From positions 1 through 54,548 of the forward strand of contig CALVCB010000004.1 of NCBI GenBank assembly GCA_944325965.1: 54,548 bases of DNA, given 5' to 3'. The stretch comes from an uncultured Bacteroidales bacterium (GTDB taxonomy: Bacteria; Bacteroidota; Bacteroidia; Bacteroidales; UBA932). A program made the position numbers and the translations under genes. Positions 1 to 54,548 of this stretch are shown here, piece by piece. Under the pieces are notes generated by a model. The model searched no databases. It was given only the letters and a program-made list of their open reading frames with translations, and was not told the origin of the DNA. Position 1 is the first letter of the stretch, and each line of letters opens with the position of its first letter.

Positions 1-86
1 CCGTATGCCGAACGGCACGTACGGTGGTGTGAGAGGTCGGAAAACGAAAGTAGGAAGAAAACTACTTCGTTTTCCTCATACTCGAT
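1..86 (+). mobile_element. Group II intron 3' end (domains V and VI), partial
   Basis: The first 24 bases fold like group II intron domain V: CCGTATGCC and GGCACGTACGG pair around a short loop, leaving the diagnostic two-base CG bulge in the 3' strand. The AGC triad expected just upstream would lie outside the window. What follows resembles domain VI: GTGTGAG (about 29-35) pairs with CTCATAC near 75-81, enclosing a long inner stem in which GGAAAACGAA pairs with TTCGTTTTCC. The intron would end near CTCGAT at about 86, directly against the phoH stop codon. The intron-encoded reverse transcriptase and 5' end are not visible. The exact 3' splice point is uncertain by one or two bases. Confidence 0.72.
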
Positions 87-1052
87 TTATATGCCTTTCT
101 TTTCTGCCGAGTCGAAGGCGTGTACGATCTTGCTTACCAGCGGATGACGTACAATATCTTCTTTCCTGAAAAAAATACTGGCGATTCCTTTTATGTCCTT
201 TGTCAATTCTATCCCTTTGAGTAATCCGGAATCTTCCTTGTGTGGCAGGTCCACCTGGCTTGCATCTCCCGTGACAATGAATTTGGCATCGCTGCCCATC
301 CTGGTAAGGAACATTTTCAGCTGCCCCATGTTGGTATTCTGGGCCTCGTCGAGTATTACACAAGCCTTGTCCAGGGTACGGCCTCTCATGTATGCGAGCG
401 GGGCTATCTGTATTATGCCATCCGACATGAATTCCTGTAGCCTTCTGGGAGGAATCATGTCCCCCAGGGCGTCATAGAGTGGCTGCAGGTATGGGTCGAG
501 CTTATCTTTCAGGTCCCCCGGGAGGAAACCGAGTCGTTCTCCGGCCTCTACTGCCGGTCGTGTAAGAATGATTCTCCTGACTTCGCGGTTCTTCAGGGCC
601 CTGACGGCCAGGGCTATTGCGATATATGTCTTTCCTGTACCGGCAGGACCGACGGCGAAGACGAGGTCATTCTCGAAATATGCGGTCACCATTTCCTGCT
701 GGGTGCGGTTCCTTGCCTTGATCGGCTTTCCGTCTATGCCGTATACGATTGTTGCATCTCCGGTGAGCCTGAATCTTTCATTTGGGGATTCACCGCCGAA
801 TACGTCTTCTACATCGTATGGGGTGAGGTTCATCTTGTGGAGTTTACGTTCGGTAAGCATGTCGAGTTTTGATGAGAATGTGTCGATGTCCTGACGGCTC
901 CCTTCCAGGATGATGTCATTGCCCCTGGCCACGACTTTCAGGTCCGGGAAATAGCTGCACAGGGCTTCGAGTATCCTGTTTCCCGGCCCCAGGATATCCA
1001 CCGGGTCAATGGCTTCAAGCGTAATGGTATGTTTAATTCTCTGTCCGCTCAT
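87..1052 (-). CDS. phoH: PhoH-family ATPase
   Basis: This is a 321-residue PhoH-like ATPase (PhoH/YbeZ family), a cytoplasmic P-loop protein linked to RNA metabolism and ribosome or stress functions; its precise reaction is not settled for the family. Residues about 10-75 form the KH-like N-terminal domain. The Walker A motif GPAGTGKT lies near residue 138 and the Walker B VILDEAQNT near 235. Length is normal for the family. The start is the first ATG, 11 bases downstream of the CapA-like gene, so the two probably form one transcript. The stop codon touches the end of a group II intron, so the native C-terminus or 3' flank may have been changed. Confidence 0.93.
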   Translation of the reverse strand: MSGQRIKHTITLEAIDPVDILGPGNRILEALCSYFPDLKVVARGNDIILEGSRQDIDTFSSKLDMLTERKLHKMNLTPYDVEDVFGGESPNERFRLTGDATIVYGIDGKPIKARNRTQQEMVTAYFENDLVFAVGPAGTGKTYIAIALAVRALKNREVRRIILTRPAVEAGERLGFLPGDLKDKLDPYLQPLYDALGDMIPPRRLQEFMSDGIIQIAPLAYMRGRTLDKACVILDEAQNTNMGQLKMFLTRMGSDAKFIVTGDASQVDLPHKEDSGLLKGIELTKDIKGIASIFFRKEDIVRHPLVSKIVHAFDSAEKKGI

Positions 1053-1063
1053 ATTGTCTTTGT

Positions 1064-2269
1064 CTAATCGTTGATTCCTGTTATTGCCTTTACCCTGGCA
1101 TAGGCCTTCCGCATTTTGTCATATTCATACCGCATCAGCCACATCCCCGGCTTCCGCAGATATTGTTTGACTGGAATTGTACAGTGGGTGTCTTTAAGTC
1201 TGCCAGGCAGGGAACACCACAGGTATGTAAACTCCAGCGGGAAGGTTTCTATCTTGCCGTTCAGGTGCTTTACTGCGGTTACTTTTACCATAAGCCCGAT
1301 CTGCGTATCGGGGGCGCTCATGTTTGATATTGCATTGCCAAGTGAGAATACCACAGGGACCTTTTTCCCTGCGAACCTGCCGCTCTTTACCAGAAGCAAT
1401 GTGCTGTCCTGGACTACATGCGGGTGTGCGCCGATGATTATGTCGGCGCCGTTTTCCGCCAGCCATTCAGCTGTTGAAAGCTGCGCTGCGGAATGGACAA
1501 GGGAGTATTCTTCTCCCCAGTGCGGCAGGGCTATTATGATATCGGCTCCGGACTCTTCCGCCTTTCTCAACTGCAGGTACAGCTGCTTCCTGTCGGTAGT
1601 GTTGACCCTTGGGTATTCCTCGCCTGTCCGGATGTTTGTCCCGTATGTGAAATTCACGAAAGCGGCCTTGAACCCGCCTATGTCGATAACCAGCGGGTTG
1701 TTCTCAAAGAATCCTGACGGGGAGGCGGCTGTCCCTGTGTATCTGACACCTGTCTTTTCCCGCAGCTCTTCGTATATCCCGAGTGTGCGGGCGGCTCCGC
1801 GGGCTCCCTTGTCCAGGATATGGTTGTTGGCTGTGAGAAATACATCGATTCCGCACTCGGCCATATAAGCGGCGTAGCTGTCCGGGGCACTGAATGCCGG
1901 GTATCCTGAGAACGGCGGGCCCCCCAGGGTGAATTCCATATTAGCTGCCGCAATGTCAGCTTCTGAAATGTATTCCCGGATGTCGGAAAAATACTGGCTG
2001 AAATCAAAGGACATTTGCCTGTTGGTGTCCGTCCCTCCTGAATTCCTGTATTTTTCCGCGGCGTTCCTGATCTGGGCCTCATGCAGCATCACGTCTCCCA
2101 GGAAAACCATGGACACGGTGTCCGGACCGGATGTGATCTCCTTTATCTCCTGGTGTATACGCCTGAAGATGGCCGCGTCGTCGATGCTTTGCCCCGGGCA
2201 CGGAAATCCTGCCGCCGCCATTGAAAGGGCGGCAGCAGTGAGAACTGCTGTTTTTGAAAAGTCCATCAT
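1064..2269 (-). CDS. CapA-family (PGA_cap) metallophosphoesterase-like secreted protein
   Basis: This 401-residue protein belongs to the CapA/PGA_cap family, related to calcineurin-like phosphoesterases and named after the poly-gamma-glutamate capsule protein CapA. A signal peptide covers residues about 1-25. Metal-site motifs are visible: FLGDVMLH near residue 56, NMEFTLGG near 110, ANNHILDKG near 147, and LPHWGEEY with GAHPHV in the C-terminal half. No capB, capC or pgsE neighbour is present, so capsule synthesis is not supported; the real substrate is unknown. Two adjacent ATG codons (2269 and 2266) lie directly behind a -7 promoter box, which leaves almost no leader. Confidence 0.85.
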   Translation of the reverse strand: MMDFSKTAVLTAAALSMAAAGFPCPGQSIDDAAIFRRIHQEIKEITSGPDTVSMVFLGDVMLHEAQIRNAAEKYRNSGGTDTNRQMSFDFSQYFSDIREYISEADIAAANMEFTLGGPPFSGYPAFSAPDSYAAYMAECGIDVFLTANNHILDKGARGAARTLGIYEELREKTGVRYTGTAASPSGFFENNPLVIDIGGFKAAFVNFTYGTNIRTGEEYPRVNTTDRKQLYLQLRKAEESGADIIIALPHWGEEYSLVHSAAQLSTAEWLAENGADIIIGAHPHVVQDSTLLLVKSGRFAGKKVPVVFSLGNAISNMSAPDTQIGLMVKVTAVKHLNGKIETFPLEFTYLWCSLPGRLKDTHCTIPVKQYLRKPGMWLMRYEYDKMRKAYARVKAITGIND

Positions 2270-2270
2270 G

Positions 2271-2278
2271 CAAATATA
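2271..2278 (-). promoter_or_regulatory. Candidate -7 box for the capA-like/phoH transcript
   Basis: Read on the minus strand this is TATATTTG, matching the Bacteroidota -7 consensus TAnnTTTG. One base separates it from the first ATG, so transcription would begin at or inside the start codon. No clear TTTG element is seen at the right distance. Confidence 0.45.
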
Positions 2279-2286
2279 ACATTTAT

Positions 2287-2317
2287 TTTGCCCAGGTTGA
2301 TTATTTGGTTAAATTTG
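2287..2317 (+). promoter_or_regulatory. Consensus Bacteroidota promoter for the SPOR/M28/leuS/yitT transcript
   Basis: TTTG at 2287-2290, 19 bases, then TAAATTTG at 2310-2317: a full match to the TTTG-N(19-21)-TAnnTTTG consensus. The leader to the ATG at 2343 would be about 20 bases. It lies back to back with the -7 box of the divergent capA-like gene. Confidence 0.75.
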
Positions 2318-2342
2318 CGGCTAGGCTCTATAGTAAAAGTAC

Positions 2343-2858
2343 ATGAAAAAATTTTTGTTTCTCCTGTCTGCCCTTTCTCTCCTGACCCTGACCGGATGCG
2401 ACATGTTCCGTCGTCTGGCCGGCAGACCTACGGCGAAGGAACTGGAACAGATGAGGGTGGAGCTGTTCCAGCGCCAGGAGTCTGAGCATCTGGCACGCAT
2501 TGATTCCTTGAAAAGGGTGGAGATGGCCCTCTGTGACTCTATTGCAGTGCTGGATTCCATAAGGCAGCTGCACGGGACAATTCTCAATCCATCCGAGATT
2601 GGCGGGCTGTTCACCACGAGGCTCGATTTCATGTATTATATAGTGGTCGGTGCGTTTAAGGACAGGTCAAATGCCGAGACTCTGCTGGCGGAGGTCAGGG
2701 AAAAGGGCTACAGTCCCGTCCTGATCAATTTCAGGAACGGATTCAATGCTATAGGTATCGCTCCAGCGAATGACCTGCAGCACATTTTTCTCTCCCTCAA
2801 GAAGGTTAAGGGGGAGGATTTCTGCCCTGATGACGTATGGATTCTGGTAAACGATTGA
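2343..2858 (+). CDS. SPOR-domain lipoprotein
   Basis: This is a 171-residue lipoprotein. The signal peptide ends in LTLTGC with the lipidated cysteine at residue 19. The residues after the cysteine (DMFRR) are not a K-(D/E)2-type surface-export signal, which suggests retention in the periplasm. Residues about 35-75 look helical or coiled-coil and are rich in charged residues. Residues about 98-170 resemble a SPOR domain, starting YYIVVGAFKDRSNAETLL. SPOR domains bind denuded glycan strands of septal peptidoglycan, so a role at division or the cell wall is likely but inferred. The stop is 5 bases before the start of the M28-like gene. Confidence 0.82.
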   Translation: MKKFLFLLSALSLLTLTGCDMFRRLAGRPTAKELEQMRVELFQRQESEHLARIDSLKRVEMALCDSIAVLDSIRQLHGTILNPSEIGGLFTTRLDFMYYIVVGAFKDRSNAETLLAEVREKGYSPVLINFRNGFNAIGIAPANDLQHIFLSLKKVKGEDFCPDDVWILVND

Positions 2859-2863
2859 AAACC

Positions 2864-4258
2864 ATGGACAGGAAAAAATATATCTTTTTTTCGGCCGCCT
2901 TTTTATTCCTGTCGGCCGTGCATCCTTTCCCCGCGGATGCGCAATACAGGACTGACGGCGGTTACTCTGGGCTGTATGACAGCGAGACCGCCGCATCTAT
3001 GCGGCGGCATGTCTCTGACATCGCTTCTGCCGCAAACCGAGGCCGTAAAGCCGGCTCTGACGGGGAAACGGCGGCAGCGGCATACCTGTATGACGCACTG
3101 AAGAATTACGGGGTGGAGATGCTAAGTCCGGAAAGCGGCGATGAATTCGGAATTTCCAGGGCCTCCGGCGACACATTGACCTCCAGGAACGTAGTCGGGT
3201 TCGTGCAGGGTTATGATGCACGTCTGAGGAACAGGTATGTGGTGGTGGGCGCAAGGCTTGACAACCTCGGGACAAATGTCCTGACTGTCGACGGTAAGCA
3301 GCAGGAACAGATATATTACGGGGCCAACGGCAATGCTTCCGGCCTGGCCATGATGATCGAGCTCGCGAGGATGGTATCCACCAATTCCATACTTTTCCGG
3401 CGTTCCGTGATCTTCATAGGATTCGGCGCGTCTTGCGAGACATTTGCCGGGTCGTGGTATTTTCTGAACAGGTCCTTTGCGGATGCGGATGCCGTGGATG
3501 TCATGATAAATCTGGATATGCTCGGGACCGGGGATGAAGGTTTCTATGCCTATACCGCCTCCAATGCTGACCTTAACTCCATCCTTGCGTCAATGTCCGC
3601 GGAACTGCAGCCAGTCCATCCCGATGTAGTTTCCTATGAACCGTATCCTTCTGACCACAGGGCGTTCTATGCGGCGGAAATCCCGTCTGTTTATTTTACC
3701 ACAGGCCAGTACCCGCAGCACAATACCCCTAAGGATACCGGAGACATAATAGACTACGGGATGATGGAGAGGGAGCTGGAGTTCATCTACAATTTTACTG
3801 TAAACGTTGCCAATACTGATGACCAGATTGCTTTCCGTCCAGAGGAAAAGACTGTGGAGAATGCCTCCGGGAGAGATGATGTTATCCCTTATTATGAATG
3901 TGATTTCAAACCTGCTTTCCTCAACAGCACCGATCCCCGCCAGTTCCTCACCAAATGGGTGTATCCGTATCTGAAATACCCGGCGGAGGCTGTCAGGGAC
4001 GGTATCCAGGGAACAGTCCAGGTGAATTTCGTGATAGACAAGGACGGCAAGGTGCGGGATGTCGAGGTGGTGAAAAGCGTGGACCCTTTGCTCGATGCCG
4101 AGGCTGTAAAAGTCATAAGCGCATCTCCCAAATGGCGTCCGGCACGGGTCAACGGGCAGAAAGTCAACAGTTCCATGACACTTCCGGTGGAGTTCCGGCT
4201 TGAGAAGAAATCAAAAGGCGGAGGATTCGGCATAAACGGGCGGAGACAGTCGTGGTGA
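2864..4258 (+). CDS. M28 peptidase-fold protein with TonB C-terminal domain; active site degenerate
   Basis: The 464-residue product starts at 2864, the ATG followed by a signal peptide (MDRKKYIFFSAAFLFLSAV); an earlier ATG at 2837 would overlap the SPOR gene. Residues about 40-325 have the M28 zinc aminopeptidase fold. Residues about 366-448 are a TonB C-terminal domain (YPAEAVRDGIQGTVQVNFVI). The metal site is damaged. The usual GAHxD reads GARLD (His to Arg), GANDNASG reads GANGNASG (bridging Asp to Gly), and the catalytic EE before GLxGS reads SC. The Asp of NLDMLG and a late His (QHNTPKDT) remain. It is probably not an active peptidase but a periplasmic binding or scaffold protein. Confidence 0.85.
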   Translation: MDRKKYIFFSAAFLFLSAVHPFPADAQYRTDGGYSGLYDSETAASMRRHVSDIASAANRGRKAGSDGETAAAAYLYDALKNYGVEMLSPESGDEFGISRASGDTLTSRNVVGFVQGYDARLRNRYVVVGARLDNLGTNVLTVDGKQQEQIYYGANGNASGLAMMIELARMVSTNSILFRRSVIFIGFGASCETFAGSWYFLNRSFADADAVDVMINLDMLGTGDEGFYAYTASNADLNSILASMSAELQPVHPDVVSYEPYPSDHRAFYAAEIPSVYFTTGQYPQHNTPKDTGDIIDYGMMERELEFIYNFTVNVANTDDQIAFRPEEKTVENASGRDDVIPYYECDFKPAFLNSTDPRQFLTKWVYPYLKYPAEAVRDGIQGTVQVNFVIDKDGKVRDVEVVKSVDPLLDAEAVKVISASPKWRPARVNGQKVNSSMTLPVEFRLEKKSKGGGFGINGRRQSW

Positions 4259-4291
4259 CAGAGGTAAGAGTATAAGATAATACAAGACATT

Positions 4292-7057
4292 ATGGAATAC
4301 GATTTCAGGAAAATTGAGAAGAAATGGCAGTCCTACTGGTATGAGCACCAGACATTCAAGGCTGTTGAGGATCCGTCCAGACCGAAATACTATGTTCTGG
4401 ACATGTTTCCGTACCCTTCAGGGGCCGGACTGCATGTGGGGCATCCTCTCGGATACATTGCCAGCGACATATATAGCAGGTACAAGAGGCTGTGCGGATT
4501 CAATGTCCTGCATCCTATGGGATATGACGCTTTCGGCCTGCCTGCCGAGCAGTATGCTATACAGACCGGACAGCATCCTGCGGTGACTACCGAGAAGAAT
4601 ATTGCAAGATACAGGGAGCAGCTTGACAGAATCGGTTTTTCATATGACTGGTCCAGAGAGGTCAGGACGTGTGATCCGGCGTATTACAAATGGACACAGT
4701 GGGCGTTCCTGAAGATGTTCGACAGCTATTATGACAACAGACTTCAGAAGGCGAGGCCTGTCTCGGAGCTTGTAGATTCCTTCTCCCGGACAGGGACCAG
4801 GGATATCGATGCAGCTTGTACGAAGGAGCTGTCTTTCACTGCCGGACAGTGGAACAGTATGACAGACAGGGAGAAATCAGATATTCTGATGAACTACCGC
4901 ATCGCCTACCAGGGAGAGACTTCCGTGAACTGGTGTCCTAAGCTCGGGACCGTGCTTGCGAACGATGAGGTGAAAGAAGGTTATTCTGTCCGTGGAGGAT
5001 ATCCGGTAGAGCAGAAGAAGATGACACAGTGGCAGTTACGTGTCTCCGCCTATGCCGCCAGGCTTCTTGATGACCTGGAAGACCTCGCCTGGACGGATTC
5101 TCTCAAGGACATGCAGCGGAACTGGATTGGACGTTCGCAGGGTGCAGAGATGGTGTTCAAGGCATACAATGGCGACCTGGAGTATGACATGCATATTTTC
5201 ACCACCCGTGCCGATACGGTATTCGGCGTTACTTTCATGGTCCTTGCTCCGGAAAGCGAGTGGGTGGAAAAACTTACATCGCCGGAGCAGGAATCAGCCG
5301 TTGCCGAATACCTCAATGAGGTGAAGAAGAGGACAGAAAGGGAGCGCCTGGCCGAAACGAAGAAAGTCACCGGAGTTTTTTCCGGTTCTTACGCCGTGAA
5401 TCCTCTGACAGGGAACAGGGTGCCTGTATGGATTTCGGAATACGTCCTTGCCGGATACGGTACGGGTGCCATCATGGCGGTGCCGGCACATGACAGCAGG
5501 GACTATGCATTCGCCCGCCGTTTCAATCTTCCGATAATCCCTCTCATCGAGGGGTGTGATGTTTCTGAGTCCAGCTTTGATGCGAAGGAAGGGATAATGT
5601 GCAATTCCGGATTCCTGGACGGGATGACTGTCAAGGAAGCCATACCTGCCGCGATAGATTATGTTGAGAAACACGGAATAGGGCACCGCAAGATAAACTA
5701 CAGGCTCCGTGATGCGATTTTCTCTCGTCAGAGATACTGGGGCGAGCCGTTCCCTATATATTATAAAGAAGGCATACCGACCCCTCTGCCTTCCAGCGAA
5801 CTCCCGCTGCAGCTGCCGGAAGTAGACAAGTACCTTCCGACAGAAAGCGGCGAGCCACCTTTGGCCAGAGCGGCAGACTGGACGTATGGAGGCTGGCCGC
5901 TGGAAAAGAGCACGATGCCAGGGTTCGCCGGCAGCAGTGCCTACTATCTCAGGTATATGGACCCTCACAATGACAGTGCTCTGGTGAGCCGCGGGGCGGA
6001 TGAATACTGGAGGAATGTCGACCTTTATATCGGAGGCACTGAACATGCTACGGGGCATCTAATTTATTCGCGTTTCTGGAACAAGTTCCTGTATGACCTT
6101 GGCTATGTCTGTGAAAAGGAGCCTTTCAAGAAGCTCATAAACCAGGGGATGATCCAGGGCCGCTCCAATTTCGTATACAGGATCATCAATACCAACAAGT
6201 TCGTATCATACGGTCTGAAAGACGGTTATGACACTACGGAAATACATGTGGATGTGAATATTGTCCATAATGACAGGCTTGACATTGATGCGTTCCGGAA
6301 ATGGATGCCGGATTTTGCTGATGCAGAATTCATCCTTGAAAACGGTGAATATATATGCGGGTACGCCACAGAGAAGATGAGCAAGTCCATGTTCAATGTT
6401 GTGAACCCGGACATGATATGCGATACCTACGGAGCCGATACGCTCCGTCTGTACGAGATGTTCCTCGGTCCGCTGGAACAGTCGAAGCCATGGGATACAA
6501 AGGGAATCGACGGTGTTCACAGGTTCCTCAAAAGACTGTGGAGGCTGTTTTACGGGAAGGACGGGCTCGCAGTCACGGACGGGAAGCCTTTACCGGCTGA
6601 GCTCAAGACCCTGCATAAGCTGATTGGCAAGGCACGTACGGACATAGAGAATTTCTCCTTCAACACCACGGTGAGCGCATTCATGATAGCCGTGAACGAA
6701 CTGTATGACCTCAAGTGCAGCAAGAGGGCAATCCTCGAGCCGCTGATTATACTCCTTTCTCCGTTCGCACCTCATATATCGGAGGAGCTTTGGGAGGCGC
6801 TCGGGCACAAGGAGAGCATTTCATTTGCCTCTTTCCCTGAATACGATGAACGGTATGTCGTTGAGGACAGCTGCACCTATGCGGTGTCATTCAACGGAAA
6901 GACCAGGTTTACCGTAGACCTGCCTAAGGACATGTCAAGGGAGGCTGTCGAGTCGGAGGTGAGGTCCCTTGATCAGACGATGAAATATGTCGGTGATGGT
7001 AATATAGTGAAGATCATAGTAGTACCCGGGAAAATAGTTAATATTGTCGTCAAATAG
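4292..7057 (+). CDS. leuS: Leucyl-tRNA synthetase
   Basis: This is a 921-residue class I aminoacyl-tRNA synthetase that charges tRNA-Leu in the cytoplasm. The HIGH-type motif is HVGHPLGY near residue 48. The CP1 editing domain is intact, with the threonine-rich [10 protein letters not shown] near 305 and [20 protein letters not shown] near 390. KMSKS occurs near residue 696 inside [17 protein letters not shown] large insertion precedes KMSKS (about residues 610-690), as is typical of Bacteroidota LeuRS. The gene is 33 bases after the M28-like gene and 13 bases before yitT, so it is co-transcribed. Nothing appears broken. Confidence 0.98.
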
Positions 7058-7070
7058 TTTGTACTTTCCA

Positions 7071-8003
7071 ATGAACACTAAAAACATTTTCGCCCATGTA
7101 TGGGACTATATAGTCCTGACTTTCGGAATCGTTGTATATTGTCTTTCATGGACTTCGTTTCTTATTCCGAACGGTATTGCAAGCGGTGGAGGTACAGGCC
7201 TTTGTACGATTGTTTATTTTGCTACGGGTGTCCCTGTGGCGGTTTCGTTCTTTATTCTCAACGCGATACTGCTCATACTTGGCTTCCTTGCCTTGGGCAA
7301 GGCATTCGGGGTGAAGACAATATATGCAATCATCCTTTCCACCGTCCTGTTCGACCTTTTCCCGAAATTCGACTGGGTGATAACTTTCGACAATAAGCTC
7401 CTGATAGCCGTTGTCGGCGGTATACTCGAGGCTCTCGGCATCGGGCTTGTCCTGCTCAGGGGCGGAAGTACGGGCGGGACGGATATTGCCGCAATGATCG
7501 TCAACAAGTACTGGCCTGTGTCTCCGGGCAAGGTCTACCTGTTCTCGGATATATTCATTATAGCATCAGTGCTGCTTATCCCGGGAAAGACCCTGGAGGA
7601 TATGATCTACGGATATGTAGTGATGGTGACATTCTCATTCATGGTGGATTTCGTCCTGCTGGGCCAGAAGTCGTCAGCACAGGTGCTGATATTCTCCACA
7701 AAATACAAGGAAATCGCAGATAACATTTCCCGGAACATGCACAGGGGGGTGACCGCATTCCAGTCAATAGGGTGGTATTCGCAGACGGAGAGCAGGGTTC
7801 TTCTGGTGGTTGTCCGGCAGCACCAGCTGCATGAGGTGGTCGCCATGATCAAGAGTATCGACAACAAGGCGTTTGTCTCCGTATCTTCTGCGAGCGGTGT
7901 TTACGGAGAAGGGTTCGACGAGATGAAGACTGGACTGAGCCTGAAGAAGAAGGAACAGAAAGGAGAAAAGTCGCCTGAAAAGGAGCAGCGCATTGAAAAA
8001 TAG
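7071..8003 (+). CDS. YitT-family membrane protein (DUF161 plus DUF2179)
   Basis: This 310-residue integral membrane protein has five to six hydrophobic segments in residues about 10-195 (for example DYIVLTFGIVVYCLSW), a glycine-rich GGSTGGTDIAA loop near residue 145, and a soluble C-terminal DUF2179 domain at about 210-285. The last 25 residues are highly charged (KKKEQKGEKSPEKEQ). The substrate of YitT proteins is not established. The ATG at 7071 is preferred over a TTG at 7044, which would overlap leuS. It is the last gene before a strong terminator. Confidence 0.88.
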   Translation: MNTKNIFAHVWDYIVLTFGIVVYCLSWTSFLIPNGIASGGGTGLCTIVYFATGVPVAVSFFILNAILLILGFLALGKAFGVKTIYAIILSTVLFDLFPKFDWVITFDNKLLIAVVGGILEALGIGLVLLRGGSTGGTDIAAMIVNKYWPVSPGKVYLFSDIFIIASVLLIPGKTLEDMIYGYVVMVTFSFMVDFVLLGQKSSAQVLIFSTKYKEIADNISRNMHRGVTAFQSIGWYSQTESRVLLVVVRQHQLHEVVAMIKSIDNKAFVSVSSASGVYGEGFDEMKTGLSLKKKEQKGEKSPEKEQRIEK

Positions 8004-8054
8004 ATATAAAAAAAGAGAAAAATCATTAAGAAACATAAAAAAATGATTTTACAT

Positions 8055-8086
8055 GCCCCTCAGAATGTAGTATGAGGGGCTTTTTA
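8055..8086 (+). terminator. Intrinsic terminator after yitT-type gene
   Basis: GCCCCTCA (8055-8062) pairs perfectly with TGAGGGGC (8073-8080) across a 10-base loop and is followed by TTTTT. It closes the SPOR-M28-leuS-yitT transcript. Confidence 0.9.
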
Positions 8087-8089
8087 TTG

Positions 8090-8097
8090 TATTTTTG
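8090..8097 (+). promoter_or_regulatory. -7 box for AraC-type regulator
   Basis: TATTTTTG matches TAnnTTTG and lies directly behind the terminator, 24 bases before the ATG at 8122. A matching -33 element is not evident. Confidence 0.5.
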
Positions 8098-8121
8098 CCG
8101 GCTCAAAATTTTAGTGAAGTT

Positions 8122-9123
8122 ATGGTTACTTGTTCTGTGTCATGTGAAAGTAAAAGGAAGGGGTGGAACATTTTCTCAGATATGCTTCCTCTGATGTCAG
8201 TAATCAGTCTCGCCGGTATGGTCATATCCGATGTGCTTGCAAATTCAGGCCGGTTCGATTCTCCTGTGACAGATATGATGGCTCCGGCTATGATACTTAT
8301 TTTTTCCCCGTCCGGAAGCCGGTCTCCCGGAAAGCGATCGGTGGTCTTCCCGTTGCTGATGACTGTCCTGGCCATTACCGTTTCCGTAATAAGGATAGTC
8401 GTGATGATGACAAACCGGCACGCGAGCTTTCCTTTTACGGAATATCTCCCCGCCTTGCTGGCTGCCATTATGCTTGTGTACATTGGAGTCAAGGCTATGG
8501 TGAAGACCGGGGCCCCTGTCGTAAAGGAACTTCATCTTTCCATTTTCTTCATCCTGCTTATGGTTGCCGTGTACAACGACCTTGTCCCAGGCGCGATTCC
8601 TCTGCTTTTCCTGTTCGGGTCTTCCTTGCTTTTCTATCTCTATCTTTATGCACATGCCGTAAGACGGGAGGCTCCTGTATCCACGGCAAGGAAACGCAGC
8701 GGCTCCCAGGTAAAGATAGCGGCTCCCGCCAGGTCTGGAGATGAGAAGGCAGACAATTTCGGGATGCTTTATTCCAGGCTCCAGACATTGTTCGATGAAG
8801 AGAAGCCGTATCTGGACGAGAATATCACGGTGGGAGATATTGCAAAAAGGCTGTATACCAACAAGGCGTATCTTTCGCGTACAATAAACGAGCATACGGG
8901 AAAGAATTTCTGCCAGTTCGTGAACTATTACAGGGTGATGTACTCAATGGATGTATTCAAGAAGAATCCGTGGTTACGTGTATCTGAACTTGCTGATGTA
9001 AGCGGTTTCCACACCATTGTTTCATTCAACATGGCTTTCAGGCTTGTCACGAACGAGTCTCCAGGAGAGTGGTGCAAGCGTATCAGGCTTGAGCTTGACA
9101 CAAAAAAAACCGCCGGCTGCTGA
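8122..9123 (+). CDS. Membrane-anchored AraC-family transcriptional regulator
   Basis: This 333-residue protein has an N-terminal membrane part (about residues 20-190) with roughly six hydrophobic segments, such as FPLLMTVLAITVSVIRIVVM. A linker leads to a C-terminal AraC/XylS-type HTH domain at about 225-325, containing ITVGDIAKRLYTNKAYLSRT and VSELADVSGFHTIVSFNMAF. The design implies that a membrane or periplasmic signal is passed directly to a DNA-binding domain without a separate kinase; this is inference. The start was set at ATG 8122 because the upstream TTG at 8095 lies inside the -7 box. No obvious target gene adjoins it; ettA has its own promoter. Confidence 0.85.
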   Translation: MVTCSVSCESKRKGWNIFSDMLPLMSVISLAGMVISDVLANSGRFDSPVTDMMAPAMILIFSPSGSRSPGKRSVVFPLLMTVLAITVSVIRIVVMMTNRHASFPFTEYLPALLAAIMLVYIGVKAMVKTGAPVVKELHLSIFFILLMVAVYNDLVPGAIPLLFLFGSSLLFYLYLYAHAVRREAPVSTARKRSGSQVKIAAPARSGDEKADNFGMLYSRLQTLFDEEKPYLDENITVGDIAKRLYTNKAYLSRTINEHTGKNFCQFVNYYRVMYSMDVFKKNPWLRVSELADVSGFHTIVSFNMAFRLVTNESPGEWCKRIRLELDTKKTAGC

Positions 9124-9130
9124 GCAATAT

Positions 9131-9161
9131 TTTGCGGAACGTCAGGATAAGATTATCTTTG
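9131..9161 (+). promoter_or_regulatory. Consensus Bacteroidota promoter for ettA
   Basis: TTTG at 9131-9134, 19 bases, then TATCTTTG at 9154-9161. The ATG at 9179 follows 17 bases after the box, so the leader is only about 10-13 bases. Confidence 0.75.
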
Positions 9162-9178
9162 CGGCAAAATGTGTTTTT

Positions 9179-10855
9179 ATGACAGACGAGAAAATCATCT
9201 TTTCAATGAACGGGGTGGGGAAGATCCTCCCGCACAACAACAAGATAATCCTCAAGGACATCTACCTTTCATTCTTCTACGGGGCGAAGATAGGCATCAT
9301 CGGCCTTAATGGTTCCGGAAAATCCACACTGATGAAAATTATAGCCGGGGTGGAGAAAGGCTATCAGGGTGAGGTCGTATGGGCTCCAGGATATTCTGTC
9401 GGGTATTTGGAGCAGGAGCCGCAGATGGATCCGGACAAGACTGTGATAGAGGTGGTCCAGGAGGGCGTGCAGGAAGTGATGGACCTTCTGAAGGAGTATG
9501 AGGAAGTGAACCTGAAGTTCTGCGAGCCGATGTCGGACGATGAGATGGCTTCCCTGATCGAGAGGCAGGGGGAGCTTACGGAAAAGATAGAGCATTGCGG
9601 CGGATGGGAGATAGACTCAAAGCTGGAAAGGGCTATGGACGCGCTGCAGTGCCCTCCGTCTGATGCGAAGATCGCCACATTGAGCGGGGGAGAGCGCAGG
9701 AGGGTGGCGCTGTGCCGCCTTCTCCTCAGGCAGCCAGATGTACTGCTTCTTGACGAGCCTACAAACCATCTGGATACAGAGAGCATACAATGGCTCGAGG
9801 CACATCTGCAGCAGTATAAGGGTACTGTCATCGCAGTCACGCATGACCGCTATTTCCTTGATAATGTTGCAGGATGGATCCTGGAGCTTGACAGGGGCGA
9901 AGGTATTCCGTGGAAAGGCAACTATTCTTCATGGCTTGACCAGAAGAGCACAAGGCTTGCCATGGAAGAGAAGCAGGAGAGCAAGCGGCGCAAGACCCTC
10001 GAGCGTGAGCTGGAATGGGTGAGGATGGCACCAAAGGCCCGTCATGCGAAGTCAAAGGCCAGGCTCGGAGCGTATGAGAAGCTTGCCAGCGAGGACGGAA
10101 AGGAAAAAGAGGCCAATCTCGAGATATTCATTCCGAATGGTCCGCGGCTCGGAAGCAAGGTCATCAGCTTCAATGACGTTTCCAAGGCGTATGGTGACAA
10201 GCTCCTGTTCGAGCATCTGACATTTACGCTCCCGCCTGCAGGCATCGTCGGTGTCATCGGGCCTAACGGCGCCGGGAAGACCACGCTTTTCCGCCTCATC
10301 ATGGGGCTCGAGAAACCGGATTCCGGATCTATCGAAATAGGCGAAACCGTGAAGCTCGCGTATGTGGACCAGCAGCACAAGAGCATTGATCCGGAAAAGA
10401 CAGTATATGAGACTGTCTCTGGAGGAAGTGAATTCATAAAGCTCGGCAAGAGGGATGTAAACGCCAGGGCGTATGTTTCGAGGTTCAACTTCTCCGGTGC
10501 CGACCAGGAGAAGCTCTGCGGAGTACTGTCCGGTGGTGAGAGGAACCGTCTGCATCTAGCCCTTACACTTAAGGATGAAGGCAATGTCCTCCTTCTTGAC
10601 GAACCGACCAACGATGTGGATGTCAATACCATACGGGCTCTTGAGGAAGGTCTTGAGAATTTTGCCGGCTGTGCGGTGGTGATTTCCCATGACAGGTGGT
10701 TCCTTGACAGGATCGCCACGCATATCCTTGCGTTCGAAGGCGACTCCGAGGTGTATTTCTTCGAGGGGTCATATTCCGAATATGAGGAGAACAAGAAGCG
10801 ACGTATGGGTGACGTGACGCCTAAGCGGTTCAAATACAAAAAACTGATGGAGTAG
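9179..10855 (+). CDS. ettA: ABC-F ATPase, EttA-type translational throttle
   Basis: This soluble ABC-F protein of 558 residues (E. coli EttA has 555) carries two ATPase cassettes and no membrane domain. Cassette 1 has GLNGSGKST near residue 41, the signature LSGGERRRVALCRLL, and LLLDEPTNHLD. Cassette 2 has GPNGAGKTT near 361, LSGGERNRLHLA and LLLDEPTNDVD. The inserted arm region of EttA-type proteins lies at about residues 85-140. EttA binds the ribosomal E site and gates entry into elongation according to ATP/ADP ratio. The ATG at 9179 was chosen because it fits the family length and lies behind a consensus promoter; longer in-frame starts overlap the AraC-type gene. Confidence 0.95.
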   Translation: MTDEKIIFSMNGVGKILPHNNKIILKDIYLSFFYGAKIGIIGLNGSGKSTLMKIIAGVEKGYQGEVVWAPGYSVGYLEQEPQMDPDKTVIEVVQEGVQEVMDLLKEYEEVNLKFCEPMSDDEMASLIERQGELTEKIEHCGGWEIDSKLERAMDALQCPPSDAKIATLSGGERRRVALCRLLLRQPDVLLLDEPTNHLDTESIQWLEAHLQQYKGTVIAVTHDRYFLDNVAGWILELDRGEGIPWKGNYSSWLDQKSTRLAMEEKQESKRRKTLERELEWVRMAPKARHAKSKARLGAYEKLASEDGKEKEANLEIFIPNGPRLGSKVISFNDVSKAYGDKLLFEHLTFTLPPAGIVGVIGPNGAGKTTLFRLIMGLEKPDSGSIEIGETVKLAYVDQQHKSIDPEKTVYETVSGGSEFIKLGKRDVNARAYVSRFNFSGADQEKLCGVLSGGERNRLHLALTLKDEGNVLLLDEPTNDVDVNTIRALEEGLENFAGCAVVISHDRWFLDRIATHILAFEGDSEVYFFEGSYSEYEENKKRRMGDVTPKRFKYKKLME

Positions 10856-10879
10856 AGACTCCCGACATTACGGATTGTG

Positions 10880-10920
10880 GAAGCTGTTTTGAAATTTATT
10901 ATAAAAATCAAAACAGCTTC
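10880..10920 (+). terminator. Hairpin terminator after ettA
   Basis: A perfect 13-bp stem, GAAGCTGTTTTGA (10880-10892) with TCAAAACAGCTTC (10908-10920), around an AT-rich 15-base loop. The following TATGTTTTAT is only moderately T-rich. Confidence 0.75.
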
Positions 10921-10951
10921 TATGTTTTATCGTAGATAATGATTATTTTTG
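10921..10951 (+). promoter_or_regulatory. Candidate secA promoter
   Basis: TATTTTTG at 10944-10951 matches the -7 consensus. TATG at 10921-10924, 19 bases upstream, differs by one base from TTTG. The leader to ATG 11021 would be about 65 bases. Confidence 0.55.
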
Positions 10952-11020
10952 CAAAATTCGGTCTTTGCCCTGCTGTGTGGCTGGCCGGAAATGTTAACCT
11001 GAATAAAAAATATTAGAGAT

Positions 11021-14000
11021 ATGTCATTTACCGATGTTTTTAAGAAGATTTTCGGGACCAAGGCGGAAAGGGACCTTAAGCAGCTGCAGCCAGTGCTCCA
11101 GAAGGTGCTCGCTGCCTATCCTGAGATTGACAGTTTGACGGACGACCAGCTGAGGGAGAAGTCTGCGGAGTTGAGGCGTATTATCCGGGAGAGGATAGCG
11201 GGAGACGAGGAAAGGATCGCCCAGATAAAGGAAGAGCTTGAAAAGGACATCCCGGTAGACCAGAAGGAGGCTCTCGCCACGGAGTCCGACAAGCTGGTGA
11301 AGAAGGTGGATGAGGATATTGAGAAAGTGCTTGACGAGATTCTGCCTGCCGCATTCGCGGTGATGAAATCTACCGCCCGCAGATTCAAGGAGAACGAGAC
11401 TATCAGGGTCAAGGCTACGGATTTCGACCGTGAGCTCAGCACGTCAAAGGATTTTGTCGAGATAGACGGGGACTATGCCATCTGGCACAATCACTGGATG
11501 GCCGGAGGAAATGAGATCACCTGGGACATGGTCCACTACGATGTGCAGCTTATCGGAGGTATCGTCCTTCATCAGGGCAAGATTGCCGAAATGGCTACTG
11601 GAGAAGGAAAGACCCTTGTCGCCACGCTTCCTGTATTCCTCAATGCGCTTGCCGGTAAAGGCGTGCATGTAGTGACAGTCAACGACTACCTTTCAAAACG
11701 AGACTCCGAGTGGATGGGTCCGCTCTACATGTTCCACGGCCTTTCAGTGGACTGTATCGACAAACACCAGCCAAACAGTGAATCACGCAGGAAGGCATAC
11801 GCCTGCGACATAACGTTCGGGACCAACAACGAGTTCGGCTTTGACTACCTCAGGGACAACATGGCAATTTCCCAGCGTGACCTTGTCCAGCGCAAGCACC
11901 ACTACGCCATTGTCGATGAGGTTGACTCCGTGCTTATCGATGATGCCCGTACCCCGTTGATCATTTCAGGACCGGTGCCGAAAGGCGACGACCAGCAGTT
12001 CATGGAGTACAAACCGTATGTCGAGCGGCTTTACAATAACCAGAGGACCCTCGTGACCAATACTCTGAACGAGGCCAAGAAACTCATAGCGGCAGGTGAC
12101 GAGAAAGAAGGAGGAAAACTCCTCCTCAGGGCATACAAGGGACTTCCTAAATACAAGCCTCTCATCAAGTTCCTCAGCGAGCCGGGCATGAAGCAGCTCC
12201 TGCAGAGGACAGAGAATTTTTATATCCAGGACAATGAGAGGGAGATGCCGGTGGTGACGGACCCTCTGTTCTTCGTGATCAACGAGAAGCAGCATGCCGT
12301 GGAGATGACCGACAATGGCCATGATCTTCTGAGCGGCACCCTTTCCGATCCGAAATTCTTTATCCTTCCGGATGTCGGGAGCGAGATAGCTGAAGTCGAG
12401 AAATCCGACATTACCCCGGAGGAGAAGCATGCGAAAAAAGATGCGATAATGGCTGACTTCGCCCTGAAGTCTGAGCGTGTCCATACAGTGAACCAGCTTC
12501 TCAAGGCGTATGCAATGTTCGAGAAGGACGTCGACTATGTCATCATGGACAATAAGGTGAAGATCGTTGACGAGCAGACCGGGCGTATCATGGAGGGCAG
12601 GCGCTGGAGCGACGGCCTGCATCAGGCGGTAGAGGCGAAAGAGAATGTGAAGGTCGAGGCTGCCACACAGACGTTCGCCACCATCACCCTGCAGAACTAT
12701 TTCCGTATGTACCACAAGCTTGCCGGTATGACCGGTACGGCGGAGACGGAGGCCGGTGAGTTTTGGTCTATCTATAAGCTCGATGTCGTGGTGATACCGA
12801 CCAACAAGCCTATTGCAAGGATCGACGAGAACGACAGGATATACAAGACCAAGAAGGCCAAGTATGAGGCTGTAATCAACAGGATTGAGGAACTCACCAA
12901 GGCAGGCAGGCCTGTGCTGGTCGGAACAACGGATGTCGAGACTTCCGAGCTCCTCAGCAGGATGCTGAAGCTCAGGGGCATCCCTCACCAGGTCCTCAAT
13001 GCCAAGCAGCATGCCCGCGAGGCAGAGGTGGTCGCCCAGGCCGGACAGAGAAGTACCGTCACCATCGCGACCAACATGGCCGGACGAGGAACGGATATCA
13101 AGCTTTCCGATGAAGTCCGTAAGGCAGGAGGTCTGGCAATTATAGGAACGGAACGGCATGACAGCCGCCGTGTCGACCGTCAGCTCAGGGGACGTGCCGG
13201 ACGTCAGGGTGACCCGGGCTCATCTACCTTCTATGTATCTTTCGAGGACAAGCTTATGCGTCTTTTCGGGTCAGAAAGGATTGCAAGCGTGGTTGATAAG
13301 CTCGGCATGGAGGAGAACGAGGCCCTGGAGAACAACATGCTCTCCAACTCTATTGAGAAGGCCCAGAAGAAAGTCGAGGAGAACAATTTCGGTATACGTA
13401 AGCGTCTGCTCGAATATGATGATGTCATGAACTCCCAGAGGGAAGTGATATATACCAGGAGGCGCAATGCCCTGTCAGGCGAGAGAGTGGAGATTGACGT
13501 CATGAACATGATGCAGGACATGTCAGAGATCATAGTGGAGAACTGCGCCGGATACGACTATGGCTCGTTTGCGGAGTATGTGATGGCCACCCTATCGATA
13601 GATCTCGGCTTCGACGAGAAGTTCTACACCGGGGCCAAGCCTGCCGAAATTTCAGAAAAGCTGTTCCAGAACATGCAGGACACTTACAGGCGGAGGATGG
13701 ACGCCATGTCCCAGAGGTCATATCCTATCATCAAGGAAGTCTATGAAAAACAGGGCGCAATTTATCAGAACATAGCGATTCCAATCTCTGACGGCCGCAA
13801 GATGCTCACCCTTTCGGTAAACCTGAAAAAGGCATACGAGACAGAAGGGAAGGAGATTGCCCGTGCCCTGACCAAGGCCATCACGCTATACCAGATAGAT
13901 GACCATTGGAAGGAGCATCTGCGTGATATGGATGACCTGAAGCAGTCGGTCCAGAATGCGTCATACGAGCAGAAGGACCCGCTCCTTATCTACAAGTTCG

Positions 14001-14290
14001 AGAGTTTCAATCTGTTCAAGTCCATGCTCGAGGCCCTCAGCAAGGATATCCTGTCATTCCTCATGAGGGCGCATATCCCGCTCAGGGATGCCAGTGCAGT
14101 CCAGACACCGCCGCCAGTACGCAAGCCGGACATGAACCAGATGCATACCAGCAGGACGGACTTGGTAACCAACAGCGGTGAGCCGAAGGCCAAAATGCCT
14201 GTCCATGTCGACAAGACGGTAGGCAGGAATGACCCGTGCCCATGCGGTTCCGGGAAGAAATACAAGAACTGCCACGGGAGGGGACTGTAA
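11021..14290 (+). CDS. secA: Preprotein translocase ATPase SecA
   Basis: This is the motor ATPase that drives unfolded preproteins through SecYEG. At 1089 residues it is longer than E. coli SecA (901), with extra sequence within the first 120 residues and around 340-420, as is usual in Bacteroidota. The Walker A-like MATGEGKT occurs near residue 191, [20 protein letters not shown] near 298, and the GRGTDIKL and [12 protein letters not shown] motifs of the second helicase domain at about 690-730. The C-terminus carries the zinc/SecB-binding motif [13 protein letters not shown]. The start ATG at 11021 gives [20 protein letters not shown], a normal N-terminus. Confidence 0.98.
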
Positions 14291-14322
14291 TAGTGTTTAA
14301 ATACATAAGGAAGAAGATAATT

Positions 14323-14769
14323 ATGGCAAGGACTGAAGAAATTGTCAATTCTGTAAGCCGGATTTCCTCAGGGACGAAAATTTCCGGAGAGCTTTTTTCT
14401 ACCAATGACCTAAGGATAGACGGCTGTTTCAGCGGAAAGATCTTTTCCCGGGGCAGGATAGTCGTAGGTGAGTCAGCGGAGGTTTCAGGAGAGCTGCTCT
14501 GTTCCAATGCAGATATATGGGGAAAGATGAAGGGGGACATCTACGTGAAGGACACCCTTTCGATGAAGAACGGGGCCAAGGTAGATGGAAACCTCAATAT
14601 CAACAAGATAGTTGTGGAACTGGGGGTGGCTTTCAACGGGACGTGCCGTATGATCACGACCGAGGAGTTTGACAAGACCGCCAACACCGTCTGCTCCCAG
14701 ATGAAGGTCGCCGGAGATGCTGACGGGCAGAAGAAGCAGCCTCAGAATGCAGAGAAGTCCGGCCGGTGA
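14323..14769 (+). CDS. Bactofilin family protein
   Basis: This 148-residue protein is a bactofilin (polymer-forming cytoskeletal DUF583). Residues about 17-115 show the regular glycine/hydrophobic pattern of a right-handed beta-helix, with repeats such as ISGELFSTNDLRIDGCFSGKI. The N- and C-terminal tails are short and disordered. Bactofilins self-assemble without nucleotide and scaffold cell-wall or polarity proteins; the partner here is unknown because no M23 peptidase gene adjoins. The ATG at 14323, preceded by an AAGGAAG stretch, was chosen over a start at 14236 that overlaps secA. The 32-base gap to secA suggests co-transcription. Confidence 0.88.
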   Translation: MARTEEIVNSVSRISSGTKISGELFSTNDLRIDGCFSGKIFSRGRIVVGESAEVSGELLCSNADIWGKMKGDIYVKDTLSMKNGAKVDGNLNINKIVVELGVAFNGTCRMITTEEFDKTANTVCSQMKVAGDADGQKKQPQNAEKSGR

Positions 14770-14781
14770 CTTATCCCGCAC

Positions 14782-14838
14782 GTGCAGAGACAGAGACGCC
14801 AGGCGAAATACATCCGCCTGGCGTCTCTGTCTCTGCAC
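14782..14838. terminator. Perfect 24-bp inverted repeat between convergent genes
   Basis: Arms 14782-14805 and 14815-14838 are exactly complementary over 24 bases with a 9-base loop (AAATACATC). The element separates the bactofilin gene from the convergent hsp20 gene and probably terminates both, although neither side has a clean T-run. The arms contain a CAGAGA repeat, read as CTCTGT on the other side. Confidence 0.75.
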
Positions 14839-14853
14839 TACTACACTTACACT

Positions 14854-15285
14854 TTATTTGACTTCGATGACACGTTTACTGCCGTCTGCCTTGTTCCTCT
14901 GTATTTTTGGAATGTCGACATTCAGTACTCCGTGTTCGACATGCGCACTGATACGCTCCCTTTCTGCATCGTCCGGAAGGACCATGGTCTGCTGGAACTT
15001 TGAATATGAGAACTCCCTGCGCAGATAGTGTCCATGCTTTTCCCTGTTATTTTCATCGGACTTCTTTTCCATTTCGATTACGAGATTTCCCTCGTTATCC
15101 AGATGTACGTTGAAATCGTCTTTGGTCATTCCCGGGGCGGCGAGCTCAAGCTCATACCCGTTTTCATGTTCAAGGACATTGATGGCTGGTGCGGTGGCAT
15201 TCACCCTGTCCATCCAGTTTGTGTCGAAAAAATCATTGAATATGTCAGGCAGCCAGCCCTGACTGTTTCTTCTTGAAGGTACCAT
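14854..15285 (-). CDS. Small heat-shock protein, Hsp20/alpha-crystallin family
   Basis: This 143-residue holdase chaperone binds unfolding proteins in the cytoplasm without ATP. The alpha-crystallin domain spans about residues 35-140, including ELELAAPGMTKDDFNVHL and the late GVLNVDIPK that contains the conserved G-x-L motif; the C-terminus ends KRVIEVK. The ATG at 15285 has an AAAAAAGGAG Shine-Dalgarno sequence 8 bases upstream, unusual in a phylum that rarely uses one, and this fixes the start; an in-frame ATG at 15384 would add a non-homologous tail. No TAnnTTTG box was found upstream, so another sigma factor may be used. Confidence 0.92.
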   Translation of the reverse strand: MVPSRRNSQGWLPDIFNDFFDTNWMDRVNATAPAINVLEHENGYELELAAPGMTKDDFNVHLDNEGNLVIEMEKKSDENNREKHGHYLRREFSYSKFQQTMVLPDDAERERISAHVEHGVLNVDIPKIQRNKADGSKRVIEVK

Positions 15286-15560
15286 AGTATAATCTCCTTT
15301 TTTATTGTCTTTTTTGTCGGATGCCCTTGTCTCCGGTTTCCTGCTTTCATGGAAGCCGCACCGGCTTTGCGGGTCCGCTGTCATTTATATCAATTGCCAT
15401 ACCGTTGCTCAAAACAGGACGTAATGGTCAAAAGGAGGAAAAATTGTCATAATTTTGTGACACTATGTCTTGACGGGGTGTCAAAATGTCTATTTTGCAC
15501 GTTCCACGGTATTCAGTTTTCGTGTTTAATTATTACCTTTGAAACTCTATTTCATCGTAT
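15286..15560. promoter_or_regulatory. Divergent hsp20/uvrA control region
   Basis: This 275-base spacer holds a -7 box for uvrA, TACCTTTG at 15534-15541, 19 bases before its ATG. It also has a cluster of TGTCA/TGACA half-sites: TGTCA 15445-15449, TGACA 15458-15462 and TGTCA 15479-15483, giving inverted pairs spaced 8 and 16 bases. No canonical box faces hsp20. No coding sequence was recognised. Confidence 0.45.
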
Positions 15561-18446
15561 ATGTCAGAGACAGGGAATATTCTTATAAAAGGTGCTAAAG
15601 TCAATAATCTCAAGAATGTGACTCTTGAGCTTCCGAGAGGCCGTTTCATAGTCATTACGGGCATTTCCGGGTCAGGGAAGTCATCGTTGGCCTTCGATAC
15701 CCTTTTCGCAGAGGGCCAGCGGCGTTTTGCCGAAAGTCTCTCCTCTTATGCAAGGCAGTTTCTGGGCAGGATGTCGAAGCCTGATGTGGAGCTTATAGAA
15801 GGTATACCGCCGGCTATTGCCATCGAACAGAAGGTGAATACGCGCAACCCGAGGTCGACAGTAGCCACCACTACGGAGATATTCGATTATCTCAGGCTGA
15901 TATTCGCAAGGATAGGAAAGACATATTCCCCGGTGTCCGGTGTTGAGGTCAAATGCCACAGTGTCAACGATGTACTCGAGTTCCTCCTGTCTGCGGAACC
16001 CTCGACTGCCTATTTGCTTGCCGACCTGGACTGGAAAAACCGGAATGACAAGGTGGAGCTGATGCTGCAGCTGAAGGAGGAGGGCTATTCCCGTTTTTTC
16101 ACGGACGCTCCGGTGAGGATAGAGGAGATCATGCGTAGGGCCGAGGACGGGGACTATCCCCAGGAGCTCTACCTGCTGGTCGACAGACTGCGTTTACCTG
16201 CTTTTACGGACGGGTCTCCGGTCATGGAAGACGGCTCCACCATGCCGCAGATGGACTGGGAGGACCTGCAGACGAGGATCCATTCTTCGGTTCAGACGGC
16301 CTTCGATAAAGGTTCCGGTTCTTTGTTTGTCAGGAAAGAGTATCCGTACCGGGCTCCGGAGGGGAGCGTTGAGATACGGCATTTCGTCAACCGTTTTGAG
16401 GCTGACGGCATGAAGTTCCAGGAGCCGGATGAATATATGTTCAGTTTCAACAGTCCGCTCGGGGCGTGCCCCGTATGCGGGGGTCTCGGTCAGATAATCG
16501 GCATAAGCGAGGATCTGGTGATTCCGGACAAGAGCAGGACAATATATGACGGAGCTATCGCATGCTGGCGGGGGGAGAAGATGGGATGGTTCAAGGACCA
16601 GCTTGTCAAGAATGCCGAGAGGTACGGCATACCTGTGTTCGAACCGTACTGCAACCTTACCGACGAGCAGAAAGACATTGTCTGGCAGGGGCGCAAAGGT
16701 GTCTCCGAGGATGATTCAATAATAGGAATCAACGAGTTTTTCAAGTGGGTTGATGCCAATAAATATAAAATCCAGTACAAATACATGCTCAGCCGCTATT
16801 CCGGCAAAACTGTATGCAGGGAGTGCGGGGGCAGCCGCCTGCGCAAGGACGCCCTCTACGTCAAGGTCGGGGGGAAGAACATACAGCAGCTGCTGACTAT
16901 GAATGTGGACCAGCTTCTCGACTTTTTCACCGGTCTGCAGCTGACGGAATATGAATCGCGCATAGTATCTAAAGCTGTGGATGAGATAGTCTCCAGACTC
17001 AATTATATCAAGGATGTGGGCCTTTCATATCTTACGCTCAACCGTACATCCAATACGCTTTCCGGAGGGGAAAGCCAGAGGATAAATCTGGTGACGGCAT
17101 TGGGCAGTTCCCTGGTCGGGTCTCTCTATATCCTCGACGAGCCGAGCATAGGTCTCCATCCGAGGGATACCGACAGGCTCATTTCTGTCCTTAAAAAACT
17201 GAGGGATATAGGCAATACTGTGGTGGTAGTCGAGCATGACGAGGAAATCATGAGGGCGGCGGACATGCTTGTCGACATAGGTCCGAAGGCCGGGGTGGAC
17301 GGCGGGGAGATAGTCTACCAGGGAAAGATTCAGGACAGCATCCGTGACGGCGCAGCCCTGGAGCGTTCCCTGACGCTGCAGTACCTGTCGGGGCAGCGCA
17401 GCCGTTATGTGCGGGAGAAAAGACAGTGGGCGTATTCCATTACTGTCGAAGGTGCCATGGAGCATAACCTGAAGAATGTGGACGCACGCTTTCCATTGGG
17501 CGTGCTTACAGTGGTGACCGGCGTGAGCGGCAGCGGAAAGTCCTCGCTTGTGGGAGACATCCTTTATCCTGCGGTGTTCCGGTATCTGAACCATACCGGG
17601 ACAGCTCCCGGTACTTTCCGGGGGCTGTCCGGAAATCTGGACAGGATAACCCAGGTGGAATATGTTGACCAGAACCCGATAGGCAAGAGCTCCCGTTCCA
17701 ATGCCGTCACATATCTGAAAATATACGATGATATAAGGAAGCTGCTTTCCGAGCAGCAGTTTGCCAAGCTGAACGGTTTCACCCCGTCGTTCTTCTCGTT
17801 CAACATGGACGGGGGAAGGTGTCCTGAATGCCAGGGGGAGGGCTTCGTGAAGATAGGCATGCAGTTCATGGCAGATGTCAAGATGGTCTGCGAGTCATGC
17901 GGCGGCAAACGTTTCAAGCCCGAGATCCTAGAGGTGAAATACAAGGGCAAAAACATAGATGATATCCTTAACATGAGCGTCGAGGAGGCGATTGGTTTCT
18001 TCGGCTCTCAGCAGGATCCTGCGGCTGTCCGCATTGCCGGACGCCTGCAGCCGCTTGTTGATGTAGGCCTTTCCTATATAAAGCTGGGACAGAGCAGCAG
18101 TACCCTTTCCGGAGGGGAGAGCCAGAGGATAAAGCTTGCATATTTCCTGTCCATGAATGATTCTCAGTCATCATCAAGCCACATTCTGTTCATATTTGAC
18201 GAGCCTACTACCGGATTGCACTTCTACGATGTCGAAAAGCTCCTGAGGTCATTCGATGCCCTGCTTGCCAAAGGGCATACTATCGTGGTGGTTGAGCACA
18301 ACCCTGATGTGATCCGCTCCGCTGACTGGATACTCGATCTTGGGCCGGAGGCTGGGGATGCCGGAGGACGGATAGTGTTTGAAGGTACTCCCGAGAAACT
18401 TGTGGCGGAAGGGGATACCTGGACGGCAAAGTACCTGCGGGGCTGA
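15561..18446 (+). CDS. uvrA: Excinuclease ABC subunit A
   Basis: This 961-residue DNA damage sensor works with UvrB in nucleotide excision repair. It has two ABC ATPase cassettes: Walker A GISGSGKSS near residue 34 and GVSGSGKSS near 654, signatures LSGGESQRI near 494 and 852, and Walker B ILDEPSIGLHP and FDEPTTGLHF. The C-terminal zinc module is intact (CPEC, 19 residues, CESC). The first zinc module keeps only one pair (CPVC after FSFNSPLGA); the pair usually found about 20 residues upstream is missing (RFEADGMKFQEPDEYM). I believe this is a Bacteroidota trait and not damage. Confidence 0.97.
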   Translation: MSETGNILIKGAKVNNLKNVTLELPRGRFIVITGISGSGKSSLAFDTLFAEGQRRFAESLSSYARQFLGRMSKPDVELIEGIPPAIAIEQKVNTRNPRSTVATTTEIFDYLRLIFARIGKTYSPVSGVEVKCHSVNDVLEFLLSAEPSTAYLLADLDWKNRNDKVELMLQLKEEGYSRFFTDAPVRIEEIMRRAEDGDYPQELYLLVDRLRLPAFTDGSPVMEDGSTMPQMDWEDLQTRIHSSVQTAFDKGSGSLFVRKEYPYRAPEGSVEIRHFVNRFEADGMKFQEPDEYMFSFNSPLGACPVCGGLGQIIGISEDLVIPDKSRTIYDGAIACWRGEKMGWFKDQLVKNAERYGIPVFEPYCNLTDEQKDIVWQGRKGVSEDDSIIGINEFFKWVDANKYKIQYKYMLSRYSGKTVCRECGGSRLRKDALYVKVGGKNIQQLLTMNVDQLLDFFTGLQLTEYESRIVSKAVDEIVSRLNYIKDVGLSYLTLNRTSNTLSGGESQRINLVTALGSSLVGSLYILDEPSIGLHPRDTDRLISVLKKLRDIGNTVVVVEHDEEIMRAADMLVDIGPKAGVDGGEIVYQGKIQDSIRDGAALERSLTLQYLSGQRSRYVREKRQWAYSITVEGAMEHNLKNVDARFPLGVLTVVTGVSGSGKSSLVGDILYPAVFRYLNHTGTAPGTFRGLSGNLDRITQVEYVDQNPIGKSSRSNAVTYLKIYDDIRKLLSEQQFAKLNGFTPSFFSFNMDGGRCPECQGEGFVKIGMQFMADVKMVCESCGGKRFKPEILEVKYKGKNIDDILNMSVEEAIGFFGSQQDPAAVRIAGRLQPLVDVGLSYIKLGQSSSTLSGGESQRIKLAYFLSMNDSQSSSSHILFIFDEPTTGLHFYDVEKLLRSFDALLAKGHTIVVVEHNPDVIRSADWILDLGPEAGDAGGRIVFEGTPEKLVAEGDTWTAKYLRG

Positions 18447-18458
18447 GAGGCCTTTCTG

Positions 18459-19754
18459 TCATTCCACCAGGACCGTTATGATCTCGGACTGGTTTATGGG
18501 AGCCCCTGTCTCCATATACAGTATGCCGCTTCCCTGCTTTTTCAATGCCAATGTCACACCGTTTCCGTCGTTGTCGATGGTGTAGTTATAGATGCCTCTC
18601 TGCCTGTCATATTCCAGTTCTTCCATCCCGATGTCGAATTTTGCTGACCGGGGGTAGTATTCACACCTGATATGGAAGGACTCCCCGACTTTGCCCCGGA
18701 TGAAAGTGCCTGGAGTTATTTTCATGAAGTACGGGTAGTATGAGCTGAGGCCGCTCTGGTCGACTCTCCAGCTGCTTTCTCCCAGGCCGCTATTTTCAGG
18801 GGTAATGGTGATATGGTAGTGTGTGTTCCTTTTGACATCGAAATTGCCCGGGTTGTCCCCGAGGTAGAAACGGTAGATCAGCTCATCTCCCGGAAGGGTG
18901 TAGTATGTGTCGGATGCATAGTCAGCACGGATTTCAATGTACGAGCATACGGATGCCTTCGGGTCAGAAGGGTCGAGGACCTTGTCGCTGTCATTTTCAG
19001 CGCCCTCGAGCAGGTCTCCCTGCATGTTTTCAAACATATATACCGATACTTCTCCGCTATGTCCCCATCCGGAGTCTGAATTGAGGACTGAGACCTGGCT
19101 GTCTTTTTTTGAGAACCCTTTCAGAAAAGTGTCATATCCTGAGGAAATGGTGTTCTTCATGAATGGGGTGACCACCTTGGGGCATCCCCCTATACTTATG
19201 CTGTTGACATAGAAGGATACATCCTTGTCAAGTCGGCTTCTGTCTATGCTGACCGATATCTTGGCCATATTCCTTACCAGCTTTATCTCGACGGGCTGTC
19301 CTTTGCGTACTGTACATCCGTGGAACTGCCCGCTCATCGGGATTCCTGTCCGGAATTCGTCCGGGTAAGTGAAATAATACCTGGTCTCCAGTACCTCCTG
19401 TTCAGTATCCGGGTATAGTGGATATCCTGCGTTGGCAAGGGCGTAGATGCTGTAGGTGCCTTCAGAGAGCAGTCCGGTCCGGATATGTATGCTCCCTCCG
19501 CTTCCCTGTATCTGGGCCGCTGTGGCGTATATCCGTCTTTCCAGCATCCCCCTGTCATCGAATATGAACAGGTTGATGTCCGAGATCAGATCTTCCTGCG
19601 GATCTTCCGAGCGGCTCTGGACCATATTTCCAGTGTCCAGTATTATGACAGTATCTGTATTGCATTCAGGACCTTCTTCCGGCTGCCGCTTTTCGCATGC
19701 GGCAAAAGAGACGGCCGCTATGGAGGCGGCCAGTATGGTGTTTGCCAATTTCAT
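18459..19754 (-). CDS. Fimbrillin-family (DUF4906/Mfa2-like) lipoprotein
   Basis: This 431-residue lipoprotein has its cysteine at residue 20 (AAVSFAACEKRQ). A first beta-rich domain shows the fimbrillin pattern: LFIFDDRGMLERRI, then GTYSIYALANAGYP, then LVRNMAKISVSIDRS. Around residue 300, RFYLGDNPGNFDVKRNTHYH resembles the DUF4906 signature. About 90 residues follow that look like an extra Ig-type domain. Such proteins form or anchor Bacteroidota type V-like fimbriae at the outer membrane; whether this is a tip, anchor or shaft subunit cannot be told. It is two bases downstream of a second fimbrillin-like gene, in one transcript, and its stop is 12 bases from the convergent uvrA stop. Confidence 0.75.
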   Translation of the reverse strand: MKLANTILAASIAAVSFAACEKRQPEEGPECNTDTVIILDTGNMVQSRSEDPQEDLISDINLFIFDDRGMLERRIYATAAQIQGSGGSIHIRTGLLSEGTYSIYALANAGYPLYPDTEQEVLETRYYFTYPDEFRTGIPMSGQFHGCTVRKGQPVEIKLVRNMAKISVSIDRSRLDKDVSFYVNSISIGGCPKVVTPFMKNTISSGYDTFLKGFSKKDSQVSVLNSDSGWGHSGEVSVYMFENMQGDLLEGAENDSDKVLDPSDPKASVCSYIEIRADYASDTYYTLPGDELIYRFYLGDNPGNFDVKRNTHYHITITPENSGLGESSWRVDQSGLSSYYPYFMKITPGTFIRGKVGESFHIRCEYYPRSAKFDIGMEELEYDRQRGIYNYTIDNDGNGVTLALKKQGSGILYMETGAPINQSEIITVLVE

Positions 19755-19756
19755 GT

Positions 19757-20764
19757 TCAGAAAATTATTCCAGTATTGTCTTTTTCATCCCAGGGAGTTA
19801 TGATGCACGATATATCGATATCGGCAGGGGAGACCGGTGTATCGGGATCGGAAGACCCGGTGCTTTTCAGTGTGACACTGAAAATGTATCGGCAGTTCCT
19901 GCCCACGCCTGTCCCGGATGGCATGTCCCTGTTGATATTAATCGGATAATAGCAGGTCCTTCCATCTATTTTGCCTTCTATGACGAGCCTGGTGAAAGGA
20001 GATCCGGCCGTCTCTTCAGGGCATTCATTGGGATAGCATGCGAACGGGATTTCGGGAAATACTGCATCAGACCCTATCTCATTACCTACTTCCTTGACTA
20101 TCAGGTCCTGGTCTATGAATGAGAGTACATCTTCCCTATCGAGCCCTCCCTGGTTGCAGAACACCTCGGGCAAGAACCCCTCCTGCTGGAGAACCTTTGC
20201 TTCAGCGTTGACATTCGTAAGGTATGCCTTGACTTCTTTTATGCTCGCTCCCTGATAAGGTTTGCCCGTGAAGTCGCACCTGATAGACCTGAGCTTCACT
20301 TCAGATGCGAGCGGGGCGAGATTGATTTCACAGAAGGGGTCTTTTCCGGCTTCTGCCCGGCAATATCCGCTCATGAGCATCCTGCCTCCGGATTCTTTCC
20401 TCAGTTCTGCCGCCTGCTCCTCCATGGCCTGGAACGAGCTGATATGGTCCCAGCTGTAGATGCCAGACTGAGGATTTGCTATTGCAACGATGATCTTCTT
20501 CCCGGCCTTGGATGCAGCAGAAGGCATTTCGCCCGGAGCGCATATTATTCTCTGATAGGAGTCCAGCCGCTGGAGCCTGTCATCGTTGAAAACGAATATG
20601 TCTACGGCATACTTTCCGTCAGCTTCCTGCCATGCTGTCTTATCCGAGAATCTTATCGGCAGCTGCATTCTGTGTCCTGGCTCTGCCTGCGGCATCTCAT
20701 GTATGGAGGCGGAGCAAGAAGAAAAAAGTGCGGCCGCGAGCATGATATAAAGGTTTCTTTTCAT
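19757..20764 (-). CDS. Fimbrillin-family (FimB/Mfa2-like) lipoprotein
   Basis: This is a 335-residue lipoprotein; the signal peptide ends ALFSSC with the cysteine at residue 17. Fimbrillin features include VDIFVFNDDRLQRLDSYQRI near residue 54, IIVAIANPQSGIYSW near 90, FACYPNE near 247, and GRTCYYPININR followed by GVGRNCRYIFSVTLKSTG in the last 70 residues. This last pattern is shared by Mfa-like proteins. It is the first gene of a two-gene unit. No FimA/Mfa1 major shaft gene, Mfa4-type gene or Arg-gingipain was seen nearby, so the function in adhesion is inferred from fold only. Confidence 0.72.
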   Translation of the reverse strand: MKRNLYIMLAAALFSSCSASIHEMPQAEPGHRMQLPIRFSDKTAWQEADGKYAVDIFVFNDDRLQRLDSYQRIICAPGEMPSAASKAGKKIIVAIANPQSGIYSWDHISSFQAMEEQAAELRKESGGRMLMSGYCRAEAGKDPFCEINLAPLASEVKLRSIRCDFTGKPYQGASIKEVKAYLTNVNAEAKVLQQEGFLPEVFCNQGGLDREDVLSFIDQDLIVKEVGNEIGSDAVFPEIPFACYPNECPEETAGSPFTRLVIEGKIDGRTCYYPININRDMPSGTGVGRNCRYIFSVTLKSTGSSDPDTPVSPADIDISCIITPWDEKDNTGIIF

Positions 20765-20778
20765 CCCGTTTTTTTCTG

Positions 20779-20786
20779 CAAAGCTA
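20779..20786 (-). promoter_or_regulatory. -7 box for the fimbrillin pair
   Basis: TAGCTTTG on the minus strand, 14 bases before the ATG at 20764; the leader would be about 10 bases. No good -33 element. Confidence 0.5.
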
Positions 20787-20903
20787 CTGGTCCGTTTCCT
20801 GAAAAAATATTTTATGTGGCGAAATGCAGCAGTTTTTTCCGTTTTTTTTCTATAATTTATGTTTTTATGCCTTTTTTCTCTTTTTTACTCACATATTTTG
20901 TTA

Positions 20904-20911
20904 TAAATTTG
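20904..20911 (+). promoter_or_regulatory. -7 box for DUF47 gene
   Basis: TAAATTTG matches TAnnTTTG, 21 bases before ATG 20933. A T-rich TTTTTT starts at 20881, near the expected -33 site. The flanking 20815-20900 is a T-rich stretch without coding signal. Confidence 0.5.
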
Positions 20912-20932
20912 AATGTTTAGCTGTTTTGTTCT

Positions 20933-21586
20933 ATGAAACCCATCAAAAGATTCCGGAGCCTTTTTGCTTCCAGGACACATATTCTGCCTATATATACCCA
21001 GCAGGTAGCCTATATCAAGCAGGCCTCTTCAGCATTGGTGAAAATGATGAATACATCCAGTCATGACGAATGGAAAAAGCTTGAGAGGGAGGTAAAACTC
21101 TGTGAGACACAGGGAGATGCTATGCTGACTGAGTTTTACGAACAATTGTATGAAGGAATATTTACTCCTCTTGACAGGATTGACCTTCAGGCTATTGCCA
21201 TGTATATAGACGAGTTCCTGGACAATATAAATGATGCGGCGAAGTCGGTCCTGCTGTATCTTCCGGACAGGGTGGACCAGCAGCTTGTGGAGCTGGCACA
21301 GTATATCGAGTCGGAGTCCGACGCTTTGAAGGACCTTGTCGTGTGCCTGGACAATGTCAAGTCCAACTTCTCCAGACTGACACTTGTATGTGACCGGATT
21401 ACGGAACTTGAGCATGCTGCGGACGACGCATATGAGGAATACATCGGATATGTATTCCACAATGAGAAGAACCCTATTGAACTGATGAAATACAAGAACA
21501 TTGCGGAAATGTTCGAAAATACGACTGATGCAGCCAAAAGGGTATCTGATTATGTGAGGAAAATGCTGCTCCGCTATGCGGAGTAG
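20933..21586 (+). CDS. DUF47 (PhoU-like) protein
   Basis: This 217-residue all-helical protein belongs to the DUF47/TIGR00153 group, distant relatives of PhoU. Charged metal-binding-type helices are visible: KLCETQGDAMLTEFYEQLYE near residue 57, IDEFLDNINDAAKSV near 90, and ITELEHAADDAYEEY near 150, the E/D-x(3)-D/H spacing seen in PhoU bundles. In most Bacteroidota this gene sits directly before a Pit inorganic phosphate transporter. Here the next gene is convergent, so the partner is absent or elsewhere. The last ten codons lie inside a hairpin. Confidence 0.85.
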   Translation: MKPIKRFRSLFASRTHILPIYTQQVAYIKQASSALVKMMNTSSHDEWKKLEREVKLCETQGDAMLTEFYEQLYEGIFTPLDRIDLQAIAMYIDEFLDNINDAAKSVLLYLPDRVDQQLVELAQYIESESDALKDLVVCLDNVKSNFSRLTLVCDRITELEHAADDAYEEYIGYVFHNEKNPIELMKYKNIAEMFENTTDAAKRVSDYVRKMLLRYAE

Positions 21587-21594
21587 CATTTTCC
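21558..21594. terminator. Bidirectional terminator overlapping the DUF47 stop
   Basis: Arms 21558-21574 and 21578-21594 pair over 17 bases with a single G-U/C-A position and a 3-base loop. AAAA and TTTT flank the core on either side, so the same hairpin can stop the DUF47 gene and the convergent AsmA gene. Its left arm and most of its right arm are coding sequence. Confidence 0.8.
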
Positions 21595-21607
21595 GGTTCC
21601 AGAGGAG

Positions 21608-24600
21608 TTATTCCTGTGCCTCCAGCCGGGCCTTCTCTTCTGCGGACAGGGAGTCGAGTTTTGCATCAGCGGCTTCTTTATAGTCTATATCCTTCTTGTA
21701 TTCCTCGATTGCGCTCTGCCTTCTGTTTTCCTGGACGGCTTTCTCTACCCCCATTGTAAATATTTTTTCTATGGATTCCTTGAGGTTAAGCCGGGTCTGG
21801 TCTATTACCGTAGAGAACACAGGTATGTTTGTGCTCTTGTATTTTGCCTTGCCTATCTTGAATTTGAAATCGTCAAAACTGTCTCCATACAGGTCTATGC
21901 CCACCCTGAACGGGATAGGGGAGTCCAGGACAGATATATGGTAGCGGAAGGACATGTCTAAATTCTGGATGCCGCTCATCGCCATGGTATAGCGGTCAAC
22001 CTTCAGAACAAACGGGAAAATTTCCAGCACGTTGTCCTTTATCATGCCCTCGACGGACATATTGTCTATATGGCCGCTTTCTCTGTCCTTGAATTTCAGT
22101 TTTCTGGCTATCTGCGTGAATGCCTCGCTCTCACTGAGTGTCAGATCTGACCCTCCTATCCGTATGACACCGTTTATTGACGGGATGACAATGTTCATGG
22201 TGGTGTCTATATCGGCTGTGGCCGCCATCTGGCAGTCAAGCTGGCCCTTGAATGATTTGAGCATTGGCATAAGGGAGTCTACCGCAGGGACGAGCTCTAT
22301 TACACGCTCTGCCGTAACATCGCTTATGTTGATGTCGAATCCTGTCCTGAGGTCCTGTTTGGTACGTGTCGAATAGAACCCTTCGAAATCGATGTTCCCG
22401 ATTTCCGATTTCGCCGATGTGTTCATGAACTGTACGCACCTTTCCTTGACAGTAAGCATGCTCTGCATCCTGTCCAGCGTCAAGTCGGACATCCTGACAT
22501 TGGACGCATCGAGCCGTATCTGCGCTATCACATTGGCCGGTACGACTATCAGCGATGTCTTCATGTCCGTAGCATCTGCAAGCGTATCCGTGACGAATGT
22601 CTCCTGATAGTCCTCGTCATCGGTTTCCATCAGGTCCTCTGCACCAGTGATTTCCGGCATGTCCTTTGGTACAAATGCGCTTCCTACGGTATATGCTCCG
22701 AGAAGTTCGTTGATGTTCAGGCTGTCGGAAGTAATGTCCATATCCAGGTTCAGGAACCCGCGTCCGGCGATAAGCCCGCGTATGCCTTTGAGACGTCCTT
22801 TGGCAGAAAGGCCGGAGTGCCCGCTTGAGAGGTTGAAGCTTTCAAGGTCTATTTCATTGTTGTTGAAACGCCCTTTAATGTCCCTGATGCTGTTATGCAG
22901 AGGGAAGTAAGGGGTTATCAGGTTCGCCCTGCGGAGGGCGAGCATGCCGTCAGCATCCCATTCCAGGAATATCTTCACGATTGAGGAATCCATGCTGAAC
23001 TGTATGTCGTTCTTCCTGAAGTCCTTTTCACTCAGCCAGTCCGGAATCTCCACCTTATGAGGGCCGCGTATCTTGCGAAGGTGATGGAAAAGGGAATCCC
23101 TCGGGACATCCGGATATTTTTTTGCCAGGGAGTCTACGAAAGCTTTCGCCTTCTGCCTCCTTTCGATAGAATTCATTGCTGCGGTGGCGTCGAGCTGCAG
23201 TCCTCCGAGACCTAACCTGTTCACGCTGTTCCTGAGGAATACTCCTTCCGTTTTGCTCTTCAGGGCAAGTACCGGTACATCAGGGTTTTCTTTTTTAGGC
23301 GATATGGTGAAGGTGTTGTCCGAACCGGAGACCAGCACTACGGAAGTATCCGCCCCGGCAAGGGCCAGAAAACCGATTTCCAGCCGGCCTCCGAACGGAT
23401 AGAACTTCGAGGAGTCTGCACTGTCAAGTATTGCGGCGGCGTTCTGGGCTTTAAGGGAAAGGTTGCGTCCGTTCACGAACATCTCGTCCTTGTATCTCAG
23501 GCGCAGGCTGTCAAGCCGTGATGCCAGTACAAGCATCCTTTCTCCTTGTGCTATGCTCGAGTCTCGTGTGTTGCCTAAGGCCCCGAGCACTATGTCGAGG
23601 CTGTCTATGTGCATTGAGAGAGAGTCTTCTTCAATGTTCAGGTCCAGGCGGTCGCTTTTTATGAATCCTGCGACATCAGCATCAGCAAATCTGTACGGAT
23701 CCAGCTGGGAGAGTTTTATCGAACCTTTTATCTCGGCTGCGAGGCTTCCTCCGGCGTCTATTCCGCTGCCTTTCTTTATCAGTCCTTTCAAAGTGTCCAG
23801 CTTGACTGCCATGTCGGCGTCAATCCCTATCAGCGGATCTTCTCCAAGCATGTCGTCCACCTTGCCTTGAGCATTTATTTCCAGTGCTTTGCCGGATACA
23901 GAGAAGTCATTGACCGTCAAGGTGAATGGGGTCCCTCCTCCTCCTTGCAACCCGGCATCAAGCTGGAGTGTGTTCGATGTGCCGAATTTCTTATGTTTCA
24001 GATCTGAACGGGGGATCTGAAACGCGGCTGTTATTGAAGGTAGGGACCCGCTCCTTTGCGAATACCAGCCGTCGCATGAGGCAGTGAGGGTGACGGCTGC
24101 ATCTGTCTGGATCTGGTCCGCATCCCTGAATATTTCTTTGTTCAGGTATTTAAGGACATTACTGACCTTGCATTTCTCTATAGCGGCCCCGGCCTTTACG
24201 TAGATGCTGTCTGTGCCGTAGAATTTCATGTCAGCCGACGCCTGCAGCGGAATCCCTGCTATTTCTGCCTTGAATTTGCACAGCGATATGCCCGGCACGG
24301 TGTCTTTCCGCATCTCTATGCCTGTGCTGAAAACGACGGGGATACGCAGCCTGCCGTATGTGCGAGTGGCGAGTAAGGTTGTGGCTTCGGCACCTGCATA
24401 CATTCTGCCTCTTGACATCCCTATCCTGAATTTGTCCAGGGCAAGTGCAAGTGTGTCCTCCGGGAAGCGCCCGGCGATGAACATGCTGTCAACATCCAGA
24501 CTGATCCTCCTGCTGTCCTTGCCGTCTGACCTGACCTTGCCGTTGAACTGCATCTTCCGCATGTTCATTATGATGTCGGCTGTGTCCTGCACGCTGGTGT

Positions 24601-25162
24601 ATATGATGAGAGGCTTCCCGCTGAACAGTATCCTTCCGAGTACCATTCTGGGCATCCTTGTGCCTGCGGTGTCGCTCTCCTCCGGTCCGGATGACTTGAG
24701 AATGTTCCAGTTGGCGTTTCCGTTGTCATAACTTCTGGCGAAAATCCTCGGCTTATCGAGCGTCAGTGACGGTATCCTTATCTGGCCTATGGTCAGTGCT
24801 GCGATATTGAGCGAAGCGGAAAACCTGTCGAATGACATGAGGGTGTCAGCCCCGTCACCCCGCCCTGCGACACGGCTGATGCCTATGCATTTTTCTATGT
24901 CAATGAACTTTTCTGACGGGTATGAGACCGAGACGGTGTCGAAACTTACGTTCAGGTTCGGGAAACTTTTGAATACGGACATCGAGACCTTTCCGAACGA
25001 AACATCCGCGTCAATGTATTTTTCCGCGAAATTCCTTGCGAATCTGGTCAGCACTGCCGGAGACAGCACCACCTGTATGACTATGAGGACCGCCGCCCAT
25101 ATTGCGGCTATCCAGACCAGGACCTTTAGCAATGTCCTTTTTTTTCCGGCATGTTTGTCCAT
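21608..25162 (-). CDS. AsmA-family protein
   Basis: This 1184-residue protein has one N-terminal transmembrane helix (about residues 12-33) and a long beta-rich periplasmic part. The AsmA N-terminal motif covers about residues 34-90 (DADVSFGKVSMSVFKSFPNL), and an AsmA-like C-terminal region with FDINISDVTAERVIELVPAV and IPSINGVIRIGG lies at about 960-1110. The tail (1140-1184) is charged and helical. AsmA/TamB/YhdP proteins are bridge-like lipid carriers between inner and outer membrane; the length allows a groove across the periplasm. A short linker at about 840-880 contains an acidic DEDYQE stretch. It is transcribed alone. Confidence 0.85.
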   Translation of the reverse strand: MDKHAGKKRTLLKVLVWIAAIWAAVLIVIQVVLSPAVLTRFARNFAEKYIDADVSFGKVSMSVFKSFPNLNVSFDTVSVSYPSEKFIDIEKCIGISRVAGRGDGADTLMSFDRFSASLNIAALTIGQIRIPSLTLDKPRIFARSYDNGNANWNILKSSGPEESDTAGTRMPRMVLGRILFSGKPLIIYTSVQDTADIIMNMRKMQFNGKVRSDGKDSRRISLDVDSMFIAGRFPEDTLALALDKFRIGMSRGRMYAGAEATTLLATRTYGRLRIPVVFSTGIEMRKDTVPGISLCKFKAEIAGIPLQASADMKFYGTDSIYVKAGAAIEKCKVSNVLKYLNKEIFRDADQIQTDAAVTLTASCDGWYSQRSGSLPSITAAFQIPRSDLKHKKFGTSNTLQLDAGLQGGGGTPFTLTVNDFSVSGKALEINAQGKVDDMLGEDPLIGIDADMAVKLDTLKGLIKKGSGIDAGGSLAAEIKGSIKLSQLDPYRFADADVAGFIKSDRLDLNIEEDSLSMHIDSLDIVLGALGNTRDSSIAQGERMLVLASRLDSLRLRYKDEMFVNGRNLSLKAQNAAAILDSADSSKFYPFGGRLEIGFLALAGADTSVVLVSGSDNTFTISPKKENPDVPVLALKSKTEGVFLRNSVNRLGLGGLQLDATAAMNSIERRQKAKAFVDSLAKKYPDVPRDSLFHHLRKIRGPHKVEIPDWLSEKDFRKNDIQFSMDSSIVKIFLEWDADGMLALRRANLITPYFPLHNSIRDIKGRFNNNEIDLESFNLSSGHSGLSAKGRLKGIRGLIAGRGFLNLDMDITSDSLNINELLGAYTVGSAFVPKDMPEITGAEDLMETDDEDYQETFVTDTLADATDMKTSLIVVPANVIAQIRLDASNVRMSDLTLDRMQSMLTVKERCVQFMNTSAKSEIGNIDFEGFYSTRTKQDLRTGFDINISDVTAERVIELVPAVDSLMPMLKSFKGQLDCQMAATADIDTTMNIVIPSINGVIRIGGSDLTLSESEAFTQIARKLKFKDRESGHIDNMSVEGMIKDNVLEIFPFVLKVDRYTMAMSGIQNLDMSFRYHISVLDSPIPFRVGIDLYGDSFDDFKFKIGKAKYKSTNIPVFSTVIDQTRLNLKESIEKIFTMGVEKAVQENRRQSAIEEYKKDIDYKEAADAKLDSLSAEEKARLEAQE

Positions 25163-25498
25163 GACACCTATTTATTTATATCAGACAAAAAAACACAACA
25201 GATTTTCAAAAATACGAAAAATAAGGTTCGGTTGTCTTTATGTTCCGGAATAATATGTCGTATTTCGAAATGAAACTCGATAGGCTCTGTTAACATATTG
25301 CGACTTCGAAAATTGTAAAAATATCAGATATTTATTTCGGTCTCCCCAAAATATTCATATATTTGCTTTCAAAATGAAAATGTAACAATTTTTTAACATT
25401 TTTTGAAAATTATAAAAACCTTGTCGACATACTTTTACAGAGCGATATCATAATGAATGAACCCTATTTTCGTGTGCCGTTACTCTAAAAACTTATAT
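25163..25498. promoter_or_regulatory. AT-rich divergent control region between asmA-like gene and the phosphoesterase locus
   Basis: The 336-base spacer contains no recognisable gene. For the minus-strand AsmA gene, TATTTTTG lies at 25207-25214. For the plus strand, TATATTTG at 25358-25365 is the best -7 box, with TTTC at 25335-25338 exactly 19 bases upstream (one mismatch to TTTG). This would give a leader of about 130 bases, rich in A and T, before ATG 25499. No ECF sigma, anti-sigma or hybrid two-component gene is adjacent. Confidence 0.55.
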
Positions 25499-27430
25499 AT
25501 GAATATTTTCAAGAGAATAATCCTGTTTTGTACTGTTGCTGCTGCCATTATGGCCTGCGGAAAGAACGGTCTTGATGAAGAACTGAACGTCGTGCTCAAT
25601 ATTCCTGAAACCCTATTGGTCGATTCAGGCGACATGGAAGTCTCATTCCGTATTGTGGGCGGGAATCCGCCTCTTGCCTCCGATAAGATCGAGTTCACCG
25701 GGACGTCGGGCACTGTGGCATGCGGCATATCCTCGATAACGGACAGATATGTCTATGTGGTCTTGCCGGATGGTTTTAAGAACGGCGAATACGAGGTGTA
25801 TGTATCAAGAGGTTCCCAGAGGAAACTGCTGGGGGAGACCTCGATTTTCATAAATGATGCAGGATCCGGTATGGAAATAGAGGAGGGCACTACTGTATAC
25901 GGTTTCGTGACCTGTGACGGGGAAGGGGTGCCTGATGTGGTGGTGTCGGACGGCATGGAGGTCGTGACTACTGATGAGAACGGTTTTTACCAGATAGCGT
26001 CGGAAAAGAAGAACAAGACGGTTTTTGTTTCGGTGCCTTCCGGATATGAGCCTGAGACGGAAGGAATAGTACCGAAATTCTATGGCGTGCTTTCTGGTGA
26101 TGCCAACAATTTGGAGCAGATGTCCTTCAGACTGACGAAATCAGATGTAACCGACTATGTCCTTTTGGTATTCGGGGACATGCACCTTGCCAACAGGCCG
26201 AACACAAGTGATGCGGTCCAGTTCCGCAGATTCACCGATGATGTCAATGAATATATGTCCGCCAATTCAGGTAAGAAAATATATGCCCTTACACTTGGTG
26301 ATATGACATGGGATCTGTACTGGACAGACTATGGTTATGATATCCTGAAATATATAGAGTACATGAATTCTCTGCTCGAGCACAACCTGACAGTCTATCA
26401 CACAATAGGCAATCATGACCACCATGAGACTGCTGTCGGAGATTTCCTGAAGACATCTGACTACAGGAACAATCTTGGACCTACATACTATTCGTTCAAC
26501 ATAGGCGAATATCACTATGTGGTACTTGATGATATAGATTTTATGGACAATATTGCCGACAGGGACAACTATGTGGAGGATGTCGCTTCTGACCAGCTCG
26601 AATGGTTGGCCAGGGACCTTGCCGCCGTACCTGAAGATACCCCTGTCATTCTTGCAATGCACGCCCCTGTCTATAATGATAATTCACTGACACCGGGCAC
26701 AAGGCTCAAAAATGCCTCTGAACTGCTTTCCATACTGGAAGGACGTAAAGTCCATATATTTACAGGCCACACCCACAGGTCTATGACCGTTGACAAACTC
26801 GGGGCAGCCTCTTCGGGTCACTTTGAGCATAATGCCGGTGCTGTATGTGCGGACTGGTGGTGGTCATATCAGGAATCCGGCATATTGGTTTCTACTGACG
26901 GTGCTCCTGGTGGATACTCCATCGTCGACGTTTCGGGAAAAGATATCAGATGGCGTTACAAGCCTACGGACTTCAGTGAAAAACTCCAGTTCAGGACATA
27001 CGACCTCAATAATGTGAAAATTACCTATGAGGATTATGTGCCGAACGCAACAGAAAGTTATAAATCTGATTTTCAAAAGTATGTGTCAGCATATCCTGGC
27101 AGCTCGGCCAATGAGGTCCTGCTTAACATCTGGAACTGGGATCAGGATTGGAAACTGTCTGTTACCGAGAATGATAAGACGCTAGAACCGGTCAGAGTCG
27201 TAGCTTATGACCCGCTGCACATAATAGCCTATACGGCCAAGCGGCTGAACAAGAATGCGAATGCGACTTTCGCGACATCGCGGAGCAACCACTTTTTCAA
27301 GGTAAAGGCGTCTTCTCCGACGTCTACCCTTGAAATTACGGTGACAGACCGTTTCGGGAATACCTACAAGGAAACGATGCAGAGGCCGAAAAATTTCACC
27401 ATAGAAACCTACAAGAACGAATCGGACTGA
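25499..27430 (+). CDS. Calcineurin-like phosphoesterase lipoprotein with N- and C-terminal accessory domains
   Basis: This 643-residue lipoprotein (AAAIMAC, Cys 20) is likely outer-membrane attached. An Ig/IPT-like domain covers about residues 28-120, and a carboxypeptidase-regulatory/MetallophosN-type domain about 128-205 (TVYGFVTCDGEGVPDVVVSD). The metallophosphoesterase core spans about 215-470 with a full metal site: GDMH near 225, LGDM near 264, GNHDHH near 303, AMHAPV near 387, and TGHTHRS near 421. A MetallophosC-type domain forms the rest. It is the first gene of the SusCD locus, 45 bases before susC. Substrate is unknown; phosphomonoester or diester hydrolysis is expected from the fold. 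The ATG at 25499 supplies the signal peptide. Confidence 0.88.
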   Translation: MNIFKRIILFCTVAAAIMACGKNGLDEELNVVLNIPETLLVDSGDMEVSFRIVGGNPPLASDKIEFTGTSGTVACGISSITDRYVYVVLPDGFKNGEYEVYVSRGSQRKLLGETSIFINDAGSGMEIEEGTTVYGFVTCDGEGVPDVVVSDGMEVVTTDENGFYQIASEKKNKTVFVSVPSGYEPETEGIVPKFYGVLSGDANNLEQMSFRLTKSDVTDYVLLVFGDMHLANRPNTSDAVQFRRFTDDVNEYMSANSGKKIYALTLGDMTWDLYWTDYGYDILKYIEYMNSLLEHNLTVYHTIGNHDHHETAVGDFLKTSDYRNNLGPTYYSFNIGEYHYVVLDDIDFMDNIADRDNYVEDVASDQLEWLARDLAAVPEDTPVILAMHAPVYNDNSLTPGTRLKNASELLSILEGRKVHIFTGHTHRSMTVDKLGAASSGHFEHNAGAVCADWWWSYQESGILVSTDGAPGGYSIVDVSGKDIRWRYKPTDFSEKLQFRTYDLNNVKITYEDYVPNATESYKSDFQKYVSAYPGSSANEVLLNIWNWDQDWKLSVTENDKTLEPVRVVAYDPLHIIAYTAKRLNKNANATFATSRSNHFFKVKASSPTSTLEITVTDRFGNTYKETMQRPKNFTIETYKNESD

Positions 27431-27475
27431 AGAAAATCCATATTCTGTAACAACTACTAACTAAATATTTATTTT

Positions 27476-30400
27476 ATGAGAATATTGAAAAAATTTGCTG
27501 TTATCCTGTTGGGGGGGGCATTGAGTATAGTCTCTCTGGCTGCCCAGAACAGAACGGTGTCAGGAACAGTTCTTGACTCCAGCCAACAGCCGGTTATCGG
27601 TGCCGCCGTAATGTTGCAGGGAACAACGGTAGGCAATACCACCGATGTGGACGGTAAATTCTCTCTCGACGTACCGGACGGGGACGCCTTGCTTCTGGTC
27701 TCCTGCCTCGGCTATGTAGAGCAGAATGTCAATGTCCCTGCAAACACCAATTCAGTCACCGTTATCCTTCAGGAAGACAACCTTATGCTTGAGGAAACGG
27801 TCGTGGTAGGTTACGGTGTCCAGAAAAAGGTCAACCTGACAGGTTCGATTTCAGTCGTGGGCAGTGAGGACCTCGAGAACCGCATCAACCATTCCGTGAC
27901 CAACATGCTCCAGGGTGCCGCCGCCGGTGTGAATGTGACCACATCTTCCGGAAAGCCAGGGTCGTCAGGCTCCATTAATATCCGAGGCGTCAATTCCATC
28001 AATTCTGCGGATCCTCTGGTCGTTATCGACGGTGTGGCCGGTGACTCCGGTGACCTCAACAGGCTTAATCCTAATGATGTGGCGTCCATCTCCATCGTCA
28101 AGGATGCCTCTGCCGCTGCAATCTACGGAGCCCGTGCTGCATTCGGTGTGATCCTTGTCACTACCAAGTCCGGAACCGACAGGGACGGCAAGGCCACCGT
28201 ACGGTACAGCGGGCGTTTCGGCTGGGAGGAGCCTACTACTTCTACCGACTATGAAAACCGTGGCTACTGGTCTGTGTACACGGTCAACAAATTCTGGCAG
28301 GCCGACAGCGGTACTAATTATATCAATTATACAGATGAAGACATGTACCAGCTTCTGGCCCGTGTGAACGACAAGACCGAGGACCCGAGCCGTCCGTGGA
28401 CGATGGAGGTCATCAGGAACGGAAGAAGGCAGTGGGTGTATTACGGAAACTATGACTGGTGGGACATGCTGTACAGGAAGAGACGCCCTACGCAGTCACA
28501 CGACATCTCCATCAGCGGAGGCAACAAGGATATAAAATACCTCATTTCCGGCAACTACAATAACCAGCAGGGTATGATTCGTGAAAATCCTGATGTGTTC
28601 AACAGGTACAACCTTCGCGCAAAGATAGATTTCAACATCAACAAATGGGCTAAATTTTCAAACAACTCTTCATTCTTCAGCTCAAAGTACACTTCACTTG
28701 GAAACGGCAGCATTGACGATACCATAGCATACAGCGCACGCCATGCCCTTGCATGTTTCCCTATGCAGAATCCTGACGGGTCCTGGCTCTACAGTACGCC
28801 TTACATCAATTACAAGGTGGCGAACGGAAGGCACATACTGATAAATGAAGGTACTCACCGTAATGTAGAACATGTCAGTGACTTCTCCAATACGTCACGT
28901 CTTGTGATAACCCCGGTAAAGACTTTCAACATTACGGCAGACTTCACGTACAGGTTCTATCAGTCCCGTAATACACACAGGTCTTCGCCTATGTGGTACA
29001 GGGAATATCCAGATTCCGAACTGCAGTCGTATAATACAGGTGCTGGACTCAACAAGCTATCTGAAAGCACATCCACCCGTCATTTCTATTCGACAAACAT
29101 CTATGCGTCCTATGACGAGACATTCGGGGATGCTCACCATGTGTCCGCGACTGCCGGAGGAAACTACGAGAAATTCTCCCGCAAGGGAATCTCTGTAGCT
29201 GCTCAGGACCTTTCATCGATAGATCTGGATGACCTTGATCTTGCTACTACCGTTGCCGAGGAAGGTGCATACGGCGGAGGACAGGCTGAATACGCGCTTC
29301 TCGGCTTCTTTGCCCGTATCAATTACGACTATAAGGGAAAATATCTGTTTGAGGTCAGCGGACGCTATGACGGTACATCCCGTTTTGCCGCAGACAGCAG
29401 GTGGGGACTGTTCCCTTCCGCTTCGGCAGGATGGCGTATTTCCGAGGAGCCGTTCTTCGAGCCTGCCAAAAAAGTGATAGACAACCTCAAGCTGCGTGCT
29501 TCCTTCGGCTCTCTCGGTAACCAGAGCGTATCTTCATACTATACTTTTGCGAGATTTGTGAGCAATCATGATTTCGCTTCGTTCACTTTTGACGGGAACG
29601 GTGTAGGAAGGTATTCTTCTCTGGATGATCCTGTCGCCGGAAACCTTACCTGGGAGAAAGTGAACCAGTGGGATCTCGGTCTTGACGTGGACATGTTCAA
29701 CAACCGTCTCAATATTACGGTAGACGGCTATATCCGTGACACCAAGGACATGCTGACAGACGGAGTAGAGCTTCCTGCCGTTTATGGGGCCGCTCCTCCA
29801 AAAATGAACACAGCCGACCTGCGTACTTCAGGATATGAGATCACTGTGAACTGGAGAGACGAGTTCATGGCTGCCGGAAAGCCTTTCAGATACAATATCG
29901 GTTTCAATCTCAGCGATTACAAGAGTATAATAACAAGGTACGACAACAAGGATAAGACCTTTGCCAAAAAATACTATGAAGGCATGGAGATAGGCGAAAT
30001 TTGGGGATTCCGTACTGACGGCTTCTTTGCCACTGACGAGGAGGCTGCCGCCTATGCGCAGCAAGTTGATTTGAGTTACAGTTCTGGACGTCTTACCGGA
30101 GGCTGGAAGGCAGGAGACTTGAAGTTTCTTGATCTCAATGGAAATAAAAAATGGGATATCGGACAGAATACTGTAGATAATCCGGGTGACATGGTGAAAC
30201 TCGGGAACTCTAATCCGACGTTGTCTTATGGTATAAATGCCGGGTTTGACTGGATGGGATTCGATTTTTCCATTTTCCTGCAGGGTACCGGAAACCACTA
30301 TTGGTATCCAAGCGGACATAACATGAATTTCTGGGGGGCGTATTCATATTCATACGTGTCATTCCTTCCGAAGAATTTCATCGACAAGGTATGGGACGAG

Positions 30401-30757
30401 AACAATACCGATTCGTATTTCCCTCGTGCGCGTGCATATTCCGCAACGGGAGGCTATCTCTCCAAGGTCAACGACAGGTATCTCCAGAATCTGCGCTATT
30501 TGCGTCTGAAAAACCTGACTTTCGGATACACTGTTCCGGAGAGATTGACAAGGAAGATACATATAGATAAGATCCGAGTGTATTTCTCTGGGGAAAACCT
30601 GTGCTACTGGTCTCCTCTGAAAAAGAATACGCTGTATGTGGATCCTGAGGCGGCATTCACCCGTACGGATTCCAGCGGTAAAGTTGATGATGCCAAGAAC
30701 AACGCATTCTATCCTTGGCCAAAGACATTTATGTTCGGAATAGACATAACTTTCTAA
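27476..30757 (+). CDS. SusC/RagA-family TonB-linked outer membrane transporter
   Basis: This 1093-residue TonB-dependent porin has a signal peptide at about residues 1-23 and a carboxypeptidase-D-like N-terminal extension at about 25-100 (VSGTVLDSSQQPVIGAAVML). A TonB-box region EETVVVGYGVQKK lies near 110. The plug domain spans about 118-225, with IRGVNSINSADPLVVIDG and VKDASAAAIYGARAAFGVI. The barrel ends with the aromatic FMFGIDITF. It imports a ligand handed over by the SusD partner encoded 13 bases downstream. The neighbouring enzymes are phosphoesterases and not glycosidases, so the ligand is probably phosphorylated; this is inferred from context. Confidence 0.95.
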   Translation: MRILKKFAVILLGGALSIVSLAAQNRTVSGTVLDSSQQPVIGAAVMLQGTTVGNTTDVDGKFSLDVPDGDALLLVSCLGYVEQNVNVPANTNSVTVILQEDNLMLEETVVVGYGVQKKVNLTGSISVVGSEDLENRINHSVTNMLQGAAAGVNVTTSSGKPGSSGSINIRGVNSINSADPLVVIDGVAGDSGDLNRLNPNDVASISIVKDASAAAIYGARAAFGVILVTTKSGTDRDGKATVRYSGRFGWEEPTTSTDYENRGYWSVYTVNKFWQADSGTNYINYTDEDMYQLLARVNDKTEDPSRPWTMEVIRNGRRQWVYYGNYDWWDMLYRKRRPTQSHDISISGGNKDIKYLISGNYNNQQGMIRENPDVFNRYNLRAKIDFNINKWAKFSNNSSFFSSKYTSLGNGSIDDTIAYSARHALACFPMQNPDGSWLYSTPYINYKVANGRHILINEGTHRNVEHVSDFSNTSRLVITPVKTFNITADFTYRFYQSRNTHRSSPMWYREYPDSELQSYNTGAGLNKLSESTSTRHFYSTNIYASYDETFGDAHHVSATAGGNYEKFSRKGISVAAQDLSSIDLDDLDLATTVAEEGAYGGGQAEYALLGFFARINYDYKGKYLFEVSGRYDGTSRFAADSRWGLFPSASAGWRISEEPFFEPAKKVIDNLKLRASFGSLGNQSVSSYYTFARFVSNHDFASFTFDGNGVGRYSSLDDPVAGNLTWEKVNQWDLGLDVDMFNNRLNITVDGYIRDTKDMLTDGVELPAVYGAAPPKMNTADLRTSGYEITVNWRDEFMAAGKPFRYNIGFNLSDYKSIITRYDNKDKTFAKKYYEGMEIGEIWGFRTDGFFATDEEAAAYAQQVDLSYSSGRLTGGWKAGDLKFLDLNGNKKWDIGQNTVDNPGDMVKLGNSNPTLSYGINAGFDWMGFDFSIFLQGTGNHYWYPSGHNMNFWGAYSYSYVSFLPKNFIDKVWDENNTDSYFPRARAYSATGGYLSKVNDRYLQNLRYLRLKNLTFGYTVPERLTRKIHIDKIRVYFSGENLCYWSPLKKNTLYVDPEAAFTRTDSSGKVDDAKNNAFYPWPKTFMFGIDITF

Positions 30758-30770
30758 AAATCCGGTATCG

Positions 30771-32591
30771 ATGAAAAGATTAATATTACCAACTATAATA
30801 ATGGCTGCGGGTCTGGCTGCATCATGCAACATCCTGGATCTTGAGCCCGAAGACAAGGTGTCCTTAGATGACTACTTTAAGACAGAGAGCGATCTGGAGT
30901 TGTTCTCCAATCCTTTCTATAACAACCTGTTGGACAAAGCTCCTTTTGATGACCAGAGCGATGTGCTCGTAGAGCTTATCCTCGATGAAATAATGGAGGG
31001 GGGAAACCGTCGTACTCCACCGGCCTCAGATGACAACTGGTCATGGAAGGATTTAAGGCGTGCTAACACTTTGATTGAGTATGCAGACAACTGTGATGAC
31101 AAGGAGGCAGTCGCGCACTATACTGCGGTGGCACGTTTTTTCCGTGCATACTTTTATTTTCAAAAAGTAGTGCGTTTCGGGGATGTCCCGTGGTATGACG
31201 TGCAGCTGTATTCCGATGATGCGGCCCTTTACAAGCCACGTGACTCCCGGGAGCTTGTCATGAGCAAGATGCTCGAGGATATAGACTATGCCATAGACAA
31301 CCTTCCGAGCGCGGTAAGCACATATCATGTCAACCGCTGGTCGGCACTGGCCTTCAAATCGCGTTTCTGTCTTTTCGAGGGGACATACCGCAAATACCAT
31401 AACCTGCAGCTTGAAGGTGATCACACGTACGAGGACTATCTTAAGCTTGCAGCAGATGCCGCGTATGAAATCATGACGAGCGGGCCGTACAAACTGCACG
31501 ATACAGGGAACCCGGAGGAGGATTATCTGACACTGTTTTCCCAGAGTGAGGCCGATGTGGACGAGTATATCTTGGCTATCAACTTCGACTATGCCGGAGG
31601 TGCGCGCCACAATGCTTCTGCATATATGGTGAATCCGGGACAAGCCAGTCCGGGGCTGACAAGAAAGTTCATCAACACATATCTTATGAAGAACGGCGAT
31701 CGGTTTACTAAGGTCAATCCGGATTATGCGACTATGCAGTTCAAGGAGGAGACTGCGGACCGTGATCCTCGTCTTGCCCAGAGTATCCGTACTCCAGGCT
31801 ACACGCGCATAGGGCAGAGTGAGGTACTTGCTCCTGATTTCGGAGCCTCCTCTACCGGTTACCAGCCTGTCAAGTTCGTCCAGGATCCTACGGCAAACAG
31901 CGGTAACAACGACCGTACAGGCTCTTCAGACTGCGATCTTCCTGTATTCCGCTATGCAGAAGTGCTTCTCAACTACGCGGAAGCGAAAGCGGAACTCGGT
32001 ACTTTGACTCAGGACGATCTGGATATCTCCATAAATCTTCTCCGTGACAGGGCAGGAATCACATCGGGTCTTGACTTGGTTGCCGCAAATGCCAATCCTG
32101 ATCCGTACCTGATGTGGAAGGACGGGGTAGATAACAAGGATCAGACCGGATATCCTGGCGTTTCAGGGAATAATACGGGAGTGATCCTCGAGATCCGCCG
32201 CGAACGTACCATCGAGCTTCTTATGGAAGGTTTCCGTTTCTATGATCTGTGCAGATGGAAGGCGGGGGCATGTATCGACGAACCTATTTACGGGATGTAT
32301 TTCCCTGGGGCTGGCGAATATGACCTGACCGGAGACGGCAAGACCGATCTGGTACTTGTCGCCAAAGGGGCGACAAAGCCTAACATGCCGGAAGGCGTAA
32401 CTGTTTATGAATTGGACAGCGACATTTACCTGACCGGGGGCACAAGCGGCTATATTAACCGGCACTACAATGCAACGCGCAACGGGTTCAATGAAGAAAG
32501 GGATTATCTCTATCCTATTCCTATCAACGAGCGTTCCCTCAATCCGCAGCTGACCCAGAACCCTGGATGGAACGATGGACTTGATTTCTGA
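30771..32591 (+). CDS. SusD/RagB-family nutrient-binding lipoprotein
   Basis: This 606-residue surface lipoprotein (GLAASC, Cys 19) forms the lid of the SusC channel. The N-terminal LDLEPEDKVSLDDYFKTESD is typical of SusD starts. TPR-like helices carry AVARFFRAYFYFQKVVRFGD at about residues 120-140. The C-terminal RagB/SusD region contains ILEIRRERTIELLMEGFRFY near 475 and ends LNPQLTQNPGW. The ligand is not predictable from sequence. It is co-transcribed with susC and with the BACON lipoprotein gene that begins about 35 bases downstream. Confidence 0.95.
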   Translation: MKRLILPTIIMAAGLAASCNILDLEPEDKVSLDDYFKTESDLELFSNPFYNNLLDKAPFDDQSDVLVELILDEIMEGGNRRTPPASDDNWSWKDLRRANTLIEYADNCDDKEAVAHYTAVARFFRAYFYFQKVVRFGDVPWYDVQLYSDDAALYKPRDSRELVMSKMLEDIDYAIDNLPSAVSTYHVNRWSALAFKSRFCLFEGTYRKYHNLQLEGDHTYEDYLKLAADAAYEIMTSGPYKLHDTGNPEEDYLTLFSQSEADVDEYILAINFDYAGGARHNASAYMVNPGQASPGLTRKFINTYLMKNGDRFTKVNPDYATMQFKEETADRDPRLAQSIRTPGYTRIGQSEVLAPDFGASSTGYQPVKFVQDPTANSGNNDRTGSSDCDLPVFRYAEVLLNYAEAKAELGTLTQDDLDISINLLRDRAGITSGLDLVAANANPDPYLMWKDGVDNKDQTGYPGVSGNNTGVILEIRRERTIELLMEGFRFYDLCRWKAGACIDEPIYGMYFPGAGEYDLTGDGKTDLVLVAKGATKPNMPEGVTVYELDSDIYLTGGTSGYINRHYNATRNGFNEERDYLYPIPINERSLNPQLTQNPGWNDGLDF

Positions 32592-32626
32592 TAAGCCTTT
32601 TAATGGAAAAACTTAATAATGGAAAT

Positions 32627-35600
32627 ATGAAATATTTTAACAACATATTTGGATATTGTGCCGCTGTCATGGCTGTATGCGCTGTATTCGGATGCAAGCA
32701 GGAAGAGCTTTTCGAGCCCGATTCCCTGTTGTCCGCACAGAGTATCACTTTTGAAGCGGAAGCGGCAGAGGCCCAGTCTCTTACAATAGCCTCCAATGGC
32801 AGTTGGATGATTGATGTGGTGGAAGACTGGATCACTGTAACCCCGATGTCCGGTACCGGCTCTACTGATGTCTCGGTTACAGTTACGGATAACGTTGATG
32901 AAAAAGGTGTCGTGAACGGTCCTCGTGAAGGGAAAATCACCATTTACAGTGACCGCGGTTCCGAAGTAAGCACCACTGTCATCCAGAAGGGGGATAACTA
33001 CAAAGGTGTGGAGGAAATAACGATAGACAAAGTTTATGGACTTGATGATGAAACTTTGCTAAAAATAGCCAAAGCTCAGGTTACGGCTGTGACGGGAACC
33101 GGGTTTGTCGCTTCGGATGGAACGGGTGTCATTTATGTTTCATCCGAAGAAAATGTGACGTTAGGATCTGAAGTGTCTTTTGCCGGTAGAAAAAGCAGTC
33201 TGTACGGTATCGCTTCAATCGAATCCGACCAGTTCTCCGTTATATCCGAGGCGGGAAGTGAGATAACATATCCGGAAGCTGAAGATTTCCTCTCTCTGGA
33301 CTATGCTGAAATCATGACAACGACGTATGTCACAGCCACAGGCGACCTTCTTGACGAAACGCTTTTCTTTGATCCGTCGATTCCGTATGATGTGAAAATC
33401 CTTGCTCCGGAATCAGATGAGATCAGCCTGGAGGAGATCAACAAGCATAATATAGAATTCGAGGCTTATTTCCTCGGCTTGAAGGATGGAGTGTTAACAT
33501 TGGTTCTAACCAAGATTCTCAATGATAATGGACAGAGCATAAATGACAGTAATCTTGACGGTTTCCCTGTTCAGTGGACTATCGGTATAGGAAATACGGC
33601 TGACAAGATCAACTTTACGGAAACTTTTCCTCAGTCAGGCTATATAGATGCAGTAGAGGGGGGTGGACGTATTACCTATGTATCTCTTGATTCCAAACAA
33701 GACCCTGATAACAAATTTACGCGAGTTGTCGGGAGTGGAGGCGACCCTTATGTTACAGGAGCTTGGCCTGGTGACTATTGGGAATTCAAATCAGACTCTC
33801 CTGTATCGGCAGGTACAATTTTGAGAATTTCATTCGAAGCAGCAACCAGTGCAACCGGACATAAGTTCTGGAGGTTGGAATACCGTGACGGAGAAGAGTG
33901 GATAGTTCCGTCGTCTCTTAAGAAGGAAACCAATGAACCCGGAGAGACAATAGTATATACCCACGTGATGAAGCCATCATCTTCGGATCCTGTACAGGTA
34001 GCTGCTACAGTGAAATACAATAATACAACGGATGCAGCGCATTTCCGTCTTGTATGTGCAGCAAATTGGCAGAGCAGTGGAGCAGGTGCGCTTAAGGCTC
34101 CTAACGGAGGAACCATGCGTCTTACTCTGTCCGACAATACTTCAACGGACTGGCAGCCCTGCATAAAATGTGTGGCTGCAGGGTCTGCGGATCTTACTCC
34201 AGCGGTAATCAATGTTACAGGACTGGAAGACGGGATACTTACATTTGAAGGCACTCCTGCAGAGCCGAAGACGATAACTGTTACATCGGATGCGGATTTC
34301 AATGTATCCACAACTTCATCATGGCTGCACATCGAGAACGGTGAAGGTGCCAAGAACGAAGTTAAAGATGTTAAAATAACCTGTGACCCGAGCACTTTAT
34401 CAGTAATGCGAAAAGGTCAGATTGTAGTCCGGTCTGCGATAAGCACTTACAATATAGTTGTCGTGCAGAGTGCTGCAGGTGGCGAGCTGGATCCTTTGAT
34501 TTCACTTTCCCGCAACAATATCACTGTCCTCGGAGAGGGTGAGACATTCGATGCATCCGTCCAGGCGAACATTGAATATGAAGTGGAGATCCTGGATGAC
34601 TGGATCAGTGAAGAGCCATCCTTATCAACAAGGGCCGTTGTTGAAAAATACGAACATTCATTTACGGCAGATCCGAATATGACAGGATCCGAAAGGACCG
34701 GAAAAATCCGTTTCTACAACGACGAGTACGGAATCGAGACCATACTCAATGTGAAACAGGGGAATTTCGTGCCGAGGGTGACTGTATCTACCGGCCGCAT
34801 CATTCCTGTTATCGGAGGTAATGGCGCGACAGTGGAATTCAATGTAGATGCAAATATCTCCTATACGGTTTCTGCTGACAGCTGGATTCATCTTCCAGCG
34901 AGCAGCGGTGAAGCAGGAGAATATCAGATACCTGTAACTTTCGATGCCAATTCATCTTCTTCCGAACGTACTGGTACAGTAAAATTCATCAACGATACGT
35001 ATGGGTATGAAATGTCGCTTACCATTAGACAGTATCCTTCCGGAGTAGTTTTCTCTGAAGATTTTGAATGGCTTGAACCTTGGTCATTGGCTGGAGACAA
35101 TAAAGGTAAGCCTGCCGGACAGACAGTTGAAACTGATGATTTGGATGCTTACTGCCCACAGTTGCCTACACCGAAAGTTGACGGAGCCTCTGCATTGGAT
35201 GCCCTTGAGGCGAAGGGTTATGAGATGTTGAGAGTATGTGCTCCAGATAAAAACGAAGGCGAGTGTATATATCTCCAGAGAAATTACCTGAAATTCGGCA
35301 AGACTGGTTATCAAGGAGGAATTGTTCTTCCTGCGATAACAGGAGGCTCTGGCCTGAAGCTTTCATTCGACTGGTGTCCGATGAGACAGGGATCTGGAAA
35401 ATTGGATCCTGTCAACCTGATAGTGGAAGTCACGAACGGAAGCGATGTGAAGACTTTTGAAGTCGAGACTCACGGTTGGGAAAACGGTCATAAGCTGGAA
35501 TGGATACCGGCTTCAATCGAATTGTCAGGTGTTACTGTAGACGAGAATACCAGAATTGCTATCAAGCAGAAAGAGTGGGGAGTCAGTACAGCCAACAGGT

Positions 35601-35638
35601 GGTTCCTTGATAATATCAAGATAGTTTCTGCGGAATAG
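32627..35638 (+). CDS. Multi-BACON surface lipoprotein
   Basis: This is a lipoprotein of about 1003 residues (Cys 23, followed by KQEELFEPD, close to the surface-export signal). ATG 32627 gives a compact signal peptide; ATG 32603 in the same frame is also possible. A first BACON domain covers about residues 38-125 (SITFEAEAAEAQSLTIASNG). An OB-fold-like segment follows at about 130-215 (AVTGTGFVASDGTGVIYV), then a jelly-roll-like region near 335-520. Three further BACON domains lie at about 525-620, 625-715 and 717-810. The C-terminal 190 residues (EDFEWLEPWSL onward) look like a galactose-binding-type module. It has no catalytic motif and is probably the surface glycan or ligand-binding protein of the SusCD locus. 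Confidence 0.85.
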   Translation: MKYFNNIFGYCAAVMAVCAVFGCKQEELFEPDSLLSAQSITFEAEAAEAQSLTIASNGSWMIDVVEDWITVTPMSGTGSTDVSVTVTDNVDEKGVVNGPREGKITIYSDRGSEVSTTVIQKGDNYKGVEEITIDKVYGLDDETLLKIAKAQVTAVTGTGFVASDGTGVIYVSSEENVTLGSEVSFAGRKSSLYGIASIESDQFSVISEAGSEITYPEAEDFLSLDYAEIMTTTYVTATGDLLDETLFFDPSIPYDVKILAPESDEISLEEINKHNIEFEAYFLGLKDGVLTLVLTKILNDNGQSINDSNLDGFPVQWTIGIGNTADKINFTETFPQSGYIDAVEGGGRITYVSLDSKQDPDNKFTRVVGSGGDPYVTGAWPGDYWEFKSDSPVSAGTILRISFEAATSATGHKFWRLEYRDGEEWIVPSSLKKETNEPGETIVYTHVMKPSSSDPVQVAATVKYNNTTDAAHFRLVCAANWQSSGAGALKAPNGGTMRLTLSDNTSTDWQPCIKCVAAGSADLTPAVINVTGLEDGILTFEGTPAEPKTITVTSDADFNVSTTSSWLHIENGEGAKNEVKDVKITCDPSTLSVMRKGQIVVRSAISTYNIVVVQSAAGGELDPLISLSRNNITVLGEGETFDASVQANIEYEVEILDDWISEEPSLSTRAVVEKYEHSFTADPNMTGSERTGKIRFYNDEYGIETILNVKQGNFVPRVTVSTGRIIPVIGGNGATVEFNVDANISYTVSADSWIHLPASSGEAGEYQIPVTFDANSSSSERTGTVKFINDTYGYEMSLTIRQYPSGVVFSEDFEWLEPWSLAGDNKGKPAGQTVETDDLDAYCPQLPTPKVDGASALDALEAKGYEMLRVCAPDKNEGECIYLQRNYLKFGKTGYQGGIVLPAITGGSGLKLSFDWCPMRQGSGKLDPVNLIVEVTNGSDVKTFEVETHGWENGHKLEWIPASIELSGVTVDENTRIAIKQKEWGVSTANRWFLDNIKIVSAE

Positions 35639-35660
35639 CCACTGATATGTGTTTGTTGAT

Positions 35661-35690
35661 AGAGCCGGTGTATGCCGGCTCTTTTTATTT
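35661..35690 (+). terminator. Terminator of the phosphoesterase-susCD-BACON transcript
   Basis: AGAGCCGG (35661-35668) pairs with CCGGCTCT (35675-35682) over a 6-base loop, followed by TTTTATTT. Confidence 0.9.
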
Positions 35691-35803
35691 AGTTAGAATG
35701 GTTCTTTTAGCCTCCGCCTGAAATGACAAAGGGGTGGGATGCTGATGTAATAATTTAAAAAAAAGAAATTTTATAAAGATTCGTAAAAAAACATTAAAAA
35801 ACG

Positions 35804-35850
35804 GAAAAACCTGCATTCAGGAGCCTACAGGGCCTTGGATGCAGGTTTTC
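35804..35850. repeat. Long-arm hairpin upstream of the Rpn remnant
   Basis: GAAAAACCTGCATTCA (35804-35819) is nearly complementary to TGGATGCAGGTTTTC (35836-35850). The right arm lies where the -33 region of the following promoter should be. It could be a terminator of the unit to the left or a border of the Rpn cassette. Confidence 0.5.
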
Positions 35851-35858
35851 CTTTGCTT

Positions 35859-35866
35859 TATATTTG
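35859..35866 (+). promoter_or_regulatory. -7 box for the Rpn remnant
   Basis: TATATTTG matches TAnnTTTG, 18 bases before the ATG at 35884. TTGG at 35835-35838 is a weak -33 candidate and overlaps the hairpin. Confidence 0.45.
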
Positions 35867-35883
35867 CCGCCAAAAATGACATT

Positions 35884-36458
35884 ATGATTGAGGAAAGATT
35901 GATTGGCGGCGGGGACTTGATAGTCCAGAGGTATGTTGACATTTTGACGGATGCAGGATTCAAGGCGGTGTTCGGGGACCAGAGGAACAAGGATGTGCTT
36001 AATACACCTTCCGGGAAAAGAGGACGCATGAGGTACCAGATGAGACAATTTCGCTTATCTTTGCTGAACTGGACCGATTCGACAAGTCTTTGGCACAGTG
36101 CGAGAGCCTACAGGAGAAATGGTGCTATTCGCTGAAGCATGTGAGGAAGCTGAACGAACTTCCGGATGGTTTGAGGGTCAGGACGTTCGAGAGGCTGTTT
36201 GAGGCGTGCGAGATAGCTCGGTTCAGTCCGGAGAAGAAACTACAATACGAGAGTGACATGATAACGGAACGGGACTACTACAATATTCTTGAGACCGCCA
36301 AGGAGGACGGCGAGGCCAGGGGACGCGAAGCTGGTCTTATGGAAGGAGAGGCTAAAGGTATCGGAAAAGTGGCGAAGGCTATGTTGGCATCGGGAATGCC
36401 TGTAGAGCAGATTGCGTCATTGACAGGACTTTCTGCTGAAGAAATAGGAAACTTGTAG
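35884..36458 (+). pseudogene. Rpn-family (PD-(D/E)XK) nuclease/putative transposase, internally deleted and frameshifted
   Basis: The first 40 residues (YVDILTDAGFKAVFGDQRN onward) match the start of Rpn/PDDEXK_2-family proteins. From about 36003 the reading frame changes. The new frame reads YTFREKRTHEVPDETISLIF and continues to 36458 with the family's C-terminal part (FSPEKKLQYESDMITERDYY, then a Gly/Glu/Lys-rich helix and VEQIASLTGLSAEEIGNL). The central nuclease core with its catalytic Asp/Glu/Lys, probably well over 100 codons, is missing. The junction lies at about 35998-36003. The C-terminal frame is open and could start at TTG 36090, but no ribosome site supports this. Confidence 0.8.
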
Positions 36459-36473
36459 GCGGAATTTATTGAG

Positions 36474-36516
36474 TACCGGAAAGTTCGGCGTAGGCCGGGC
36501 TTTCCGGTAATTTGTA
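36474..36516 (+). terminator. Hairpin terminator after the Rpn remnant
   Basis: TACCGGAAAG (36474-36483) pairs with CTTTCCGGTA (36500-36509), and inside it CGGC pairs with GCCG. A T-rich ATTTGTATTTT follows. It separates the remnant from the fused phosphoesterase gene. Confidence 0.75.
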
Positions 36517-36617
36517 TTTTGAAAGAAAAACCATTGGATTGACTTTCGTTTCGAAAATAATTTGTAAATTGCACTTGATTTGATGGAACGGATTATTCTA
36601 TTAAAATTCAAGTCTAT

Positions 36618-38852
36618 ATGAAAAAAATTCTTATTGCGGCTTTGGCCGTGCTTGCAGGAGGCATCATGCTTCAGGCAAGGGAAGTGACAGGTTCCGTAAA
36701 GTGCGGGAAGGAGCAGCTTTCCGGGGTCATTGTCTCCGACGGCAGAAGCTTCACTCTCACCGGGAAGAACGGAAAATTCAAGATGGACATAGCGGATGAT
36801 GCAGATTTCGTCTATGTAGTCACTCCGGCTGGCTATACGGCACCTTTCGAAAGCGGGGCCCCTGTGTTCTACCAGTCTGCAGAAGGGAGGAAGAAATTCG
36901 ATTTCCAGCTCGTCAGGACATCGGATTCCAAAGATTATGATATAGTTGCCATTGCGGACCCTCAGACACTGCATGAAAAGCATTTCGCCAAGTTCGAGAA
37001 GACAGGGCTTCCTGACCTGTATGCCACAGTCGAGGACTGCAAGAAGGAGCACCTGACAGTGGGCATTACCCTGGGCGACATCTGCTGGGATTCGATGAAC
37101 ATGTATCCAGCCTATAAAGAGGCTATAGCAAAGACCGGGATACCGTTTTACACTGCTATCGGCAACCATGACCACCAGAAGGACCTGCAGGGAGACCATA
37201 ACACTTCTTCCGCCTACAGGGCTGCTTTCGGCCCTGAAAACTATGCTTTCGGCATAGGCAATGATTATATGATCGTATTGGACAATATCATTTACGATAC
37301 CCAGAAAAAATATGTCGAGGGCTATGCCGACAGTGTGCTGGCCTGGGTAAAAGGACTTCTGGAATATATTCCGGAAACCTCGCATATCTTCATCGCCCAG
37401 CATGCCCCGTTCATCTACTGGTTCAAGGACTATTCATACGCCAGGAACGGAGAGAAACTTCTGGATATGCTGGAGGGCAGACAGGTGACTTTTCTTTCAG
37501 GACATACCCATATCAACAATAATTTCGATATTGCCACTGGCATCAAAGAATGCAACGTTGCCGCCATCTGCGGCACATGGTGGATTGCCGACCACTGCAA
37601 TGACGGGACTCCCGGCGGATACAAGGTGTTCGAGATGCGGGACGGAAAACTGTCATGGTACTACAAGTCCGTCGGCCATGACAAGGATTTCCAGGTGGAG
37701 ATTTTCAAACCGGGGCAGTCGCAGCTCCATCCGAACGGTGTAATTGCCAATGTATGGGACTATGACCCGTCCTGGACCGTGGAGTGGTATCAGGACGGCA
37801 GGCCGATGGGAAAAATGGAGCAGGTACTGGATTATTCTCCTATATTTATCCGTGAACTGAATGCGGTCTACAAGGACAGGGGCAAGGAGACCCCGGGTTA
37901 CAAACAGCCGAGGCCGAACATCCACTATTTCCTTGCCGAGCCTGACCAGTATGCGAAGACAGTGACCGTATGCGTCAGGGCCGGAGACGGACGTGAGTGG
38001 AAATATGATATAGATATGAAAAACTATGTCGATGTGCAGGCTCACCGCGGAGGCGCAGGCCTGATGCCCGAGAATACCGTATCCTCAATGAAGAACGCCC
38101 TTGACCTGGGTGTAAATACTCTGGAGCTGGACCTGCAGATCAGTGCTGACGGCCAGATAGTCGTTTCCCATGATGCCTACTTCCACTCAAGGTATGCCAC
38201 AAGGCCGGACGGTTCTGCCGTGCAGCCGGATGACCCGAAGGAGTACATCTATACTATGCCTTATGATTCAGTGGCAAAATATGATACCGGCATCAGGGAG
38301 AGTTCTGTATGGCCTGGGAAAGCCTGTCTTCCGGAGCATAAGCCTCTGGCTGATGACCTTATAGATTTTACTGAGTCTTATGCGAAGGAGCATGGCCTGA
38401 CGATGCCGCGGTACAACATCGAGATAAAGTCCAAGGCCGGAAAGGCCGAGGGAAAGGACTGGCCGGAGTACCACGATTTCGTAGACCGCTGCGTAGAGCT
38501 GCTTCTCTCTAAGAATCTCGGGGACAGGCTTGTCATCCAGTGCTTCGACGTAAGGGCATTGAACTACATGCATGAGAAATACCCGCAGCTCATCCTTTCG
38601 TATCTGGTAGGGGAGAAGGACAAGGACTTCGATGCTTACATGTCCCTGCTGGACTTCACTCCGCAGTGGCTCAGCCCTCACTATTCCAATACGGACGCCG
38701 ACCTGTGCCGCAAGGTCTGGGACAAGGGAATGAAGATCGTTCCTTGGACGGCCGATGAGCCGGAGGATATCCGGCGTCTGGTGGATCTGAAGGTTGATGC
38801 CATTATATCCAACTATCCTGACAGGGTTCTCAGGATTACACGTGGGTACTGA
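36618..38852 (+). CDS. Secreted metallophosphoesterase-GDPD fusion (two phosphoesterase domains)
   Basis: This 744-residue protein has a cleavable signal peptide (about residues 1-21, no lipobox). A MetallophosN-type domain covers about 22-100. The calcineurin-like core spans about 110-340, with IADPQT near 114 (Gln where His is usual, as in this subfamily), TLGDICWD near 153, GNHDHQ near 185, QHAPF near 259 and SGHTHI near 295. A MetallophosC-type linker follows. From about residue 470 a glycerophosphodiester phosphodiesterase barrel begins: AHRGG near 475, PENT near 485, ELDLQIS near 503, SHDAYF near 517, IEIKSK, and a C-terminal SNYPDRV. The parts suggest release of glycerol-3-phosphate from a phosphodiester followed by dephosphorylation. 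The order is inferred. Confidence 0.9.
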   Translation: MKKILIAALAVLAGGIMLQAREVTGSVKCGKEQLSGVIVSDGRSFTLTGKNGKFKMDIADDADFVYVVTPAGYTAPFESGAPVFYQSAEGRKKFDFQLVRTSDSKDYDIVAIADPQTLHEKHFAKFEKTGLPDLYATVEDCKKEHLTVGITLGDICWDSMNMYPAYKEAIAKTGIPFYTAIGNHDHQKDLQGDHNTSSAYRAAFGPENYAFGIGNDYMIVLDNIIYDTQKKYVEGYADSVLAWVKGLLEYIPETSHIFIAQHAPFIYWFKDYSYARNGEKLLDMLEGRQVTFLSGHTHINNNFDIATGIKECNVAAICGTWWIADHCNDGTPGGYKVFEMRDGKLSWYYKSVGHDKDFQVEIFKPGQSQLHPNGVIANVWDYDPSWTVEWYQDGRPMGKMEQVLDYSPIFIRELNAVYKDRGKETPGYKQPRPNIHYFLAEPDQYAKTVTVCVRAGDGREWKYDIDMKNYVDVQAHRGGAGLMPENTVSSMKNALDLGVNTLELDLQISADGQIVVSHDAYFHSRYATRPDGSAVQPDDPKEYIYTMPYDSVAKYDTGIRESSVWPGKACLPEHKPLADDLIDFTESYAKEHGLTMPRYNIEIKSKAGKAEGKDWPEYHDFVDRCVELLLSKNLGDRLVIQCFDVRALNYMHEKYPQLILSYLVGEKDKDFDAYMSLLDFTPQWLSPHYSNTDADLCRKVWDKGMKIVPWTADEPEDIRRLVDLKVDAIISNYPDRVLRITRGY

Positions 38853-38871
38853 CATACATAGTACAACATAG

Positions 38872-38935
38872 AATTTTCCCGGACAGGGACGGAATGTATA
38901 CAGGCATTCACGTACCGCTGTCCGGGGAAATTTTT
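38872..38935. terminator. Bidirectional hairpin between GDPD-fusion gene and rluD
   Basis: AATTTTCCCGGACAG (38872-38886) pairs with CTGTCCGGGGAAATT (38918-38932) with one mismatch. An inner GAATG/CATTC pair extends it. A-rich and T-rich flanks serve both convergent genes. Confidence 0.8.
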
Positions 38936-38952
38936 CAGGCCTGATGGGGCCG

Positions 38953-40038
38953 TCAGTCTGTTTCAGGGATCATGTTCCCTGCATATTTTCGCCATTTTTC
39001 TATAAGGGCCTGCATGTCATCCGGAATAGGGGAGTCGAACTGCAGGTGCTCTCCGGTGCGCGGGTGGATGAACCCCAGTGTCTTGGCGTGAAGGGCCTGG
39101 CGGGGGAGCAGCCTGAAGCAGTTCTCGATGAACTGGCGGTATTTGGCGTATATGGTCCCCTGGCGTATCTCCGCCCCGTCGTACCTGCTGTCGTTGAACA
39201 GCGGGTGTCCTATCCATCTGAAATGCACCCTGATCTGGTGTGTCCTTCCTGTCTCGAGACGGCATTCCACTACCGTCACGTACCCGAACCTTTCCAGTAC
39301 CTTGTAATGCGTCACGGCGTGTTTCCCGTGGTCCCCGTCAGGGAATACCTTGAACCTCATCCTGTCTGCCGGGTCGCGTCCTATGTTGCCGGTGATGGTC
39401 CCCTCGTCATCCTTGAGGTTTCCCCAGACTATTGCCACGTACCTTCGGTCTATTGAGTGCACGAAGAACTGCTTTGCCAGGTCAAGCTGCGCCTCGTCGT
39501 TCTTGGCGACCACGAGCAGCCCGGAAGTGTCCTTGTCTATCCTGTGGACAAGGACGCCCATCCTCTCGTCCTGTGCGTCCGGCCCCTGGCTTATGCCAAG
39601 GTGGTATGCAAGGGCATTGACCAGTGTGCCGGAGAAATGCCCGTGCCCTGGATGTACAACCATCCCGGCAGGCTTGTTAAGGACCAGGAGGTCGCTGTCC
39701 TCGTATATTATGTCAAGAGGGATGTTCTCCGGGAGTATTTCCAGCCCGCGCCTCTGGTACGGCATCACGAATGTCACGACATCCCCCGGCCGCACAATGC
39801 AGTTGGCCTTGGCCGTTTTCCCGTTGACTTTGATGAAATCTTCCTTTATTGCGAGCTGGATACGGTGGCGGGAGGTGTTTTCCATGTGTGTGGCCAGGTA
39901 CTTGTCTACACGCATGGGTGCCTGCCCCTTGTCGAGCTCGAAGCGGAAATGCTCGAACATCTCCTGCTGCCCGTCCTCGAAATCCGTCCCGTCATCCAGG
40001 TCTTCCGTGTTGAAGTCGTCGAAATAGTTATTTTCCAT
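38953..40038 (-). CDS. rluD: RluD-family 23S rRNA pseudouridine synthase
   Basis: This enzyme of about 361 residues isomerises uridines in 23S rRNA (positions 1911/1915/1917 for RluD; assignment to RluD is by similarity). An acidic N-terminus precedes an S4 RNA-binding domain at about 45-105 (MRVDKYLATHMENTSRHRIQ). The catalytic domain contains the signature HRIDKDTSGLLVVAKND near 182, with the catalytic Asp, and ends with the usual RTHQIRVH and HAKTLGFIHPRT motifs. ATG 40038 was chosen; it overlaps the PASTA gene by 11 bases, while an ATG at 40065 would overlap more. The pairing with a PASTA gene recurs in Bacteroidota. Confidence 0.93.
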   Translation of the reverse strand: MENNYFDDFNTEDLDDGTDFEDGQQEMFEHFRFELDKGQAPMRVDKYLATHMENTSRHRIQLAIKEDFIKVNGKTAKANCIVRPGDVVTFVMPYQRRGLEILPENIPLDIIYEDSDLLVLNKPAGMVVHPGHGHFSGTLVNALAYHLGISQGPDAQDERMGVLVHRIDKDTSGLLVVAKNDEAQLDLAKQFFVHSIDRRYVAIVWGNLKDDEGTITGNIGRDPADRMRFKVFPDGDHGKHAVTHYKVLERFGYVTVVECRLETGRTHQIRVHFRWIGHPLFNDSRYDGAEIRQGTIYAKYRQFIENCFRLLPRQALHAKTLGFIHPRTGEHLQFDSPIPDDMQALIEKWRKYAGNMIPETD

Positions 40039-40855
40039 GTACTGCATCTGAAGATAGGGAGTCAATCTGCGGCTCCGGGATCTTCGACTCGTCGAGAGTG
40101 AAATAGAGAGCCATTTCCGAACCCATGAGGTAGGTCGTTACGGATGATGTGTCAGGTTCCTGCCTGTAGACGAAGGCGTTCAGCGTATCGCTGTATGACT
40201 TGACCGTCTTGTCGAAGGTTATTTTGCTGACGTTCAACGAACTGTTGTGGACCGCATCGATGGCGGCCATATATTTTGTACCGTACAGGGTAGGGATGTA
40301 TGTCTTGTTGTCCGAGCCGCTCAGCCCCACCACAAGGTCTATTGTGGATTCGCTTTCGACAGGGGCGCCGGGCTCGATCTCCATATTGTTGTATATCTGC
40401 GCAAGGACGTTGTTGGTAGCTATGTCCTTGACATATATCAGTTTCCCGAGGTTGAGCCCTCTGGAAGAAAGTTCGGCCTTCGCCTGCCTGGTAGAATATC
40501 CGATAAGGTTTGGCATCGTGATTCTCTGCGGAAGTACAGAATTGATGGTCAAGGATATGCGCCTTCCTTTCTTGACATGGCTTCCGGCTTCCGGCACCTG
40601 GCGGTACACTGTCCCTCTCGCCATTCTCTTAAGATATACAGAATCCGTCACTTCTACACGGACATTGTGTGCGAGGGCTACCGTCCGGGCCTCGCTGACG
40701 GTCATGTTGGAGAAATCCGGTACCCTTATCTCCTCATTATGGCGTGTCATGACCTTCAGGAGAAATCCGGCCCCGACAATCAGGACCGCAAGTATCAATG
40801 CGGCCAGGAGCAGGTTCTTTACAATCCAGTTGCTGAAAAATCTTTTGAAATTCAT
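40028..40855 (-). CDS. PASTA-domain membrane protein
   Basis: This 275-residue protein has one transmembrane helix (about residues 14-35) and three PASTA repeats outside the membrane, beginning IRVPDFSNMTVSEARTVA (about 43), ITMPNLIGYSTRQAKAEL (about 112) and TYIPTLYGTKYMAAIDAV (about 185). No kinase or transpeptidase domain is attached. PASTA domains often bind peptidoglycan or beta-lactams. The gene overlaps rluD and follows the DUF362 gene by 27 bases, suggesting one transcript. Confidence 0.88.
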   Translation of the reverse strand: MNFKRFFSNWIVKNLLLAALILAVLIVGAGFLLKVMTRHNEEIRVPDFSNMTVSEARTVALAHNVRVEVTDSVYLKRMARGTVYRQVPEAGSHVKKGRRISLTINSVLPQRITMPNLIGYSTRQAKAELSSRGLNLGKLIYVKDIATNNVLAQIYNNMEIEPGAPVESESTIDLVVGLSGSDNKTYIPTLYGTKYMAAIDAVHNSSLNVSKITFDKTVKSYSDTLNAFVYRQEPDTSSVTTYLMGSEMALYFTLDESKIPEPQIDSLSSDAVHGK

Positions 40856-40882
40856 CTGACAATTTTCGTTTTCTGTCTCAGA

Positions 40883-42022
40883 CTATACTCTTACCAATGT
40901 GTATTCCCTGCTGCCGAGGCCGATTTTCTCCCCGTGCTCCACACCTGCTTCCCATCTGGTGTCAGGATGGACGATGTGGAACTTGTCCTCCCCGGTGTGG
41001 TGCATATGCTGGTGCCCGTCTCCGGAGCGGCTGTCGATGTCGGTGATGGCGTTGTTCTGCAGTATAGGCGCAGCCTTCACCATATCGGCGCATGCGCAGT
41101 CGAGAGCCACCGGATCGAATGAAGCCGCGATGCCCAGGTCAGGGATGATGGCGGCGTCGTTGTGGTTCCAGCAGTCGCAGTTCGGCGAGACGTTCATGAT
41201 GAAGCTGATGTGGAAAGACGGTTTGTTCCTGACGACCGCGAGTGCGTATTCTGCTATCTTGTAGTTGAGGGTCTCGGATGAGTCCCAGTCTTTCACTGCT
41301 GCCCCGTCATGCTGGCAGACGGCCACGCACTGTCCGCATCCTACGCATTTGCTGTAGTCGATGCTGGCCTTCTTGCCTGTGACTTTGATGGCGTCGTGCC
41401 TGCAGTATTTCTCGCAGATGCGGCAGCCTATGCAGTTGTCCTCGTTTATCACCGGCTGGGATGAGGAATGCAGCTCGAGTTTGCCGCCGACGCTGGCGGA
41501 GCCCATGCCCAGGTTCTTGAGCGCGCCCCCGAATCCCGTCTGTTCATGCCCTTTGAAGTGGTTCATCGAGATGATGATGTCCGCGTCGGCTATCGCTGCC
41601 CCTATCTTCGGGGCCTTGCAGTACTCCCCGTCAAGCTCTATCTCCTTGTAGTCCGTGCCTTTCAGCCCGTCGGCGATGATCACGTCTGCATGGGCCGAGA
41701 TGGGGTTGAACCCGTTTTCCATTGCTGCCTTCAGGTGGTCCACTGCATTTGACCGGCCGCCCGAATAGAGGGTGTTGCTGTCTGTGAGGAATACCTTGGC
41801 CCCCATTTCCTTGAGGAGGTCTACGAGGGCGGCTACGTAGTTGTGCCTGATGTATGCTATGTTGCCCGGCTCGCCGAAATGTATCTTGATTGCCGTGAAC
41901 TTGTCCTTGAAATCTATCTGGCCGATCCCGGCACGCCTGACCAGTTTCTGCAGCTTCTGCGGCAGGCTGTTGCCCGGAGACGTCCTCAGGTCAGTGAAGT
42001 AAACTGTTGGTCTGTTGTCCAT
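40883..42022 (-). CDS. DUF362 protein with two [4Fe-4S] motifs
   Basis: The 379-residue product has a DUF362 domain at about residues 35-185 and 240-320 (KIHFGEPGNIAYIRHNY, then SMNHFKGHEQTGFGGALKNL). Between them lie two ferredoxin-type clusters: CIGCRICEKYC near 198 and CVGCGQCVAVC near 227. It is probably a soluble redox protein in the cytoplasm; no signal peptide is seen. The DUF362 reaction is not established. The C-terminus is His-rich around GDGHQHMHHTGED. A -7 box (42045-42052) gives it its own promoter. Confidence 0.87.
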   Translation of the reverse strand: MDNRPTVYFTDLRTSPGNSLPQKLQKLVRRAGIGQIDFKDKFTAIKIHFGEPGNIAYIRHNYVAALVDLLKEMGAKVFLTDSNTLYSGGRSNAVDHLKAAMENGFNPISAHADVIIADGLKGTDYKEIELDGEYCKAPKIGAAIADADIIISMNHFKGHEQTGFGGALKNLGMGSASVGGKLELHSSSQPVINEDNCIGCRICEKYCRHDAIKVTGKKASIDYSKCVGCGQCVAVCQHDGAAVKDWDSSETLNYKIAEYALAVVRNKPSFHISFIMNVSPNCDCWNHNDAAIIPDLGIAASFDPVALDCACADMVKAAPILQNNAITDIDSRSGDGHQHMHHTGEDKFHIVHPDTRWEAGVEHGEKIGLGSREYTLVRV

Positions 42023-42044
42023 AATGATTGAGATTTAAATCCTT

Positions 42045-42052
42045 CAAAGTTA
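42045..42052 (-). promoter_or_regulatory. -7 box for the DUF362 gene
   Basis: TAACTTTG on the minus strand, 22 bases before the ATG at 42022. No good -33 element was seen. Confidence 0.5.
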
Positions 42053-42076
42053 GTCAAAAAAATGTTAGCCGCGTCC

Positions 42077-42727
42077 TTACAGTAGCGGCATCCCCTGAAA
42101 AATCACCCTGAAAAGCCCTTCTCCTATCAGCGAGAGCCCGATGATTACGATGATGGCCCCTGTTATCCTGTTCACCCACATGATTGTCTGCAGCTTGAAC
42201 CTTTTCCTGAAATGGTCCAGCAGAGCGGTGACGCAGAACCAGTATGTGGCCGCCCCGGCGCTCACTGCGAGTATTATGGGGGCCACTTTCCAGTCGTGGG
42301 GAGAGGAGTTGCCCATGCCGAAGAAGGCGAATAGGGCGAAAATGACGAAAATCGCCCCGGGATTGGAGAACCCCAGTGCCAGAGCCTGGAGGAAGTCCTT
42401 GATGGATATGGACTTGGTCGCCGATCCGGCCTTGACTTTCCTGAACGGGTTCGAGACAGCCATCCTCCAGCCCACCACGGCAACGATAATACCTCCGGCG
42501 AGCAGTATGACCACTCTGTTCTCTTCGATTATCCTCTGGGCCAGGGCCAATGCGAATATCGCTATGATCGAGAACACCGTATCCACCAGACATGCCCCGA
42601 GCCCTGTAACGAAGCCGGCCTTGTGCCCTTTGCTGAGCGAAATCTGGATGACAAGTATCGCAATGGGGCCGACCGGGGCCGATGCGCAGACACCTATCAG
42701 AAATGCTTTCAGTATATCCGTTATCAT
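42077..42727 (-). CDS. LysE-family amino acid exporter
   Basis: The 216-residue protein has six hydrophobic segments and the LysE/RhtB start MITDILKAFLIGVCASAPVGPIA, whose ASAPVGP motif is the family hallmark. GFVTGLGACLVDTVF (about 38) and LGFSNPGAIFVIFALF (about 118) follow. It would export an amino acid or a related metabolite across the inner membrane; the substrate is unknown. It is transcribed divergently from lnt, with overlapping control regions. Confidence 0.9.
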   Translation of the reverse strand: MITDILKAFLIGVCASAPVGPIAILVIQISLSKGHKAGFVTGLGACLVDTVFSIIAIFALALAQRIIEENRVVILLAGGIIVAVVGWRMAVSNPFRKVKAGSATKSISIKDFLQALALGFSNPGAIFVIFALFAFFGMGNSSPHDWKVAPIILAVSAGAATYWFCVTALLDHFRKRFKLQTIMWVNRITGAIIVIIGLSLIGEGLFRVIFQGMPLL

Positions 42728-42746
42728 AACTGACGATTTGGCATCG

Positions 42747-42774
42747 CAAAAATAGTATAATTTTTATATATTTG
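42747..42774. promoter_or_regulatory. Divergent -7 boxes for lysE-type gene and lnt
   Basis: TATTTTTG on the minus strand (42747-42754) faces the LysE-type gene; TATATTTG on the plus strand (42767-42774) faces lnt, 55 bases before its ATG. Only 12 bases separate them, so the polymerases would compete. Neither has a strong -33 match. Confidence 0.5.
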
Positions 42775-42829
42775 CCGTTTATGTTTTTCTGAAACCTTAT
42801 AAATTCGCCATGCCGGCGTTAGCGTAAAC

Positions 42830-44509
42830 ATGAGAAAAAAAACTGCTCCAACGATTCCGGCCGGGACGCGTGTCCTGCTGTGGGTGCTTGTGCTGCTGTT
42901 TGCGGCACTGATGTCCCTGCCGTTCCTCGTACCTCACTGCGGATTCACCGCCTTGTTCGGCTTTATCCCCCTGCTTTGCATGGAACGCATTGCCTCAATG
43001 CTGAAAATCAGGAGGGTATGGATATACCACTACAGCGCTTTCGTCCTTTGGAACGTGTGCACCACTTTCTGGGTGAGCAACGCTACCATAGGAGGCGGCA
43101 TCTTCGCCGTCCTTGCCAACGCACTGCAGATGTCCCTGATATTCGGTGTGTTCAGGTTCAGCCGGAAATATTTCAAGGGGGCGCTGCCTTATATCTTCCT
43201 TGCGGTGATGTGGATAGCGTGGGAGAGGGTTTATTTCGATGTGGATATTTCATGGCCGTGGCTCGTTCTGGGCAACGCCTTTGCCCGCAGCCTTCAGTCC
43301 ATACAGTGGTATGAGTTCACAGGTACCCTCGGCGGCTCTCTGTGGGTGTGGGCGGGCAACCTCCTCCTGTTTGCCCTGATGGTGTCCCTGTCCGACGGGA
43401 GCTGGGCGTTCAAGTACAATGCCAAGGCCAAGACGGCCCTTGTTTCATCATGTGTGATTGTCATCGCCGCCCCGTTCATCCTCTCGAAGATAATGTTTGA
43501 CAGATACCAGGAGAAGGAGGATCCGGTGGAAGTGCTTGTGGTCCAGCCGAATTTCGACCCTTACCAGAAATTCGAGGCCCTGCCGCAGTCGAAGCAGACG
43601 GCAATCCTTCTGGACCAGGTCAGGAACTCGATCAGCGACAGGAAAGTGGAGCATGTGGAAGACGGCGACAGCACTGCGGCCGATGCTTCCGGCATTTCCC
43701 CTCTGCTCGTCCTTGCTCCTGAGACTTTCACAAGCGACATCATTACCAATGACTACCTTCTCAGCCCAACATACCGGAGATTCACCGGTTTCCTGGAAGA
43801 CTATCCGGGTGTGGACATCCTTTTCGGTGCGTCTTCATATACATACTATAATCAGCCCGAGGCACCGTCTTATACGGCCAGGAGGGTCAGGGACGGCAGG
43901 TGGGTCGAGTCGCATAATTCCGCCCTTGTCGTGGACGGGAGCGGCAGGGCGGAGATTTTCCACAAGAGCAAGCTCGTCGTCGGTGTCGAGATGATGCCTT
44001 ACCCGTCCGTGTTCGCCCCCCTTGACGAAAAGCTCGGCGGGGTATTCGGCAGGTGCGTCGGGCAGGATGAAATCTCTCTGCTTCACTGTGGGGACATCCC
44101 GTTCGGCTGTGCCGTATGCTATGAGTCTGTCTACGGGGAATATTTCACCGGCTATGCGAAGAAGGGGGCCCGTTTCATGACGGTAATCACCAATGACGCA
44201 TGGTGGGGGAATACCCCGGGATACAGGCAGCATCTCAGCTATTCTTCTTTAAGGGCTATAGAGACACGCAGAAGTATAGCCCGCTGTGCAAATACCGGCA
44301 TATCCGCGATAATAGACCAGCGCGGCGTCATCCATGAGCAGACCCCGTGGTGGGAGCAGGCGGTAATCCGCAGCAGTGTCAATATGAATGACAAGATAAC
44401 CCTCTTTGTGAAATACGGGGACATCACCGGCCGGGCATGCACATTCATATTCGCCCTGCTGGCCCTTTCACTTTTAGTGAAGATGGTATTGTGGCGTAAA
44501 TCACGCTAA
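42830..44509 (+). CDS. lnt: Apolipoprotein N-acyltransferase
   Basis: This 559-residue inner-membrane enzyme adds the third acyl chain to lipoproteins. Several transmembrane segments span residues about 15-215. The nitrilase-type domain runs from about 225 to 515 with the E-K-C triad: Glu in LAPETF near 301, Lys in HKSKLVVGVE near 383, and Cys in AVCYES near 430. A final helix (FIFALLALSLLVKMVLW) ends the protein. The gene ends in a stop codon that shares two bases with the stop of the convergent thioredoxin-like gene. Confidence 0.95.
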   Translation: MRKKTAPTIPAGTRVLLWVLVLLFAALMSLPFLVPHCGFTALFGFIPLLCMERIASMLKIRRVWIYHYSAFVLWNVCTTFWVSNATIGGGIFAVLANALQMSLIFGVFRFSRKYFKGALPYIFLAVMWIAWERVYFDVDISWPWLVLGNAFARSLQSIQWYEFTGTLGGSLWVWAGNLLLFALMVSLSDGSWAFKYNAKAKTALVSSCVIVIAAPFILSKIMFDRYQEKEDPVEVLVVQPNFDPYQKFEALPQSKQTAILLDQVRNSISDRKVEHVEDGDSTAADASGISPLLVLAPETFTSDIITNDYLLSPTYRRFTGFLEDYPGVDILFGASSYTYYNQPEAPSYTARRVRDGRWVESHNSALVVDGSGRAEIFHKSKLVVGVEMMPYPSVFAPLDEKLGGVFGRCVGQDEISLLHCGDIPFGCAVCYESVYGEYFTGYAKKGARFMTVITNDAWWGNTPGYRQHLSYSSLRAIETRRSIARCANTGISAIIDQRGVIHEQTPWWEQAVIRSSVNMNDKITLFVKYGDITGRACTFIFALLALSLLVKMVLWRKSR

Positions 44510-46110
44510 TCCTGACCGGGATCCTGTAGCGCCGGCTTTACGAGGCTGAGGTAGCGGCCTGTCACCGTGCCTTTGCTGTCCGTTGACAGGACCAGCGGCA
44601 TTGCCGTCAGGTCGAAGGCGTCGAACAGTGCCTGGGCCTGGCCGGGATATGACGAGAACAGCATATCCATGTCCACAAGCAGGACACGTATTCCCTTTCC
44701 GTTTCCTGTCAGCAGGGAATCCGCCGCTTCTATCTCCGCCTTGCATACAGGGCAGCCTTCCGTGTGGAATATTATATAGCTGGTCTTTCCGCCGGTCTTT
44801 CCGAGCCTGAATTTACCTTCTTTTGATTTGACCGTATTGCCCGGGCCGGGCTTCTTAAGCGTGCCGTTTACCCTGATGTCGGGTATCGGGGAGCCTTCAG
44901 GGGCTTTTGACAAGAGGTCTTCAAGGATCAGGGCAAAACTTGTCACTTTCAGGGAGTCATCCGCGGTCCTCCACGCCGGATGGGAGAGTATCTGATTGCG
45001 TATCAGGCTGTCGAGGGCGCATTTGTATGCATCCCCGCGCCGGTTTGTCAGGTAATACATCAGGTCCCCGGTCATCTGCTTGAACAGCGTGGTGTCACCA
45101 TTTGCCGCGGTGGCTTTTTCTATGTGGTCGGCGACGAGCCGGATGTCTGAGCATTTTATGCTGTCTCCGAAAGGCGCGAATACCTTGTCATAGAACTTTG
45201 CGGACTCTTCCGACCCGTATTCCATCTCCACGGGAGTGAGCTCACGTTTCAGCAGCCGTTCCATGGCCATGGCGTCCAGCCTGCGCCCTATGATTTTCCC
45301 TTGCGGGTCCACGAGGAAGAGCCCGGGGGTCTGGAGTATCCCGTATTTTATCTGGAAATCGGATTCCGAATGAGGGTCCCACAGATGGAATACCCGTGTG
45401 TTTGAAGTGTTTATATCCATTTGCAGACGGACATACCTCAGCCACTCCGCCCTGTTGCGTCCGGTGCAGACTGCATAGAGGTCAGCAGGAAAGTCGTCGT
45501 TTTCGATTATGTTGCGCAGCATGATGGTCTCGAGCCTGCATTGTGCGCAGTCTGTCGCGTAGAAATAGAGGATGCTGTATCTGCCTTTTCCGGTCAGGTC
45601 CTGTACTCCGGGGGCTCCGTCAGGCGTCCCGAACAGCCTCATGCTGTTCCCGAGCGAGTCTTTCAGGACCACCTCCGGGGCCTGCATGCCTATCAGCGAC
45701 TGCCTGTTGAATTCGGCGAACATCCTCGCCCCCATCAGCTCCATGTCGCTGCGCATCTTCACCTTCCCAGGGAGGAACCAGCTGTCGCACATGTGTACGG
45801 CTACAGCCTCTACGCCCATCACCTTCGATTCCGTGTAGTAGGAATATATTTCCAGTGCTACCGCCTGCCTGACCAGAGAGTCGGAGCAGCTGCCCACGAG
45901 AAAGTCTGCCTCCTGCATCTGCACTTTCACCGGCCGGGCGATGATTGCGTCAAGGTATTCCCTGACTTTTGCGGATACCGCCTCAGCCTTTGCCGAGTCC
46001 AGCTCCGCTCCGTCCCGGCCTGCCGTCCTGGCCATGAGCGGGACGCCCTGCAGCAGGAGCAGCATCACCATCCATGCCGCAGATGAGAATATGTGCCTGG
46101 ACGTATGCAT
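44506..46110 (-). CDS. Secreted protein with two thioredoxin-like domains
   Basis: This 534-residue protein has an N-terminal signal peptide (about 1-27). The next 125 residues are helical and resemble the DUF5106-type N-terminal region often joined to thioredoxins in Bacteroidota. The first thioredoxin-like domain (about 140-285) has the active-site motif CAQC in YFYATDCAQC, followed by a cis-Pro region QTPGLFLVDPQGK. The second (about 420-525) has CPVC in FHTEGCPVC. Both motifs keep two cysteines, so it may shuttle electrons in the periplasm. The upstream coaD stop is 3 bases away, so it is the last gene of the lon run. Confidence 0.82.
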   Translation of the reverse strand: MHTSRHIFSSAAWMVMLLLLQGVPLMARTAGRDGAELDSAKAEAVSAKVREYLDAIIARPVKVQMQEADFLVGSCSDSLVRQAVALEIYSYYTESKVMGVEAVAVHMCDSWFLPGKVKMRSDMELMGARMFAEFNRQSLIGMQAPEVVLKDSLGNSMRLFGTPDGAPGVQDLTGKGRYSILYFYATDCAQCRLETIMLRNIIENDDFPADLYAVCTGRNRAEWLRYVRLQMDINTSNTRVFHLWDPHSESDFQIKYGILQTPGLFLVDPQGKIIGRRLDAMAMERLLKRELTPVEMEYGSEESAKFYDKVFAPFGDSIKCSDIRLVADHIEKATAANGDTTLFKQMTGDLMYYLTNRRGDAYKCALDSLIRNQILSHPAWRTADDSLKVTSFALILEDLLSKAPEGSPIPDIRVNGTLKKPGPGNTVKSKEGKFRLGKTGGKTSYIIFHTEGCPVCKAEIEAADSLLTGNGKGIRVLLVDMDMLFSSYPGQAQALFDAFDLTAMPLVLSTDSKGTVTGRYLSLVKPALQDPGQD

Positions 46111-46113
46111 GGG

Positions 46114-46587
46114 TCAGGAGCCTATTCCCGGCAGCTCCACCCCTTCCGGCACGAACTGGGATGTGTCCCCGTGGTGCTTGATGATGTCCCGGACAGCTGT
46201 TGACGAGATATGGGCGAACTCCTGGGCTGTTGGTATGATTATAGTGTCGATGTCGGGGGCGAGCTTCCTGTTGGCATCGGCGATCGACCTCTCCGTTTCG
46301 AAGTCTATCATGTTCCGCACCCCTCTCACGATATGGTGTATCCCCAGCTCCCGGCAGGCGTCCACGGTCAGGTTGTCATAGTGTATGACACTGACCCCCT
46401 TCAGCCCGGCTGTGGCCTGGCGGATGATTTCCATCTTCTTCTCTGTGCTGTAGAACCCTTTCTTGTCGATGTTTATGCCTACAGCCACCACCACTTCGTC
46501 AAACATGGCCAGGGCGCGTTTGAGAATATTCAGGTGGCCTGCGGTGAACGGGTCGAATGACCCCGGGAATAATGCTTTACGTGTCAT
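46114..46587 (-). CDS. coaD: Phosphopantetheine adenylyltransferase
   Basis: This 157-residue cytoplasmic enzyme joins 4'-phosphopantetheine and ATP to dephospho-CoA in CoA synthesis. The nucleotidyltransferase motif GSFDPFTAGHLNIL is at residues about 9-22, HHIVRGVRN near 86, and IIIPTAQEFAHISSTAVRDI near 117, as in bacterial CoaD. Length is normal. Its start overlaps the ung stop by 4 bases (ATGA), indicating translational coupling. Confidence 0.96.
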   Translation of the reverse strand: MTRKALFPGSFDPFTAGHLNILKRALAMFDEVVVAVGINIDKKGFYSTEKKMEIIRQATAGLKGVSVIHYDNLTVDACRELGIHHIVRGVRNMIDFETERSIADANRKLAPDIDTIIIPTAQEFAHISSTAVRDIIKHHGDTSQFVPEGVELPGIGS

Positions 46588-47252
46588 AGCTGCCAGTCGA
46601 TTGGGGCCTTGCCTTCTTTGGTCAATATTTCATTCGTCTTTGAGAAATGCCGGCACCCGAAAAACGCCCCACGGGCGAGCGGGGAAGGGTGTGCGGCTTC
46701 CAATACATAGTGCCTTGATGTGTCTATGAGGGCTTTCTTGCTCCGTGCGAAATTCCCCCAGAGGAGGAATACCACCCCGTCGAGGTTGTCCGATATGTAC
46801 TTGATCACCGCGTCGGTGAATTCGGTCCATCCGATGCCGCTGTGTGAAGCCGGCTGTCCTGCACGGACCGTCAGTACAGCATTCAGGAGCAGCACTCCCT
46901 GCCTGGCCCATTTCTCCAGGTCCGGGTATCCGCTCATGGTTATCCCCAGGTCGTCATGTATCTCCTTGAAAATATTCTTGAGTGACGGAGGGGCAGGGAC
47001 ATTCGCGGGGACAGAGAAAGACAGTCCCATGGCCTGGCCTGCTCCGTGGTACGGGTCCTGCCCCAGAATCACCACCTTGACATGGTCCACAGGCGTCAGT
47101 TCAAATGCCCTGAAGATCTGGCTGCCGGGAGGATATATCTTCCTTCCCTCGGCCTTTTCTTCATGAAGGAAACGCACCATGGAGGCGAAATACGGCTTTT
47201 CGAATTCGTCGGCAAGTGCGGCTTTCCAGCTCTGTTCTATCTTGACTTCCAT
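46584..47252 (-). CDS. ung: Uracil-DNA glycosylase, family 1
   Basis: The 222-residue enzyme removes uracil from DNA. The catalytic motif GQDPYHGAGQAMGLSFSV lies near residue 63 (Asp base), followed by LLLNAVLTVRAG near 116, and HPSPLA near 188 carries the catalytic His of family 1. Its ATG shares one base with the lon stop codon (TAATG), so translation is likely coupled. Confidence 0.97.
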   Translation of the reverse strand: MEVKIEQSWKAALADEFEKPYFASMVRFLHEEKAEGRKIYPPGSQIFRAFELTPVDHVKVVILGQDPYHGAGQAMGLSFSVPANVPAPPSLKNIFKEIHDDLGITMSGYPDLEKWARQGVLLLNAVLTVRAGQPASHSGIGWTEFTDAVIKYISDNLDGVVFLLWGNFARSKKALIDTSRHYVLEAAHPSPLARGAFFGCRHFSKTNEILTKEGKAPIDWQL

Positions 47253-49654
47253 TAGAATATTGCGCTGATAACGTCTTCAATGGTCTTGACGTAGACAAAG
47301 GTAAGGCCTTTTATGTATATTTCCTTTATGTCCTCGACATCCTTGCGGTTGTCTTCCGAAATGATGATGGTGTGGATTCCGGACCTTTTGGCGGCAAGGA
47401 TTTTCTCCTTTATGCCTCCGACCGGCAGCACACGGCCCCTGAGGGTCATTTCGCCTGTCATGGCTATCCCGCTCCTGACCTGCCGGCCTCTCAACGCGGA
47501 TACCATCGAGCTCACCATGGTGATACCGGCGGAAGGGCCGTCCTTCGGTACAGCCCCTTCAGGGACATGCACGTGGATGTCTTTCTTTGAGAACTCCTCG
47601 TATGCCATGTTTGCAAGCTGCGGATGCGCCTTGATGTACTGATAGGCTATCGTGGCGGATTCCTTCATCACGTCCCCGAGGTTTCCTGTCATGGTCAGCA
47701 CTCCCTTACCCTCACTCACCGAGCTTTCTATGAAAAGGATTTCGCCGCCCATCTCGGTCCATGCGAGTCCTGTTACTACACCGGGAGCCTCATTGCCTTT
47801 CTGCATGTCATGGAAACTTGTCGGCAGCCCGAGGTATTCTTTCAGGTGCTCCGGCTTGATGGTCACGGGGTAGTCCAGTCCGAGCGCAATCTTCTTGGCC
47901 GTCACCCTCGCTACTTTGGCTATCTGCTTTTCGAGCCCCCTGACACCTGATTCGCGGGTGTACTCGTCTATTATCTTCGCTATCGCGGCCGGGCTGAACC
48001 TCAGGTCCTTTTTCCCGAGCCCGTGCTCCTCCAGCTGTCTCGGTATGAGGTAGTCCTTGGCTATCGCCGCCTTCTCCTCCGCAAGGTAGCCGCTTACCTG
48101 TATCATCTCCATCCTGTCCCGGAGTGCCGGCTGGATGGTGGACGTGGTGTTGGCCGTAGTGATGAACAGCACGTTGGAGAGGTCGTAGTCTATGTCCAGA
48201 TAGTTGTCATGGAACGTGGTGTTCTGCTCCGGGTCGAGCGCCTCCAGCAGTGCGGAAGACGGGTCCCCCTTGAAATCGCTGCTGATCTTGTCTATCTCGT
48301 CGAGCACTATCACAGGGTTCGATGTGCCGGCCCTGTTTATCCCGTTGAGTATCCTGCCCGGCAGGGCGCCGATGTATGTCTTCCTGTGCCCTCTGATCTC
48401 GGACTCGTCATGCAGGCCACCGAGGGCTATCCTTACGTACTTGCGTCCCAGGGCCCTTGCTATGGACTTCCCGAGGCTGGTCTTGCCGACGCCCGGAGGC
48501 CCCCACAGGCAGAGGATAGGGGACTTCATGTTCCCTTTGAGCTTCAGTACGGCCAGATACTCGATGATCCTCTCCTTGACTGTCTCCAGCCCGAAGTGGT
48601 CCTTGTCCAGGACTTTCTGTGCATGCTTCAGGTCCAGGTTGTCCTTGGACATTTCCCCCCACGGAAGGTCAAGCATGAACTGGATATAGTTGTACTGCGT
48701 GCTGTAGTCCGGCGAATTCGGGTTGCACCTTTCCAGCTTTGCCATCTCCTTCTCGAAAATCTCCTTCACGCTGTCCGGCCATATCTTTGTCTCGGCCTTG
48801 GCGCGGAACTTCTCGAAGTCCTCCATCTCGTCCATACCGAGCTCTTCCTGTATGGTCCTTAGCTGGTTGTTGAGGTAGTACTCCCTCTGCTGCTGGTCTA
48901 TCTCGCTTTTCACCTTCTGGTTGATGTCCTGCTTGATTTTCAGAAGCTCTATCTGCGTGTCGAGGACCGCCAGGAGCTTCATTGCCCTGACTTTAAGGTC
49001 TTCGTACTGCAGAAGAAGGACCTTGTCCATGAAATTCTCGACATCGATGGTTGTGGCTATGAAATTGACCAGGAACTCGAAATTGTCAATCGACCTGAGT
49101 GCCGACATGGCCTCCTTCGGCACGAATGAAGCATATCTGAGTATAGTGACCGCCTTTTCTTTGAGCGCATCGGCGATGACCTTCACATTCTTGTCGGCGG
49201 CGTCCGGGACCGTATCGGACAGATAGTGCACCTGCCCGAGCATATAAGGATCGTATTCAACGATGGTCTCTATTTCGAAACGCTTGAATCCCTGCAGGAT
49301 AGCCGTTATCGTACCGTCCGGCATCTCGAGCGTCTTGACTATTTTCGCTACGGTGCCGAAACCGTACAGGTCTTCTTTCGTAGGCTCCTCTACGGTGATG
49401 TCGTTCTGCGGGACTGCGCCTATGAAATTGTTGTTCTTCTCTGCATCCTCAATCAGCCTTATCGATTTCTCCCTGCCTATCGTGATCGGATATACGGCGC
49501 CGGGAAAAAGCACTGCATTCCTGAGTGCAAGGATCGGAAGGGACTCCGGAAGCTCGCTCTCGTCTATCTTCATGAAACTGTCCCCTGAAGGGATGACAGG
49601 TATAATGCTGACTTCCGCCCCTGACGGTGCCAATATGTCTTTAATATCTTTCAT
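47252..49654 (-). CDS. lon: ATP-dependent protease Lon
   Basis: This 800-residue protein matches the usual length of Lon. The N-terminal substrate domain starts near residue 38 ([20 protein letters not shown]). The AAA+ module has [19 protein letters not shown] near 368 and IVLDEIDKI for Walker B. The protease domain has the catalytic Ser in [11 protein letters not shown] near 689 and Lys in [14 protein letters not shown] near 732. The ATG at 49654 was chosen because it gives a normal N-terminus; an upstream in-frame start at 49753 adds an unrelated tail. It heads the lon-ung-coaD-thioredoxin run and has a consensus promoter about 130 bases upstream. Confidence 0.96.
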
Positions 49655-49779
49655 ACCTTTATTATAATATAAGTTCGGGAAACCGTCGGACCATGCTCTC
49701 TGACAATTTGTCAGTATCCGTGTCCGGCAATTCCGGAGCGCGACTATGGTCAATGTTTATGCCAGAGAGGGACACATGA
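49655..49779 (-). promoter_or_regulatory. lon leader with a 15-base palindrome at 49700-49714
   Basis: The leader between the lon promoter and its ATG is about 120 bases. It contains CTGACAA-T-TTGTCAG (49700-49714), a perfect inverted repeat with a one-base centre. The site lies downstream of the expected transcription start, where a repressor roadblock or an RNA hairpin is possible. Confidence 0.5.
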
Positions 49780-49811
49780 CAAATATAGAGAGAAGCCGAG
49801 TGCAGAACAAA
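49780..49811 (-). promoter_or_regulatory. Consensus promoter for lon
   Basis: On the minus strand TTTG (49811-49808), 20 bases, then TATATTTG (49787-49780). A second TATATTTG on the same strand at 49866-49859 lacks a -33 partner. Confidence 0.7.
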
Positions 49812-49899
49812 TTTTATTTGTTATGCCGGGGGCGCAACAGTATATGTGGCCGTCAGGTCAAATATAGGACGAAAATTGAAAATAATTTCATTTATGATT

Positions 49900-49929
49900 T
49901 TGAATATTAAAAAAATAAGTCTACTTTTG
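49900..49929 (+). promoter_or_regulatory. Promoter for the HU gene
   Basis: TTTG at 49900-49903, 18 bases, then TACTTTTG at 49922-49929. ATG 49975 follows 45 bases later. The remainder of 49812-49899 shows no gene. Confidence 0.65.
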
Positions 49930-49974
49930 CACTCCTATTCGGGAATACAGTAATGAATTTAAATATAAATAATT

Positions 49975-50250
49975 ATGACTAAGGCAGAAATTGTAAACGA
50001 AGTTGCTAAGGCTACAGGAATCGAGAAGATTGCAGTCCAGTCAGTCATCGAGGCTTTCATGGATTCTGTAAAGGGCTCGCTTGCAAAAGGCAATCCTGTG
50101 TTTCTCAGAGGGTTCGGCAGCTTTATCATCAAGCACAGGGCTGAAAAGACAGCCAGGAACATCACCAGAAGCACGACAATGACTATTCCAGCTCACGATA
50201 TCCCTGCATTCAAACCTGCTAAGGTGTTCGTGAACGAGATAAAGAAATAA
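49975..50250 (+). CDS. HU-family DNA-binding protein
   Basis: The 91-residue nucleoid protein has the HU/IHF fold. An N-terminal helical part begins MTKAEIVNEVAKATGI, the signature GNPVFLRGFGSFIIKHR lies near residue 40, and the DNA-intercalating arm ends in the usual P-x-F-K-P (IPAFKPAKVF). It bends and compacts DNA as a dimer. It lies 23 bases before a tiny ribosomal-type gene, and the two are probably transcribed together. Confidence 0.96.
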   Translation: MTKAEIVNEVAKATGIEKIAVQSVIEAFMDSVKGSLAKGNPVFLRGFGSFIIKHRAEKTARNITRSTTMTIPAHDIPAFKPAKVFVNEIKK

Positions 50251-50273
50251 CTGATCCTTAAAAATTAATTGCT

Positions 50274-50366
50274 ATGCCAAGCGGTAAAAAAAGAAAGAGA
50301 CATAAGATGGCGACGCACAAACGTAAAAAACGTTTGCGCAAGAACAGGCACAAGAAGAGAAAGTAG
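50274..50366 (+). CDS. 30-residue AURKAIP1/COX24-type basic protein
   Basis: A 30-codon frame, ATG 50274 to TAG 50366, starts MPSGKKRKRHKMATHKRKKR. Over half the residues are Lys or Arg, with no acidic residue. I recognise this as the AURKAIP1/COX24 domain family, the bacterial relative of mitochondrial ribosomal protein mS38 that is widespread in Bacteroidota. It is therefore probably a small-subunit ribosomal protein that is easily missed by gene callers. The HU gene lies just upstream; RNase G follows. Confidence 0.82.
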   Translation: MPSGKKRKRHKMATHKRKKRLRKNRHKKRK

Positions 50367-50400
50367 TCTCTCGGTCTGCCATTTTAGCAGTTGCTGAATT

Positions 50401-50435
50401 GAAGAGGCTGTCCGGACTTTAAGGGCAACCTCTTC
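50401..50435 (+). promoter_or_regulatory. Leader hairpin just upstream of rng
   Basis: GAAGAGG (50401-50407) pairs with CCTCTTC (50429-50435), and inside it TGTCC pairs with GGGCA with one wobble. Only a weak T-run follows, and the rng ATG is 16 bases downstream. It may be an attenuator or a processing site. Confidence 0.5.
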
Positions 50436-50451
50436 TGCTTTAAATGACAAG

Positions 50452-52014
50452 ATGTCAATGGATGAATCTGTTAAAGATCTTATTGTAGATGTAAATCCTA
50501 CTGAAGTCTCGATAGCCCTGATGGAGAACGGGCGTCTGATCGAGCTTAACAAGGAGTCCAGCAAGGGCCACAGCTTTTCTGTGGGGGATGTCTATCTGGG
50601 TAAGGTGAAAAAGCTGCTCCCGGCCCTGAATGCTGCCTTTGTGGATATAGGGGATGAGAAGGAGGCGTTCGTACACTATCTTGATCTGGGGTTGTATTTC
50701 AACGCGTTCGACGAGTTTGTCAAACGTCTGAACCCGAATACGGACAAGAAGGGCGTCTACTCCCACATCAAGATAGGGCCCGTGCTCGAGAAGGAGGGCA
50801 AGATAGAGAATGTCCTCACTCCCGGACAGATGATGATAGTTCAGATCGTCAAGGAGCCGATTTCCACCAAAGGGTCGCGACTGACTGCAGAGATTTCATT
50901 GGCAGGACGTAATGTGGTGCTTCTGCCTTTTGCCGAAAAGGTAAGTGTATCCCAGAAGATCACCTCCAAGGAGGAGAAAAGGAGGCTTGAAGCGCTTGTG
51001 AAGAACATATTGCCCAGGAATTACGGAGCAATTATCCGTACGGCGGCTGAAGGGAAGAACGCAGCCGTGCTTGATGCGGAGATACGGTCGCTGATCGACA
51101 AATGGGAAAGCTCATGGGACAAGATTGCAAAATCCAAGTCTGTCCAGCTGCTTTTTACCGAATACAGCAAGACCACCACCATTCTGAGGGATCTCCTGAA
51201 CGATTCGTTCTCGAATATCTATGTCAATGACGAGAATATATACGAGGAGACCCGCAAGTACATATCGCTGATTTCTCCGGAGCAGGAGAAAATCGTGAAA
51301 CTGTACAGGGAACATACGCCTATCTTCGACCATTTCGAAGTAACGAGGCAGATAAAGAGCTCATTCGGGAAGGTGGTCCCGATCAGGCAGGGGGCATATC
51401 TGGTAATTGAGCATACCGAGGCCCTGCATGTGATCGATGTGAACAGCGGCATCCGCTCGAAGAACAAGGAGCAGGAGCAGAATACGTATGATGTAAACTG
51501 CTATGCTGCCGAGGAGATTGCCAGACAGCTCCGGCTCAGGGACATGGGAGGCATTGTAATCGTCGATTTCATAGACATGGAGTCGAACGAGCACAAGAAC
51601 AAGCTTTTCCACTACATGCAGGAGCTGATGCAGAACGACAGGGCCAAGCACAATGTTCTCCCTCTCACCAAATTCGGCCTGATGCAGATAACACGCCAGA
51701 GGGTGAGGCCGGCGATAGAGATCAATACTACGGAAGCATGTCCGGTCTGCCACGGGACAGGGAAGATTTCTTCGAGCGTGGTGATCGACGAGGCGATAGA
51801 GCGCAAACTTTCGTATTATGTGGCGGAAAAGGGGATAAACTCATTCATCCTGAAGGTGAGCCCTATTCTGGGGGCGTACCTGACAAGAGGGTTCAGTTCC
51901 ATAGTCCGCAAGTGGAAGAAGAAGTACAGGTGCAAATTGAAGGTAGCAGAGGTTACAGACTTCACTGTCCTGCAGAATGAATTTTTTACTGAGAAAGGAG
52001 ACAGGCTCGAATGA
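50452..52014 (+). CDS. rng: Ribonuclease G/E family endoribonuclease
   Basis: This 520-residue RNase G-type protein lacks the long C-terminal scaffold of E. coli RNase E. The S1 RNA-binding domain lies at about residues 38-125 (FSVGDVYLGKVKKLLPALNA). The catalytic DNase I-like domain is at about 280-400, with the metal-binding aspartates in VIDVNSGI near 325 and GGIVIVDFIDM near 367. The zinc-link motif CPVCHGTGKI lies near 428. It matures rRNA and starts mRNA decay. ATG 50452 and ATG 50458 are both possible. The stop codon is inside its terminator hairpin. Confidence 0.95.
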   Translation: MSMDESVKDLIVDVNPTEVSIALMENGRLIELNKESSKGHSFSVGDVYLGKVKKLLPALNAAFVDIGDEKEAFVHYLDLGLYFNAFDEFVKRLNPNTDKKGVYSHIKIGPVLEKEGKIENVLTPGQMMIVQIVKEPISTKGSRLTAEISLAGRNVVLLPFAEKVSVSQKITSKEEKRRLEALVKNILPRNYGAIIRTAAEGKNAAVLDAEIRSLIDKWESSWDKIAKSKSVQLLFTEYSKTTTILRDLLNDSFSNIYVNDENIYEETRKYISLISPEQEKIVKLYREHTPIFDHFEVTRQIKSSFGKVVPIRQGAYLVIEHTEALHVIDVNSGIRSKNKEQEQNTYDVNCYAAEEIARQLRLRDMGGIVIVDFIDMESNEHKNKLFHYMQELMQNDRAKHNVLPLTKFGLMQITRQRVRPAIEINTTEACPVCHGTGKISSSVVIDEAIERKLSYYVAEKGINSFILKVSPILGAYLTRGFSSIVRKWKKKYRCKLKVAEVTDFTVLQNEFFTEKGDRLE

Positions 52015-52028
52015 GCCGTCTCCTTTTT
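51994..52028 (+). terminator. Terminator overlapping the rng stop codon
   Basis: AAAGGAGAC (51994-52002) pairs with GTCTCCTTT (52018-52026) and GGCTC with GAGCC inside, around a GAAT loop that contains the first base of the TGA stop. TTTTT follows. Confidence 0.9.
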
Positions 52029-52102
52029 CAGTTTACTTGACAAAAGCCGGAATTGTCATATAATAAGGACAATAAAAAAAAGTTTCATAGCGATTTATTT
52101 CA

Positions 52103-52110
52103 TATCTTTA
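52103..52110 (+). promoter_or_regulatory. Weak -7 box for the anSME/GH38 unit
   Basis: TATCTTTA differs from TAnnTTTG at the last base; ATG 52139 is 28 bases downstream. TTGTCATA upstream (around 52053) resembles half-sites seen near hsp20 and lon. Confidence 0.3.
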
Positions 52111-52138
52111 CCGCCCGAAAATCAAAGCTGGAACTGAT

Positions 52139-53428
52139 ATGCCGAACAATACCTACAAAGATACCATCACGCTGAATGATGCCGTCCGGATTTCCGGACC
52201 TTCAGCGTTCAACATCATGATCAAGCCGGCGGGCTCGCTGTGCAACCTCGACTGCCACTATTGCTACTATCTCGACAAGTCCGACATTTACGGGGGGCGG
52301 GAGCCGAGGATGAGCATAGACATGCTGGAGACCCTTGTCAGGGAGTACATAGCGGCCAATGATGTGCCGGAGGTCACTTTCAACTGGCACGGGGGCGAAC
52401 CTCTGGTACTCGGCCTGGATTTCTACAGGAAGGCGATTGAATTCGAACAGAAATACGCCGCGGGGAAGGTGATACACAACACCCTGCAGACCAACGGCAC
52501 GCTCATTACACAGGAGTGGGCATCCTTCTTCCGGCAGAACAATTTCCTGATAGGCATCTCGATTGACGGCCCACAGGACATACACGACAAGTTCCGCAAG
52601 GACAAGGGGGGTGCACCGACCTTCGACAAGGTGATGCGCGGACTTACCATCCTCTACCGTACAGGTGTCGAGTACAATACGATGTCTACCATAAACAAGG
52701 CTTCAGAGGGACGCGGGCTTGAGGTCTACCAGTTCCTGAAGTCTCTGGGGACCAAGTATATGCAGTTTATGCCTGTCGTCGAGCACATCAAATATCCCCT
52801 GCTGCCGGGAGGCAAGCCGGACAAGGGGGCCAGGCCGCATATCGTCAACCCGTCCGAGGAGGGGGCGGTGATATCACCGTGGTCCGTAAGCTCAATGGCC
52901 TACGGCAAGTTCATGTGCGATATATTCGACTACTGGGTCAGGAACGATGTCGGCCAGTGGTTCGTGAACCTGTTTGACTCCACTCTCGCGTGCTGGTGCG
53001 GGGAGCAGCCAGGGACATGCGTATATGCCGAGACATGCGGGGGCAACACCGTCATCGAGCACAACGGGGACCTGTACCCTTGCGACCATTTCGTGTACCC
53101 TGAATACCTTCTCGGGAACATCTACGAACAGGAACTGCGTGATATGATGACTTCCGACAAGCAGGTGAAGTTCGGTATAGAGAAAAGGAACGGGCTCCCT
53201 TACAAGTGCATGAAATGCAAATACTTCTTCGCATGCCACGGTGAATGCCCGAAGCACCGGTTCAACAGGACGGAGTCCGGGGAGACCGGACTGAACACAC
53301 TCTGCGACGGATATTACATGTTCTATTCCCATGTAGCCCCGTACATGGACAAGATGAAGGAGCTCCTTATGGAGAAGAAGGCCCCGGCAGGTGTCATTCC
53401 GTGGGCCAGGATGATGAAAACACGCTAA
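52139..53428 (+). CDS. Anaerobic sulfatase-maturating radical SAM enzyme (anSME)
   Basis: This 429-residue SPASM-type radical SAM protein oxidises the active-site Cys or Ser of sulfatases to formylglycine under anaerobic conditions. The radical SAM cluster motif is CNLDCHYCYYLD (C-x3-C-x2-C) near residue 36, preceded by the family's FNIMIKPAGSL. The auxiliary-cluster cysteines are in the C-terminal half: CWCGEQPGTCVYAETCGG, YPCDHF, and CMKCKYFFACHGECPKH. No sulfatase gene is within the window. It is 17 bases before the GH38 gene and probably co-transcribed with it. Confidence 0.93.
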   Translation: MPNNTYKDTITLNDAVRISGPSAFNIMIKPAGSLCNLDCHYCYYLDKSDIYGGREPRMSIDMLETLVREYIAANDVPEVTFNWHGGEPLVLGLDFYRKAIEFEQKYAAGKVIHNTLQTNGTLITQEWASFFRQNNFLIGISIDGPQDIHDKFRKDKGGAPTFDKVMRGLTILYRTGVEYNTMSTINKASEGRGLEVYQFLKSLGTKYMQFMPVVEHIKYPLLPGGKPDKGARPHIVNPSEEGAVISPWSVSSMAYGKFMCDIFDYWVRNDVGQWFVNLFDSTLACWCGEQPGTCVYAETCGGNTVIEHNGDLYPCDHFVYPEYLLGNIYEQELRDMMTSDKQVKFGIEKRNGLPYKCMKCKYFFACHGECPKHRFNRTESGETGLNTLCDGYYMFYSHVAPYMDKMKELLMEKKAPAGVIPWARMMKTR

Positions 53429-53445
53429 CTGCATTAATATTGGAA

Positions 53446-54548
53446 ATGAAACGGATTTTAACTTTTTCTGCGGGCCTTTTGCTATGGGCGGCCGCATGCT
53501 TTTCACAGGAAAAGCAGGAGTACAGGGCCTACCTTGTCTCCAATGCCCATTTCGACTCCCAGTGGAACTGGGATGTACAGAAGTCGATAAGGGAATATAT
53601 CCCCAAAACCATGGACAGGAACCTGTTCCTTCTGGAGAGGTATCCTGACTACATCTTCAATTTCGAGGGCGGGATAAAGTACTCCTGGATGAAGGAATAT
53701 TTCCCCGAGAAATATGACCTTGTTAAAAAGTACATTGCCCAGGGCAGGTGGCATGTCACAGGAAGCACCTGGGACGCCACGGACACCAACATCCCTTCCC
53801 CGGAATCCTTTACAAGGAACATCCTCTACGGTCAGCACTTCTACAGGGAGGAGTTCGGAGTGGAGGGGACGGACATCTTCCTTCCTGACTGCTTCGGCTT
53901 CGGGTGGACACTGCCGACCATAGCCGCCCATTCCGGCCTTATCGGCTTTTCCACACAGAAGCTCCAGTGGAGGAACAGGCCATTCTACGGCGACAGCAAG
54001 ATTCCTTTTGAGATAGGCCTGTGGCAGGGTGTGGACGGTTCCCGTATCATGCTCGTTGCCGATGCGCACAACTACACCAGCCGGTGGCGCTATGAAGACC
54101 TCAGCAGGAATGAAAAGCTCCTTGGCATCGCTGAAAAGTCCCCGATAAATACTGTCTACCATTATTATGGTACAGGCGATACGGGCGGTTCTCCGACGAT
54201 AGAGTCTGTCCGTGCCCTCGAGTGCGGCCTTGCTGGAGACGGCCCTGTTAAGATCATAAGCGCCGAGAGCGACAGGCTCTACAAGGATTATCTCCCTTTC
54301 GGTGATCATCCTGAACTTCCTGTATGGGACGGTGAGCTGCTTATGGACGTGCACGGTACGGGCTGCTATACATCCCAGGCTGCCATGAAACTCTACAACA
54401 GGAGGAACGAGCAGCTTGCAGACGCTGCGGAAAGGAGCGCCGTAGCTGCAGACTGGCTCGGGACGGCAGAGTATCCTCAGGATTTCCTGTCTGAAGCGTG
54501 GAAGCGTTTCATCTGGCACCAGTTCCATGACGACCTTACCGGTACGAG
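53446..54548 (+). CDS. GH38-family alpha-mannosidase, 3' end beyond the window
   Basis: The open frame runs from ATG 53446 to the window end (367 codons seen). A signal peptide is at residues about 1-20 (LLLWAAACFSQ). The GH38 zinc motif reads NAHFDSQWNW near residue 30. The nucleophile region is LPDCFGFGWT near 145, where PDxFG carries the catalytic Asp. Later HGTGCYTSQAAMKLYNRRNE (about 302) and HQFHDDLTGT at the edge match the zinc-binding and substrate region. It hydrolyses alpha-mannosides, for instance in N-glycans; linkage preference cannot be told. Family members usually have about 800-1100 residues. Confidence 0.9.
   Translation, partial: MKRILTFSAGLLLWAAACFSQEKQEYRAYLVSNAHFDSQWNWDVQKSIREYIPKTMDRNLFLLERYPDYIFNFEGGIKYSWMKEYFPEKYDLVKKYIAQGRWHVTGSTWDATDTNIPSPESFTRNILYGQHFYREEFGVEGTDIFLPDCFGFGWTLPTIAAHSGLIGFSTQKLQWRNRPFYGDSKIPFEIGLWQGVDGSRIMLVADAHNYTSRWRYEDLSRNEKLLGIAEKSPINTVYHYYGTGDTGGSPTIESVRALECGLAGDGPVKIISAESDRLYKDYLPFGDHPELPVWDGELLMDVHGTGCYTSQAAMKLYNRRNEQLADAAERSAVAADWLGTAEYPQDFLSEAWKRFIWHQFHDDLTGT

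What the first reader, a model, noticed from the sequence alone, without database searches (positions are those of the whole stretch)
25335..38935. A SusCD locus whose enzymes are phosphoesterases, not glycosidases
A metallophosphoesterase lipoprotein, SusC, SusD and a multi-BACON surface lipoprotein form one transcript (25499-35638). A secreted metallophosphoesterase-GDPD fusion follows at 36618-38852. No glycoside hydrolase, polysaccharide lyase, sulfatase or peptidase gene is included. Known: SusCD complexes import large ligands, and I recall phosphate-linked SusCD systems in Flavobacteriia. Inference: this locus captures a phosphodiester compound (glycerophosphodiesters, phospholipid head groups or a glycerol-phosphate polymer such as teichoic acid) and strips its phosphate. 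It could be a phosphorus- or lipid-derived nutrient system distinct from polysaccharide loci.
Basis: partly seen in the sequence, partly recalled or inferred. Interest (0 to 1): 0.78.

Follow-up and report, generated by a model that had tools for sequence, protein, structure and literature searches.

The report
SusCD locus for glycerol-phosphate diesters
A gut bacterium carries an outer-membrane importer of the kind normally used for complex sugars, but built around phosphate-ester enzymes; many relatives keep this importer next to glycerol-3-phosphate uptake and burning genes, so it most likely feeds on glycerol-phosphate compounds such as lipid head groups or Gram-positive wall polymers.

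Summary
In detail: metallophosphoesterase (MPE) lipoprotein, SusC, SusD, BACON lipoprotein (25499-35638), then a secreted MPE-GDPD fusion (36618-38852); no glycosidase, lyase, sulfatase or peptidase domain in the six ORFs scanned. A terminator and a decayed transposase, absent in the nearest relative, separate fusion gene and operon. Of 80 related loci, 62 keep MPE-SusC-SusD-BACON and 35 have glycerol-3-phosphate (G3P) genes (GlpT-family, GlpABC/GlpD, GlpK, GlpF) within 10 kb, against 1 of 39 control SusD loci. GlpT-family antiporters are the commonest of the 108 nearest neighbours (23). The window SusD falls in the same clade; its genome has GlpABC, GlpK and, beside a second SusCD-MPE locus, GlpT. 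Best reading: SusCD imports glycerophosphodiesters, periplasmic enzymes release G3P, GlpT and GlpABC use it. Against: no G3P gene beside the window copy; 8 of 20 sampled genomes lack a strong GlpT. Ligand (small diesters or teichoic-acid-like polymers) and activities are untested. Nearest known: Flavobacterium PusCD loci, which already pair SusCD with phosphodiesterases and organophosphate transporters.

The parts
25335..25365 (+). Bacteroidota-type promoter candidate: TTTCG (25335-25339), 18 nt, TATATTTG (25358-25365)
   Evidence: Both elements invariant in 5 of 5 aligned orthologous upstream regions; the TAnnTTTG consensus is recalled
25367..25379 (.). Inverted repeat TTTCA-AAA-TGAAA just after the promoter; possible operator
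   Evidence: Conserved in the alignment; the 20-nt pattern around it occurs only here in the window, allowing 3 mismatches; a 19-nt form is found exactly in 4 of 140 loci: L002 (the window's own sequence), L009, L010, L012
25499..27430 (+). MPE1: predicted outer-membrane lipoprotein, calcineurin-like phosphoesterase with MetallophosN and MetallophosC
   Evidence: PF16371/PF00149/PF16370 over cut-offs; seven expected metal-ligand residues invariant in 39 of 39 aligned sequences; calcineurin-like fold in the model
27476..30757 (+). SusC-family TonB-dependent transporter
   Evidence: TIGR04056 897.7 bits, cut-off 368
30771..32591 (+). SusD-family surface ligand-binding lipoprotein
   Evidence: PF07980 169 bits, cut-off 23; lies in a 71-row clade of MPE-linked SusDs, support 98
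32603..35638 (+). Multi-BACON lipoprotein with choice-of-anchor-J-like C-terminus (signal ends FGC-KQEEL)
   Evidence: BACON in 4 stretches; choice_anch_J 27.6 bits against cut-off 30; homologue in 72 of 80 MPE loci and 0 of 39 controls
35661..35682 (+). Intrinsic-terminator-like hairpin ending the operon
   Evidence: 9-pair stem and T tail
35884..36458 (+). Decayed Rpn / PD-(D/E)XK transposase gene between operon and fusion gene
   Evidence: PF12784 31.8 bits over cut-off 27.4 on its 3' part; 322-aa copy at the same site in L011; absent in L141
36618..38852 (+). Exported MPE-GDPD fusion (signal peptide read from sequence, no lipobox)
   Evidence: PF16371/PF00149/PF16370 and PF03009 113 bits; GDPD motifs HR, ENT, ExD, H aligned with 3ch0; 744-aa orthologue next to the cassette in L141

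Best explanation
The locus is a SusCD uptake system for glycerol-phosphate diesters. SusD and the BACON lipoprotein hold the ligand at the cell surface, SusC carries it through the outer membrane with TonB energy, and MPE1 (outer-membrane lipoprotein) and the exported MPE-GDPD enzyme cut its phosphodiester bonds, releasing sn-glycerol-3-phosphate. G3P then crosses the inner membrane by a GlpT-type antiporter and is oxidised by GlpABC, giving carbon and phosphorus together. Shown: gene content and order, intact catalytic motifs, recurrent linkage to GDPD and G3P genes in relatives beyond a control, SusD clade membership, and presence of GlpABC, GlpK and a GlpT-like gene in the same genome. Inferred: ligand, enzyme activity and direction of flow, that SusCD import precedes the final cut, and that what holds for linked relatives holds for the window copy.
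For: G3P genes within the fetched flanks (up to 10 kb) of 35 of 80 MPE loci against 1 of 39 control SusD loci; GDPD or G3P genes 43 of 80 against 2 of 39 (Fisher p about 1e-6 and 6e-8, loci not independent). GlpA, GlpB, GlpC, GlpK and one of four GlpT-family proteins score over NCBIfam cut-offs. A GlpT-family gene is directly upstream on the same strand within 400 bp in 12 of 76 loci that have an upstream gene, GDPD in 6, MPE-GDPD in 2. Among the 108 nearest of 537 neighbour genes 23 match the glpT model and 7 match GDPD. Runs such as GlpA-GlpB-GlpC-antiporter-GDPD-MPE-SusC-SusD-BACON (L041) and GlpD-GlpT-GDPD-MPE-SusC-SusD-BACON (L055; L059, L060 and L066 with one more gene). In 20 systematically chosen genomes, 8 of 12 strong GlpT genes (over 400 bits) lie within 10 kb of an MPE1 homologue, against 0 of 26 weaker family members. 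The window SusD falls in a 29-row subclade (support 99) with L041, L081, L073 and L055-L066; 10 of its 29 loci, the window and L008 among them through GDPD alone, have GDPD or G3P genes. G3P linkage needs 15 label changes by parsimony, at least 11 forced by well-supported branches, so it is not one inherited block. The window genome has GlpABC, GlpK and a GlpT-like gene about 4 kb from the MPE gene of its second SusC-SusD-MPE locus.
Against: No G3P gene lies beside the window copy itself, only GDPD; 19 of 29 loci of its subclade have neither within the sequence held (some are cut by contig ends). Of 20 sampled genomes with the cassette 8 have no strong GlpT gene and 4 of these no GlpT-family hit at E 1e-60, so GlpT import is not universal. 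Three of four antiporters tested are below the strict glpT cut-off, and for L041 the broader PgtP-type model scores best. A few loci have glycosidases or sulfatase-family genes beside the cassette. The MPE fold match (Lmo2642, purple acid phosphatases, 5'-nucleotidases) does not separate monoesterase from diesterase. No expression or activity data.
Confidence: 0.68

Rival explanations
1. Phosphate-scavenging system: the diester (lipid head groups, nucleotides or other) is hydrolysed outside the inner membrane to inorganic phosphate, under phosphate starvation, as proposed for PusCD loci of Flavobacterium.
For: PusCD loci pair SusCD with phosphoesterases and are induced on Pi depletion (PMC8115612, one section and passages read). 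MPE folds match phosphatases. Some relatives add PHP, HAD or, further off, alkaline phosphatase genes. 8 of 20 genomes lack a strong GlpT.
Against: GlpT-family antiporters as the commonest neighbours, with G3P oxidation genes, would make little sense if G3P were dephosphorylated outside. No pst family is among the 25 of 82 families shown for the nearest neighbours; pst genes were not searched for otherwise.
Confidence: 0.17
2. A glycan-utilisation locus whose ligand carries phosphodiester decorations; glycosidases encoded elsewhere do the main work and the phosphoesterases only trim.
For: GH31 beside two relatives, GH89, GH123, GH127 beside one each; a rhamnosidase in the operon of the paralogous SusC-SusD-MPE locus L088; SusD and BACON families are usually linked to glycans.
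Against: No glycosidase in the window locus; in the 25 of 82 families shown for the 108 nearest neighbours glycosidase families appear once or twice each, against 23 GlpT-family and 7 GDPD.
Confidence: 0.12
3. The linkage is a by-product of shared chromosomal position among related species, with no functional tie.
For: Some neighbours (dnaJ, grpE, uvrA) recur, most simply through synteny.
Against: GlpT-family genes occur upstream, downstream and divergent, the label changes many times on the tree, and 38 of 39 control SusD loci lack G3P genes.
Confidence: 0.03

Closest known systems
PusCD loci (PUSI, PUSII and others) of Flavobacterium, PMC8115612
   Same: SusCD next to phosphoesterases instead of CAZymes; the text says all six PusCD forms are co-localised with phosphomono- and diesterases, phosphonate enzymes and inner-membrane organophosphate transporters; PhoA1 of PUSII carries pf13653, a GDPD-type domain; lipid head groups and nucleic acids are named as likely ligands of PUSI
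   Different: PUSI enzymes are PF00149 and PF16670 type (Table 1 passage); no mention of MetallophosN/C proteins, of glpT or of glycerol in the main text (0 occurrences of glpt, metallophosph, glycerol). The present family is tied to G3P transport and oxidation, is seen in mostly gut Bacteroidales records, and its Pi response is unknown. Which transporters the paper means was not seen (figure not held)
Bacillus subtilis GlpQ and PhoD teichoic-acid degradation (PMC7086022, PMC6232261, passages read)
   Same: A GDPD-family exo-phosphodiesterase and an endo-acting phosphodiesterase release glycerol-phosphate from polyglycerol-phosphate; glpT next to glpQ in B. subtilis is recalled
   Different: Gram-positive, no outer membrane or SusCD; no PhoD-family model was among the Pfam matches of the window enzymes
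Classical SusCD polysaccharide utilisation loci
   Same: SusC, SusD and BACON lipoprotein in one operon
   Different: Phosphoesterases in place of glycosidases or lyases
GDPD (GlpQ/UgpQ), GlpT and GlpABC glycerophosphodiester catabolism of E. coli (recalled)
   Same: GDPD, GlpT and GlpABC complete the same pathway
   Different: There the substrate crosses the outer membrane by porins (recalled); here a dedicated SusCD is present
Bacteroides thetaiotaomicron BT4724-BT4725 (SusCD) with BT4727 (GDPD), PMC10434189
   Same: SusCD close to a GDPD gene in a model gut species
   Different: Only table rows and one passage of an iron-response study were seen; whether it is the same SusD family was not tested

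Membership tests
SusCD outer-membrane import locus | Adjacent SusC (TIGR04056) and SusD (PF07980) on one strand | tested here: met
Polysaccharide utilisation locus | CAZyme gene in the locus | tested here: not met
   No such domain in the six scanned ORFs
PusCD phosphate utilisation system | SusCD with phosphomono- or diesterase genes and no CAZyme | tested here: met
PusCD phosphate utilisation system | Induced by phosphate depletion | not testable with these tools
   no expression data
PusCD phosphate utilisation system | SusD in a Flavobacterium PusD clade (the paper calls PusD polyphyletic) | not tested
   Flavobacterium sequences were not fetched
GDPD (PF03009) | Profile score over cut-off and catalytic His/metal motifs | tested here: met
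   113.4 bits, cut-off 23.6; HR, ENT, ExD, H aligned to 3ch0
Calcineurin-like MetallophosN/C proteins | PF16371-PF00149-PF16370 with intact metal ligands | tested here: met
Glycerophosphodiester catabolic cluster (GlpT, GlpABC/GlpD, GDPD) | G3P genes adjacent in the window | tested here: not met
   Only GDPD is adjacent; GlpABC, GlpK and GlpT-like genes lie on other contigs of the genome
Glycerophosphodiester catabolic cluster (GlpT, GlpABC/GlpD, GDPD) | G3P genes near loci with the same SusD clade | tested here: met
   7 of 29 loci of the subclade have G3P genes, 35 of 80 overall
PhoD teichoicase | PhoD-family profile match | tested here: not met
   not among Pfam matches of the window enzymes

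The most novel reading that the evidence does not exclude
The cassette is a teichoic-acid utilisation locus: gut Bacteroidota import fragments of Gram-positive glycerol-phosphate polymers by a dedicated SusCD, de-glycosylate or de-esterify them with accessory GH31, GH89 or SGNH enzymes seen in some loci, unzip the chain with MPE and GDPD, and burn the G3P. It would make the walls of neighbouring Firmicutes a recognised food of Bacteroidota.
Probability: 0.22. Interest if true: 0.87.

Novelty: new variant of a known kind. Interest (0 to 1): 0.62.

Why it matters
SusCD systems are usually read as sugar importers, and many SusCD pairs of gut Bacteroidota have no known ligand (general knowledge). 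This family offers a specific, testable non-glycan ligand class with a full catabolic route, in records named Cryptobacteroides, Muribaculum, Alistipes, Bacteroides, Proteiniphilum and Maribellus among others. If right, glycerophosphodiesters from diet, host membranes or bacterial walls are a dedicated carbon and phosphorus source in the gut, and loci now filed as orphan PULs could be reassigned.

Tried and rejected
MPE1 against solved structures gave nothing at E 0.001; the family profile gave weak purple acid phosphatase and acid-sphingomyelinase-like hits. The MPE1 model (pLDDT 87.3) matched calcineurin-like enzymes broadly and could not tell mono- from diesterase. The BACON lipoprotein model (pLDDT 81.6, pTM 0.47) gave mainly repeat-protein and Ig-like matches of low TM-score among the 50 shown, uninformative for ligand. 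SusD and SusC matched solved homologues, none with a phosphoester ligand named in the listing. No Rfam family at gathering score in 25000-39500. The operator-like pattern was not found elsewhere in the window, so not before the fusion gene.

Considered and dropped: nucleotide uptake (apart from PD-(D/E)XK transposases no nuclease or nucleoside family in the 25 of 82 families shown for neighbours; a 5'-nucleotidase-like gene does lie near GlpABC in the window genome, L139); phytate (no phytase domain in the window genes); head-group catabolism for choline, ethanolamine or inositol (none recognised in the clusters printed or the shown part; not searched systematically).

Rows dropped before counts and limits of the sets: the 80 loci are the best 80 of 155 relatives found. 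Control L119 was removed because it holds an MPE gene, leaving 39 of 40. Control places were picked by me from the PF07980 lists for contig length, not drawn at random: 16 from the window genome, the rest from five genomes of its genus and one of its order, so they are not matched genome by genome to the targets; some searches were made for that reason. In the MPE1 alignment L024 and L037 (a stop in the chosen range) and L087 were left out, 39 sequences used. In the neighbour scan 108 of 537 candidates were scanned, those between cassette-type genes or at most 297 bp outside them; MPE-labelled genes were left out, so MPE-GDPD fusions are not counted there. In the 20-locus same-genus set at least 13 repeat loci already held; 3 of the other 7 have GDPD or G3P genes, and over all 20 it is 6 G3P, 6 GDPD, 10 either. 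It was not used as an independent test. The SusD tree is a quick one with many long control branches.

Paper searches (open-licence PMC; listings and starts of abstracts seen) listed no paper that I recognised as describing this locus; that is not proof that none exists.

Full report
What is there. The window lies in a 2.06 Mb, 78% complete genome whose nearest record found is Candidatus Cryptobacteroides avicola (MPE1 83% identical). Four genes with gaps of 45, 13 and 11 bp encode a metallophosphoesterase lipoprotein (MPE1), SusC, SusD and a multi-BACON lipoprotein. A terminator-like hairpin follows at 35661-35682. About 1 kb on, an exported MPE-GDPD fusion starts at 36618. The spacer holds a decayed PD-(D/E)XK transposase, present at full length (322 aa) at the same site in L011 and absent from the nearest relative (L141), where a 744-aa fusion gene starts about 0.2 kb after the BACON gene. 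The sequence just before the fusion gene is conserved in L141, which suggests its own promoter.

Enzyme integrity. In MPE1 the residues expected to bind metals (D227, H229, D268, N305, H388, H424, H426; the assignment from the calcineurin motif is recalled) are invariant in 39 of 39 aligned sequences. The GDPD half aligns end to end with 3ch0 and keeps HR, ENT, ExD and H. The MPE1 model is confident (pLDDT 87.3) and calcineurin-like, but the fold does not say whether it is a mono- or a diesterase. Signal sequences, read directly, suggest that MPE1, SusD and the BACON protein are lipoproteins and the fusion a soluble exported protein.

Related loci. One scan with MPE1 gave 155 relatives, of which the best 80 loci were kept; the records are Bacteroidota, mostly Bacteroidales. 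MPE1-SusC-SusD-BACON stands in that order on one strand in 62 of 80 (several of the rest are cut by contig ends). Homologues at E 1e-60 occur in 56 of 121 sampled genomes of the window's genus. The most frequent neighbour cluster was a 460-aa major facilitator, in 30 of 86 sequences compared (the 80 loci, five from the window genome and the window). Of four members tested, three match glpT best (448, 499 and 718 bits, the last over the cut-off of 632), and the fourth (L041) matches the broader PgtP-type model best (300 bits) and glpT next (275). Further neighbours are GlpA, GlpB, GlpC, GlpK and a MIP channel, all over a cut-off, a GlpD-like dehydrogenase below its cut-off, and DeoR-type regulators. 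Clear arrays: L041 GlpA-GlpB-GlpC-antiporter-GDPD-MPE-SusC-SusD-BACON; L085 GlpA-GlpB-GlpC-GlpT-MPE-SusC-SusD-BACON; L055 GlpD-GlpT-GDPD-MPE-SusC-SusD-BACON, and L059, L060, L066 the same with one more gene, which clusters with HAD hydrolases; L073 DeoR, GlpD, GlpT, two other genes, the cassette, then GlpF-GlpK on the other strand.

Control. Forty SusD places of the window genome (16), five genomes of its genus and one of its order were fetched; one held an MPE gene and was dropped. G3P genes: 35 of 80 targets, 1 of 39 controls. GDPD or G3P genes: 43 of 80, 2 of 39. BACON-lipoprotein homologue: 72 of 80, 0 of 39 (Fisher values, with the warning that loci are related). A second test took every fourth locus, 20 genomes: 12 strong GlpT genes (over 400 bits, in 12 genomes), 8 of them within 10 kb of an MPE1 homologue (one of the eight, G125, near a 39%-identical paralogue), and 26 weaker family members, none within 10 kb (nearest about 12.8 kb; read off the two tables). 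A third, of the 108 nearest of 537 neighbour genes, found 23 that match the glpT model, 7 GDPD, 4 SGNH esterases, 3 sulfatase-family, 3 PHP; glycosidase families appear once or twice each among the 25 of 82 families shown.

Tree. 71 SusD rows from MPE loci (window and L119 included) form one clade (support 98) with no control SusD inside; the window SusD sits in a 29-row subclade (support 99) with L041, L081, L073 and L055-L066. Within the subclade 10 of 29 loci have GDPD or G3P genes (the window and L008 through GDPD only), 7 of 29 G3P genes. Of four SusDs near other MPE genes of the window genome, two (L088, L090) fall just outside the clade and two (L089, L091) far outside, so MetallophosN/C enzymes seem to have joined several SusCD families. 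On a tree of 70 rows, G3P linkage changes 15 times by parsimony, at least 11 forced by well-supported branches; GDPD linkage 13 and 10.

Same genome. GlpA, GlpB, GlpC in a row (L139) and GlpK with a MIP-like channel (L140) are present. The best GlpT match (499 bits) lies about 4 kb from the MPE gene of a second SusC-SusD-MPE locus on contig C10 that also has an alpha-L-rhamnosidase gene in the operon (L088). A GDPD lipoprotein and another organophosphate antiporter (PgtP-type model best) are neighbours on contig C3 (L137). So the whole proposed route can be written from this genome, though not from one operon.

Mechanism. GlpT imports G3P in exchange for phosphate, and GlpABC or GlpD oxidise it (established knowledge). 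A GDPD enzyme makes G3P from glycerophosphodiesters, and GlpQ does so stepwise from unsubstituted wall teichoic acid (PMC7086022, passages read). Placed behind a SusCD pair, this predicts uptake of a diester too large or too scarce for porins. The MPE half may cut internal or substituted bonds, as PhoD does in B. subtilis; that is analogy, not homology (no PhoD match). In L084 a free MPE gene stands between BACON and the antiporter gene, easier to reconcile with a diesterase that yields G3P than with a phosphatase that destroys it.

What speaks against it. The window copy has only GDPD beside it. Of 20 sampled genomes with the cassette 8 lack a strong GlpT and 4 of these any GlpT-family hit at E 1e-60. 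Some loci have GH31 (two), GH89, GH123, GH127 or sulfatase-family genes next to the cassette, so the ligand may be glycosylated. No activity or expression is known.

Comparison with the known. The closest published systems are the PusCD loci of Flavobacterium, induced by phosphate depletion (PMC8115612, section 16 and passages read). They already pair SusCD with phosphodiesterases and, by the text, inner-membrane organophosphate transporters, and one enzyme, PhoA1, carries the GDPD-type domain pf13653. The present family shares that principle and differs in its MetallophosN/C enzymes, in its tie to G3P oxidation genes and in its mostly gut Bacteroidales hosts. Ten paper searches in the open-licence library listed no description that I recognised. 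B. thetaiotaomicron BT4724-25 and BT4727 (SusCD, GDPD; table rows in PMC10434189) may offer a model, but orthology was not tested.

Verdict. A real, conserved SusCD family, most likely for glycerol-phosphate diesters; a new variant of a known kind. Confidence 0.68 in the glycerophosphodiester-to-G3P reading; the bolder teichoic-acid reading is open at about 0.22.

Noticed in passing
35884-36458 (window); L011:20357-21322: Rpn-type PD-(D/E)XK transposase inserted between operon and MPE-GDPD gene; full length in L011, internally deleted in the window, absent in L141.
   Followed up: yes
25335-25379: Conserved Bacteroidota-type promoter followed by inverted repeat TTTCA-AAA-TGAAA, a possible operator; no regulator gene was recognised next to the operon.
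   Followed up: partly
L088:931-13327 (window genome contig C10): Second SusC-SusD-MPE operon with an alpha-L-rhamnosidase gene, a purple-acid-phosphatase-like gene and the genome's best GlpT match: possibly a polymer of rhamnose and glycerol-phosphate as ligand.
   Followed up: partly
L089, L090, L091, L092 (window genome contigs C49, C53, C17, C11): Further MetallophosN proteins lie near SusC or SusD genes; the three SusDs tested fall in different places of the SusD tree, so this enzyme family seems to have been recruited to SusCD loci more than once.
   Followed up: partly
L013, L048, L051, L058, L080: The SusD position seems to be taken by SusD-like_2 (PF12771/PF12741) proteins: the scan counts five such members among the neighbours, and these five fit by place and sequence (not scanned one by one).
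   Followed up: no
20933-21586: A PhoU_div (DUF47) gene stands upstream without a Pit phosphate transporter beside it (usual pairing recalled); its place is kept in L008, L010, L011, L012.
   Followed up: no
18459-20764: Two adjacent lipoprotein-like genes, the first matching Mfa2/FimA-type fimbrial families, the second no family; conserved in place in L010, L011, L012.
   Followed up: no
PMC10434189 table rows; BT4724-25 and BT4727: B. thetaiotaomicron SusCD next to a GDPD gene appears among genes lowered in an iron experiment; may be a model member of this family.
   Followed up: no
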